Part shown: one piece after another, positions 1 through 39,966 of the stretch
How positions within the stretch are numbered: the stretch's first letter is position 1
Layout: each line of letters starts with the position of its first letter
Origin: a virus
Strand: one strand, 5' to 3'
DNA length: 39,966 bases
Virus record (IMG/VR): IMGVR_UViG_3300028800_000186
Location: 1-39,966 of that record
Made by a program: the position numbers and the translations under genes
The notes under the pieces: model-generated
What the model saw: only the letters and a program-made list of their open reading frames with translations
Databases searched by the model: none
Told to the model about the DNA's origin: nothing

Positions 1-584
1 GCCTTGCCGGGGTTGTAGCGCACGGCGAAGGACATGTTGTTGCCGTAACAATTCCTCCACTGAAGGCATGTCCTCGGGCAGGTAGCGCGCTCTTCAAGCG
101 TAAGGCTGAATATCGGCATGCCGCGCCATCGGCCTTTGGTGACCATCCCGCCGAGCTTGATGTTGTTCGAGCCCTTCATCAGGACCGGAGCGGCAGCATC
201 TCGTACCTTTTCGGCATGCATGGTACGACCAGCCTTGAGGGTGGCGGAATTGATCACGTGCTTGCGCCGATGCTGGTAACTCCACCGCCGTTCCGGGTTG
301 ACCAACTCCATCTTGGCCCACTCGGCGGCAAAGATGCCGAGCGTTGTTACGATACCTGAGGGCCAATCGTGCCGAGCACGAGAGATATAGCCGCGGGCCT
401 CAAGCGCCTGGAGGTCTCGAACGAACTTGCCACGAGCCTTGATCCGGCCGGAAGCGGCAAGCTCGCTCGTCGATGGCAGGCGCTGCCGCGCTTGGAAGAA
501 ATCGTAGATGGTGGCGAGAAGCGCCACCCGAGTATAGGTCATTGCGGGCGAGCGAAGCTTTCGCTTTGAAGGCGCCCGCACCAT
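1..584 (-). CDS. Winged-helix plus Cys-rich phage protein, 3' end cut by window edge
   Basis: An open frame of at least 194 codons runs off the left edge. The ATG overlaps the stop of the upstream gene (TGATG), so the start is well placed although its Shine-Dalgarno is weak. Residues about 15-75 look like a winged helix (an LPSTSELAASGRIKARGKF stretch followed by a long helix and GYISR). The C-terminal part visible here has a C-x3-C-x5-C cluster (residues CPRTCLQWRNCYGNN), which recalls GP88-like phage proteins of unknown function; that resemblance is from memory. Function unknown; DNA binding through the N-terminal domain is an inference. Confidence 0.7.
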   Translation of the reverse strand, partial: MVRAPSKRKLRSPAMTYTRVALLATIYDFFQARQRLPSTSELAASGRIKARGKFVRDLQALEARGYISRARHDWPSGIVTTLGIFAAEWAKMELVNPERRWSYQHRRKHVINSATLKAGRTMHAEKVRDAAAPVLMKGSNNIKLGGMVTKGRWRGMPIFSLTLEERATCPRTCLQWRNCYGNNMSFAVRYNPGK

Positions 585-1075
585 CAGCCGACCAAGCTGG
601 AGAGGCGGATTTTCTCCCACTTCGGTTCTTTGCGCTCAAGCGCCTCTAGGCGTTTCGCCTGCGCCTTGGTAAGCTTAATGCCGAGGCTGTCGGCCAACGT
701 CTCAAATTGGTGGGCCTCCTCGACTTGCTGGCGGATCTTCCGCCATTCGTCGATCGGCCCCATGAATTTTTTGAAATCGTCTGCCGTGATCAGCCGGAAG
801 GAGACTGCCGCCGACAGCGCATTGCCTACCCATGACGCATGTCGAGCGACCCCCATCTGGTCGTATGCTTTCATTCGGTACTGGCGATATCTGCTCTTTT
901 CCAAATTGCTGACGGCGATGGTGTTGTTCTCCAGCAGGCCATAAATGTTGTAATCCTCACGGCGAACAAGGCTTGTTTTGACCACGTTGTTGCGCGGCCA
1001 AGGAATGAACGACAGCGCTGCGATGGAGGCGATTGGCGTGATAATGCGAGTGGTGAGTGGCTTTTTTGACGACAT
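584..1075 (-). CDS. Hypothetical protein with hydrophobic N-terminus
   Basis: 163 aa. The start MSSKKP is chosen because an AAAGGA Shine-Dalgarno lies 8 nt upstream; a longer reading frame exists but overlaps the preceding gene. Residues about 10-26 (ITPIASIAALSFIPW) are hydrophobic and could be a single membrane anchor or weak signal. The C-terminal third is charged and helical (KAQAKRLEALERKEPKWEK). I do not recognise the family. It follows a small membrane protein gene and precedes the Cys-rich gene, all overlapping or nearly so, so it is co-translated in the leftward operon. Confidence 0.6.
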   Translation of the reverse strand: MSSKKPLTTRIITPIASIAALSFIPWPRNNVVKTSLVRREDYNIYGLLENNTIAVSNLEKSRYRQYRMKAYDQMGVARHASWVGNALSAAVSFRLITADDFKKFMGPIDEWRKIRQQVEEAHQFETLADSLGIKLTKAQAKRLEALERKEPKWEKIRLSSLVG

Positions 1076-1077
1076 GG

Positions 1078-1263
1078 TCAGAGTCCTTTCCGAATCCGCT
1101 CTAGGCGTGCAAAAGCATACTCGCCGAGATACAGCAGCAGGACGAACACTGCCCAAATCGACAGTACGATTAAGACGCTGTTGGCGGCCATGCCGAGCAG
1201 AATTGATACTATAGTCACCCACCGCATGGCCTTCCGCAAGGCGATTTCTTCGATGGTTTCCAT
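1078..1263 (-). CDS. Small membrane protein
   Basis: 61 aa starting METIEEIALRKAM. The middle and second half (VTIVSILLGMAANSVLIVLSIWAVFVLLLYLGEYAF) form one long or two short transmembrane helices, ending with a basic tail RLERIRKGL, so it is predicted to be in the inner membrane with the basic end inside. It begins directly after the stop of the upstream gene and its own stop lies 2 nt before the next start. No enzymatic motif. Holin-like size and topology are possible, but no lysis genes lie nearby, so I leave function open. Confidence 0.6.
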   Translation of the reverse strand: METIEEIALRKAMRWVTIVSILLGMAANSVLIVLSIWAVFVLLLYLGEYAFARLERIRKGL

Positions 1264-1265
1264 CC

Positions 1266-1484
1266 CTACACCCCTTCGTTTTCCAGGCCCCGGTCGATGG
1301 CTAGCCATTCGGGCAATTCCAACTCGCCCCACTGGCCGTCCTTGTGTTCGTACTCGGCTTGCGATTTCGGGATGAAGATGTCCTTTCCAGCTTTGGGGTG
1401 CATGAACCACCAACCCTTCTCGGTCTCGCCGCGCAAGCGCACCCGCACCTTGAGAAGGTCGCTGCGGCCGGTAGAGCGGGTCAT
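1266..1484 (-). CDS. Small hypothetical protein
   Basis: 72 aa, starting MTRSTGRSDLLKVRVRLRG; the ATG immediately follows the TAG stop of the upstream gene. The sequence alternates beta-type stretches (KVRVRLRGETEKGWWFMH, GKDIFIPKSQAEY) suggesting a small beta-barrel fold. Not recognised. Confidence 0.55.
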   Translation of the reverse strand: MTRSTGRSDLLKVRVRLRGETEKGWWFMHPKAGKDIFIPKSQAEYEHKDGQWGELELPEWLAIDRGLENEGV

Positions 1485-1925
1485 CTAGGGCACCCTCTCG
1501 AACATGACGCCATTCCAAATGCCTTCGATTTCGGCAAAGGTGATGGTGTGCTGCCATCGGCTCACGTCGACGCTGACGACCGTATAGATGACCCCCGGCA
1601 CGAAGCCGCTCGCCTCGGCCGCTACGCGCTCATTCAGGTAACCGTTCCGCCCGAGGTACATCATTCTGTCGCCCTTCCAAGGAAAGCCGGGCATCCGGCT
1701 TGCCTCTCCTTCAAGGACGAGGGTGTAGCGCGAATTCTGAGTCTCGATCTCGCGCGTGGCCTGCTGGCCTTCGCCGACAATGTCGGCGATCGTAACCACC
1801 TTGCTGGTGCTCGCGAATCCACGGATGAGCGGATGATCGAGGAATGTGCCGAAGCACCGCTCGCCGAGGCGCACATCATCCGTGAGTGTCTTGCGGAGTA
1901 CTCGCCCGCCATGCGGCTTGGACAT
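1485..1925 (-). CDS. Hypothetical beta-rich protein
   Basis: 146 aa. The start MSKPHGG is chosen because GGAAGGAATAACGAA places a good Shine-Dalgarno in front of it; a longer frame runs into the upstream DUF1643 gene. The sequence is beta-rich with a sandwich-like pattern (IETQNSRYTLVLEGE, SGFVPGVIYTVVSVDVSRWQHTITFAEIEG). No catalytic motif seen and family not recognised. It sits between the DUF1643 gene and a 72-aa gene with no gap. Confidence 0.6.
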   Translation of the reverse strand: MSKPHGGRVLRKTLTDDVRLGERCFGTFLDHPLIRGFASTSKVVTIADIVGEGQQATREIETQNSRYTLVLEGEASRMPGFPWKGDRMMYLGRNGYLNERVAAEASGFVPGVIYTVVSVDVSRWQHTITFAEIEGIWNGVMFERVP

Positions 1926-1930
1926 TTTCG

Positions 1931-2443
1931 TTATTCCTTCCAAATTGGGTGGATGTAGCTGGTCTTCATCCGCAAGGGATGATGGGGGTGGCCGCTGGCG
2001 GTAAGCGCGAGGACGCGGATCGAGCGATGGCACTCTCGGGCGAGCTTGAGGAACGCCGTGGCTTGGCCCAGCTTGTCACCTTGCGTACCCCATGCCGCAA
2101 TCTGGTAAGAGTGGCGGACGAGACTGCTCTTCAGAAAGCGTTTGTTCTGTGGGCCGATGACATCACGAGCTAGCTTGAACAACTCATCCGGCGAGGGCGT
2201 CCGATAGGCGTGCAGGTTCGTAACGTAGATGCTGCCGAACCCTTCATGGCGGGCGATCTTGATCAATTGCCGGATGGTGGGGTCGTCATTCCGACCATCA
2301 GCGCGCGAGGGGTTCAGCATGGTAACGGCCATGCAATGCCGACATACATCCCAAACCCGCCACAGCGAATACCGGTACGGCCCATCGATATAGGCCCCGG
2401 CCGTAATGCCATCATCCCGACGAACGGTCTGCAGTCTGGTCAT
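1931..2443 (-). CDS. DUF1643 family protein
   Basis: 170 aa. The family signature is clear: LNPSRADGRNDDPTIRQL near residue 43, a following VTNLHAYRT segment, IAAWGTQGDKLGQA, and the terminal LTASGHPHHPLRM. DUF1643 proteins are common in phages and some bacteria. Their biochemical role is not established to my knowledge. The ATG overlaps the stop of the upstream HNH gene (ATGA), indicating translational coupling. Confidence 0.85.
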   Translation of the reverse strand: MTRLQTVRRDDGITAGAYIDGPYRYSLWRVWDVCRHCMAVTMLNPSRADGRNDDPTIRQLIKIARHEGFGSIYVTNLHAYRTPSPDELFKLARDVIGPQNKRFLKSSLVRHSYQIAAWGTQGDKLGQATAFLKLARECHRSIRVLALTASGHPHHPLRMKTSYIHPIWKE

Positions 2444-2868
2444 GATCTCACCGTACGACGTCCTTGGTTGCTTGATCGTTCGTGGCGATTACTTTTGTTC
2501 TTGGCATCGGTCAGCCATCGGAGGTTCTGGCGCCGGCAATCAAATGACCGGCCGTTGATGTGATCGCCGACAAGGCGCTCGCCATTTTCCGGCCGAGGCC
2601 CCATGCGCTTGAGGACTTCCAGGTGCAGCAAGATCCAGGGCCGCCAAGGCCGCGGGCCGCGCCGCGCGGCATAGTAGACACCGCGCTGGCCTCCTACTGG
2701 GCACCAGATGTGCCGGCATACCCATGGCCAGTCCTCGCGGGCTACCAGGACATAGAGCGATTCATTACGCTCATGCAAAAAGACGTAGGCATAGGGTAGA
2801 GGCTGCGCCCAAGTATCGGGGTGCCACTCGTCCCAACTATCCTTGTCGTTTTGTCCTGTCGCCAGCAA
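2440..2868 (-). CDS. HNH endonuclease-like protein
   Basis: About 142 aa. The HNH core is visible in the C-terminal half: LHLEVLKRMG, then VGDHINGRSFDCRRQNLRWLTDAKNKSNRH, matching the D-H-I-N-G ... N-L-R-W-(V/L)-T pattern of phage HNH (homing type) nucleases, with the H of DHING as expected general base. The predicted start is TTG, overlapping the end of the preceding gene by about 30 nt; no better ATG exists, so the exact start is uncertain. Such genes are often free-standing mobile elements in phages. It could nick DNA at a specific site or be a domesticated nuclease. Confidence 0.8.
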   Translation of the reverse strand: MLATGQNDKDSWDEWHPDTWAQPLPYAYVFLHERNESLYVLVAREDWPWVCRHIWCPVGGQRGVYYAARRGPRPWRPWILLHLEVLKRMGPRPENGERLVGDHINGRSFDCRRQNLRWLTDAKNKSNRHERSSNQGRRTVRS

Positions 2869-3055
2869 GCCGAGCCTGTAGTGCTGTTATCACAGCGACG
2901 TGGTGCATTTTGCTGCGCACCTGCCCGCGATCCCGCACAGAGCGGGCCGCATCGAGATATCGCTGGCGGCAGTCTTCCAGCGCGGACACGATGAGGTTCC
3001 GATCCGCGCTGGAAAGATTGTACCACCCATGCCTCGGGGCTACAGCTCCTGGCAC
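2837..3055 (-). CDS. Small hypothetical protein
   Basis: The frame ends LSSADRNLIVSALEDCRQRYLDAARSVRDRGQVRSKMHHVAVITALQARLAG, an amphipathic helical protein of about 72 aa. I place the start at a GTG inside the end of the upstream gene, but support is weak; a shorter start is possible. The same frame is open further upstream, where it is a shadow of the preceding gene. The composition favours a real small gene. Function unknown. Confidence 0.45.
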   Translation of the reverse strand: MPGAVAPRHGWYNLSSADRNLIVSALEDCRQRYLDAARSVRDRGQVRSKMHHVAVITALQARLAGDRTKRQG

Positions 3056-3378
3056 GACACGCCCATCGCCTTGAGCGTGTCTTTGACCACGTCCAGCTTG
3101 GGGCCGGGTTTGACGATCAGGATTTTGTCGCGATTTTCCTTCCGGCGCATGCCTTCGATGCACCAGCGCATCCATTCCGGCATCAGCCCATCGTTCAGCC
3201 ACCGCCGGCTCATGCCGTGCGAAAGGCCCAGCGCCAAATCGACTTGATTGGCGCTGGTCGCGTAATCGTCGAGGTAACGCTGCAGCGGATCGGACGACAC
3301 GCGCTTGCTGTTCCGCCTCTTGCGCGCCTTGGTGTATCCGGCCTCGGTGGTGGGCTCTTTCAACTGCAAATCACTCAT
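3040..3378 (-). CDS. Hypothetical HTH-like protein
   Basis: 112 aa, MSDLQLKEPTTEAG at the start. Residues about 38-65 (LDDYATSANQVDLALGLSHGMSRRWLNDG) look like a helix-turn-helix, followed by a basic helix (RWCIEGMRRKENRDK) and a C-terminal KPGPKLDVVKDTLKAMG. This suggests a small DNA-binding regulator, but the family is not recognised. It follows the SbcC-like gene with a gap of about 25 nt. Confidence 0.6.
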   Translation of the reverse strand: MSDLQLKEPTTEAGYTKARKRRNSKRVSSDPLQRYLDDYATSANQVDLALGLSHGMSRRWLNDGLMPEWMRWCIEGMRRKENRDKILIVKPGPKLDVVKDTLKAMGVSCQEL

Positions 3379-3404
3379 TTGATGGGGCTCCTCCCAATGC
3401 TCAG

Positions 3405-5285
3405 CTATCCTTGAACCATACGAGCGCCATCTATGTCTTTCCTGACAAGAAGTACGTCAGTAAAGTAGCCGCGGTCAAGCGAATGGTGATCGATAAAGTA
3501 AATTGCGCGACCAAGCTCCTGCGCCCGTTCGGCCAGCTGCTCCAGCAAGGCATCCACGCCGCCAGCCGACATGTGCTGGGTTGGCTCGTCAAGCACTTCG
3601 ATATTCGGCGAGAGGCCGGCCCGCGACAGCAGGACTTCAGACATGCCGAAGGTTGTCGCCAGCTTCCATCGCTGAACTTCGCCCCCGCAATAGGATTCCC
3701 ATGGCACAGGTCCGTCCTGCCCCGGCGGCTGAAGTGTGACGACAAACCCTAGCGAAACAGACCCCGACTTGGTCTCGCGCTCGGTAGCGAAGTGAATTTC
3801 CCAATCGATAAGGCCGAGGGCGGTAGCGTGACGATTACTGGCGACCTCAAGTTCCTCCAGGGCTTCGTCGATCTGGGCAAGGCGGATAGCCTTGAATTCG
3901 GCAGCCCACATCTTGTTGGTTTCAGATAGAGCCCGCGCCGAGGCCAGCGACATATCAAGGCCGGCGGCCGCGTCCTGTAGCCGCCGCTGCGAGGCCTCGA
4001 CATCGCTTACTCGCTGCCTGAACGGGTTTGTCTCGGCTGCGATATGGGCGATGCTGGCCTGTGCCGTAGATACCTGCGCCTCTAGCTGGCCGATCCGACG
4101 CTCAATTTCACGGCTGCCGGCGGCGGCTTTCTGAATACGCCCCTCGATCGCCGCTACTTCGACTTGCAGCGTTTCCTCTCGCGCAAGATTGCTTTTGTAT
4201 ACCTGTTCGGCGGCGGCTGCCTTACCGTTAAGGACGGGTAACTTGGTCTGCTCTTCCTCGTCTCGTGCGTCAATAGCCTCACGCATTTTGATGACGAAGT
4301 GCCCTTTCGTGACTTTCTGGCCACACTCAGGGCATACCGAAGACTTGCCTGCATCTCGATACCGCAGTACCTCGGCGGTCAATGCCTTTACGCGCTCGGC
4401 ACACGCATTGGCTTCAGCCCGGCGGGTCTTGTGATCCGATTCTCGACAAGCAACTCGTACCGTCTGGAGAGCGGCCCGCTTTGCGGCGAGTAGCCGCACA
4501 TCGGCCACCGCCGCTTCTACTTTCGGCTTGGTCCGTTCTTGGCGGAGCGACAACTCAGCGTCGGCAAGCCGGGTTTTTGCTTCGTTTAATCGCCCGGCCT
4601 TATTGCCGGCCCACTCGGCCAAAGCCGCCTTGTCGGTGTTTAAAGCGGCGGCGGCGGCTTCAATTTGTGCGTGGGTCACAGCTAGATTTCGTTCGTGCGT
4701 TGCGATGGCTTGGTCGTTGTTCTCGGCCCGGCGGCGCGCCTGCTCTGAAGCGCGCAGCCAGATGTCGAGACCCAGCACTTCCGTAAACATTGCCGCTTGC
4801 TGCTCGGCCTTGAGATCGAGGAACAGGTCGCCGAATTGACCTACGATGATGGTGCGCCGCAATGTCTCGGGCGACAGGCCCAGCGCGCGGTCCACCTCGC
4901 CTTGCTCGACAATGGCAAAATCGTCATCGTCGCCGGCAGCGAGCCATAATCCGTTGGGGCGCCGCCCTCGGCGAACGGAGTAGTTAATACCGTTACGTTG
5001 GAAATTCACCTGTACCCAGGATGTAGCTTTAGCGCCCCATGATTCGGTAGCGGCTCCGGGGCGGGCAGATCGAATGGTGCGGCCAGTAAGGCACCAATAG
5101 GGCGCGTCGCAGAGGAAGGTCGATTTGCCAGCCCCATTAGGGCTGATCTCGGGCTCGGCTAGATTGCTGCCGGCGACGAAATAGACACCTGGATTACGGT
5201 CCAGGCTGAGGCTGTGCTCGCCGCGGAAAGCCTTGTAGTTCTCCAACGAGACAGAGAGGAATTGTAGGTTATTACTTTGGCGCAT
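3405..5285 (-). CDS. SbcC/Rad50-like (T4 gp46-like) recombination nuclease ATPase subunit
   Basis: 626 aa. Start MRQSNNLQ has an AGAAGG Shine-Dalgarno. Domains in order: ATP-binding head with P-loop SPNGAGKST (about 48-56), Q-loop region (VGQFGDLFLDL), a long coiled coil with central zinc hook CPECGQK (CxxC), a second coiled coil, then the signature/Walker B half (NIEVLDEPTQHMS) and H-loop IDHH. With SbcD (6407-7423) it should form the Mre11-Rad50-type nuclease that resects DNA ends for recombination-dependent replication, as gp46/gp47 do in T4. It is about 100-150 aa longer than T4 gp46 and much shorter than bacterial SbcC, so the coil is short. Confidence 0.92.
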   Translation of the reverse strand: MRQSNNLQFLSVSLENYKAFRGEHSLSLDRNPGVYFVAGSNLAEPEISPNGAGKSTFLCDAPYWCLTGRTIRSARPGAATESWGAKATSWVQVNFQRNGINYSVRRGRRPNGLWLAAGDDDDFAIVEQGEVDRALGLSPETLRRTIIVGQFGDLFLDLKAEQQAAMFTEVLGLDIWLRASEQARRRAENNDQAIATHERNLAVTHAQIEAAAAALNTDKAALAEWAGNKAGRLNEAKTRLADAELSLRQERTKPKVEAAVADVRLLAAKRAALQTVRVACRESDHKTRRAEANACAERVKALTAEVLRYRDAGKSSVCPECGQKVTKGHFVIKMREAIDARDEEEQTKLPVLNGKAAAAEQVYKSNLAREETLQVEVAAIEGRIQKAAAGSREIERRIGQLEAQVSTAQASIAHIAAETNPFRQRVSDVEASQRRLQDAAAGLDMSLASARALSETNKMWAAEFKAIRLAQIDEALEELEVASNRHATALGLIDWEIHFATERETKSGSVSLGFVVTLQPPGQDGPVPWESYCGGEVQRWKLATTFGMSEVLLSRAGLSPNIEVLDEPTQHMSAGGVDALLEQLAERAQELGRAIYFIDHHSLDRGYFTDVLLVRKDIDGARMVQG

Positions 5286-5598
5286 TATCGACACCTTCTG
5301 CCCCATTGTAGTGAACGCAAAGTGGATCACTTGCGGGCTCGAAGATCCTACAAGTCACAGGCCTGTTCTCGTAATCGAGGCAGCGCCCTTCACGGCTCAG
5401 GTTCGGGCACCAGTAAGACCAGCGCCCCGACTCGCGTCGGAACAGCGGCATGAAAGGAACGCCTACATGGTTGCTGTTCCAGACCGTCGCGAGCTTGACA
5501 AGCAACTCAAGACTGGTCATCCCCTCCTCGCCCGGGATGGTCAAACAGAATACCCGGCAGCAAGCCCCGGGGCTGTAGCAACGATCACAAAGGCTCAC
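5272..5598 (-). CDS. YkgJ-like cysteine cluster protein
   Basis: 108 aa; GTG start overlaps the upstream stop (GTGA). The cysteines are arranged CDRCYSPGACCRVFC near the N-terminus, and CPNLSREGRCLDYENRPVTC followed by LCVHY, the pattern of the YkgJ/CxxCxxCC family that binds zinc or an iron-sulfur cluster. Role in phages unknown. It sits between the two subunits of the SbcCD-like nuclease, with its 3' end overlapping the start of SbcC by 14 nt. Confidence 0.75.
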   Translation of the reverse strand: MSLCDRCYSPGACCRVFCLTIPGEEGMTSLELLVKLATVWNSNHVGVPFMPLFRRESGRWSYWCPNLSREGRCLDYENRPVTCRIFEPASDPLCVHYNGAEGVDNAPK

Positions 5599-6101
5599 GG
5601 CGCGTCCCCAATCTCTTTGTAGTGAGTCGGGAAGGCGACGGCTTCGAACCCTGAGCCACTGAGGAACCACCAGTCCGGCATATAGCCGCCGCCGTCTTCC
5701 ACGCTGTCCGACCAACCACCGCCCCATTCGAGGATATGCGGGCCGTCCTCGACATGTCCGATACCTTCGCAGTGCCCGCCGTAGAGCGTCAGTCTCGTTG
5801 TCGAACCCGCGGTAGGTCCGGCACGCTCCCCCACGAAGTAAGGATCGGCATCATGCACGCACCAGCCGAGGATCAGCCGACCCTTGCCTGCCTGCTCGCG
5901 GCGCTCCTTGCTCATTTCGCCGATCGGAATCCAGCGATCCGTTTCGTCATAGGGCGCCGTAATGGCTTTCTGCGCAATCCGCTGGGCTTGTTCAGCCGAG
6001 TAGGATGGAACAATGTCGTAATCACCATGGCCTTTGTAGACTTTGTTCTCACTTGCGATTTCTTCCAAGGCCGTCCGGAAGATGTCGACTCGTTTGGCCA
6101 C
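5595..6101 (-). CDS. Hypothetical protein with DUF551-like segment
   Basis: 168 aa. The N-terminal 50 residues are helical and charged. A central RWIPIGEMSKE, then GRLILGWCVHDADPYFVGER, and a C-terminal DWWFLSGSGFEAVAFPTHYKEIGD resemble the layout of DUF551 proteins (W-I-P ... W ... F ... P-T-H-W/Y), a common small phage domain of unknown role. The match is by eye only. It overlaps the next gene by GTGA. Confidence 0.6.
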   Translation of the reverse strand: MAKRVDIFRTALEEIASENKVYKGHGDYDIVPSYSAEQAQRIAQKAITAPYDETDRWIPIGEMSKERREQAGKGRLILGWCVHDADPYFVGERAGPTAGSTTRLTLYGGHCEGIGHVEDGPHILEWGGGWSDSVEDGGGYMPDWWFLSGSGFEAVAFPTHYKEIGDAP

Positions 6102-6104
6102 GAC

Positions 6105-6410
6105 CTACTCCTCCGTAGGCTGATACTCGCCGCACCACCAGGACCTCGTCACGTGCGGGTACTGGGCGAACAGGTCACGCATGACGAACGGCGGCTGTTC
6201 CTTGCCGTTATAGTCCGGCGGCAGGCTGTTGAACTTCACCACCGTCGGGAAGAACCCCGGCGGATAGCGCCGGCACATCAACATGGGGTGCAGCTGGCCC
6301 TCGGGCATCTGGAACTGCCGCGTAAGTTCATCCCACGAGAAGCGGCAGGTATCGCAGCACGCGCCCAAGCAGCGCTGAACCTTGACCGCTTGATTGACCG
6401 GTTCGCTCAT
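6105..6410 (-). CDS. Cys-rich small hypothetical protein
   Basis: 101 aa with CLGACCDTCRFSW near the N-terminus, MLMCRRYPPGF in the middle and SWWCGEY near the end: at least four cysteines in a zinc-ribbon-like spacing, common in small phage proteins that bind one metal. The ATG overlaps the SbcD stop (AATGA), so translation is coupled. Confidence 0.65.
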   Translation of the reverse strand: MSEPVNQAVKVQRCLGACCDTCRFSWDELTRQFQMPEGQLHPMLMCRRYPPGFFPTVVKFNSLPPDYNGKEQPPFVMRDLFAQYPHVTRSWWCGEYQPTEE

Positions 6411-7423
6411 TGACTAATCTCCTTCAGGATTGCAAGGCCGATGGCTTCAGCCTCTTGGGACATACGCTTATATTTGGCGTGCTGGCGAACGAGGCCTTCG
6501 GGGGCCGCAATGCCCTGCCGCGCCGCCTGGATCTTGTCGGTCTCGGCGCCATTCCGTTGCAGGGGTTCCAGCAGCGGACCCGTAAGGAGCCAGCCTCGCT
6601 CCGCGGCAAGGGCCTTTATCTCGGCCTGCAGGACCGGCCAGCCGGCGTAGTCCGCGCGCTTCAGCAAGACGCGAACTTTGACCTGGTCGCCGGCTTTCAT
6701 GGCGCGGTGCTCGGGCTTGTAGATATCGGCGATATTGCCAATCGTCACGACATGCTTGCTCGGGCACGAGTACTTGAGATCGAGGGTGCGCTTTGTTGCC
6801 ACGGCATACTGCACGACTCGCGGCTGGAACCGGTCGCCGAAGCGCACGCGATAGGGCGCCCCGACATATTCGATGACCGGCCCTACTTTCTGAGGGGCAT
6901 GGATGTCGCCGGACCAGACCTTGCCCTTAAAGCCTTTGAAGATCGAGGGTGGTACGCCGCCGAGGCGAGTGCCGTTTTCGGTGATGCACCCATCATAGGT
7001 TTGGTGCGTCAGCACGACATCGTAATCATTCCAGGGATAGCCTTCGTATTCGGCGGCGAAGTCGACGCTGTTCGGCACTGCCAGCACAATCCGTCCGTTG
7101 ATCTCGAAAGCGGCCGGCTCGGTGGCAATAACATGCACATTGTCTAACGTACGAAGATAGCCGAAGAACGGATTGTCCTTATCGACGTAATCATGGTTGC
7201 CTTTGACAAACAGGACCATATCGAACGCCCGGCTGAGATCTTGCATGGCGTAGGTCAGCCGATTGACCAGCTTCGCCGAATGTCGATCCTTGGCATCTGT
7301 AAGGTCGCCGAGGATGGCGAGGGTCTTGTCGCCGTCTACTTGTTTGATCAGCCAAGGAAATAGGTCCCAGCGGTAGAGATCCGAGGGCTTGTCCGTAAGG
7401 TGAATGTCGGCGGTGATGATCAC
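6407..7423 (-). CDS. SbcD/Mre11-like (T4 gp47-like) metallophosphoesterase nuclease subunit
   Basis: 338 aa from a GTG (VIITADIHLTDK). Metal-binding motifs are all present: D-I-H (motif I, ADIHL), GDLTDAK (II), VKGNHDYVD (III, GNHD), LTHQTYDG (IV) and SGDIHAPQ (V, GDIH). This is the manganese-dependent nuclease partner of the SbcC-like gene at 3405-5285; together they trim DNA ends. The intervening small genes do not break the operon. A GGTGGGA stretch before the GTG serves as the likely ribosome site; a longer in-frame start overlaps the upstream gene and is less likely. Confidence 0.92.
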   Translation of the reverse strand: MIITADIHLTDKPSDLYRWDLFPWLIKQVDGDKTLAILGDLTDAKDRHSAKLVNRLTYAMQDLSRAFDMVLFVKGNHDYVDKDNPFFGYLRTLDNVHVIATEPAAFEINGRIVLAVPNSVDFAAEYEGYPWNDYDVVLTHQTYDGCITENGTRLGGVPPSIFKGFKGKVWSGDIHAPQKVGPVIEYVGAPYRVRFGDRFQPRVVQYAVATKRTLDLKYSCPSKHVVTIGNIADIYKPEHRAMKAGDQVKVRVLLKRADYAGWPVLQAEIKALAAERGWLLTGPLLEPLQRNGAETDKIQAARQGIAAPEGLVRQHAKYKRMSQEAEAIGLAILKEISQ

Positions 7424-7425
7424 GA

Positions 7426-7680
7426 CTATTTCCCACCATGATACATGCGAATGGTGCTGGCCCAACGCTTGAGGGTATCAAGGCCTCGGCGGTAGTGCGC
7501 GGCTGCGCTATTGGGGCCGCCGGGCACCCAAAGGCCGCCGTCTCGAATCGTCTGGTCGACGATCTTTTCGACATCATCCGCGAAGTCGGCGATATGGCGA
7601 TGCCAGGGCTGGTCCTCATCGCGGCACCACAGAGGACAGCACGCCCACCATTCACGAAGATCGGCGAGGAGATATCTCAT
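7426..7680 (-). CDS. Small hypothetical protein
   Basis: 84 aa starting MRYLLADLREWWACC; the ATG overlaps the upstream stop (ATGA). It is rich in Trp and His (WWACCPLWCRDEDQPWHRHIADFADDVEKIVDQTI), then GLWVPGGPNSAAAHYRRGLDTLKRWAS. No family recognised. Confidence 0.6.
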   Translation of the reverse strand: MRYLLADLREWWACCPLWCRDEDQPWHRHIADFADDVEKIVDQTIRDGGLWVPGGPNSAAAHYRRGLDTLKRWASTIRMYHGGK

Positions 7681-8231
7681 AGCCGGCACGGCACCTTCAT
7701 GAATTCCTCAAAGTCGTAAATCAGCATGTTGAGCGTAGGCACATTGGCAAGGAATGCCGGGTGCTCCGCGAGATTAAAGTCAATCCCCAGCAGGCGTGTG
7801 CGGCCATGCCTGGTAATGCACATGATGGTGCGCATGCCATTCTGCCGGGCAATCAGCATAGGGCTTGCGGCATTCCCGCGGCCGGTCTTCGCTCTTTCAC
7901 GCTCCACCATATTTTGCATTATCGTCCACGTCTTAACGAGAAACCCGGAGCGCTTGATTATGGCTTGCGCGATATCGAGGCTGCGTACGTGCTTGCATTC
8001 GATGAAGAACAACGCCATCAGCTTGTCGCCATCGGGGTGAATGGCGGAGATGTCCGCCACTTGCGTGCGATTGTCGATCCCTCGCTTGGCCTGGACAGTG
8101 GCGCGACCACCCGACATGGCGCTTCGCCACAGCAGGTCCTCGCGCCGACCATGGCTTATCCACAGCGATAGCGCCTTGCACGTCTGTCTCTCGAACGCGC
8201 CACCTTTTTGCTTACTACCACCAGCCCTCAT
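7677..8231 (-). CDS. PD-(D/E)XK-type nuclease, possible Holliday-junction resolvase
   Basis: 184 aa. The N-terminus GSKQKGGAFERQTCKALSLW is the typical first helix of Hjc-like and related endonucleases (G-x-x-F-E-R). The core QVADISAIHPDGD followed by ALFFIECKHV supplies the D...E-x-K catalytic triad. Neighbouring recombination genes (SbcCD, UvsW-like helicase) fit a junction-resolving or DNA-end-processing role, though a different DNA nuclease of the same fold is possible. A GGAGGG sequence sits about 6 nt before the ATG. Confidence 0.75.
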   Translation of the reverse strand: MRAGGSKQKGGAFERQTCKALSLWISHGRREDLLWRSAMSGGRATVQAKRGIDNRTQVADISAIHPDGDKLMALFFIECKHVRSLDIAQAIIKRSGFLVKTWTIMQNMVERERAKTGRGNAASPMLIARQNGMRTIMCITRHGRTRLLGIDFNLAEHPAFLANVPTLNMLIYDFEEFMKVPCRL

Positions 8232-8234
8232 CCG

Positions 8235-8441
8235 TCATCCCTCCTTAGGGGACAGCACGCCATCCGCGATGATGAGCGTACTCGGCTTGAGCCTTAGCCA
8301 TATCTCGCCTTGCTCCTTCATCTGTTCGGCGAAATGCCGGAGCATCATCCTGGCTTCCTCTTCCGTACCGAGATCGAACTTTAACACGACATTGGTGCCA
8401 ACAACATCCAGCGATGTGTGTTTGATATTTTGCGTGATCAT
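8235..8441 (-). CDS. Small hypothetical protein
   Basis: 68 aa (MITQNIKHTSLDVVGTNVVLKFDLG...). The ATG overlaps the preceding stop (ATGA). An alpha/beta pattern with a charged helix EEEARMMLRHFAEQMKEQGE. Not recognised. Confidence 0.55.
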   Translation of the reverse strand: MITQNIKHTSLDVVGTNVVLKFDLGTEEEARMMLRHFAEQMKEQGEIWLRLKPSTLIIADGVLSPKEG

Positions 8442-8629
8442 CGCGGCCCCTCGATGTCTACCAAGACGTACTCGACCTCGTCGAGCCAAGGCGGGATCTT
8501 GCACCCTTCAGGCCTGAAGCCCTTAAAGCGGATGGGAACCCAGAAGGCGCGAAGCACGCGCACCAAGCATGATGCGATCCACACGCGCACTTCTGGGCTC
8601 CCGCCCGAGATTGTAACACGAAGCCGCAC
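8438..8629 (-). CDS. Small protein, degenerate paralogue of the adjacent P-loop protein
   Basis: 63 aa from a GTG. Its N-terminus (RLRVTISGGSPEVRVWIASCLVRVLRAFW) lines up with that of the next gene upstream (IKVTISGPRKSGKTWVASAIINALKGYG): VTISG, W(I/V)AS and the following helix are shared, but the GxxxxGKT residues are lost. This suggests a tandem duplication with decay of the nucleotide site in this copy. Function unknown. Confidence 0.55.
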   Translation of the reverse strand: MRLRVTISGGSPEVRVWIASCLVRVLRAFWVPIRFKGFRPEGCKIPPWLDEVEYVLVDIEGPR

Positions 8630-8632
8630 GGA

Positions 8633-8851
8633 CTACATTCCCGCGGCGGTGCCGTCATGCGCCTCGATCACCACTGCGTGAACTCCTGAGACGACGCCTT
8701 GCGGGATCGGCATCGGTCGCGGGGCCGTTTCCAGGCCCTCGAATGCGACGTCGATACCGTAGCCCTTCAAGGCGTTGATGATAGCCGAGGCCACCCATGT
8801 TTTGCCGGACTTACGAGGCCCGCTGATTGTGACTTTGATTTGCTGAACCAT
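8633..8851 (-). CDS. Small P-loop protein
   Basis: 72 aa: MVQQIKVTISGPRKSGKTWVAS carries a Walker A motif (G-P-R-K-S-G-K-T) right at the start of a beta-strand/loop/helix unit, so nucleotide binding is likely; a later VHAVVIEAHD may act as a Walker B-like strand. The protein is too short for a full kinase or ATPase domain. Its start overlaps the upstream stop (TAATG). Confidence 0.6.
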   Translation of the reverse strand: MVQQIKVTISGPRKSGKTWVASAIINALKGYGIDVAFEGLETAPRPMPIPQGVVSGVHAVVIEAHDGTAAGM

Positions 8852-9588
8852 TACTCTACTCCTGCAATGATCTCAGAAAGGCATACGGCCGCGCCACGTT
8901 TATTGAAAGCATTAAGCTCGGCCCTGATCGTGCGCAGCGTAGTGCCGGCTACCAGACGGAGGCCTCTATCCACTGTCATAGGATGGCGATCCTCGACTAC
9001 CACATACATCACCAACGCGGTGTGCCGATATTGATGTGATCCGTTGCGGTTCGACACCCAGCGCTGGTGCGCCTCTGTAAACCAAGGCACGTAGAATTCT
9101 AGCCAATTGTCATAAGTATCTTGGGACATTACTTCGAAAGGGCCTAGAGGCTTGCTGGCGCGAGCACCACCGCTGTCGTCCATGGTCTTGGCCTTCATCG
9201 TTAAAAACCGGCTGAAGGCATTCCAAATGTCACGAATGAAATTAGCGGCCGCATGCTGGTCGCCGGACAGCCGGCGCAAGAGATAGAGGTTGGTAGAGAC
9301 CAGGGAAGACGCTTCGCTGCTGACCGCCAACCCGTCGCGCCGCTCTAGCAGCTTGGCAAGGGCGATGGCTTCGACGGTATCGTGCCCGCGCTTGCTCTCA
9401 GCCATCTTGCGAAGCTCGCCGACAACCCGGCCGACAGCCGATCGGACGGCGGCATGGTTGCCGCCGTAATCGAGAGCTATTCTGGCCAAGGCTTCAATCG
9501 CAACGAACAGCCGAGGGTCCATAACGGATATGTCGGACAGGTCCAGCGGCGTATCATCTTTGGGGCTTGGACGTGCCTCTTGGCTCAC
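8851..9588 (-). CDS. Hypothetical protein
   Basis: 245 aa, GTG start with a GAGG Shine-Dalgarno; first gene of the leftward segment that diverges from the plus-strand helicase pair. Largely helical (LFVAIEALARIALDYGGNHAAVRSAVGRVVGELRK; FIRDIWNAFSRFLTMKAKT), with a C-terminal alpha/beta part. No motif recognised. Confidence 0.6.
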   Translation of the reverse strand: MSQEARPSPKDDTPLDLSDISVMDPRLFVAIEALARIALDYGGNHAAVRSAVGRVVGELRKMAESKRGHDTVEAIALAKLLERRDGLAVSSEASSLVSTNLYLLRRLSGDQHAAANFIRDIWNAFSRFLTMKAKTMDDSGGARASKPLGPFEVMSQDTYDNWLEFYVPWFTEAHQRWVSNRNGSHQYRHTALVMYVVVEDRHPMTVDRGLRLVAGTTLRTIRAELNAFNKRGAAVCLSEIIAGVE

Positions 9589-9608
9589 GGTATCCTCAGG
9601 TGGCGGTG

Positions 9609-9619
9609 CCGTATGCTAT
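9609..9619 (+). promoter_or_regulatory. Candidate phage promoter motif (weaker copy)
   Basis: CCGTATGCTAT in the 78-nt divergent gap, about 50 nt upstream of the plus-strand gene at 9667. It matches the CCCGTATGCTTTG motif found upstream of the two divergent operons at 29.04 and 30.00 kb. It has no recognisable -35 element. Confidence 0.35.
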
Positions 9620-9666
9620 CCATAGGAAACCCCCTCACGGGCCAACGGCGAGACAATGGCAAGCCG

Positions 9667-10155
9667 ATGTCTGATTATCAACACATACTGGCAAAGCTAC
9701 CATCCTTGAGCAGGACTGAGTTGCGCGCGGTTCGCCAGCGCGCATCGGCACTTCTCAGCCTTTCTACGGACACTGCGGATGTCGAAGATGATTGGCTCTT
9801 GTACGGCATTGGGCATGAGTTATCGTCACGTGGCTTAGGCCGGATGCCACCCACTTCGATTGTGGTTACGCTTAACGATTACAAGACTTACGATAAGCAC
9901 GCGGAGGCGATGAAGGCGTTCTTGTTGAACGCTGTTGAGAATTCCGGCGACCCACTTAGCCGCAACCAACGGCGAGCGCTCGGCTGCATATGCGCGCGGT
10001 CGCTCGCAGGCTACATCGCTTCCTTCAGCGAAGTCGGCCTCAACACCATGCTGCGCCACGTCGGCAATATTCAGCAGGCGGTCGATCGATCTTTCCCGGG
10101 GTACCTCGCCTCGGGTATGCTGCGCTTCCTTTTAGGCGAGAGGAGGGAGGATTGA
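9667..10155 (+). CDS. Hypothetical protein, first gene of plus-strand island
   Basis: 162 aa (MSDYQHILAKLPSLSRTELRAVRQRASAL...). An N-terminal helical part is followed by an alpha region ending GYLASGMLRFLLGERRED. Its stop overlaps the TTG start of the helicase (TTGA), and AGGAGGGAGG at its 3' end is the helicase ribosome site, so the two are coupled. It may be a partner of the helicase. Family not recognised; the Shine-Dalgarno of this gene itself is weak. Confidence 0.6.
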   Translation: MSDYQHILAKLPSLSRTELRAVRQRASALLSLSTDTADVEDDWLLYGIGHELSSRGLGRMPPTSIVVTLNDYKTYDKHAEAMKAFLLNAVENSGDPLSRNQRRALGCICARSLAGYIASFSEVGLNTMLRHVGNIQQAVDRSFPGYLASGMLRFLLGERRED

Positions 10156-11783
10156 TCAATCCCCTAGCCGTCAAAGAGTTCCTGTCGCGCCCGCTACGCT
10201 CATTCGCGTGGATGAAGTCGTTAAGCGAGGATGAGGTCGATCGCCGGTTGGCCGCTGTGCGCCCTCGGCCGATCATCCACCCGAACATGCGCCTGGATCA
10301 AAAAGTTTGCTTCCTCATCGGGCTTACCTATCCGCAGTTCTACTTCATGGTCGAAATGGGCGTCGGCAAGACGTTCGTTACTATCGAATTGCTGCGCTAT
10401 TGGATCGGCTATCGCTATATGGCGAAGGCCATCGTCCTTGTGCCGACCGAGGAAGTCGCGTGGGGATGGATGGATGAGTTGGAAAAGTGGACCGGCATGC
10501 GCGTGCCGGGCGTAGTCCTTACGGACAGCACCAGCAACAAGTGGGATCTGGTCGAGGCCTGCAACAAGGGCCTCATGCTGATGACTTTCCAAGGCATGTT
10601 TACCATGGTCTCGGACAGGGCAAAGCGGCATCGCAAAGTCCAGAAAGGAAATATGTCACGGACGGTCAAGGGCTATTCGTATGTACCCAATCCTAAGTAC
10701 ATCGCCAGCCTGTGCCAGGATGTCGGCGCCCTTGTCGTCGATGAAGTCACCAAGCTGGGCAACAATGAGTCGATGTGGTTTCGGGTGGCTTGGCAGATAT
10801 CCCGGCGGACATGGTGCCGCTACGCGCTGGCAGGGCGCCCCTTCGGCCGCGATCCTGTCATGTTGTGGCCCGAGTTCAAGCTGGTAGACCACGGCGAGAC
10901 GTTAGGGCAGACCATCGGCCTCTTCCGATCGGCGTTCTATGCCGAGTCCAAGAACCAGTTTGCGCGGAATAAGTACGCCAAAAGCTACAGCTTCCGCAGT
11001 GCCCGGCAGCCTCAGCTATCGCGCATGCTGGAAAACCGGTCCATCGTCTACACCAGCGCCGAATGTATCAAGCTGCCGGCGGTATCGAGGCTGAAGAGCC
11101 AAGTACGGTTTCCGGTTGAGACCGCGGCTTACTACCAGAAGATGGTAGCGCAAGTGATCGCCGCCCAAGGCAATTACAGCGTCATGAAGAATGCCTTTAT
11201 GCGGATGCGGCAGGTCTCGTCCGGCTTCCTCGGCTTTCGGGATGATGAGACAGGCGACAAGGCTGAGATCGAATTCCAGCACAATCCCAAGCTGGACGAC
11301 CTCATGGGCAAGCTTGAGGTCTTGCCGCCGGGCGCCAAATGGGTGGTGTTTTACGAATTTAACTGGTCGGGCCGGAAGATCAGCGAGGCTTTGAAAAAAG
11401 CCAAGATCCCGCACGGGCAGGTAGCCGGCGGGACGAAGGACTACCGAGCCCTCAAGCGTCGGTTCGATACCGACCCGGCTTTCCCTGGTCTGCTGGTCAA
11501 TTGTCGCAAGGGGGCCTACGGTCTCAATCTCCAGGTGGCGTCCTATACATTCTTTTACGAATCCCCTATCTCGCCGATCGATCGCGACCAGGCTGAGCGG
11601 CGGACCATCCGCGGCGGCCAGAAGGCCCAACGGGTGTTTCTCTACGATCTCGTAATGAAAGGGTCGATGGACGAGCGCATTCTGGACTTCCATCGCGAGG
11701 GCAACGACCTATTCGCCGCCCTAGTCCGGAACCCCGCAGCCGTCGTCAGAAAGGTATCTCAGGGCCGGCAGGCTCCATCCTAG
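10152..11783 (+). CDS. SF2 DNA helicase, SNF2/UvsW-like
   Basis: 543 aa from a TTG just after AGGAGGGAGG; a longer frame exists upstream but is the shadow of the previous gene. Motifs: I (EMGVGKTFVTIELL, P-loop GVGKT), Ia (IVLVPTEEVAWGW), II (LVVDEVTKLGN, DExx variant DEVT), III region (YALAGRPFGR), V (GLNLQVASYTFFYE) and VI (DRDQAERRTIRGGQ). The Q-x-x-R-x-x-R-x-G-Q form of motif VI is typical of SNF2-type helicases and T4 UvsW. Expected to be an ATP-driven translocase that remodels forks or D-loops in recombination. Confidence 0.88.
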   Translation: MINPLAVKEFLSRPLRSFAWMKSLSEDEVDRRLAAVRPRPIIHPNMRLDQKVCFLIGLTYPQFYFMVEMGVGKTFVTIELLRYWIGYRYMAKAIVLVPTEEVAWGWMDELEKWTGMRVPGVVLTDSTSNKWDLVEACNKGLMLMTFQGMFTMVSDRAKRHRKVQKGNMSRTVKGYSYVPNPKYIASLCQDVGALVVDEVTKLGNNESMWFRVAWQISRRTWCRYALAGRPFGRDPVMLWPEFKLVDHGETLGQTIGLFRSAFYAESKNQFARNKYAKSYSFRSARQPQLSRMLENRSIVYTSAECIKLPAVSRLKSQVRFPVETAAYYQKMVAQVIAAQGNYSVMKNAFMRMRQVSSGFLGFRDDETGDKAEIEFQHNPKLDDLMGKLEVLPPGAKWVVFYEFNWSGRKISEALKKAKIPHGQVAGGTKDYRALKRRFDTDPAFPGLLVNCRKGAYGLNLQVASYTFFYESPISPIDRDQAERRTIRGGQKAQRVFLYDLVMKGSMDERILDFHREGNDLFAALVRNPAAVVRKVSQGRQAPS

Positions 11784-11836
11784 CCACGAGGCCCTGAAAC
11801 GCGTAGGTGACCCTCTAATGGGTGTGGCGACCCCAA

Positions 11837-11850
11837 CCCCCTTTTGGGGG
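11837..11850. terminator. Bidirectional hairpin between converging genes
   Basis: CCCCC-TTTT-GGGGG hairpin in the 86-nt gap where the plus-strand helicase and the minus-strand gene at 11870 converge. There is no T-tract on either side, so it is a weak or Rho-assisted terminator at best. Confidence 0.4.
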
Positions 11851-11869
11851 CGGCGGAATGATGAGGCCT

Positions 11870-12055
11870 TCAGCCTTTGGGCTTGCCGCAGTGGCAGCAA
11901 TGGGCGCCGTGCCGCAGGTCGTCAGCGAATATGTGCTGACCGTCGATGGCGATGGGGCAGGCTTCCGGCTGGCTGAAGCGTAGCTGCGCGGCATATCGCT
12001 CCAGCACGTCATCGCCTGCCTCAGCAGCAGCCGAGATCAAGCTTTGTCGAATCAT
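11870..12055 (-). CDS. Small zinc-ribbon-like protein
   Basis: 61 aa, start MIRQSLISAAAE after GGAGAGGACAGC, overlapping the upstream gene by 35 nt. The C-terminus HGAHCCHCGKPKG supplies a H..CCHC cluster and a Cys lies earlier (EACPIAI), consistent with a single small metal site. Function unknown. Confidence 0.6.
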   Translation of the reverse strand: MIRQSLISAAAEAGDDVLERYAAQLRFSQPEACPIAIDGQHIFADDLRHGAHCCHCGKPKG

Positions 12056-12572
12056 GCTGTCCTCTCCGTTTCGGGTTACGCAAGAACTCCTCGGGCTTAT
12101 AGAGCCCTCGCAGAAGCCCGGTGCTGCCCACCGAGTAAGGGCCGTTCAGCAAGCCATAATATCCGGACTCGACCACTTGCTGGCGCAGGAAGGCAGTCCG
12201 GAAGGCCACGCCATAGTAAACGGCGTTGGGTGCATCGGTCCAGGTAGGATCGATCACCTGCCCTTTCGGATTGATAACCCAGGCATGGGCGCACGGGACG
12301 AGATTGATGGCGAAGCCCTCGACATAGGTCAGGGGTAGGCATCGTAACGCTATGACGGTAGCGTTCAAAAAGCACATCTTCATCCGGCCCCGCCAGTTGG
12401 GCAGGCAATAGTCCTTGGCCGGCGATTGGTACGCCCGGCCGTGCTTGAGGACGAATTCCTCGGCGCATGCGTAGCGGATATCGCCTTGCATCTCGGCCGG
12501 GATGCTCTGGCGACGCAGCTTGGCCGAGTGGTCAAGATACGCCGCCAGTTCTTCGTTACGAAGACTTGCCAT
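12021..12572 (-). CDS. Transglutaminase/papain-fold-like protein
   Basis: 183 aa. Conserved-looking blocks MCFLNATVIAL, YVEGFAINLVPCAHAWVINPKGQVIDPTW and AVYYGVAFRTAFL give a C...H...D order (C in CFLNA, H in HAWV, D in DPTW), as in transglutaminase-like/NlpC-type cysteine hydrolase folds. Related phage proteins with YVEG-A...HAW...DPTW are familiar to me as uncharacterised. Enzyme activity and substrate are unknown. The assignment rests on motif order only. Confidence 0.6.
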   Translation of the reverse strand: MASLRNEELAAYLDHSAKLRRQSIPAEMQGDIRYACAEEFVLKHGRAYQSPAKDYCLPNWRGRMKMCFLNATVIALRCLPLTYVEGFAINLVPCAHAWVINPKGQVIDPTWTDAPNAVYYGVAFRTAFLRQQVVESGYYGLLNGPYSVGSTGLLRGLYKPEEFLRNPKRRGQHDSTKLDLGCC

Positions 12573-12789
12573 TTTTTGTACTCACGTGTTGATCGAATGG
12601 GCCCTCCCCGTCCTGCTCTGAGATAACAACCACAACCCCTGCGGGAAGACCAGCCGCAGCGATGGCGTCAGCTACCGCCGACGCCAGCAATGCGGGAAAG
12701 TTGTCCAGCGCAGCCACTGTCTCGCTTAGCTGGCGATCTTCCCATGAATCAGGGACGAACAGATCGACGTTGTAATCGGCCATCCTCAT
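12556..12789 (-). CDS. Small hypothetical protein
   Basis: 77 aa from MRMADYNVDLFVPDSW, with GGAAGG 9 nt upstream; an ATG two codons later is also possible. The ATG overlaps the stop of the 41-aa membrane peptide upstream. Alpha/beta pattern ending in VVVVISEQDGEGPFDQHV. Not recognised. Confidence 0.55.
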   Translation of the reverse strand: MRMADYNVDLFVPDSWEDRQLSETVAALDNFPALLASAVADAIAAAGLPAGVVVVISEQDGEGPFDQHVSTKNGKSS

Positions 12790-12911
12790 GGGCGTCGTCC
12801 TTCCTTGTAGCGTTTGTAGAAGTTTATTGCGTAATCGGTCAAGGACCCCGCGAACGAGAACCAGACGACTACACATACGATGATGAAGAGGAGCTTATCA
12901 TTTACGAACAT
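12786..12911 (-). CDS. 41-aa single-span membrane peptide
   Basis: MFVNDKLLFIIVCVVVWFSF opens the frame, giving one transmembrane helix (residues 7-22), then a basic tail YKRYKEGRRP. A GAGGTGAAGC ribosome site precedes the ATG and the stop overlaps the next start (ATGA), both supporting a real gene despite its size. Role unknown; small membrane peptides in this region may target host membrane functions. Confidence 0.6.
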   Translation of the reverse strand: MFVNDKLLFIIVCVVVWFSFAGSLTDYAINFYKRYKEGRRP

Positions 12912-12914
12912 GCT

Positions 12915-13082
12915 TCACCTCAGAATGCGATTGAGGAACCGACTTAGAGATCTATACGCGTACTTTCTTATCATCCGCTTGCCGATGGCACTAGGCCCTC
13001 GACTGATGGCGTTGGCGTCGCCCATGAGGCGCGCCAAGGTGTAGAGGCCCCGGCGCAGAGACGGGTGCCGGGGCCGCCTCAT
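12915..13082 (-). CDS. 55-aa basic protein
   Basis: Starts MRRPRHPSLRRGLYTLARLM and continues GDANAISRGPSAIGKRMIRK; about 15 Arg/Lys residues. The ATG overlaps the preceding stop (ATGA). The layout 'ARxLGDxNAISRGPxAIxKRxxRK' is one I associate with a recurrent tiny phage protein of unknown function. The strong positive charge suggests nucleic-acid or membrane binding, which is inference. Confidence 0.6.
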   Translation of the reverse strand: MRRPRHPSLRRGLYTLARLMGDANAISRGPSAIGKRMIRKYAYRSLSRFLNRILR

Positions 13083-13291
13083 AGCACCGACTCCGGGGCC
13101 GGGACAAGGCAGGCGGCAAGCGCCGCTGTCCTGGCGAGGATGTCGCGCTCCCACGCCGTAAGGTCGAGATTGTCCGCCACGCCCTTCGTTCTGGCCGGCA
13201 GGCAATCCTCGCACAGCTGGCCGAACAGCTGGCCATCCTTGGTCATCACCGTGCGAGGCTTGCGCCCGCTGTTGCATGAGCACATCATCAT
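13079..13291 (-). CDS. Cys-rich small protein
   Basis: 70 aa, MMMCSCNSGRKPRTVMTKDG then LFGQLCEDCLPARTK: two C-x-C/C-x2-C pairs that would bind one zinc. A GGAGGGAATTCCC site precedes the first ATG. The second half is helical (LTAWERDILARTAALAACL). Coupled by ATGA to the basic 55-aa protein. Confidence 0.65.
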   Translation of the reverse strand: MMMCSCNSGRKPRTVMTKDGQLFGQLCEDCLPARTKGVADNLDLTAWERDILARTAALAACLVPAPESVL

Positions 13292-13305
13292 GGGAATTCC
13301 CTCCG

Positions 13306-13704
13306 TTACAATGGCACTCGTTGGTTCGGCTCGTAACGATTTCGCCGGACGACTTCGTAGCGGGCCGCCATGCCGAATGACAGCCCTGCCAGATCCTCGA
13401 CATCGAGGATGCCATCAGGCTTGTAGCGCACGGCGTTGACCTTGTACCAAGCCATGCCTTTCGGCAGCTTGGGGTGCTCGGCATTCGGCACCACGAAGCA
13501 CATCATGGTCCGGATGGACTCGGCATCAGTAAAGTTGTTCGTCGAGAACACCGGGAAGGCGCGGCCGTTGAACGGCTTCTGGTTCTGCAGCCGCATGGTA
13601 AAGGTGCCGTCTCGGCAGACGTCGATGTACACCGGCCGGCTAAGAAAGCTGGATGGCGGCGTCAGCACCGGCGGCGCTGGTGCGATGATCTTTGACACAG
13701 GCAT
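13306..13704 (-). CDS. Hypothetical protein
   Basis: 132 aa from MPVSKIIAPAPPVLTPP; start chosen by GAGGAGAAGTAATC upstream. Beta-rich with YIDVCRDGTFTMRLQNQKPF and a C-terminal GMAARYEVVRRNRYEPNQRVP. Family not recognised. First junction leftward of the array that lacks an RNA element. Confidence 0.55.
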   Translation of the reverse strand: MPVSKIIAPAPPVLTPPSSFLSRPVYIDVCRDGTFTMRLQNQKPFNGRAFPVFSTNNFTDAESIRTMMCFVVPNAEHPKLPKGMAWYKVNAVRYKPDGILDVEDLAGLSFGMAARYEVVRRNRYEPNQRVPL

Positions 13705-13706
13705 GA

Positions 13707-14039
13707 TTACTTCTCCTCGGACTGTTTGCGAACGGCCTCCGTATCTCGGCGCTCGATGTTGTCCGCCAGCAAGCGGAGATCCGCCACAAACTTCACGCGC
13801 TGGGCTTTGATGACTTCTTCGGCGTGCGCTGCCGAAAGCAGACGATCGTGGCGCCACTTATCGGTCTTACGAACGCCATTCTTTTTGAACGGCGTACTGG
13901 AATCGGCCAACCAGATGCTGCCGGAAGACGAGACGCGGACGATCTCTTTGATCGCAAACCGCATGCCGGTGGAGTTATACACAGCCACGCCGACCTTGTC
14001 GCCGGGCTTGAGGCCCGCGGTGCTATTGAGGTATTCCAT
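13707..14039 (-). CDS. Hypothetical protein downstream of hammerhead A1
   Basis: 110 aa from MEYLNSTAGLKPGDKVG, with AAGCGGAGG 8 nt upstream. Upstream in-frame ATGs lie inside the ribozyme core and are probably not used. The N-terminal half resembles a small SH3/KOW-type barrel (GDKVGVAVYNSTGMRFAIKEIVRVSSSGSIWLAD), the C-terminal half is charged helix. After ribozyme cleavage its leader would be 57 nt beginning with the helix I hairpin. Confidence 0.65.
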   Translation of the reverse strand: MEYLNSTAGLKPGDKVGVAVYNSTGMRFAIKEIVRVSSSGSIWLADSSTPFKKNGVRKTDKWRHDRLLSAAHAEEVIKAQRVKFVADLRLLADNIERRDTEAVRKQSEEK

Positions 14040-14061
14040 AACCAAATCCTCCGCTTGGTTT

Positions 14062-14124
14062 GCCATCATCAGTGCCGGGGGAACCACCCGCCGGCAGAGG
14101 CCCGACCTCCTCGGGCCTTTCGGC
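14062..14124 (-). ncRNA. Type II hammerhead ribozyme, copy A1
   Basis: Reading the minus strand: helix II GCC (14124-14122), GAAA (14121-14118), helix III GGCCCGA / UCGGGCC closed by GGAGG (14117-14099), cleavage doublet U-C (14098-14097), helix I UGCCGG / CCGGCA with apical GGG-UGGUU-CCC, then CUGAUGA (14072-14066), one extra U, and GGC (14064-14062). All core residues of the hammerhead are present in type II order. Predicted cleavage is between 14097 and 14096. The single U inserted after CUGAUGA is the only departure. The tail AACCA can pair with the UGGUU loop. Confidence 0.9.
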
Positions 14125-14130
14125 TATAGA

Positions 14131-14376
14131 TCAGAAATCCGCACTGAGGCCGATGTTGTCGCGGTCGTAGCCATCGATCCGGTCGGCCACCGCGCTGGCC
14201 CCGGCGCCATTGGCCTTGTCCTGGCGGACCCGTGCCCTATAGGCACGATCTCGGGCGCGCTTGGCCTCCTTGGCCAACCGGGCCTTCTCGCGCTGTGCGC
14301 GAGCCGCCTGTCGCTCGCGCTGCTCGCGTGCCACGCGTTGGTAGCGGGTCTCGGTCTTTGTCATACTGGTATCCAT
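14131..14376 (-). CDS. Highly charged coiled-coil protein
   Basis: 81 aa from MDTSMTKTETRYQRVAREQ. Nearly all of residues 8-55 is Arg/Ala/Glu/Lys helix (RERQAARAQREKARLAKEAK), a coiled coil or single alpha-helix. The second of two ATGs is chosen because it is 6 nt from GGAGG. Flanked by hammerheads A2 (5') and A1 (3'), so the mature mRNA could be a monocistronic piece. Function unknown. Confidence 0.6.
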   Translation of the reverse strand: MDTSMTKTETRYQRVAREQRERQAARAQREKARLAKEAKRARDRAYRARVRQDKANGAGASAVADRIDGYDRDNIGLSADF

Positions 14377-14395
14377 CATATTCCTCCGTCGGTTT

Positions 14396-14457
14396 GCCTC
14401 ATCAGGCCAGTGGGAACCACCCGGCTGGCTACGGCGCCCCTCAAGCGCCGTTTCGGC
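14396..14457 (-). ncRNA. Type II hammerhead ribozyme, copy A2
   Basis: Minus strand: GCC (14457-14455), GAAA (14454-14451), helix III CGGCGC / GCGCCG with an 8-nt loop, cleavage doublet U-A (14431-14430), helix I GCCAG / CUGGC with apical GGG-UGGUU-CCC, CUGAUGA (14405-14399), GGC (14398-14396). Every position of the consensus core is met, including the GUA cleavage triplet. Predicted cleavage is between 14430 and 14429. The G of the upstream gene's UAG stop codon is the first base of helix II. The tail AACCG can pair with UGGUU. Confidence 0.93.
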
Positions 14458-15188
14458 TATCGAAGCTTGGGCGTCTCGCTCTTGGTCGTTACCTGCGCAT
14501 CGAGGCCGATGCGGTCGCCGGCCTTGAGGCCAGCACCCGCCGCCTCAACATAAGTCGGCTCCATCTTAATCGTAACCGCCTTGCCCCGCGCCTCCATGAA
14601 CGCTTGCCGATCGGCCGCTGCCTGATTGTACAGCGCCGGCACCTTTGCCGCCCCGGGCAAAGCCAGCTGCCCGGCTTGCGCCTGTATGGTGCGGGCCTCA
14701 AGCCGTTCAATCAGGCGGTGTGCGCAAGCGATGTTGAACGATCGGCGGTACCGGTTCTTGGCCGCCGCCTTCGTGATACCCTCGTCGCGGATATGCTGGA
14801 GAGCCAGCTTATGTACCGTGCTGACGAGATAGGCCGACATCAGCTTGCACACGATGATGTCACTGGGCTTGCCTACGAAGATGTGCATGGTCTCCAGCGC
14901 CCCGCGACTCCGCATGTAGCCGCAGAAGTACGCCCCGGCGATGGCTTGATTGAGCAGCGCCGGCCACTGGCCCAACCAATCAGGCGTGACAGAGCCCACG
15001 CCGTAGGCTAAGGCCTCGATTTCCTCGGGGTCTTCGGCCAGTACCTGCTCGCGGCTGAGCTTGTATTCGACCAGCAATTCTTGCGCTCGTTCAGCCGCGA
15101 TGGCGGCCTCGTGTTCGTTGGTGGTCGATCGGCCCGCCATCTCCAGCAGCTTGCGGATTTTGGCGATGACCTTTTCCCTGTTACTCAT
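14457..15188 (-). CDS. DUF2786 domain protein
   Basis: 243 aa from MSNREKVIAKIRKLLEMAGR; start set by AATGGAGG upstream. The N-terminal 45 residues (KIRKLLEMAGRSTTNEHEAAIAAERAQELLVEYKL) are the DUF2786 signature. The following region (YFCGYMRSRGALETMHIFVGKPSDIIVCKLMSAYL ... RRSFNIACAHRLIERLEAR) fits the C-terminal part usually attached to it in phages. The role of the family is unknown. It lies between element C1 (5') and hammerhead A2 (3'). Confidence 0.85.
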   Translation of the reverse strand: MSNREKVIAKIRKLLEMAGRSTTNEHEAAIAAERAQELLVEYKLSREQVLAEDPEEIEALAYGVGSVTPDWLGQWPALLNQAIAGAYFCGYMRSRGALETMHIFVGKPSDIIVCKLMSAYLVSTVHKLALQHIRDEGITKAAAKNRYRRSFNIACAHRLIERLEARTIQAQAGQLALPGAAKVPALYNQAAADRQAFMEARGKAVTIKMEPTYVEAAGAGLKAGDRIGLDAQVTTKSETPKLR

Positions 15189-15210
15189 GCCGTCCTCCAT
15201 TAAAAATCAT

Positions 15211-15280
15211 ACGCAGTGTGGTTACCAACCGCACCATTGACCAGCCGAGGTCACCACCCTCGGCTGGTCCCTTGCTGCGT
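15211..15280 (-). ncRNA. Structured intergenic RNA, family C copy C1
   Basis: Minus strand: ACGCAG (15280-15275) and CUGCGU (15216-15211) close a domain holding a perfect 12-bp hairpin (15269-15258 with 15250-15239, loop GUGGUGA) and a smaller GGUU/AACC hairpin. The block GCAGCAAGGGACCAGCC and the later GGUGCGGUUGG are shared with C2. It lies between the stop of the DUF932 gene and the DUF2786 ribosome site, the same position as the hammerheads. The ACCAC near the 3' end could pair with the GUGGU loop. Class unknown. Confidence 0.6.
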
Positions 15281-15286
15281 TCGGTA

Positions 15287-16261
15287 TCAGGCGGCGGCCT
15301 TGATCGCGAGGTCCAACGCCCGCTTCTTGTACTGGGCGCCCTTGCCCAACCAGGCCGAGGACAGGCCAGTGTCGCGCGTCTTCCCGAGATCGTGATCCAC
15401 CACGAAGGTGACCGCGTTCAGCGCACCCCACCACGTGCCCTTGGCCGTGTTGAGGTTCTGGCCCGGCGCCTTGACAAGGGCCAGCTCCAGCTTGTCGAAC
15501 GTCTTGTTCTTGTCGCCGCCGACCAGGATCTCTTCCCGGGCTTCGGCGGTCAGCTCCAGCACGTCGGCGAAGTACTCGCGCACCGCCTTGGGCTCGGCCT
15601 TGGTCTTGGCGAGATGCTTGCTGATGTCGGCCAGCTCCTCGCTCTGCTTGACCGCCAGCCCGAGGGCCGCTTCGGCCGCCTGCTTGGTGGCTTCGTTGAA
15701 CGCCGTCGCATGCGGCATCCGATAGACGTTCTGGTTCGGCCGGCCCCGCAAGGACGCGCCGATGGCCGCCTGCATCGTGTTCATGCACACCACCCGGATG
15801 GCGGTGTACTGGAACAGCAGCGGCTTGCCGTACTCGTGCGGGCTCATCATCAGCAAGTAGGTCTTCATCTGGTCGGCCTTGCTGAGGCTGAAGTCCGCCT
15901 TGACCTTGGCGAGGCCCCAAATGTAGAGGCCATCGCGAAGCGAGCCGGCGGTTTCCATTTCCATCTTGCCGGCAATGCAGAACTTCGTGAAGAAGTCCAT
16001 GGCGTCTTCGTTCTGGACCGGCTTGTAGACTTTGCCGACCACCGAGAGGACCTTGTTGTCGCTCTCGCGCACCAGCCCGAACTTGTTGGTCACGATCGCG
16101 CCGGACTCGGTGACCAGCTTCTCGGTCTTAACCCGCCACAGGATCTGCGCGGCCTCGCACATCTCCTTGGGCGACAGCTTGTTGCTGACCGGGTTACCGA
16201 GGCCATGCCAGGGCAGGCCGCCGGACTTCGCATAGGCCATCGTCTCGACTTCGTGGGACAT
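15287..16261 (-). CDS. DUF932 (phage/plasmid-like) protein
   Basis: 324 aa. The start MSHEVETMAYAKSGGLPWHGLG and later blocks (ILWRVKTEKL, VYKPVQNEDAMDFF, LVMMSPHEYGKPLLFQYTAIRVVCMNT-like segment, NAVTFVVDHDLGK) match the DUF932/TIGR03299 family found on plasmids and phages. The function is not established; suggestions in other systems include interference with host defence or replication, which I cannot support here. Full length for the family. A CCCGGAGG site precedes it. Confidence 0.88.
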   Translation of the reverse strand: MSHEVETMAYAKSGGLPWHGLGNPVSNKLSPKEMCEAAQILWRVKTEKLVTESGAIVTNKFGLVRESDNKVLSVVGKVYKPVQNEDAMDFFTKFCIAGKMEMETAGSLRDGLYIWGLAKVKADFSLSKADQMKTYLLMMSPHEYGKPLLFQYTAIRVVCMNTMQAAIGASLRGRPNQNVYRMPHATAFNEATKQAAEAALGLAVKQSEELADISKHLAKTKAEPKAVREYFADVLELTAEAREEILVGGDKNKTFDKLELALVKAPGQNLNTAKGTWWGALNAVTFVVDHDLGKTRDTGLSSAWLGKGAQYKKRALDLAIKAAA

Positions 16262-16282
16262 GTTCGTATCCTCCGGGAATGA

Positions 16283-16332
16283 GGTGCCAATCGCACCCGA
16301 GGCCAGCCGGCGCCCGGCTGGTCCCTACTGCG
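16283..16332 (-). ncRNA. Structured intergenic RNA, family C copy C2
   Basis: Minus strand: CGCAGUAGGGACC leads into CCAGCCGG-GCG-CCGGCUGG (16321-16303, 8 bp), followed by GGUGC-GAUUG-GCACC (16297-16283). AUCGCA before the first hairpin can alternatively pair with UGCGAU inside the second (6 bp), and the equivalent pairing in C1 has one mismatch. It sits between the stop of the 16338 gene and the DUF932 ribosome site. Confidence 0.55.
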
Positions 16333-16337
16333 ATCCG

Positions 16338-16613
16338 CTATCGCTTCGTCTTCCTTTCAGCCCATAACGAATCATACTCGGGCGTTACGGGGATCTGCGC
16401 CGACCGGCCCGCTTTCGTAACTGCGTAGATCAGGAACCGCTCGCCGGGCACCCGCCGCGAGGCGCGGGCCTTGGCCTCGGGCCATGTGTCGAATTGCTCA
16501 CGCTGCTGGCCCGGGCCGTTGCCCCGCGAAATGTAGGTGAAGTGAATGGCGTCCCTGAACACCTGGTGCTCGAACGCCAACCAGCCGGGAATTGCCTTAG
16601 CACGCTTGGTCAT
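16338..16613 (-). CDS. Hypothetical protein
   Basis: 91 aa (MTKRAKAIPGWLAFEHQVFR...). GGAGG lies 6 nt before the ATG. The segment PGQQREQFDTWPEAKARASRRVPGERFLIYAVTKAG looks like a small alpha/beta domain ('W-x-E-A...A...R' as in short phage proteins with ERFLI-Y-V). No known function. Flanked 5' by B1 and 3' by C2. Confidence 0.6.
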   Translation of the reverse strand: MTKRAKAIPGWLAFEHQVFRDAIHFTYISRGNGPGQQREQFDTWPEAKARASRRVPGERFLIYAVTKAGRSAQIPVTPEYDSLWAERKTKR

Positions 16614-16628
16614 TGTCAGCCTCCATCG

Positions 16629-16676
16629 TTGGCACTCAATCGAGGGGCGGCGAGGCCGCCCCTCTCAGAATGTCAA
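16629..16676 (-). ncRNA. Family B RNA element, copy B1
   Basis: Minus strand: P1 UUGACAUUC / GAGUGCCAA (one A-C mismatch), internal loop UGA / GAUU, P2 GAGGGGCGGC / GCCGCCCCUC with loop CUC. The UGA in UUGACA is the stop codon of the 16673-16981 gene, and the element ends 8-15 nt before the GGAGG of the next gene. Confidence 0.8.
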
Positions 16677-16981
16677 TCGTTATAGATCACCACCTTCATG
16701 TCAGCATCCGTTTCCGGCTGACCCGCGGCCAATTTGTAGTGCCAAGCCACCGTATCGCCCTCGGCGTCCTTCTCGATCCGGTCCTGTACGAACACCGCTT
16801 GGCCGTAGGGCTTGTCGCCCTTGCCGGGCGACACCACCGTCAGCCCGACATCGCATGCGTCGTCATAGACCCGTTCGGGAGTAAGCCCTTTGAGGTCTGA
16901 AGCTTCGGCCACCAGCGTCTTGGTCGTCGGCGACCAAGTGAAGCGCCTGATGTCGATCGGACAAGGTCTCAGCAAAGTCAT
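16673..16981 (-). CDS. Hypothetical protein
   Basis: 102 aa from MTLLRPCPIDIRRFTWSP; GGAGG is 5 nt upstream of the ATG. Beta-strand pattern with RRFTWSPTTKTLVAEASDLKG and DKPYGQAVFVQDRIEKDAEGD, ending MKVVIYND. Not recognised. The stop codon UGA is part of element B1. Confidence 0.6.
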   Translation of the reverse strand: MTLLRPCPIDIRRFTWSPTTKTLVAEASDLKGLTPERVYDDACDVGLTVVSPGKGDKPYGQAVFVQDRIEKDAEGDTVAWHYKLAAGQPETDADMKVVIYND

Positions 16982-17000
16982 CACATCCTCCATCGTTTCG

Positions 17001-17048
17001 TTGGCACTCAATCGAGGGCGCCTCGTGGGCGCCCTCTCAGAATGTCAA
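17001..17048 (-). ncRNA. Family B RNA element, copy B2
   Basis: P1 UUGACAUUC / GAGUGCCAA, loop UGA / GAUU, P2 GAGGGCGCC / GGCGCCCUC with loop CACGA. P2 differs from B1 in sequence and length but stays fully paired. It contains the stop codon of the DUF6011 gene. Confidence 0.8.
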
Positions 17049-17659
17049 AGCACCTTGACCTCAGGCGCTACCGTCTCGATGCCCCAAGGCAGCCCGTAGC
17101 GTTCCGCACAATCGGGTCCGTAACCCACTGCCAGCGACCGGCCGCCGTTGCCGTGAAGCTCGCGCCCGCAGAAACAGCACTCGGCGGTGCGCTGGCCGAT
17201 CGCCGCCGCAATCCCGGCCGGGTCCGAGGCCAAGGCTACCAGCTTGACCGCAATGCCCGGATAGGCATCCGCCGCCGCGACCGGCCGCCACTCATGGGCA
17301 GCGGTGATCTTGCCGAGATATTCGCCATCGCGGCCCTTGACGTAGATTGCGCCGGGGTTTGTCCCGGTCGCCTTGGCCGGCGACAACACAAAGCCGTCCA
17401 TGCGGATCTTCGCCCGCGGCCCGTACTGCAAGGCCCGATCGAACAGCACCTTGAGCCGTTCGAGGCCAGCGCCTGCCACCGTCATCGCGGCGGGCTTGGG
17501 CGCCGCCGTGACCTTCTCGGCCAGCTTGACGATCCAGTCCGCCTGTTTCGGCGAAGGGAACCGCGCCGCCAGGATGGACCGCGCGAAATCCTGCTGAGTC
17601 GGGGGCAGCTTGGCGACGTTGTCGGCCAGCGCCTGCCGGGCGGTCATGACGTCCATCAT
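17045..17659 (-). CDS. DUF6011 domain protein
   Basis: 204 aa from MMDVMTARQALADNVAKLPP or the next Met. The N-terminal part is helical and Ala-rich; residues about 100-150 form a beta domain (KIRMDGFVLSPAKATGTNPGAIYVKG). The C-terminus CCFCGREL...SLAVGYGPDCAERYGLPWG is the zinc-binding DUF6011 signature (C-x2-C ... GYGPxCAxxYGLPW). Function unknown in the family. Flanked by hammerhead A3 (3' side, feeding its own leader) and B2. Confidence 0.8.
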   Translation of the reverse strand: MMDVMTARQALADNVAKLPPTQQDFARSILAARFPSPKQADWIVKLAEKVTAAPKPAAMTVAGAGLERLKVLFDRALQYGPRAKIRMDGFVLSPAKATGTNPGAIYVKGRDGEYLGKITAAHEWRPVAAADAYPGIAVKLVALASDPAGIAAAIGQRTAECCFCGRELHGNGGRSLAVGYGPDCAERYGLPWGIETVAPEVKVL

Positions 17660-17677
17660 TGTATCCTCCATCGGTTT

Positions 17678-17738
17678 GCCTCATCGGCGGCGAGGGAACC
17701 ACCCATCGCCGGACCCCCGACCTCCCGGGAGTTTCGGC
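17678..17738 (-). ncRNA. Type II hammerhead ribozyme, copy A3 (variant core)
   Basis: Minus strand: GCC (17738-17736), GAAA (17735-17732), helix III CUCCCG / CGGGGG with loop GGAGGU, cleavage doublet U-C (17713-17712), helix I CGGCGA / UCGCCG with apical GGG-UGGUU-CCC, then CCGAUGA (17687-17681) and GGC (17680-17678). The core has C in place of U4 (CUGAUGA to CCGAUGA), which may slow cleavage. Predicted site between 17712 and 17711. Tail AACCG pairs with UGGUU. Confidence 0.8.
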
Positions 17739-17741
17739 CTA

Positions 17742-17906
17742 TCAATACTCGCTAGCGCGAGCGATACGCTCACGCTTGGCGGCCTCGTATTCTTCGAGAC
17801 CAGCCTCGTCTTCGTCTGTCCAGTTATCCTGGATTTCTGCTTCGTAATCAGTAATCCATTGACCATCACGAAGCACCCAACTGTCACTCCGAGAAAAGTC
17901 AGGCAT
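17742..17906 (-). CDS. 54-aa acidic protein
   Basis: MPDFSRSDSWVLRDGQWITD is followed by an acidic helix (YEAEIQDNWTDEDEAGLEEY) and a basic end. GGAGG sits 7 nt before the ATG and the stop is 3 nt before hammerhead A3. The reading frame is clean with typical codon use. Its acidic character suggests a DNA-mimic or protein-binding peptide, as an inference only. Confidence 0.6.
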   Translation of the reverse strand: MPDFSRSDSWVLRDGQWITDYEAEIQDNWTDEDEAGLEEYEAAKRERIARASEY

Positions 17907-17918
17907 TTTGCACCCTCC

Positions 17919-17930
17919 TTTTCGGCTATC
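17919..17930 (-). ncRNA. Truncated hammerhead remnant
   Basis: GAUAGCCGAAAA on the minus strand is identical to the 5' end of the hammerheads (helix II strand plus GAAA box) and runs straight into AGGAGG. Helix III, the cleavage site, helix I and the CUGAUGA box are missing, so this copy cannot self-cleave. It occupies the usual stop-to-Shine-Dalgarno gap. Confidence 0.6.
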
Positions 17931-17931
17931 G

Positions 17932-18189
17932 CTAGGCCTCGACCTCGGCCTTGGCGTCGTGCCCGCCGTTGATTAGGCGGGCGATCTCGGCCCACATCTC
18001 CTTGTCGGAAATCGCGCGGTCCGTATCGGTCTGAGTCATCCCGATGTAGCGCGTGATCATGCTGGCGCCGTTAGTAACGCGGCGGCCGTGGCGTGACCCG
18101 CCAAAATTCGGAAAGACCTCGCCGACGTTCAGCATGTGCACCTCGCAGGCGCGCCCGCTGCCGTACTTGATCGTCAGAACCTTGGCCAT
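17932..18189 (-). CDS. Hypothetical protein
   Basis: 85 aa, MAKVLTIKYGSGRACEVHML..., with GGAGG 5 nt before the ATG. The N-terminal half is beta-rich, the second half (TDTDRAISDKEMWAEIARLINGG) helical. Not recognised. Its mRNA would begin with hammerhead A4 helix I after cleavage. Confidence 0.6.
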   Translation of the reverse strand: MAKVLTIKYGSGRACEVHMLNVGEVFPNFGGSRHGRRVTNGASMITRYIGMTQTDTDRAISDKEMWAEIARLINGGHDAKAEVEA

Positions 18190-18207
18190 ACTATCCTCCG
18201 CTGGTTT

Positions 18208-18269
18208 GCCTCATCAGGCGGCCGGGAACCACCCGAACCGCGAGGCCCGACCTCCTCGGGCCTTTCGGC
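18208..18269 (-). ncRNA. Type II hammerhead ribozyme, copy A4
   Basis: Minus strand: GCC (18269-18267), GAAA (18266-18263), helix III GGCCCGA / UCGGGCC with loop GGAGG, cleavage doublet U-C (18243-18242), helix I GCGG / CCGC with an inner CGGG / CCCG and apical UGGUU, CUGAUGA (18217-18211), GGC (18210-18208). Fully consensus. Predicted cleavage between 18242 and 18241, leaving a 52-nt leader. Tail AACCA is complementary to UGGUU. Confidence 0.93.
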
Positions 18270-18272
18270 TTC

Positions 18273-18467
18273 TCAGATTGAGGGGGCCGGCGGCTTGCGC
18301 CGCATGGCCCCGCGTGCGATCTCTCGATCAAGCCAGCGCTGACTTATCGCATTCAATGTCACCACCGGCAAGGTTTCATCCTCGGCGGCCTCGGCTTCGT
18401 ACCGGAGGCACGTCGGGCAGTCGCCGTGCTTGTTCAGCCGGCGACCATGCAAGCTGCAAAGTCTCAT
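18273..18467 (-). CDS. Small zinc-finger-like protein
   Basis: 64 aa; MRLCSLHGRRLNKHGDCPTC gives a C-x2-H ... C-x2-C cluster at the N-terminus. The rest is charged helix (ISQRWLDREIARGAMRRK). ATG overlaps the previous stop (ATGA). Confidence 0.6.
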   Translation of the reverse strand: MRLCSLHGRRLNKHGDCPTCLRYEAEAAEDETLPVVTLNAISQRWLDREIARGAMRRKPPAPSI

Positions 18468-18655
18468 GCGACCTGCTCCACCGTCAGCTTGAACTCGGTG
18501 CCATCAGCGAAAACCAGCACCACCTCGCCCCGCTCTTTTCGGCCTTCGCCTTCGCGCTGCGTGGGCTTGGTCATCGCCCGGGTTTCGACGAGGCCCTGTT
18601 CCTGAAGGAATGTCGCCTCTTCGGCGGCCTCAGCCAGCCAATCGAACATCATCAT
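18464..18655 (-). CDS. Small hypothetical protein
   Basis: 63 aa from MMMFDWLAEAAEEATFLQEQ with AAAGG 8 nt upstream. A helical N-terminus precedes a beta hairpin (GEVVLVFADGTEFKLTVEQVA). Not recognised. The gap upstream holds TGCCAATGATGGAGG, which matches the 3' flank of family B elements, so a B element may once have stood here. Confidence 0.55.
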   Translation of the reverse strand: MMMFDWLAEAAEEATFLQEQGLVETRAMTKPTQREGEGRKERGEVVLVFADGTEFKLTVEQVA

Positions 18656-18675
18656 TTTGTTCACCTTTCCCTCCA

Positions 18676-18807
18676 TCATTGGCAGCGCCTTATGCCGCCA
18701 TCTGGTTCAACTCGGCAGCGCGCGCGATAGCCTCGGCCGCCGAGTTGAACCATTCCCGCAGTCGCGCGGTCGAGGACCGCGCCGGACTTTTCCGCGATGT
18801 AGCGCAT
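18676..18807 (-). CDS. 43-aa small protein, possibly frameshifted
   Basis: ATG lies 8 nt from GGAGGG. The first 18 codons (MRYIAEKSGAVLDRATAG) look natural, but the rest in this frame is Arg/Gly-rich. One base later, the sequence WFNSAAEAIARAAELNQMAA then a stop at 18690-18692 reads far more like protein. A one-base insertion near GCGGGAATGG, or +1 frameshifting, would join the two. A 13-bp perfect inverted repeat (18704-18716 with 18739-18751) lies inside. Confidence 0.45.
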   Translation of the reverse strand: MRYIAEKSGAVLDRATAGMVQLGGRGYRARCRVEPDGGIRRCQ

Positions 18808-18825
18808 CTTACTTCCCTCCGTTGC

Positions 18826-18874
18826 TTGGCACTCAATCGAGGGGCCAAAGCTTTGGCCCCTCTCAGAGCGTCAA
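18826..18874 (-). ncRNA. Family B RNA element, copy B3
   Basis: P1 UUGACGCUC / GAGUGCCAA: two bases differ from the other copies (AU to GC on the 5' side) and pairing is kept as G-U and C-G. Loop UGA / GAUU and the A-C mismatch are unchanged. P2 is GAGGGGCCAAA / UUUGGCCCCUC, a different sequence, fully paired. Contains the stop codon of the 18871 gene. Confidence 0.8.
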
Positions 18875-19083
18875 TCCTTCAGGGTCTTGAGGAAGTGACC
18901 TTCCCACAGGTCATCCCGCACAAGGCCGACCCCCGGAATGCACACCGGCGTATCCAGCCGGACCCGGTACATGCCGTCCTCAATATCCGTGATCGTGCCG
19001 GTCTGGCCGAAGAATTCCGGCATGCCGCCGCCCTTCAGAATGCGAACGTTGCGGCCGACCCGTGACTCGCTAGCTCTTGGCAT
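18871..19083 (-). CDS. Small KOW/SH3-like protein
   Basis: 70 aa: VGRNVRILKGGGMPEFFGQTGTITDIEDGMYRVRLD has the G-x-x-V-R-I ... G-x-x-G-T-I ... Y-R-V pattern of KOW/SH3-type barrels that bind nucleic acid or protein. GGAGG is 5 nt before the ATG. Role unknown. Confidence 0.6.
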   Translation of the reverse strand: MPRASESRVGRNVRILKGGGMPEFFGQTGTITDIEDGMYRVRLDTPVCIPGVGLVRDDLWEGHFLKTLKD

Positions 19084-19276
19084 GATATCCTCCTGTCAGG
19101 TGGTTCAACAAAAGGCCGCCGCCGGCATCAAGCTCGTGCCGTATTTCGGCGGCCAGCACCTCGACCCTCGCTTGTTTCGCGGCCTGCCGCGATTTCGCCG
19201 CGTGCTGGGCTTGGGCCTTGGTCAGTTTTTCTCGCTCCAGCCGGGCCGCTTTCAAGCGCGCCCGAATTGCGTCCAC
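19070..19276 (-). CDS. Charged helical small protein
   Basis: 68 aa from a GTG 5 nt after GGAGG (VDAIRARLKAARLEREKLTK...). Most of it is Ala/Arg/Lys/Glu helix, likely coiled coil. Its 3' end overlaps the next gene by 14 nt. A slightly upstream ATG overlapping the ribosome site is the alternative start. Confidence 0.5.
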   Translation of the reverse strand: MDAIRARLKAARLEREKLTKAQAQHAAKSRQAAKQARVEVLAAEIRHELDAGGGLLLNHLTGGYHAKS

Positions 19277-19290
19277 TTCAGCCTCCATCG

Positions 19291-19338
19291 TTGGCACTCA
19301 ATCAAGGGCGCCTCGTGGGCGCCCTCTCAGAATGTCAA
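19291..19338 (-). ncRNA. Family B RNA element, copy B4
   Basis: P1 UUGACAUUC / GAGUGCCAA, loop UGA / GAUU, P2 GAGGGCGCC / GGCGCCCUU with loop CACGA; the basal P2 pair is G-U instead of G-C. Contains the stop codon of the 19335 gene. Confidence 0.8.
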
Positions 19339-19625
19339 GTGCTGGCCCATCCGAAAAAGAGCCATTCGCCATTGCCAAGCGCGATGCACCCGGCCGGCCC
19401 CCACTTGTCGGCGATCCGCCGGTCGTCCGCATCCATAAGGCGGTCGGCCGTCTCGCCGGCCGTCTTGCCGGGGTCCGGCTGGATCATCACAAAGTGCCCT
19501 TTTTCGGCAATCGTGCCGGTATATCCGCCATGGCCGTGCTCACGCTGTGCGGCCATTACCGCGCGGTCGAAGGCGCCTTGGGCCGTCTTGCCCTTGGCCA
19601 CCATTTTGAATGTCGTACCGCCCAT
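19335..19625 (-). CDS. Hypothetical protein with GYTGTIAEK motif
   Basis: 96 aa from MGGTTFKMVAKGKTAQGAFD. The string REHGHGGYTGTIAEKGHFVMI recalls a small uncharacterised family seen on phages and conjugative plasmids (E/H-G-x-x-GYTGTIAEK); this is from memory. The fold looks like alpha/beta with a C-terminal GEWLFFGWAST. GGAGG is 5 nt upstream of the ATG. Confidence 0.65.
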   Translation of the reverse strand: MGGTTFKMVAKGKTAQGAFDRAVMAAQREHGHGGYTGTIAEKGHFVMIQPDPGKTAGETADRLMDADDRRIADKWGPAGCIALGNGEWLFFGWAST

Positions 19626-19639
19626 TTCATCCTCCATCG

Positions 19640-19687
19640 TTGGCACTCAATCGAGGGGCGGCCTCGCCGCCCCTCTCAGAATGTCAA
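19640..19687 (-). ncRNA. Family B RNA element, copy B5
   Basis: P1 UUGACAUUC / GAGUGCCAA, loop UGA / GAUU, P2 GAGGGGCGGC / GCCGCCCCUC with loop GAG. Contains the stop codon of the 19684 gene. Confidence 0.8.
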
Positions 19688-19980
19688 GCCTTGGCGGCGA
19701 CCCAGGCGTCGTATCCCGCCCGCGTCACCCGTATCCAGGCGTCCCGGCCTTTGCCGCCGGAAACCACCAACCCCTTCTGGGCCAGCGTGCCGCAAAGGGC
19801 CGCCATCTGCTTCGGCGGTAGTTCCTCGCTGGGCTTGAGGCTGGTCTGGCCGAGGCAATTTGACCAAAGCTCATCGCCGCAGTCTTCGTACCTAGTCGGC
19901 GTCCCACCGTTCGCGCTGGTGAAAAGGTTATGGACCAACGCATGCATCGCCTTGAGTTCGAGATCGGTCATCGTGGCCAT
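19684..19980 (-). CDS. Hypothetical winged-helix-like protein
   Basis: 98 aa from MATMTDLELKAMHALVHNLF. The second half (PPKQMAALCGTLAQKGLVVSGGKGRDAWIRVTRAGYDAW) has a helix-turn-helix plus wing pattern with 'L..KGLV' as in small phage DNA-binding proteins. GGAGG is 5 nt upstream of the ATG. Target unknown. Confidence 0.6.
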   Translation of the reverse strand: MATMTDLELKAMHALVHNLFTSANGGTPTRYEDCGDELWSNCLGQTSLKPSEELPPKQMAALCGTLAQKGLVVSGGKGRDAWIRVTRAGYDAWVAAKA

Positions 19981-19999
19981 TGTAGCCTCCATCGTCAGG

Positions 20000-20047
20000 T
20001 TGGCATTCAATCGAGGGGCGGCCTCGCCGCCCCTCTCAGAATGTCAA
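20000..20047 (-). ncRNA. Family B RNA element, copy B6
   Basis: P1 UUGACAUUC / GAAUGCCAA: the usual U-G pair becomes U-A. Loop UGA / GAUU and the A-C mismatch are unchanged. P2 GAGGGGCGGC / GCCGCCCCUC with loop GAG. Contains the stop codon of the 36-aa peptide gene. Confidence 0.8.
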
Positions 20048-20154
20048 TCATTGTATTCGGCGATCTCGATGTGCGGCGCCGCATCGGGGTTAAATTCGAT
20101 GGCCTCGCAAGAGACCGCGATCAGCGCCAGCAACGCGATAATCCGAATAATCAT
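20044..20154 (-). CDS. 36-aa lipoprotein-like peptide
   Basis: MIIRIIALLALIAVSCEAIE starts the peptide: a short basic end, a hydrophobic stretch and LIAVSC resembling a lipobox with Cys16 at the cleavage point. The remainder is acidic (PDAAPHIEIAEYND). GGAGG is 8 nt upstream of the ATG. First gene of the small-gene operon. Confidence 0.55.
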   Translation of the reverse strand: MIIRIIALLALIAVSCEAIEFNPDAAPHIEIAEYND

Positions 20155-20176
20155 TGGCTCATCCTCCGGGGTTAGT

Positions 20177-20198
20177 CGGCCGGGCACCACCCCGGCCG
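20177..20198 (-). ncRNA. Hairpin resembling hammerhead helix I
   Basis: Minus strand CGGCCGGG-GUGGUG-CCCGGCCG, 8 bp, between element B7 and the 36-aa gene. The apex GGGUGGUGCCC resembles the hammerhead apical GGGUGGUUCCC, and the downstream AACCCC before GGAGG could pair with GGGGU. No CUGAUGA or GAAA box is present, so it is not a ribozyme as it stands. Confidence 0.4.
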
Positions 20199-20199
20199 T

Positions 20200-20247
20200 T
20201 CGGCACTCAATCGAGGCGCCGCATTTCGGCGCCTCTCAGAATGTCGT
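20200..20247 (-). ncRNA. Family B RNA element, copy B7
   Basis: P1 ACGACAUUC / GAGUGCCGA: one U-A pair of the other copies is replaced by C-G (a double compensatory change) while the A-C mismatch is kept. Loop UGA / GAUU, P2 GAGGCGCC / GGCGCCUC, loop GAAAUGC. No convincing gene ends here, so this copy may be in the operon leader. Confidence 0.75.
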
Positions 20248-20606
20248 CATCATCCCGCCGCCATCACCCCGCTTGCTTGCCGTCCTCGCCCTCGATTGGC
20301 GAGATCGCCTAAGCCCATCGTTTCGGATGAGGCCATGGCGCTTGTTCAAGTGGCGGCAAGCCGCGAAAGTGTTAGGTTTGGGTTCGCCCTGGGTGCGCTT
20401 AGATCCTTAGGGCAGGTTGCCGGGTTGTCCGACCAAGAGGCTTTCCGCTTCCGCCCCGTGGGTTGCTGTTGCCTTCTTCGGGGGTACCGGCTTCGTGCTG
20501 CCATCGTGTCTGCGTTGTTTCCGAGTCGCAAGCTCGTCACGACCTGAATATGCGCTTTATCCCGGCCTGCCTCAACAAAATAATGCGTAACGAATGGAAA
20601 TAAATT

Positions 20607-20644
20607 ACGACAAATCCGCGCCAAGTTGGCATGGAACTTGTCGT
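20607..20644. repeat. Nested inverted repeat
   Basis: ACGACAA (20607-20613) and TTGTCGT (20638-20644) enclose a second perfect repeat GCCAA-G-TTGGC (20620-20630). The two-level dyad in an AT-rich stretch fits an operator or cruciform. On the minus strand it overlaps the weak promoter candidate. Confidence 0.5.
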
Positions 20645-20717
20645 GAAAAATTGTAAAGTAATTCAGCGAGTTACGAGAGGCGTCAGTAAACGTGGTTAGA
20701 CGCGCATCTCGGGCTGT

Positions 20718-20787
20718 CCATAGGCCGATATAGCGGCCCTGCTAGTTACCTCTAGAAACACGTCCTAGGGGTAACCAGGGCCTATGG
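20718..20787. terminator. Long imperfect hairpin after polymerase operon
   Basis: GGCCCTG / CAGGGCC and GTTACC / GGTAAC stack into a long hairpin (20735-20782), with CCATAGGCC (20718-20726) and GGCCTATGG (20779-20787) giving an alternative outer pairing that shares bases with the first. Located just after the last gene of the polymerase operon. No T-tract, so termination is uncertain. Confidence 0.4.
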
Positions 20788-20805
20788 AATGGCAGGACGC
20801 CTGCC

Positions 20806-21180
20806 TTAACCGGCGCCGACCAAAGCAGCTGGGGGCCGCGGGATGTTCCGGCAGAGCGGCCGCCATAGGTGCAGGCAGTAGGGATGGAAATTGATGTGGT
20901 CGGCCGGCGGCACATGCAACTGCATAGCCGTCTCGCTGTCCCTAAAAAAGAGGCGCTTGACTTGTTCCATCTCCTCCCATGAGGGGCAGCGCTTTTGGCA
21001 AGAGACGCTGACGTGATCCCATCCCATGCCAACGGAGGCCAGCACTTTGAGAGGTTCGCCAGTAGCGATCGAGGGCACAAGGAAGGCGCCCCACTTATGA
21101 TCACCGAAGCTGCCGCCGAAGAATTGCGCTACCTCAGGGGTGCGCATGCGGTAATGATCCAGGGACGTAAGATCGCGCAT
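20806..21180 (-). CDS. Conserved phage protein (DUF7694-like)
   Basis: 124 aa. Blocks MRDLTSLDHYRMRTPEVAQFFGG, VLASVGMGWDHVSVSCQKRCPSWEEME and HVPPADHINFHPYCLHLWRP are those of a conserved small phage protein family of unknown function; several His/Cys residues (RCPSW, HINFHPYC) could bind metal. The ATG lies 3 nt after the polymerase stop, so it is co-expressed with replication proteins. Confidence 0.75.
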   Translation of the reverse strand: MRDLTSLDHYRMRTPEVAQFFGGSFGDHKWGAFLVPSIATGEPLKVLASVGMGWDHVSVSCQKRCPSWEEMEQVKRLFFRDSETAMQLHVPPADHINFHPYCLHLWRPLCRNIPRPPAALVGAG

Positions 21181-21183
21181 GGC

Positions 21184-23811
21184 TCAAACGGCTCGCTTGG
21201 CAATGGCGCTTCGGCGCCCCGACTCATAGCTGTCGGTCCCGCCGCCGTTCGGGTCGGTTCCGAACCACTCATCGCTGGAGTACTTGCCGATCTCGACCAT
21301 ATCGTACCAGGTATCGCCGACCGAGACCTCGACCTGGATCGGCACATTGACGAACGAGTAGGGCACCTGGAGCATGGTGTCGATCGACTGTTCAATCAGA
21401 TCGTCAAGGCGATCTTCCGGGAAGAGCATCGTAAGATCGTCGTGGATGTTCATGATGGGCTGCAGGTCCCAATCGCCGCATTCCGACATCCGGTTCATCG
21501 CATCGAGGACGATATCGGCCGCGACACCCTGGATAGGCGTATTGAAGATTTGGTTGGACGACAGCGGCGCCCGGCGCCGCCGGCCGGTCATCAATTCGAT
21601 GTAGCCAAGGCGATTGAAGTCGGCGAGGGTCGTATCTTGCCACTTTTTGCTGGCGCTGAACACTTTCCAGAACGCGGCTTGTTGGCGGCCCGCCACATCC
21701 TCGGGAATGCCGAGGCGCTCGCTTACCGTCTTGGGCCAAGCGCCGAAGAATGAGGCGAATACGAAAGCGCCCTTGACGTCATCGCGGAACTTTTTCATGA
21801 CATCTTTGTCATCGACGAACTTGCGACCGCCGATTCGAGCAGGATAGTCCAAGGCGATCCGGCGCGCCCATTCGGCATGGACGTCATAGCGTTCCCACAG
21901 GGCCTTTACGAACACCGGATCGCGCGAAGCCATGGCGATGACCCGGGCCTCGATTTGGCCGTAGTCGATGGCGACCAGCTTGTAGCCAGGGGGCGCCTTG
22001 ACCCCCTTGCGCACCTCTTTGCCCTCGGCGTTGCGCTTGGGGTAGTTCTGCTCGTTCGGCTCCTCGCTCGATAGGCGCCATGTCTCGGCCACCACCGTGT
22101 TGAGGATGGGGTGCATGAGGTCGTCGGGGTAGACGTATTCGCCGCCCGGCAGCATGCCTTGAATGTAGGTGCTATCCAGCTTTGACCACTGGCGCCAATT
22201 CAGCAGCGCCTTGCCCACTGGGTCCTTGAGGTTCTTGAGCACGGCGGCATTGACCGAGTCCGACCCCTTCTTCGTCATGCCCACATCGGCCTTGAGGATA
22301 TCCCGCAAGAGGACGACGTTGTCGGGGCCGGAGCCCGGCTTGAACAAGCGGCCGGTGCGGCGCTTGAACTCGAGTACGGCCGGGCTGCTGAAGATGGTCT
22401 CCTCGGCCGCCGCTACGCGCTTGGAGTACTTATCATGCAAGGCCACGGTGGCCTCAAAGTCCACCGGAACGCCCTTGATCTGCGTAAGGACCACGGTGGG
22501 CACTTGGCGGAGCTTGAGATCATAGGCGCCGTCCAGACCTTCGGCAGCAATCCGCGCCGCAAGCTCATCGAAGACCAGGCGATGGTATTTAGCGTCCATG
22601 CCGTTGTAGGGGAGGATGCGGTCCAAGGGCTCGGCCGCCATGTTCTTCCGATCGACGCGGCTCAATTCCTTGATATCGAGCCCGAAGCAAATCGTTGTCT
22701 GGAACCACAGGGCAAGCGGGTCCTTGCTCTTGCCGACCCGCTCGTCGAGGGTAGCCGCTTGCGTCATCGTATCGTGCCAGGGGCCGCGCCGGATGATATC
22801 GGCGCCGTAGAAGTGCGCGGTCCATTCAAGCTCAAAGGCGAGGTTGTGCACCAGCTTGGGGTTGTCGCTGGTCAGGAAAGTTTTCCAGGCCTCGTCCAGC
22901 ACCAGGCGATCGGCCGAAGACCAACCCGCTTCGCGATGATCCATCGCGAACGCCATCGTGCGATCCGGCAGCGAAACCGCCGCGGTAAGAATGCGGGCGC
23001 CTTCGCGGTAGGGCCGTTTATCCGAGGTTTCATAATCGACCCCGGCGCCATCCCGTCGCCCGCCTGCCTCGTGCAGGAAGGCGGCCACGCGTTCGATGTC
23101 GCCAGCCTTGCGGCCCGTAATGCACTCGACCCCGGCCTTAGCCGCATCGGCGGTATGGACGACCGGCTCCGGCAAGGTGCCGACTTCGTCAAAGGCCCGC
23201 TTGAGGTCGAACGCGAACGCGTGCTCCATCGATGAGCCGTAGTCTCGGGCGCTGTCAACAGAGCGTTTGCGCCCTCGCAGAATCTCAAGCGGGTCTAGCA
23301 TGGGATAGAACCAGCACGTGTGCGTGCCGATACGAACCGGCATCCTGCGGCCTCGCCACTGGCCGATGCCGTTCAGCCCGAGGACCCAATGCAGCGGGAT
23401 GTTGCCCATCCCGAAAATGGCGGTGGGCTGGCTAGCCTCAATATCTTTAGTAACCGACGGCCGGCAGCACTCGACCTCGATTTCCGATGGCTCGCGATCC
23501 TTGGGCGGCCGCGTGCGGACCACATAGTTCCAGCGGATGTACGGCGCCCATTCGGCCGGGATGCGCATGCGGAGGACTCGGCCGTCTTCGCCGGCGAATT
23601 GTCGCCCCGCGGCATCATCATCGGACCCCGGGGCGGCCCCCAGAATGAGGATTGTAGGCTCCTTGGCCCCGGAGGCCGGCATCTTGCCGTGGGCGCATGA
23701 GGCGTTGTCCAAGGGGCATGCGCGGCATTCCATGCGGTGTAGTAGCTCGGTATGCCGGCTGCCGGACTTTACCCGAGTCGAGGTAGGGTCCGGCGTAAAA
23801 AAGAACCCCAT
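21184..23811 (-). CDS. Family A DNA polymerase with N-terminal uracil-DNA-glycosylase-like domain
   Basis: 875 aa. Residues about 25-215 look like a family 4/5 UDG domain: CRACPLDNASC, ILILGAAPGSDDDAAGRQFAGEDGRVLRM, NYVVRTRPPKDREPSEIEVECCRP, AIFGMGNIPLHWVLG. The family's cluster Cys before 'RPP' is Thr here, so cluster and activity are doubtful. A 3'-5' exonuclease domain follows (GVDYETSD, LVHNLAFELEW, YNGMDAKYH). The polymerase domain has motif A (VAIDYGQIEARV), motif B (KGAFVFASFFGAW) and motif C (NIHDDLTML). It is the phage replicative polymerase, downstream of its clamp. The fused domain might scan for uracil or serve only structurally. Confidence 0.93.
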   Translation of the reverse strand: MGFFFTPDPTSTRVKSGSRHTELLHRMECRACPLDNASCAHGKMPASGAKEPTILILGAAPGSDDDAAGRQFAGEDGRVLRMRIPAEWAPYIRWNYVVRTRPPKDREPSEIEVECCRPSVTKDIEASQPTAIFGMGNIPLHWVLGLNGIGQWRGRRMPVRIGTHTCWFYPMLDPLEILRGRKRSVDSARDYGSSMEHAFAFDLKRAFDEVGTLPEPVVHTADAAKAGVECITGRKAGDIERVAAFLHEAGGRRDGAGVDYETSDKRPYREGARILTAAVSLPDRTMAFAMDHREAGWSSADRLVLDEAWKTFLTSDNPKLVHNLAFELEWTAHFYGADIIRRGPWHDTMTQAATLDERVGKSKDPLALWFQTTICFGLDIKELSRVDRKNMAAEPLDRILPYNGMDAKYHRLVFDELAARIAAEGLDGAYDLKLRQVPTVVLTQIKGVPVDFEATVALHDKYSKRVAAAEETIFSSPAVLEFKRRTGRLFKPGSGPDNVVLLRDILKADVGMTKKGSDSVNAAVLKNLKDPVGKALLNWRQWSKLDSTYIQGMLPGGEYVYPDDLMHPILNTVVAETWRLSSEEPNEQNYPKRNAEGKEVRKGVKAPPGYKLVAIDYGQIEARVIAMASRDPVFVKALWERYDVHAEWARRIALDYPARIGGRKFVDDKDVMKKFRDDVKGAFVFASFFGAWPKTVSERLGIPEDVAGRQQAAFWKVFSASKKWQDTTLADFNRLGYIELMTGRRRRAPLSSNQIFNTPIQGVAADIVLDAMNRMSECGDWDLQPIMNIHDDLTMLFPEDRLDDLIEQSIDTMLQVPYSFVNVPIQVEVSVGDTWYDMVEIGKYSSDEWFGTDPNGGGTDSYESGRRSAIAKRAV

Positions 23812-23819
23812 AAGGAAGG

Positions 23820-24878
23820 TTACTCCGACCCCGAGATCCCAGCTATAAGGTAGACGAAATCCTCACCGCCAAAAAATACGAGCGCATCCGCCAGGACCAC
23901 CATGCGATCGACGTGCTTCAAGCCGCGCTTGGCCAGCGCCGGATTGAATGTGAGCCGGGCCGGCGGGCACTCATGTTCCAGGGCAACGCTGTCCCGCTCT
24001 ACCTCGGCATGCGATCCTTTGGCGGACAGCCGCGCCATCTTGGCCTGGACCTCGATTACGGCGCGGGGCGGCTGAACATCGGCGAGTACGGTAAGCGCCC
24101 GCTCTAGCGCCGGTTCCAGGCCTTGTGGGACGGCGACCGCGTTATTCCAGTTTTCATCCGTCACGTAGCGGCTGATGACCGTCTCGAAATCCTTGGGCGA
24201 TGAGACCTCGACCAGGCGGCCGAAGAGGCGCACGTCGTTCTCGGTCTCGACCATGATGTCGTTCTCGGACAGATCAACCTTGACGCCGGCCGAGCCAAGT
24301 CGTACGAGTTGCTGGCAGAAGGGCGTCGGCGCGATGAAGCGGCCTTCAGGCATGCCTTCCGGCGCATTGAGGATGGCGCGTGTTACGGTCTTGCTGTCGG
24401 TAGCGTAGATGGCGAGAGTGCCGGCGGCTATGATGAACGTTACGCCCATGTGCTCCGGCATAGCCGGATCATCGCCAACCGAGATCAGAACGCGCTCCAG
24501 CGCTGTGATGACCTCAGGCCCCCATATCGGCGGCTCTTCGCTTCGCCATTCCGGCTGCCATAGCGAACGATCAGCCGGGATTACAGCGAGCTTGAGCACG
24601 GCGCCCGCGGCCTTGAGCTTGGCTTCGCCGTTCTCGCCCATGTCCAGCGATATTTCGGCGGCACGAGATTGCCCAAGGACACCGAGCAGCGAGGCGCCAT
24701 GCACGGCGCCGGTAACGTCCGACTCAAACGGTAGCTCAAGCCCGATGATGTCGTTGTAGGCATGGATCGTTTGGCCCATGAGCCAGAAGTGCGTAAGGCC
24801 GGGCACCAACTCTTTGTTGGCCAGGGCCGGCGATAGCGTTTGCAGAATGGCCAGCAATTCGGTGCGTTGCGCTTTCAT
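23820..24878 (-). CDS. Sliding clamp, DnaN-like beta clamp
   Basis: 352 aa, close to the about 366 aa of bacterial beta. The N-terminus (RTELLAILQTLSPALANKELVPGLTHFWLMGQTIHAYNDIIGLELPF) follows the DnaN pattern of helix, loop, and strand carrying 'D-x-x-x-x-I/L'. The rest alternates strand and helix as in three-domain clamps (e.g. DFETVISRYVTDEN, MVVLADALVFFGGEDFVYLIAG at the end). It should ring DNA and tether the polymerase encoded 8 nt downstream, loaded by the AAA+ protein at 30370. Sequence similarity is remote; order and context support it. Confidence 0.75.
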   Translation of the reverse strand: MKAQRTELLAILQTLSPALANKELVPGLTHFWLMGQTIHAYNDIIGLELPFESDVTGAVHGASLLGVLGQSRAAEISLDMGENGEAKLKAAGAVLKLAVIPADRSLWQPEWRSEEPPIWGPEVITALERVLISVGDDPAMPEHMGVTFIIAAGTLAIYATDSKTVTRAILNAPEGMPEGRFIAPTPFCQQLVRLGSAGVKVDLSENDIMVETENDVRLFGRLVEVSSPKDFETVISRYVTDENWNNAVAVPQGLEPALERALTVLADVQPPRAVIEVQAKMARLSAKGSHAEVERDSVALEHECPPARLTFNPALAKRGLKHVDRMVVLADALVFFGGEDFVYLIAGISGSE

Positions 24879-24885
24879 TTGGCGG

Positions 24886-24963
24886 CTCCCTGCCTCATGC
24901 GAAAAGAGGGCGGCATGGGCGCCGCCCTCCTCTCAACGCATACGGTAGGCCGCCGGCAGGGAG
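24886..24963 (-). terminator. Long leader hairpin with intrinsic-terminator core
   Basis: Minus strand: outer CUCCCUGCC / GGCAGGGAG (24963-24955 with 24894-24886), inner AUGCG / CGCAU, and a core GAGGGCGGC / GCCGCCCUC (24929-24906) followed by UUUUC. The core plus U-run is a plausible intrinsic terminator or attenuator between the 24965 gene and the clamp gene. Confidence 0.5.
24934..24948 (-). promoter_or_regulatory. Candidate phage promoter motif
   Basis: CTACCGTATGCGTTG on the minus strand resembles CCCGTATGCTTTG found at the divergent promoters. It is about 55 nt upstream of the clamp start, inside the leader hairpin. Weaker than the 29.04 and 30.00 kb copies. Confidence 0.35.
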
Positions 24964-24964
24964 A

Positions 24965-25546
24965 TCAGGCGATGGCGCCGCCCGGCCACTTGCCCTGCTC
25001 CTGCAGCACGAAGATGAACTGCCGGCAGAAGGCCCGGGCCGATCGGATATAGGTCGGCGACGGATCGAAGCCGGACGCCTGGAGCTTGGTCTGCAGCTCG
25101 GCCTCGGTGGTATTCGGGTTCTTGATCATGACAGCGTGGATCGCCTTCGTCATCTTCCCGCGGCCGGACCCGCCCTCGCCCTTGGCCTTGGCGGCCTTCG
25201 GCGCGGCCGTCTTCGCCGCCGCCTTGGGCGCAGCCTTGGGAGCGGCGGTCTTGGCCGCAGCCGTCTTCGCCGCCACCTTGGGGCGACCGGGCGCCGGATC
25301 GGGGGCGATCCCCTCGGCCGGGGCATCCGGGAAAGGCTGCAGCGGCTGGCCCGCGAGCATCGCTTTCGTCGCGGCATTCACCCAGTCGTTCGCCGGCTTG
25401 CCGAGGCCTTCCCATTCCTCGTCCGACACGACGTCCTTGGTGCTGAACGCCGTGACGACCTTGGCCAGGAACGCATCTCGCGTCTCGCCGACCTTCCGCT
25501 TGACCTTGGATACTTTGATGATCGCCTTTTCGATATTGGTGGGCAT
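24965..25546 (-). CDS. Basic linker protein with histone-H1-like Ala/Lys/Pro segment
   Basis: 193 aa. N-terminal 75 residues are alpha-helical (EKAIIKVSKVKRKVGETRDAF...). Residues about 75-125 are an Ala/Lys/Pro-rich repeat (KTAAAKTAAPKAAPKAAAKT) like the tail of H1-type DNA-binding proteins. The C-terminal 60 residues (KAIHAVMIKNPNTTEAELQTKLQASGFDPSPTYIRSARAF) look like a winged helix. A DNA-binding or nucleoid role is likely but unproven. A TTGACA box and operator-like repeat precede it. Confidence 0.7.
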   Translation of the reverse strand: MPTNIEKAIIKVSKVKRKVGETRDAFLAKVVTAFSTKDVVSDEEWEGLGKPANDWVNAATKAMLAGQPLQPFPDAPAEGIAPDPAPGRPKVAAKTAAAKTAAPKAAPKAAAKTAAPKAAKAKGEGGSGRGKMTKAIHAVMIKNPNTTEAELQTKLQASGFDPSPTYIRSARAFCRQFIFVLQEQGKWPGGAIA

Positions 25547-25580
25547 GTGCTTTTCCTCTCAGGAGTTTAGTGGTTGGAAA

Positions 25581-25628
25581 CAAGTCATACGGGATGACGT
25601 ACTAAATGCACCTATCCCGTAATGTCAA
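25581..25628 (-). promoter_or_regulatory. Sigma70-type promoter with inverted-repeat operator
   Basis: Minus strand: perfect -35 TTGACA (25628-25623), then TTTAGT about 16 nt on as a poor -10. The inverted repeat TACGGGAT ... ATCCCGTA (25614-25621 and 25588-25595) brackets the -10, typical of a repressor site. The inner arm runs into CCCGTATGACTTG (25593-25581), similar to the phage motif at 29.04 and 30.00 kb. It lies 35-80 nt upstream of the 25546 start codon. Confidence 0.55.
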
Positions 25629-25642
25629 GGGAAAATACGAGA

Positions 25643-26224
25643 TTATCGAGTTGCGGCGCTGTTCGTTAGGAACCGCCGCACGACATCGAAAATGTCGCTC
25701 GACAGATTGATGCCGGTGATCCGGCAAACCCGTTCGTTCGGCGTCTCGCGCGTGCCATCTTCCTTGCGGTACGGCGTATTCATGAAGCCGCTAGATAGGG
25801 CTTTCAGCAAGACGAGCGCTTCAAGCGGGGCGTCGAGCAGCAAGGCCGCCACATCGGCGGCTTCGTTGTGCGGCTCCATCACGCTGTCGAAAAAGGTGTC
25901 GGGCGAATCGGATAGCTCGGACACCGGCACCTCGTTCAGGCGCCCGCGGTTGCGAGCCAGATCGGTAATGTGATTGCTGAATGTGCGCTGAACCAGCGCC
26001 ATGAAATGCTTCTGGTTGGTGGTCTCGTACTTGGCGGCAATCTTGCTGTAGCAGAGATAGCCGTCTTGGATGAGGTCGTCCAGCTGATACCAGGAAGCGA
26101 CGCGCCAGTAGTTTTGCCGGGCGGTATTGACGATCCAGCCGCGCAAGCCTCGATCGAGCTTGTCGTCTCCGACGAGAACGGCTGTCGGGCGAGGCGGCGC
26201 CTTGCTTGTTGATTGGGTTTTCAT
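25643..26224 (-). CDS. Phage sigma-70-like RNA polymerase factor
   Basis: 193 aa. Residues about 28-95 match sigma region 2: LRGWIVNTARQNYWRVASWYQLDDLIQDGYLCYSKIAAKYE then FMALVQRTFSNHITDLARNRGR, with the D-D-L-x-Q-D/E-G core polymerase-binding helix and an R-rich -10 recognition helix. The C-terminal part (PLEALVLLKALSSGFMN ... NERVCRITGINLSSDIFDVVRRFL) could be a degenerate region 4. It would redirect host RNA polymerase to phage promoters, possibly the CCCGTATG motif. GGGGA precedes the ATG. Confidence 0.75.
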   Translation of the reverse strand: MKTQSTSKAPPRPTAVLVGDDKLDRGLRGWIVNTARQNYWRVASWYQLDDLIQDGYLCYSKIAAKYETTNQKHFMALVQRTFSNHITDLARNRGRLNEVPVSELSDSPDTFFDSVMEPHNEAADVAALLLDAPLEALVLLKALSSGFMNTPYRKEDGTRETPNERVCRITGINLSSDIFDVVRRFLTNSAATR

Positions 26225-26375
26225 GTTCGTTTCCCCACAAAAGTTTTCGTATGCGAGAGAATGGCCGCCAGCCTGAAATCACCCGAGGCGGCCGGGTCGG
26301 GGTAGCCCGGAGGAAACCGGCCCGCTGGTGAGGCGGGCGGGCGAGGCGTACAGGCACACGCCTTAGCGGCACAAC
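26225..26375 (-). other. GC-rich structured leader of the sigma-like gene
   Basis: 151 nt between primase and the sigma-like gene. Contains GGCGU/ACGCC and GGCCGG/CCGGCC hairpins on the minus strand, but no hammerhead core and none of the family B or C signatures. No gene or clear promoter seen. Confidence 0.4.
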
Positions 26376-27395
26376 CTAGCGATTGCGTACGGCGTCCGCA
26401 ACCTGTTTTAATGCCGGCTTCGTAAACTCCGCAGGATCGTCAAATCCGTTAGGAACAAGAGCCTTCCGCAAGCCAAGCGATTGCATGCGCGGCCCCATGC
26501 GCACAGTATCCAGCAAGGCGTCACGATCGAGGATCAAGGCCCGGTGCTTGTAGCGAGGGCTGATCTTCATGAGCAATTCGTACTGTACATCGCTCATCCG
26601 CTTGCCGAACAGGCATGTGCCGTGCACGCCGATGCCTCGCCCGAAGAAATCCATTCGTAAGCCATCAAGTGGCCCCTCGCCGATCAACAGCACGTCGCCG
26701 CCCGTCAGCTTGTCGTAATTCAGGAGGCAATCCGAGATGGCGCGCAGGGCTTGCGGCGTGCCGGACTCTTTTGCTTTTTCGGCATCTGTGCTGAGAGTGT
26801 CGTAACGAAGCGTTTCGGATTGCAGCACCGATCGGCCAGTCCAAGTTACCAGCACGCCGTCCATTTCGATCGGAATGACAATCCTATAACGGAAGCGCCC
26901 GCGAATGGTACACCGAAGTCCGTAATGCTCGGCAAGCTGAAGCGCTGCGAGGCGCCCATAGCCTCGGCTGTGCTCTAAGTAATCGACGAAGCGGCGACCA
27001 ATGCCTCGATCTTCAAGCGGGATGATGTCTTCGGTAAAGGCGATAGTGCGCGGCGCCAGCGCCTCGACCTTGGGCTTGCTCAGCATTTGTCGTACAGAGG
27101 TACCAAAGTCGTCAGGAAGGTCTACGCCAGCATTGTCGCCGGCAAGGCGTGAGGCTTCGGCAAACGAATAGCCGAGCAAGGCTTGAATAAGGCGGTGGGG
27201 CTTGCCGCCTCTATGGCTGGAATTGCGCCAGCATCCCCAAGCGCCGCTTATAAGGGACAAGCCTAGGTGGCGCCCCTGGTCGGCCGATCCGCAGAAAGGG
27301 CAGTGGATGACGATATTGCCGCGGGCGACGTTCTCGCCTCGATCGCTGTAGGCGATCCGGTGGCTTTTGACAAAGCGCAGCCATTCAAATCTCAC
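26376..27395 (-). CDS. DnaG-like DNA primase
   Basis: 339 aa. Zinc ribbon C32-x2-C35 ... C55-x5-H61 (HCPFCGSADQGRHLGLSL then WGCWRNSSH). The TOPRIM core is VLLIGEGPLDGLRM (E-G-P-x-D) with ALILDRDALLD (D-x-D). An intervening basic catalytic N-terminal region (RFRYRIVIPI) matches the RNA polymerase domain. It makes RNA primers for lagging-strand synthesis with the DnaB-like helicase two genes upstream. Shorter than bacterial DnaG, as it lacks the C-terminal helicase-binding domain. Start overlaps the upstream stop (ATGA). Confidence 0.88.
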   Translation of the reverse strand: MRFEWLRFVKSHRIAYSDRGENVARGNIVIHCPFCGSADQGRHLGLSLISGAWGCWRNSSHRGGKPHRLIQALLGYSFAEASRLAGDNAGVDLPDDFGTSVRQMLSKPKVEALAPRTIAFTEDIIPLEDRGIGRRFVDYLEHSRGYGRLAALQLAEHYGLRCTIRGRFRYRIVIPIEMDGVLVTWTGRSVLQSETLRYDTLSTDAEKAKESGTPQALRAISDCLLNYDKLTGGDVLLIGEGPLDGLRMDFFGRGIGVHGTCLFGKRMSDVQYELLMKISPRYKHRALILDRDALLDTVRMGPRMQSLGLRKALVPNGFDDPAEFTKPALKQVADAVRNR

Positions 27396-27595
27396 GATGG
27401 CCTCATCGCCTGGTACAGCGCCTCGCGCGTCAAGAGGATCGCTCCGTTCTGGTCCGTGATGATATCAGGCAAGATGAGGCCGGCAAAGTAGGCGCCGGTG
27501 GCGTAGACAAGCGCCCCGCGCAGCGTCGCGTGAGTGGATTTGGATGTAGCTGTTTGGTCAAATCCAATCCGCTGGTAGTAGAGAATGACTTTCAC
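27392..27595 (-). CDS. Small hypothetical protein between helicase and primase
   Basis: 67 aa: MKVILYYQRIGFDQTATSKS, then a helical/hydrophobic middle (LRGALVYATGAYFAGLILPD). Overlaps both neighbours by ATGA-type junctions, so it is in the replisome operon. Possible helicase-primase adaptor, purely by position. Confidence 0.6.
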   Translation of the reverse strand: MKVILYYQRIGFDQTATSKSTHATLRGALVYATGAYFAGLILPDIITDQNGAILLTREALYQAMRPS

Positions 27596-29010
27596 TCTTC
27601 ATCTCCTGAAGGCGAGTCATCGCGCACGCCTACTTCGGCCTTCACCATATCGAAGTAGCTACTATCCATTAGCGCAGATTGCTTTACGAATTGCCCCGAT
27701 CGGTAGTCCTGTGAAATCAGGATCGAGAAGCGATCTTCGTCATTCCGCGCATGAGAGACCAGCAGCCGGGCTAAGCCCAGCACTCGCTCGTCATTGGTTT
27801 GTTTATAGTGAATAACGTTGTCGGCGGTGGCAATCTTGCTGATGTCCTCGGCTACTCGCGAGTCATCGGCGCTGCTTTGCGAGGCCACCACCATGGCCGC
27901 ATTTCGCTCGACACCAACACCGCGCAGCCGTTCATAGAGGCGCCCGAGGGACAAGCGGTATTCCTTGGAATCCAGCTTCATGAGATCGGGGTAGTCAATG
28001 ATGATAACGGTCGGGATGAATTTGTGGGATAGCGCCAGCCCATCGAGATAGCTGTCCAGCTGCCCCAGTGTCAGCGCCCCCGTGGGGAATTGTTTTACCA
28101 CCAGACGATTGAGGCGTGTGCCCCACTCGTCTATTCGCTGGGATAGCTTGTCGGCCAGCCCTTTGTCGCTAAGCGCAAGGATCGGCTCGCGTACTTCACG
28201 CTTTAAGCCGATCATCTTGGTGCCATCGAGTTCGAGGACGGTCTGGTCGTATTTATCCGCGCGCTTGGCGATGGCGAAGATGTTTTGATAATAGCGCTGT
28301 ACCACGCGCTGCTCGCTCATCTCCAGCGTAATGTGTACTATGCGCGCTTTCTGCAGCAGAGTTTGAACACCGCAGTGGATCATCCACCACGATTTACCGC
28401 GCTTGCGAGGCGCTACAAACAGCAGCATTTCACCGGCAGCCGGTCCTATGCCTCGGCGGTCAAGTTGCGGGATGCCGACTTTGTAGGTCATTTCGTCAGA
28501 GCTATGCTCAAGGAAGCGCATCCCACGTACTTTGTCGCCGAGGAAGACGCCGCTGTCCTGAGTGTCGGCGTGGAATTTCACACCGTCGTAGAGCACCTTG
28601 TCGATTTCGTCAGCACTGGCATCGCCGGACTGCAGCATTTCGGCAGCGGCCAGCACGGTCTTTTTCAGGTTCTGTTGTCGGATGAATTCGTTGACCTTGG
28701 ATAGGACGAAAGGCGCGTTCAAGCCCTCGGCCAGATCGAACAACCCGGCGACAATCCGCCGGTACATTTCATAACGCTTGTGCTGGGGATCTCCCAGCAC
28801 ATGGCCAAGGATGTCGTCGATATGCGACTTTCCCGGCGCCTTGTGAAATTGCTGGTGGTAGGCAAGGATGCTGGTCGCCACATCCTTGTAGGTTTCCTCG
28901 AATAGATCGGGCGTTACAAGCCCAGCGGCAATTCTCCCTTCCTGATCATCGAAGCACAGCAGAGTCAGCACCGACTCTTGCAAGGGGCCGGCTAGTCTTT
29001 CATCTGACAA
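27592..29010 (-). CDS. DnaB-like replicative helicase
   Basis: 472 aa from TTG with GGGGAG upstream. The N-terminal helical domain (about 1-150) matches the primase-interacting DnaB domain. The RecA-like motor has Walker A FVAPRKRGKSWW (G-K-S), an H1a-like stretch VHITLEMSEQRVVQRYY, Walker B TVIIIDYPDLM, a sensor ASQSS, and a final arginine-finger-type stretch DRFSILISQDYRSGQF. It unwinds the fork ahead of the polymerase. First gene of the leftward replication operon. Confidence 0.9.
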   Translation of the reverse strand: MSDERLAGPLQESVLTLLCFDDQEGRIAAGLVTPDLFEETYKDVATSILAYHQQFHKAPGKSHIDDILGHVLGDPQHKRYEMYRRIVAGLFDLAEGLNAPFVLSKVNEFIRQQNLKKTVLAAAEMLQSGDASADEIDKVLYDGVKFHADTQDSGVFLGDKVRGMRFLEHSSDEMTYKVGIPQLDRRGIGPAAGEMLLFVAPRKRGKSWWMIHCGVQTLLQKARIVHITLEMSEQRVVQRYYQNIFAIAKRADKYDQTVLELDGTKMIGLKREVREPILALSDKGLADKLSQRIDEWGTRLNRLVVKQFPTGALTLGQLDSYLDGLALSHKFIPTVIIIDYPDLMKLDSKEYRLSLGRLYERLRGVGVERNAAMVVASQSSADDSRVAEDISKIATADNVIHYKQTNDERVLGLARLLVSHARNDEDRFSILISQDYRSGQFVKQSALMDSSYFDMVKAEVGVRDDSPSGDEE

Positions 29011-29039
29011 CGCAATCTCCCCACAAACCCGGCTTTAAT

Positions 29040-29052
29040 CAAAGCATACGGG
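29040..29052 (-). promoter_or_regulatory. Divergent promoter motif, leftward
   Basis: CCCGTATGCTTTG on the minus strand, about 30-40 nt upstream of the helicase start. The extended match to the rightward copy at 30000-30012 covers GC(A/G)CCCGTATGCTTTG(A/G)TT. No TTGACA-type -35 is visible. A phage-specific or middle promoter element is the simplest reading. Confidence 0.6.
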
Positions 29053-29228
29053 TGCTGGCCTCATCCGGGTTCTGCTGAGGGTGCAAGCGGCAAAGCTTGA
29101 CTACCCATACCCAAGTGGTCCAAGAGCCATTCTTGGGTTTGAACCTCGTCATGTATCTGCCGCAAGTACAACCATTCCATTGTTTGGCGTCAGGCATGGT
29201 TTCACCTCTTCTTTAAAAGAAAAACCCA

Positions 29229-29404
29229 TCAGAGCGGCGCGCCCTTCCTTGCGCGCCGCTCTGAGCTTGTGCGCGTAAGCGCACAAGCCAAACGCGCTGG
29301 CTGTGGCTTTAAGGCTTCGCGCGTGTGTGCGCGTAGACACAGCATCAGTGTCACGTTTGATTATCAGTCGATAATCCACAGGGCAAACTATGTTTGCCCT
29401 GTGG
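29229..29404. repeat. Array of five perfect hairpins
   Basis: In order: 14-bp TCAGAGCGGCGCGC dyad (29229-29264, loop CCTTCCTT); 10-bp GCTTGTGCGC dyad with GTAA loop (29265-29288); 5-bp GACAC/GTGTC (29336-29352); 7-bp GATTATC/GATAATC (29359-29376); 13-bp CCACAGGGCAAAC/GTTTGCCCTGTGG with a TAT loop (29376-29404). All are perfectly paired. Such packing is seen at single-strand initiation sites and origins, or could be transcribed regulatory RNA. Confidence 0.7.
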
Positions 29405-29456
29405 TCTGTCGATTGCCATCGTTTTTAGAGCAGCAATCACAGTCAAGACCAAGGTC

Positions 29457-29498
29457 ACATTTTGCCCTGCTGGATCAAAATGTCACTACAATTGTAGT
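29457..29498. repeat. Two AT-rich dyads
   Basis: ACATTTTG / CAAAATGT (29457-29464 and 29476-29483, 11-nt spacer) followed by the 14-bp palindrome ACTACAATTGTAGT (29485-29498). Both are candidate protein-binding or DNA-unwinding sites beside the hairpin array. Confidence 0.6.
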
Positions 29499-29913
29499 CA
29501 CCGGAGATGGCGGTCTTGTCAGGGAGGGCGGGTCGTGCGTATCGCCCTTATGACCGCGTCTTGCTCGCCTTTGCGGCGACACGACGGCCGGCAGCACTGA
29601 GGATCAATCTCCCAATCCTCGGGCCACCTGCAGCTATCACGCTGCGTCTCGCTTCAATTCCTCGCGCCCGCAAGCCAGTCTGTTACGACGCCTGTGGTCC
29701 TTGAGGCTTCAGCTTTCAGTCCTTGCCGATGCCCTTCGGCGATTGCAGCCCCGGTCGGGTAGTCCAGGGTGTCGGCCCAAACATAGGGCGGGCTATGGCC
29801 GGCCTTGGCTGCTTGGGCAATCGCGTTTTTTGGTCTTGCGCGCGGCTTAGAGAATCCTTAGATTCAGCGCCGTGCAAAGACCTTCAAGCGAGTGCCTTTC
29901 GCTTTCGAGGTCG

Positions 29914-29945
29914 ACAGCCGCCGGGGCGCTAACCCCGGCGGCTGT
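29914..29945. terminator. Strong hairpin upstream of rightward promoter
   Basis: 13-bp perfect stem ACAGCCGCCGGGG / CCCCGGCGGCTGT with loop CGCTAA. No T-run follows, so it is not a classic intrinsic terminator. It may insulate the promoter at 30000 or be part of the origin region. Confidence 0.45.
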
Positions 29946-29999
29946 TGCCGTCTTAGCCGATTTGGTTTGCTACGGCCAAGCCTTTTCTTTTGCAAGGCG

Positions 30000-30012
30000 C
30001 CCGTATGCTTTG
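30000..30012 (+). promoter_or_regulatory. Divergent promoter motif, rightward
   Basis: CCCGTATGCTTTG, 27 nt before the ATG at 30040. It is the twin of the minus-strand motif at 29040-29052. The TATGCT hexamer could serve as a -10 but no -35 is present. Confidence 0.6.
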
Positions 30013-30039
30013 GTTCTACGCTAGCCGCGAGGAACCATC

Positions 30040-30360
30040 ATGAAGATATTCGTATATCCACCAGCCCTTGGAGCACAGCGAGAAGTGCGGGAAGTGGGCC
30101 GCGTTGAGAATTACGACGATATCAAGCGCGTCGTTACGCCTTTGCTTGACGGAGGCGATCTTGAGCATGTCTCGGTGCTTTTCGAGCAGCGCCCGGCGGA
30201 CATGTTCGTCGATGAGGATGGCGCGCGCAAGGGCTTGCCGGAGAACCCTGAGGCTACCGCCATCTATCAGGCCTGGTCGATCCAGCGCGGGTCCAAGGCC
30301 GCCGACCTGTCCAAGATTTATGGGGTGGCGATCATCTTTGAGAAACTCGTTTGGCGCTAG
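30040..30360 (+). CDS. Hypothetical protein
   Basis: 106 aa, MKIFVYPPALGAQREVREVG..., GAGGAA upstream. Alpha/beta pattern; ends KIYGVAIIFEKLVWR. First gene of the rightward operon, just before the clamp loader. Not recognised. Confidence 0.65.
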   Translation: MKIFVYPPALGAQREVREVGRVENYDDIKRVVTPLLDGGDLEHVSVLFEQRPADMFVDEDGARKGLPENPEATAIYQAWSIQRGSKAADLSKIYGVAIIFEKLVWR

Positions 30361-30369
30361 GAGGTCTTT

Positions 30370-31296
30370 GTGGAGCCATTGCATAAGCGGTATCGTCCGC
30401 AATCTTTCGGTGAAGTCATCGGCCAGCCGGCGACGGTCAAGGCCCTGCAAAGTATCATCGCCAAGCGCGGAAGCCATAGCTTCCTGTTCTCGGGGCCGGC
30501 CGGCACCGGCAAGACCACTCTGGCGCGGATATGCGCCATGGAATTGGGCTGCCCGCTGGACAGCATCCGCGAGGTGGATGCTGCCAAGAATACCGGCGTC
30601 GATGATATGCGGGCGGTGGTCCAGATGATGCAGTATCGCCCCTTGAATGGCGCCGCTGCGGCGGTGGTAATCGTGGACGAGTGCCACCGCCTTTCCGGCA
30701 ATGCCTGGGACTCTATGCTGAAAACGACTGAGGAACCGCCGGAGTGGGGTTTCTGGTTCCTCTGTACTACGAACCCTACCAAGGTGCCGAAGACAGTCGT
30801 CAGTCGGTGCGCTTCATTTACGCTGAAGCCGGTGGCTAAGGACGAGCTATTCGATTATCTCAAGCAGATCGCCGATCTGGAGAAGATCGCGGTCGACGAC
30901 CAGGTGATCGATCTGTGTGTCAGGGAGGCCGAGGGCGGCGTGCGCCAAGCTTTGGCGAACCTTACGGTCTGCGCTGACGCCGGCGATCGGGCGGAGGCTG
31001 CCGACTTGCTGCGTTCGGCCGCGGAAAGCCCGGGTGCCGTAGAACTCGCACGGGTTCTGGTCAAGGGCGCTACATGGCCCTTGGTTACTGAATTGCTCCA
31101 GAGCCTCAAGGACGAGAACCCCGAGTCTATCCGGCAGGTGGTGCGGGCTTATGTGACGTCGGTAGTTCTCGGCGCCAAGAACGATAAGACCGCCGCTGCC
31201 GGCCTGAACATCCTGGCGCAATTCGCCGAGCCCTTTCCCTCGGGCGATGGGGTCTCGCCGGTGGTGCTGGCTTGTGGCCGAGTGGTATTCAGCTAA
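30370..31296 (+). CDS. AAA+ clamp loader ATPase (DnaX/gp44-like)
   Basis: 308 aa from GTG after AGGAGG. Motifs in order: RPQSFGEVIGQPATVKALQS (AAA+ box II), Walker A FSGPAGTGKTTLA, Walker B VVIVDECHRLS, sensor 1 CTTNPTKVP, SRC motif VVSRCASF (arginine finger of clamp loaders), sensor 2 GGVRQALANL. This is a replication-factor-C/DnaX-type loader that opens the clamp at 23820-24878. No second small subunit is visible in the window, so it may act as a homo-oligomer or pair with a gene outside. Confidence 0.9.
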   Translation: MEPLHKRYRPQSFGEVIGQPATVKALQSIIAKRGSHSFLFSGPAGTGKTTLARICAMELGCPLDSIREVDAAKNTGVDDMRAVVQMMQYRPLNGAAAAVVIVDECHRLSGNAWDSMLKTTEEPPEWGFWFLCTTNPTKVPKTVVSRCASFTLKPVAKDELFDYLKQIADLEKIAVDDQVIDLCVREAEGGVRQALANLTVCADAGDRAEAADLLRSAAESPGAVELARVLVKGATWPLVTELLQSLKDENPESIRQVVRAYVTSVVLGAKNDKTAAAGLNILAQFAEPFPSGDGVSPVVLACGRVVFS

Positions 31297-31355
31297 TCCG
31301 GTATTAGCTGGGTATGTTTCCGGTATGTTTCGGAGATTGATTGAGGAGAGCAGAG

Positions 31356-31910
31356 TTGGCCCCACGCCCGAGACCTGATGCGCCAGCCGCGGCACCCGCG
31401 GCGCCGGCTTCCGCGGAAGACCCCACGCTGGCTTTTCGTGAAAAGCTCAAGATCGACCGCGACGATCTCGATACGATGTTGATCGAGCAGCCGCAGCACT
31501 ACGCTGACGCGGCGCGCGAGTTCGCCCTTGCCGTTTCACGACGCGATCGGGCGAAGCACGTGTTGGACGAGACGCGTGCTCGGGTCGATGCGCAGGAGCG
31601 CCAGATGGCGCGCGATAACGAGGAGAAGATCACCGACAGCCTCTTGACGGCGCGGATCACGGTGCACCCGGATGTCGTCCAGGCGAACAAAGCTCGTGAT
31701 AATTGGGCGCGCATGGCCGCGCTGTGGGAGGCCTTGAAAGAGGCGTTCGAGCAGCGGTCGTATGCGCTCAAGGACCTGTGCGCTCTTTATCATGCGGGCT
31801 ATTGGGCCAACAGCGCTGGCGGTGGTGCTCGTCGCGGCGCCGAGGAACGGGCTTATGCGGACGACCGCGCGGCGATTGCGCGTGCTCGTCGGCCCGGCGG
31901 TGAGGGATGA
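31356..31910 (+). CDS. Hypothetical protein between clamp loader and SSB
   Basis: 184 aa from a TTG 5 nt after GAGGAGAG (a TTG 15 nt earlier is the alternative). An N-terminal Pro/Ala-rich tail (APRPRPDAPAAAPAAPAS) precedes a helical body with coiled-coil character (AVSRRDRAKHVLDETRARVDAQERQMARDNEEKI ... DNWARMAALWEALKEAFEQRSYALKDLC). In T4-like phages recombination mediators sit near the SSB and recombinase; a UvsY-like role is possible by position only. Upstream, GGTATGTTTC occurs twice in tandem (31311-31335). Confidence 0.6.
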   Translation: MAPRPRPDAPAAAPAAPASAEDPTLAFREKLKIDRDDLDTMLIEQPQHYADAAREFALAVSRRDRAKHVLDETRARVDAQERQMARDNEEKITDSLLTARITVHPDVVQANKARDNWARMAALWEALKEAFEQRSYALKDLCALYHAGYWANSAGGGARRGAEERAYADDRAAIARARRPGGEG

Positions 31911-32074
31911 GCACGGTAGGCTGGATCATTGCCGCTTCGGTCTTGGGGCCGATAGCGGTGTATGTCTTGGTGCGGTTTGGGGCTTCGGCCTATTTCCGTT
32001 CCAGGGCCGATTACATCAATCGGCTGCGACTTAACAACAAGAGGAAGGTGACGAATGGCTCCGCCGAACAATAG
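31907..32074 (+). CDS. 55-aa single-span membrane protein
   Basis: MSTVGWIIAASVLGPIAVYV is followed by a basic tail (RSRADYINRLRLNNKRK). The ATG overlaps the preceding stop (ATGA) and the gene's end overlaps the SSB start by 20 nt, which supports translation. The SSB ribosome site AGGAAGGTG lies inside it. Function unknown. Confidence 0.6.
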   Translation: MSTVGWIIAASVLGPIAVYVLVRFGASAYFRSRADYINRLRLNNKRKVTNGSAEQ

Positions 32075-33602
32075 GCCCGCGCCGCGCCCAGCGGCAAGAC
32101 CTGCGGCCCGACCCGCCGCTGCTGCGCCCGCGGCCCGACCCGCCGCTGCTGCGCCCGCTGCACGACCTGCTGCGCGCCCAGCGCCCGCCGCAAGGCCTGC
32201 GGCGAGGCCGGCTTCTCCGGCGCCCGCTGCCCCTCGGGTGGCGCCGCGTGCTGGCAAAAGCGGCTTCGTCTATCGCGAGCGCACCAGCGAGAGCGTCCAG
32301 CGTCGGGCGACCCAGTCGGGCGGCATGTTCGACTCCGTGTTCAGCACGAACTTCAAGGTCTATCGCGCCAAGCAGGGGACCAATACGATCCGCATCATGC
32401 CGCCGACCTGGAGCATGGAGGAATTCCCCAAGCAGGACCACTACGGCTTCGATATGTGGTTCCACCGGGACATCGGCTCGGACCATTCCGGCTATCTCTG
32501 CCTTGCCAAGATGCGCGGCGAGTACTGCGCTATCTGCGAGTCGCGGGCGCAGATGGAACGGGACGGCGCCAGCAAGGATGACCTGAAGGCGGTCAAGCTG
32601 CAGCGGCAGGTCGCCGTCTGGATCATCGATCGCGACCGCGAGAGCGATGGGCCGCAGCTGTATCCCATGTCGTGGACGATGGACAAGGATTTCGCCGCCC
32701 TCAGTCGGGACAAGAAAACCGGCGCGGCCTTGCTCATCGATCATCCCGACAACGGCTATGATCTGGAATTCACGCGCGAGGGCACCATGCTCAACACGCG
32801 TTACATCGGCATCCAGGTCGCGCGCATCAGCACGCCGCTGTCGGATGATCCGGCCACGCAGGAGAAATGGCTGACTTACATCACCGACAACCCGGTGCCG
32901 ACGACATTCCAATACTTCGATGCCGACTACATCGCCGATGTCTACAACGGCCGGCGCGCCGCCGCCGTCAACGAGGATGACGAGGCGCCGGCCGCGGACC
33001 CCAACGATCCGGGGCCGCAAGACCCGGGCGTGGATGAAGAACCGGCTTATGACGAACAGCAGCCTACGGGCGGCGAGGAGGCCGAAGGCGATCCGGTGGC
33101 TTATACCGAGGATCAACTGGCCGCGTTGGAAGCCGCCGGCTGGCAGGGCGAGGTCAACGAGGTCGGCGATGCGGTCGATGAGCAGGGCAACGTCCTGGCC
33201 GTCGACGCCGAAGGCAATGTCTACTATCCGGCGGAAGAAGCGCCCGCGACGGGTTATCCCGACGAGGGTGCGCCCGAGGGTGAGCCGGACGTCGGCGAGG
33301 AACCGCCGTCCGAAGAACCCGCACCGCCGTCCACGACGAAGCGTCCGGCTCCGAGGCCGGCGGCCGCCCGCCCGGCTGCGGCACCTGCCGCAAGACCTCG
33401 CGGTCGCGCCTCGGCGGGCGCTGAGGCCGATCCCGAAGAAGCGGCCCCTGCGCCTGCCGCCCGGCCGGCTGCGCGCCCAGCGCCTGCCGCAAGGCCTGCG
33501 GCAAGGCCCGCACCAGCGGCGGCTCCTCGGGCGGCCCCACGCCCGCCGGCAGCACGACCCGCAGCGTCCGCCCCCACCGGACGCCCGCGACCCACGCGCT
33601 AG
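32055..33602 (+). CDS. gp32-like single-stranded DNA-binding protein with long Pro/Ala/Arg tails
   Basis: 515 aa. Residues 1-65 are a Pro/Ala/Arg repeat; the core at about 70-290 holds FKVYRAKQGTNTIRIMPPTW and H137-x11-C149-x8-C158-x2-C161, nearly the zinc-site spacing of T4 gp32. About 295-410 is acidic (NEDDEAPAADPNDPGPQDPG), as in SSB C-tails, and 415-515 is a second Pro/Ala/Arg-rich tail. It should coat ssDNA and recruit replication and recombination proteins. The basic tails at both ends are unlike T4 gp32 (301 aa) and may promote phase-separation-like assembly or DNA binding. Confidence 0.82.
   Translation: MAPPNNRPAPRPAARPAARPAAAAPAARPAAAAPAARPAARPAPAARPAARPASPAPAAPRVAPRAGKSGFVYRERTSESVQRRATQSGGMFDSVFSTNFKVYRAKQGTNTIRIMPPTWSMEEFPKQDHYGFDMWFHRDIGSDHSGYLCLAKMRGEYCAICESRAQMERDGASKDDLKAVKLQRQVAVWIIDRDRESDGPQLYPMSWTMDKDFAALSRDKKTGAALLIDHPDNGYDLEFTREGTMLNTRYIGIQVARISTPLSDDPATQEKWLTYITDNPVPTTFQYFDADYIADVYNGRRAAAVNEDDEAPAADPNDPGPQDPGVDEEPAYDEQQPTGGEEAEGDPVAYTEDQLAALEAAGWQGEVNEVGDAVDEQGNVLAVDAEGNVYYPAEEAPATGYPDEGAPEGEPDVGEEPPSEEPAPPSTTKRPAPRPAAARPAAAPAARPRGRASAGAEADPEEAAPAPAARPAARPAPAARPAARPAPAAAPRAAPRPPAARPAASAPTGRPRPTR
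32103..32156 (+). repeat. Tandem 27-bp repeat inside SSB gene
   Basis: Two perfect 27-nt copies encode AARPAAAAP twice in the N-terminal tail, with further diverged copies on either side. The tail appears to grow and shrink by slippage. Confidence 0.75.
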
Positions 33603-33653
33603 CCGCGTGGTTGCCCGTAAGGCGCGCTGAAGCCTTGCCTTGCGGGGCACGAC

Positions 33654-33696
33654 GCCCGGCCGGACTTCACCCCTCCGGTCGGGCGTTATTGTTTTT
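33654..33696 (+). terminator. Intrinsic terminator after SSB gene
   Basis: GCCCGgCCGGA ... TCCGGtCGGGC hairpin (11 bp with one G-T position) followed by GTTATTGTTTTT. Good Rho-independent terminator; the RecA-like gene starts 18 nt later, so it may attenuate rather than stop transcription. Confidence 0.75.
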
Positions 33697-33713
33697 GAGG
33701 AGAGTTTGCCCGC

Positions 33714-34805
33714 ATGGTTAAGCGAGTACGGCTACAGGACGTGCAGAAAGAGGCGTCACAAGACTTTGCTGCTGAGGATGATACTGGCGGCGCTTATTAC
33801 GATCCGCCGAAAGGCAATCTGCAGGTAATTCCGACCGGAAGCCGCTTGCTGGATTGCGTGGTCGGCCCGGTCTATGGCGGCGGATGGGTCCTCGGCCGCA
33901 TCAGCAATATCGTCGGTGACAAGAGCACCGGCAAGACGCTGTTGGCGATCGAGGCTTGCGCCAACTTCGCTCGGCTTTACGACGGCCCGATCTACTATCG
34001 CGAGGCTGAGGCCGCGTTCGACAAGGACTACGCCGCCAATCTCGGGCTGCCTCTTGACCGCGTGGCGTTCGGCGAGGAGAACGGCCCGATTGAGACCGTA
34101 GAGGATATGATCGAGGATTTAATGCAGACGCTGGCGACGCAAGAGAAGAGCGGTTCGCCGGGCCTCTACATCCTTGACTCGTTGGATGCGCTGTCTGATC
34201 GTGACGAAATGGACCCGAAGATTGACAAGAAAACCGGTGAGATCAAAGGCAGCTACGGCACGGCCAAGGCGAAGGGCATGTCGCGCATGTTCCGCCAGCT
34301 TGTGCGCCGGCTGGAACGGACCAAGACGCACGTCATGATTATCTCGCAAATCCGCGACAACATTGGTGTGACGTTCGGCCGTAAGACCAAGCGAAGCGGC
34401 GGCCATGCTCTGGACTTCTATGCGTCACAGGTGGTCTATCTGGCGGTGGTCTCGCATCTCGACAAGACCATTCAAAAGGTCAAGCGTGATATCGGCGTGC
34501 TGGTCAAAGCCAAGTGTGACAAGAACAAGGTCGGCACGCCGTTTCGGGTGTGTGAGTTCCCGATCATGTTTGGCTATGGCATCGATGATCTGCACGCCAA
34601 TCTTCTGTGGTTGCACGAGATCGGCCGCCTTGCCGAAGCCGGCGCCGGGGCCGATCTGAACAAGGCTCTGGCCACCTACGCCGCGCTGTCGGATGACGAC
34701 TATCGAGCCTGCGTGCAAGACGTTGGGGATATGGTCGTACGTATCTGGAACGAGGTGGAAGATCGCTTCCGCCCGAAGCGGTCCAAATACGGAGATCCGC
34801 AATGA
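33714..34805 (+). CDS. RecA/UvsX-like recombinase
   Basis: 363 aa. Walker A GDKSTGKTLL, catalytic-type stretch YYREAEAAFD, Walker B GLYILDSLDALS, L2-adjacent KRSGGHALDFYAS and IISQIRDNIG match phage RecA-family proteins such as T4 UvsX. It forms filaments on ssDNA and promotes strand exchange, with the SSB just upstream and the SbcCD-like nuclease and UvsW-like helicase on the left arm. GAGGAG precedes the ATG. Full length for a phage recombinase. Confidence 0.9.
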   Translation: MVKRVRLQDVQKEASQDFAAEDDTGGAYYDPPKGNLQVIPTGSRLLDCVVGPVYGGGWVLGRISNIVGDKSTGKTLLAIEACANFARLYDGPIYYREAEAAFDKDYAANLGLPLDRVAFGEENGPIETVEDMIEDLMQTLATQEKSGSPGLYILDSLDALSDRDEMDPKIDKKTGEIKGSYGTAKAKGMSRMFRQLVRRLERTKTHVMIISQIRDNIGVTFGRKTKRSGGHALDFYASQVVYLAVVSHLDKTIQKVKRDIGVLVKAKCDKNKVGTPFRVCEFPIMFGYGIDDLHANLLWLHEIGRLAEAGAGADLNKALATYAALSDDDYRACVQDVGDMVVRIWNEVEDRFRPKRSKYGDPQ

Positions 34806-35053
34806 TTACGAAGCCCGAGATAAAGTTCCTGTGCGACGGCATCCGCTTCGGCCGCGCTGAGTGCGACGCGCAACGCGTCGATCTGATCGCGCTCCGCGAC
34901 GGCGCCTTGAAGCAGGCCTGTTTTGAAGAGGCCGTGAGCCTCAGCCATACGATCGCCTTGTTGTCGATGATGGCGGACTACATCTGGGGTAAGGCGCCGC
35001 CGGGTGGTGATATGGCGGCTGGTATCATCCACGAGCCAGGGACAAACGGTTGA
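34802..35053 (+). CDS. Small hypothetical protein
   Basis: 83 aa, MITKPEIKFLCDGIRFGRAE..., all-helical. ATGA overlap with the recombinase stop. Not recognised; co-translated with RecA-like. Confidence 0.6.
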   Translation: MITKPEIKFLCDGIRFGRAECDAQRVDLIALRDGALKQACFEEAVSLSHTIALLSMMADYIWGKAPPGGDMAAGIIHEPGTNG

Positions 35054-35265
35054 TGCCGGCCGAGACGATTCTGAAGGCGATTGTCGCCTCAGTTGCTGTG
35101 CGGTACGGCTTGGACCCTGTCCGTCTCGATCGCGCCCGGGCGGCATTTCGGTTCGGCGCTGGCCGTATCGAGCAAGCGCGGTGCCCGGCGCTGGAGCTTT
35201 ATCGTATGCAAGCTGAGGAGGCGGCGAAGATCCTGGCCGCCTATAACAAATCCGAGGGGCCATGA
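35053..35265 (+). CDS. Small helical protein
   Basis: 70 aa, MPAETILKAIVASVAVRYGL..., overlapping the previous stop (TGATG). Helical with DPVRLDRARAAFRFGAGRIEQAR, a helix-turn-helix-like spacing. Function unknown. Confidence 0.6.
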   Translation: MPAETILKAIVASVAVRYGLDPVRLDRARAAFRFGAGRIEQARCPALELYRMQAEEAAKILAAYNKSEGP

Positions 35266-36491
35266 CCAAGCAAAAGTCGTTATTTGGCGGTGAGATGGGC
35301 GGTGCCGGCACTCTTGTTAGCAACTACGGCATCCCGCCCTTCTCGGTGCTTGAGGCGCGGTCGGGGCAGTGGCAATCGCGCAAGCGAGAATGGCTGGCCC
35401 TTGGGATCAAGAGCGAGCTTGGCCGAGGTGTCGCTGTGGATGACGACCAACGACCGCGCGGCAAACACCTTGCGCCGGGCGTCGGAGGGCAGGGGTCAAC
35501 TTCGGCATGGGTGGGCGGCAAGGGCAGCGTTCGGCCAAGCAAGGCGGCCCGCCAGACCACCCCGGCTCGCGGCAATCTTGGCGAGGATGCCGGCTTGGCC
35601 TACGGTGTTCAGAAAGGCCGCAAGGCGAACGCCATCCCTGGCGGCAGCCTGTGGCCCACGCGCGATCCTAAGACCGGCAAGATCGTGCGCAGCGACAGCA
35701 AGGGCCGCGCAATCACCACGATGGACCAGGGCGTGACATTCGGCGAGATCCCGAACTATGACGGCGCGGAGCGCACGATTACCGGCACCTCGATCTTTGA
35801 CCCGGTGCTCTGCGAAATGGTCTATCGCTGGTTCTGCCCTCAGGGTGGCTTCATCCTCGATCCCTTTGCCGGCGGCTCTGTCCGCGGCATTGTGGCGAGC
35901 AAGATGGGCCGCTACTACACCGGCATCGATCTCAGCGAACAGCAGGTCGAGGCCAATCGCGTCCAGGGCGCCGAGATATGCACGGCCGGCGAGGAGATCG
36001 AGCCGATGCCGGAATGGATCGTCGGCGACTCGCGCAACATCGACAAGATCACCAAAGACTATGGCGAGGCCGACCTGGTGTTCTCGTGCCCGCCCTACGG
36101 CGACCTTGAGGTATACAGCGATGATCCGAATGACCTGTCGCGGCTGTCGTGGGAAAAGTTCATGACGGATTATGCGCTCATCATCCGTCGGGCAGTCTCG
36201 CGCCTCAAGATGAACCGCTTCGCTTGCTTCGTTGTCGGCGACTTCCGCGATACGAAGACCGGCATCTATCGCAACTTCCCGGGCTACACGGTAGCGGCGT
36301 TTCAGGAGGCCGGCGCCGGCCTCTACAACGAAGCCATTCTGGTGACGGCTATCGGGTCGTTGCCGGTGCGCATTCACAAGATGTTCCAGGGCAGTCGTAA
36401 GTTGGGCAAGACGCACCAGCAGGTGTATGTCTTCGTCAAGGGCGATCCGGTCGAGGCTGCCAAAGCAATCGAGGATAGCGCGCATGGCTGA
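35262..36491 (+). CDS. DNA methyltransferase (N4-cytosine/N6-adenine type)
   Basis: 409 aa. The SAM-binding motif is GGFILDPFAGGSVRGIVASKMG followed by YYTGIDLSEQQVEANR; the catalytic motif IV is LVFSCPPYGDLE (S-C-P-P-Y). The S/D-P-P-Y motif marks amino-methyltransferases. Order (SAM motif then, about 75 aa later, SCPPY) is unusual for the class beta/gamma and should be checked. The N-terminal 170 residues (Gly/Arg-rich, KHLAPGVGGQGSTSAW) have no recognised domain, perhaps target recognition. It may protect phage DNA from host restriction. Confidence 0.82.
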   Translation: MTKQKSLFGGEMGGAGTLVSNYGIPPFSVLEARSGQWQSRKREWLALGIKSELGRGVAVDDDQRPRGKHLAPGVGGQGSTSAWVGGKGSVRPSKAARQTTPARGNLGEDAGLAYGVQKGRKANAIPGGSLWPTRDPKTGKIVRSDSKGRAITTMDQGVTFGEIPNYDGAERTITGTSIFDPVLCEMVYRWFCPQGGFILDPFAGGSVRGIVASKMGRYYTGIDLSEQQVEANRVQGAEICTAGEEIEPMPEWIVGDSRNIDKITKDYGEADLVFSCPPYGDLEVYSDDPNDLSRLSWEKFMTDYALIIRRAVSRLKMNRFACFVVGDFRDTKTGIYRNFPGYTVAAFQEAGAGLYNEAILVTAIGSLPVRIHKMFQGSRKLGKTHQQVYVFVKGDPVEAAKAIEDSAHG

Positions 36492-36540
36492 GCCTATTGT
36501 TCGGACCAGGTTCGATCAGACCACGGAGACGTATCCATGA
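36484..36540 (+). CDS. Tiny 18-codon open frame
   Basis: MAEPIVRTRFDQTTETYP, overlapping the methyltransferase stop and the next start (ATGA). Only the coupling pattern supports it; it may be untranslated. Confidence 0.25.
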   Translation: MAEPIVRTRFDQTTETYP

Positions 36541-36725
36541 GCGACCCCGTTTGGGCTTGGAGTCGAGAAACCATCAATTCAAGGCTGTTGCTCTGTGCAA
36601 TTGGGCTACATCGCTGGAGCCTCTATTGCCGAGGGCGCAACGCGGAGCGCGATACCCAGCGCGAATGTTTCACCTGTGGTCAGATCCAGACCCGAGATAC
36701 GGAAGGATCTCCATGGACCGGATGA
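36537..36725 (+). CDS. Small zinc-finger-like protein
   Basis: 62 aa with CAIGLHRWSLYC and RECFTCGQ: C...H...C...C-x2-C, a typical small phage zinc-ribbon. GGAGACG precedes the ATG. Function unknown. Confidence 0.6.
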   Translation: MSDPVWAWSRETINSRLLLCAIGLHRWSLYCRGRNAERDTQRECFTCGQIQTRDTEGSPWTG

Positions 36726-36772
36726 GCAGGCTTTACGAAAAAAGTATTCTAATGAGGGCGGGTGATCTATGA
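36713..36772 (+). CDS. Tiny 19-codon open frame
   Basis: MDRMSRLYEKSILMRAGDL, with GAAGGA 5 nt upstream and ATGA overlap to the next gene. Small but well placed; it may serve translational coupling. Confidence 0.35.
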   Translation: MDRMSRLYEKSILMRAGDL

Positions 36773-37944
36773 GCAATCCAAGCTGGGCTTGCGGCTATCC
36801 CGTCGAGTACCTCAAGCAATGGGCGGACTTGTTTCGGGATGAGCACAAGCCGTTGGTCTTTGGCGCCTTCGGCCTCGTCAAGGAGCGCGACATCGCGCCG
36901 GCTTTGCGGCGACGAGAGGTTGTCAGCCATTGGAGCGCCCAAGAGGCCGACCCCTCGCGGCACCTGCTGGGTGCTGCGATTTGGCACAAGCTGAAGTCGG
37001 CCAGCGCGCATAGCGATTTTCGCGGCCGGCCGATTAGGGTGCCGGCTGGTGCGATTGTGGTCAGCGCCTTTGCGGCTCGTGGCTATTCAGCGGGGCAAAG
37101 CCTCATCCGGCAGCTGCGCAATCTCGCCAAAGACTCGCCCATCATGATCGAGATTTTCGAGGAAGACCTGATCGCCAAGTCAACTGTGCTGACGATGGGC
37201 TTTGACTATATCGGCACCAAGGTCATGGCCGGTAGCGAGATCAAAGGTCTCTACGCCAATGCCCCGCTCGGCGCGGAGCCCATTGCGCATGAGGACCTGC
37301 CTTCGATTGCCGTCCTTCAAGATCCGTTCCTCGGCGACCAGGCCTTGCGCGACATCCGGCTGGAGCTGGAGGCGTGGGGCGATCATTACGCCAACCATTA
37401 TTCGAGCTACAACAAAGGCAAGTCGTGGTCGGCCCTGGCGCTCCGCGGGTTCAAGCCTGACGATCCGCTGTTCATCATCGACCCGGCTGAAATGAGTAAA
37501 GCGTGGAAGATTGAGCACGCCGAGTACGATTTTCACCTGGACTGGACTACGGCCATCGACGGCTTTCCACGCACGTTGGAAGTACTGCACAGCCAGCACT
37601 GGGCCATGCGCCGGGTACGGTTCATGCGCCTTGGTTCCGGCGGTGCCTTGACTCGGCACGCGGATATCACCGATCGTCTCGCCGGCACCGCTGATGGGCA
37701 CAATGTGCGGTTCCACATTCCCATTGTGACGAACCAGGAGGTGCGGTTCTCAAGCTGGGATCACCGCGGCCATCGTCTCAACATGTACATGCCTGAGGGC
37801 TCGTTGTGCTATCTCGATACGCGCCGGCCGCATGCGTGCAGCAACGAGGGCGAGGGCCGTATCCATCTTGTGGTGGATGCCCTCTCGGATGAGTACATCC
37901 GTACGGGTCTCTCCGAGGTCGTTATGGGAAAGGACACGCTGTGA
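36769..37944 (+). CDS. GNAT-like plus aspartyl/asparaginyl beta-hydroxylase-like fusion protein
   Basis: 391 aa. Residues about 20-165 look like a GNAT acyltransferase (GAIVVSAFAARGYSAGQSLIRQL as the acyl-CoA loop region, ending LTMGFDYIGTKV). The C-terminal half (about 245-380) has FMRLGSGGALTRHADI ... NVRFHIPIVTNQEVRFSSWD ... GSLCYLDTRRPHACSNEGEGRIHLVVD, matching the H-x-D...H and R pattern of the AspH family of Fe(II)/2-oxoglutarate oxygenases. Partners downstream include a PLP-like enzyme. The substrate (protein, nucleotide or DNA base) is not evident; a role in DNA-base modification is one idea. Confidence 0.7.
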   Translation: MSNPSWACGYPVEYLKQWADLFRDEHKPLVFGAFGLVKERDIAPALRRREVVSHWSAQEADPSRHLLGAAIWHKLKSASAHSDFRGRPIRVPAGAIVVSAFAARGYSAGQSLIRQLRNLAKDSPIMIEIFEEDLIAKSTVLTMGFDYIGTKVMAGSEIKGLYANAPLGAEPIAHEDLPSIAVLQDPFLGDQALRDIRLELEAWGDHYANHYSSYNKGKSWSALALRGFKPDDPLFIIDPAEMSKAWKIEHAEYDFHLDWTTAIDGFPRTLEVLHSQHWAMRRVRFMRLGSGGALTRHADITDRLAGTADGHNVRFHIPIVTNQEVRFSSWDHRGHRLNMYMPEGSLCYLDTRRPHACSNEGEGRIHLVVDALSDEYIRTGLSEVVMGKDTL

Positions 37945-38705
37945 AACAGGCGCCATTCGTCATCGAAGAGCATGAGGGTGTCATCGTCGTTCGCGACGAC
38001 CTCGTCCCTGGCGGCACCAAGTCGCGTTTTCTGCCCTATCTGATCAAGGACGCGGATGAGATCGTGTTCGGCGGCCCGTTCTGCGGGGGCGCCCCGCTCG
38101 CCCTCTCGGTGCTTGGCAAGCAGACCGGGCAAAAAGTCACGATCTTCTATGCCAAGCGCCAGGAATGGCATCCGCGCCAGAAACAGGTCAAAGCGAACGG
38201 CGCCAAGATCGTCGAGGTGGCGCCCGGCTATATGACCGTGGTCCAGAAGCGGGCGCGCGACTACGCGGCAAAGAAAGGGGTGCTGTTCCTGCCCCTGGGC
38301 TTCGATGTGCCGGCGGCCTCGGACCCTTTCATTGCCGCGATGTCTCGGGCGCGCAAGCAGATCGCCGCCAAGTGGGGCGAGCCGACGAGGCTCTGGTGCG
38401 CCACAGGGTCCGGCATGCTGGCGCGGTGTCTCGGCCATGCCTTCCCGGATAGCCGGGTCCGCGGCATCGCGGTAGGCTTGGCATCTCGTCACGGATATCA
38501 AGAGTTTCCCGGCAACGTCAGCTTGACGCAGTCGCCTTACCGGTTCGAGAAGGAGTGCAACTTCAAGCCGCCGTTTTCATGCGATCCGAATTACGACGCC
38601 AAGGCGTGGGAGGAATGCCAAGCCGAGCGTGCCGCCGCTGGCGGCCAGACCAGGCACAAAGTCGAAGTCTTCTGGAACGTCATGGGGGCCGCCAAGGAAG
38701 GGTGA
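37941..38705 (+). CDS. PLP-dependent enzyme-like protein (fold type II)
   Basis: 254 aa. VIVVRDDLVPGGTKSRFLPYLI resembles the 'RDD...GG-N/T-K-x-R' lysine region of ACC deaminase / D-cysteine desulfhydrase, and LWCATGSGMLARCLGHAF resembles a glycine-rich phosphate-binding loop. It is short (about 330 aa is usual for the family) so it may be a reduced or diverged member. Its gene overlaps the hydroxylase fusion by 4 nt, so the two products probably act together. Confidence 0.6.
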   Translation: MKQAPFVIEEHEGVIVVRDDLVPGGTKSRFLPYLIKDADEIVFGGPFCGGAPLALSVLGKQTGQKVTIFYAKRQEWHPRQKQVKANGAKIVEVAPGYMTVVQKRARDYAAKKGVLFLPLGFDVPAASDPFIAAMSRARKQIAAKWGEPTRLWCATGSGMLARCLGHAFPDSRVRGIAVGLASRHGYQEFPGNVSLTQSPYRFEKECNFKPPFSCDPNYDAKAWEECQAERAAAGGQTRHKVEVFWNVMGAAKEG

Positions 38706-38806
38706 TGTGCTGGGTACGATTGAGACAGCGGCTTGCGCGGGTCTTGCGCGGTTACCCGAATTACAGTAGGGTGCTTGTCCTGCGCCGTAGCCGTCGTCGG
38801 AAATAG
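38705..38806 (+). CDS. 33-aa Arg-rich peptide
   Basis: MCWVRLRQRLARVLRGYPNY then RVLVLRRSRRRK; about 12 arginines. It starts at TGATG overlapping the preceding stop. Unknown role. Confidence 0.4.
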   Translation: MCWVRLRQRLARVLRGYPNYSRVLVLRRSRRRK

Positions 38807-38828
38807 GCCCTTTGAAGGGATTTTAGCG

Positions 38829-39122
38829 ATGGCTCAGCAAATCCAAGCCCAAGCTCTAGGTCAGCCCGACTATCCTCGGCTTGCCTATCGTTACGAAGCG
38901 CACCACACGCGCTTCGTGCGTTATGTCAATCAGCATGGGAAGACTTGCCAGGAATGCGGCGGTCGAGGTGGCGAGGTAGAGCCGGTAACGGATGAGGGGC
39001 AAGGCCCTTGGCTTACTTGCGGCTGGTGCGAAGGCACGGGAAAGACTACGCGCTGGCTGCGCGGCCTTTGGCTGCGCTGGCGCCGGCAACATCGGCGCCG
39101 CCAGCTATGGCGGAGGAGTTGA
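38829..39122 (+). CDS. DnaJ-type zinc-finger-like protein
   Basis: 97 aa from MAQQIQAQALGQPDYPRLAY (GAAGGG upstream). CQECGGRGGEV ... WLTCGWCEGTGKTTRW repeats the CxxCxGxG pattern of a DnaJ-type zinc-binding unit, followed by a very basic Trp/Arg C-terminus (RWLRGLWLRWRRQHRRRQLW). Likely binds protein or nucleic acid. Confidence 0.65.
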   Translation: MAQQIQAQALGQPDYPRLAYRYEAHHTRFVRYVNQHGKTCQECGGRGGEVEPVTDEGQGPWLTCGWCEGTGKTTRWLRGLWLRWRRQHRRRQLWRRS

Positions 39123-39126
39123 GCCT

Positions 39127-39255
39127 GTGAAGTCGGTTTGGCTGGTGCTTGCCGCATGCCTGCTGCTGAGCGGGTGCGGTACGATCCTTTATTGCGGCCC
39201 TGGCGCCGGCAACGCGGCTGCGCGGGATATGATCCACGGTTTCTGTTCGGGGTGA
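39127..39255 (+). CDS. Small lipoprotein
   Basis: 42 aa from GTG. VKSVWLVLAACLLLSGCGTI is a classic lipoprotein signal peptide with lipobox LLSGC. The mature part is short (CGTILYCGPGAGNAAARDMI). The window shows no adjacent lysis gene, so the role is open (superinfection-related or Rz1-like are possible). Confidence 0.65.
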   Translation: MKSVWLVLAACLLLSGCGTILYCGPGAGNAAARDMIHGFCSG

Positions 39256-39262
39256 TCAAGCC

Positions 39263-39526
39263 ATGTCGATCGACAAATACGACTCCGTCCCGCCTTGGGA
39301 TGAGAACAACGAAAGGATGAGGCCGCAATGGTTGCCGGCTGATAGTTGGTGGATAGCGCCGACGCGTCGCTATTCCGGCCCGAGCAAGCGGCTCCCTGGC
39401 CTGACGATCAAGCTGGCACCAGCGCCGGTGCCGATCGTAGCTCCTGTGGTCGATCCTTACGGCCCCGAAAGCGAGGGCAATCCGAACGACCCCATCTTGG
39501 GTGCTGGCTGCGGCGTTGACGATTGA
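39263..39526 (+). CDS. Hypothetical protein
   Basis: 87 aa, MSIDKYDSVPPWDENNERMR... with a Pro-rich, possibly disordered middle (LAPAPVPIVAPVVDPYGPESEG). Not recognised. Confidence 0.5.
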   Translation: MSIDKYDSVPPWDENNERMRPQWLPADSWWIAPTRRYSGPSKRLPGLTIKLAPAPVPIVAPVVDPYGPESEGNPNDPILGAGCGVDD

Positions 39527-39539
39527 AGGGGAGTGAACA

Positions 39540-39629
39540 GTGCCCGCTGAGCAAGCTGCCATGATTGCAGTAGGCCTTGCTGTCATTCTGGTTGCCAGAT
39601 TGATCGCCCAGCTGATGGGCCTGCTCTAG
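39540..39629 (+). CDS. 29-aa membrane peptide
   Basis: VPAEQAAMIAVGLAVILVAR then LIAQLMGLL: one transmembrane helix. GTG start after AAGGGGAG. Small but supported by the ribosome site. Confidence 0.45.
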   Translation: MPAEQAAMIAVGLAVILVARLIAQLMGLL

Positions 39630-39678
39630 GTCTACGACTTGACGGAGGCCGGCAAGATAGCCTTGGAACGCACCACGC

Positions 39679-39888
39679 ATGCGCGAGCAGCCCGGCTATG
39701 ATGAGCCCATGATATGGGCAGGCTTGCGTCTGGACACGTCCCAGGCCCACACATGGGCCTTCTATTACTATTTGCTGCGACAGGGCGACAAGGTAACCAT
39801 TCTGCGGCGTAGCCGCACTTCCATGGATATAGAGGTGCGTCGCCGCTTATCGCCTAAGCCGAAGCCAAGGCAAATGGTGCTGATCTAA
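39679..39888 (+). CDS. Hypothetical protein
   Basis: 69 aa (MREQPGYDEPMIWAGLRLDT...) with a beta-rich body and a basic C-terminus (RRRLSPKPKPRQ). The start is unclear; MIWAGLRL at 39709 with GATGAG upstream is equally possible. Confidence 0.5.
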   Translation: MREQPGYDEPMIWAGLRLDTSQAHTWAFYYYLLRQGDKVTILRRSRTSMDIEVRRRLSPKPKPRQMVLI

Positions 39889-39932
39889 ATAAAAAGTAAC
39901 AGATAGAAAGGCAGACAAGGGTTACCACTGAC

Positions 39933-39966
39933 ATGAAGGCCAGCGGTATAAAGGAATTGCGCAAGG
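39933..39966 (+). CDS. Start of a gene cut by the right edge
   Basis: ATG followed by KASGIKELRK and open to the end of the window, after an AT-rich stretch (39889-39932). Only 11 codons are visible and the ribosome site is weak. Confidence 0.3.
   Translation, partial: MKASGIKELRK

Follow-up and report, generated by a model that had tools for sequence, protein, structure and literature searches.

The window analysed here is the entire IMG/VR record IMGVR_UViG_3300028800_000186 (39,966 bases), in which protein family matches to a clamp, a DnaB-like helicase, a primase and a UvsX-like recombinase mark the replication region of a tailed phage. A second contig (L016) is 99.96% identical to the record, but spans 23690-33811 only. 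Small genes running leftward, from about 20250 to 14000, form the block that carries the elements described below, and the replication region also includes the following gene:

21184-23811, minus strand, family A DNA polymerase gene (protein family match)

Seven copies of a short element, family B, lie within the leftward block, each 48-49 nt long and all on the minus (mRNA) strand. As RNA the element reads 5'-UUGACAUUC UGA GAGG[apex]CCUC GAUU GAGUGCCAA-3', i.e. a stem of eight pairs with one A-C mismatch (P1), a 3x4 internal loop (UGA/GAUU) that is capable of forming tandem G.A/A.G pairs, and a second stem of 9-10 pairs closed by a terminal loop of 3-5 nt (P2). In B1-B6 the UGA stop codon of the upstream gene occupies positions 2-4 of the element:

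16629..16676, minus strand, B1 hairpin; UGA stop of gene 16673-16981 in P1, start of gene 16338-16613 15 nt downstream
17001..17048, minus strand, B2 hairpin; stop of gene 17045-17659 in P1, 19 nt to the next start
18826..18874, minus strand, B3 hairpin (49 nt); stop of gene 18871-19083 in P1, 18 nt to the next start
19291..19338, minus strand, B4 hairpin; stop of gene 19335-19625 in P1, 14 nt to the next start (GTG)
19640..19687, minus strand, B5 hairpin; stop of gene 19684-19980 in P1, 14 nt to the next start
20000..20047, minus strand, B6 hairpin; stop of the 36-codon gene 20044-20154 in P1, 19 nt to the next start
20200..20247, minus strand, B7 hairpin; U2G3A4 replaced by CGA, start of gene 20044-20154 45 nt downstream

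At B7 a TGATGA lies just ahead of the first base or overlaps it; the upstream gene call is weak there and none is convincing. A preliminary description of this DNA had placed seven copies at these positions, and a covariance model trained on the seven and run with filters off recovers exactly these, at matching coordinates. Each copy scores 68-76 bits, whereas their opposite strands reach no more than 25 bits and anything unrelated no more than 11.2 bits, and no further copy was found in the window by the unfiltered model. The count of seven is firm for this record because the model separates the copies from all else.

Every copy folds as P1, internal loop and P2 at -24.6 to -29 kcal/mol, with a folding energy z of about -5 to -6 against shuffles. 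Pairing is kept in 96.8% of 126 cells, double-sided changes occur at seven pairs (six in P2 and one in P1, the latter in B7; 13 cells), single-sided changes are found in P1 of B3 and B6, and none of 500 shuffles attained any of five pairing measures. The P1 changes listed at the outset (A-U to G-U and U-G to C-G in B3, U-G to U-A in B6, U-A to C-G in B7) proved correct, as did the claim that P2 varies in sequence while its pairing is kept; the accompanying claim that P2 varies in length did not hold, since the hairpin from UGA to GAUU measures 23 nt in six copies and 24 nt in B3. The copies are paralogues in one genome, so the pair changes support the hairpin but are not independent evidence across genomes, and the invariance may in part reflect recent descent. 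Variation is concentrated at the apex, where 15 of 15 columns vary versus 7 of 33 elsewhere (Fisher P ~2e-7, with columns treated as independent), while P1, the internal loop and the base of P2 are spared, as one would predict for an element recognised mainly through its internal loop. Single events can alter the apical sequence: B1 carries at its apex the exact reverse complement of the apex found in B5 and B6.

The leftward block contains 17 junctions (20247 to 14039), 13 of which have a gap of at least 58 nt. A structured element is present at all 13 of these, namely seven B elements, four type II hammerheads and two hairpins that make up another family, C; the safe count is 12 of 12, as the gene predicted upstream of B7 is poorly supported. 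No structured element occurs at the block's other four junctions, whose gaps are 27 nt or less. The hammerheads and family C hairpins are as follows:

14054..14125, minus strand, type II hammerhead HH1; 45.6 bits, above the Rfam gathering score
14388..14458, minus strand, type II hammerhead HH2; 36.5 bits, just below the gathering score of 37
17670..17739, minus strand, type II hammerhead HH3; 32.3 bits, core CCGAUGA instead of CUGAUGA
18200..18270, minus strand, type II hammerhead HH4; 32.6 bits
15222..15286, minus strand, family C hairpin C1; stem in two parts separated by an internal loop, directly 3' of the stop of gene 15287-16261
16284..16336, minus strand, family C hairpin C2; directly 3' of the stop of gene 16338-16613

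Measured from the last base of the stop codon, the first base of an element falls anywhere from 3 nt upstream to 9 nt downstream, and 8-45 nt separate its end from the next start. The elements lie between genes of the same strand, which probably share one transcript. B had been said to take the same position as the hammerheads, and the common stop-to-start slot bears this out. Two type II hammerheads of another viral contig (L036), unrelated to this one, also lie directly behind stop codons.

This common slot raises the idea that B is a new, very small self-cleaving ribozyme that replaces type II hammerheads at 7 of the 13 junctions. Sharing the slot with four hammerheads of the same operon speaks for such a ribozyme, as does the conserved internal loop, but B has one small loop with no second conserved unpaired segment, no pseudoknot was seen and no Rfam ribozyme matches it. 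In addition, half of the A-C mismatch cited as invariant is a stop codon. The mismatch is indeed present, but its A is that of the upstream UGA stop in six of seven copies, and its constancy needs no RNA explanation because it ends the codon U2-G3-A4 in B1-B6. The unpaired C46, plus A4 in B7, still call for explanation. Taken together, a ribozyme is an unlikely identity for B, and very much so.

The strand on which B acts is read from its gene context, because pairing alone cannot separate the two strands: the plus-strand complement pairs in 124 of 133 cells versus 122 of 133, and the argument for the transcribed strand from G-U pairs consequently fails. Equal pairing of both strands, together with the inverted apex of B1 relative to B5 and B6, would suit a palindrome that acts as DNA, whether as a binding site or as a mobile repeat, with no role as RNA. 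Such a palindrome would not account for an orientation fixed to transcription, the overlap with stop codons or the slot shared with ribozymes, and very little credence can be given to it.

B is a real, ordered element that corresponds to no recognised family. It had been described as an unrecognised structured RNA, which agrees with the lack of any Rfam 15 covariance-model match, even at permissive E values up to 5. Searches of a phage collection by blastn, with the region and with one element, returned no homologue. Exact two-arm patterns gave only chance matches among the matches listed, both in IMG/VR and in approximately 85,000 species genomes, and these either had no P2 pairing or were located within reading frames; such searches demand near-exact arms, so that diverged relatives would be missed. 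The pattern was also absent from 289 bacterial genomes of the class to which one chance-match genome belongs. The covariance model detected no B homologue in 20 polymerase-related loci and none in ten whole viral records related by polymerase or hammerhead, with the phage's own record as positive control, while a scan for the shape in polymerase relatives yielded scattered matches only.

Several functions at the level of the message can be weighed against this structure. An intrinsic terminator was rejected: the hairpin is followed by GAUUGAGUGCC, with no U-tract, and no terminator was called at any B. A passive 3'-end stabiliser, which would stay uncut and, like REP elements, block 3' exonucleases after cuts made elsewhere, is doubtful but a genuine contender. 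The very stable P2 and the place directly behind the stop codon are what such a decay barrier would have, but it has no need for a fixed loop, P1 sequence and P2 base, all of which escape the variation seen in every apical column. That the loop and its adjoining pairs are invariant or almost so would suit a protein (a phage or host translational repressor, an antiterminator or a processing factor) that reads UGA/GAUU and its possible tandem G.A pairs, and the operon holds several small genes of unknown function; no candidate RNA-binding protein was recognised among the gene products, however, and the loop does not fit a kink-turn, which makes a protein-binding site rather improbable. Kink-turns follow a rule of a three-nucleotide bulge and then tandem sheared G.A pairs, whereas in B, once the possible G.A pairs are accounted for, one side has a single U left and the other UU, with no three-nucleotide bulge. 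Finally, P1 puts the stop codon approximately 14-19 nt from the next start in B1-B6, as might suit a translation element in which the hairpin keeps the next ribosome-binding site open or bridges terminating ribosomes from stop to start. The predicted openness from Shine-Dalgarno sequence to start is not systematically raised (native 0.40-0.67 vs shuffled 0.41-0.56), and this role is highly improbable.

The reading favoured here is that the B elements are T7-like processing and 3'-end signals, probably cut by RNase III, a proposal that is put forward tentatively and at somewhat short of an even chance. Of the three functions first offered for B, RNase III-type processing fits best, given the T7 architecture and the placement at stop codons, while the new ribozyme gained no support beyond the common position. 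P1, the internal loop with its capacity for G.A/A.G pairs and P2 would together form a helix of roughly two turns, to which RNase III could bind, and the asymmetric loop would confine the cut to one strand, probably on the 3' side (GAUU). The upstream message would then end in the very stable P2 hairpin, the downstream message would receive a leader of approximately 25-30 nt with a Shine-Dalgarno sequence, and the ends so formed may protect the RNA. At neighbouring junctions the hammerheads would serve the same purpose through self-cleavage.

Several points count against processing by RNase III. The short P1 with its A-C mismatch might make a poor substrate, the RNase III of other bacteria can have other length needs (PMC6121014), and the low variation of P1 may stem from recent duplication. 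The wider class, in which B serves as message punctuation, is more secure than the choice of enzyme and is probably correct.

One phage operon is apparently divided at every roomy junction by three unrelated families of structured RNA, one of them a known ribozyme. If B elements are processing sites, self-cutting RNAs and apparently enzyme-cut RNAs do the same job side by side, and the purpose of phage hammerheads, which has long been unclear, becomes testable as message punctuation.

Among known systems, the type II hammerhead (RF02276) shares with B the slot in the same operon, as well as CUGA ahead of a stem and GA behind it, but B is a single stem that lacks the CUGAUGA/GAAA core, the three-way junction and the pseudoknot. 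REP-type stabilising hairpins are likewise repeated, GC-rich and located between genes; B differs from them in its fixed internal loop and its exact register with the stop codon. The SAS/ESAS sequences of cluster K mycobacteriophages resemble B in their many intergenic inverted-repeat copies with a variable spacer, in one orientation, near the starts of non-structural genes (PMC3203893). There, ESAS denotes an inverted repeat of 17 bp that precedes the 13-bp SAS, GGGATAGGAGCCC; RNA pairing is not preserved between its arms, which were judged to be DNA-binding sites (PMC3203893). B, in contrast, keeps its pairing and begins at a stop codon. B was also considered as an ESAS and set aside, as its flanks hold GATGGAGG and no 13-bp SAS.

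The closest likeness is to the RNase III signals of phage T7, which were located at what we take to be their positions; the sequences there carry the expected motif. When folded, R0.5, R1.1, R4.7 and R18.5 have a P2 of 10 pairs, a loop of 3-5 nt, an asymmetric internal loop and a P1 of 9-11 pairs, and B is likewise a two-part hairpin between genes, with 9-10 pairs in P2, a loop of 3-5 nt, a 3x4 internal loop and eight pairs in P1. B thus has the T7-type shape, a two-part hairpin with an asymmetric internal loop and about two helical turns, and also the T7-type location between genes of the same strand. A scan for this shape, with a background of about one chance match per strand at this composition, picked up B1-B6 but not B7 on the minus strand; on the T7 plus strand it returned six matches, four of which are known sites. 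The stop of T7 gene 0.4 (1431-1433) lies within the 5' arm of R0.5 and that of gene 18 (36820-36822) within the 5' arm of R18.5, as stop codons do in B1-B6, and R4.7 begins at the base right after the gene 4.5 stop. T7 has ten RNase III sites (PMC9135205). One of them, R1.1, comes from the junction of genes 1 and 1.1 and has an asymmetric internal loop of 4/5 nt (PMC6121014); its cleavage occurs at just one bond and gives 47 + 13 nt (PMC4858673).

The two sets of elements also differ. No sequence kinship of B to the T7 sites was found by alignment to the phage collection, and the loops are different; the T7 sites have their upper stem in common, whereas in B the lower half is conserved and the loop is UGA/GAUU. 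Moreover, B elements have no adjoining phage promoter, and hammerheads are present in the same operon. In architecture and placement the B elements nevertheless appear to work most like the T7 RNase III signals, with putative membership only, and if they are processing sites, T7-style processing would extend to a phage that has no sequence kinship to T7.

The apical hairpin of B1 (16629-16676), one of the seven two-part junction hairpins of family B, is the reverse complement of that in copies B5 (19640-19687) and B6 (20000-20047), with the same arms but a loop that reads CTC in B1 and GAG in B5 and B6; it looks like an inversion of the tip of the hairpin. In the type II hammerhead HH3 (17670-17739, minus strand), the CUGAUGA core is replaced by CCGAUGA, and HH3 may be weak or inactive.

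Besides family B, the window contains the following structured elements:

15222-15286, minus strand, junction hairpin C1 (family C)
16284-16336, minus strand, junction hairpin C2 (family C)
20170-20199, minus strand, second GC-rich hairpin immediately after copy B7, CGGCCGGG..CCCGGCCG
20717-20788, minus strand, strongly structured non-coding stretch, outer stem TCCATAGGCC/GGCCTATGGA
24893-24945, minus strand, hairpin GAGGGCGGC/GCCGCCCTC then TTTT, between two genes
29365-29415, long two-part inverted repeat between genes of opposite direction

C1 and C2 both lie immediately 3' of stop codons and share the motif AGGGACCAGCCG...CGGCTGG...GGTGCG.TTGG, with an internal loop; in C1, ACCAC close downstream could be a pairing partner of the apical GUGGU. 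The stretch at 20717-20788 sits between the start of the B operon and the polymerase-side genes. The hairpin with TTTT at 24893-24945 looks like an ordinary terminator.

Two other viral contigs carried the following features:

L032 (related phage), 16878-21070, tRNA array with 24 tRNA matches
L036 (unrelated virus), 27-94 and 427-495, minus strand, two type II hammerheads

In L036, both hammerheads are immediately 3' of stop codons; after them come a sigma-70-like promoter ahead of the next gene and the repeated leader AAGCCGCCACCCG..AGGGGCGCA.
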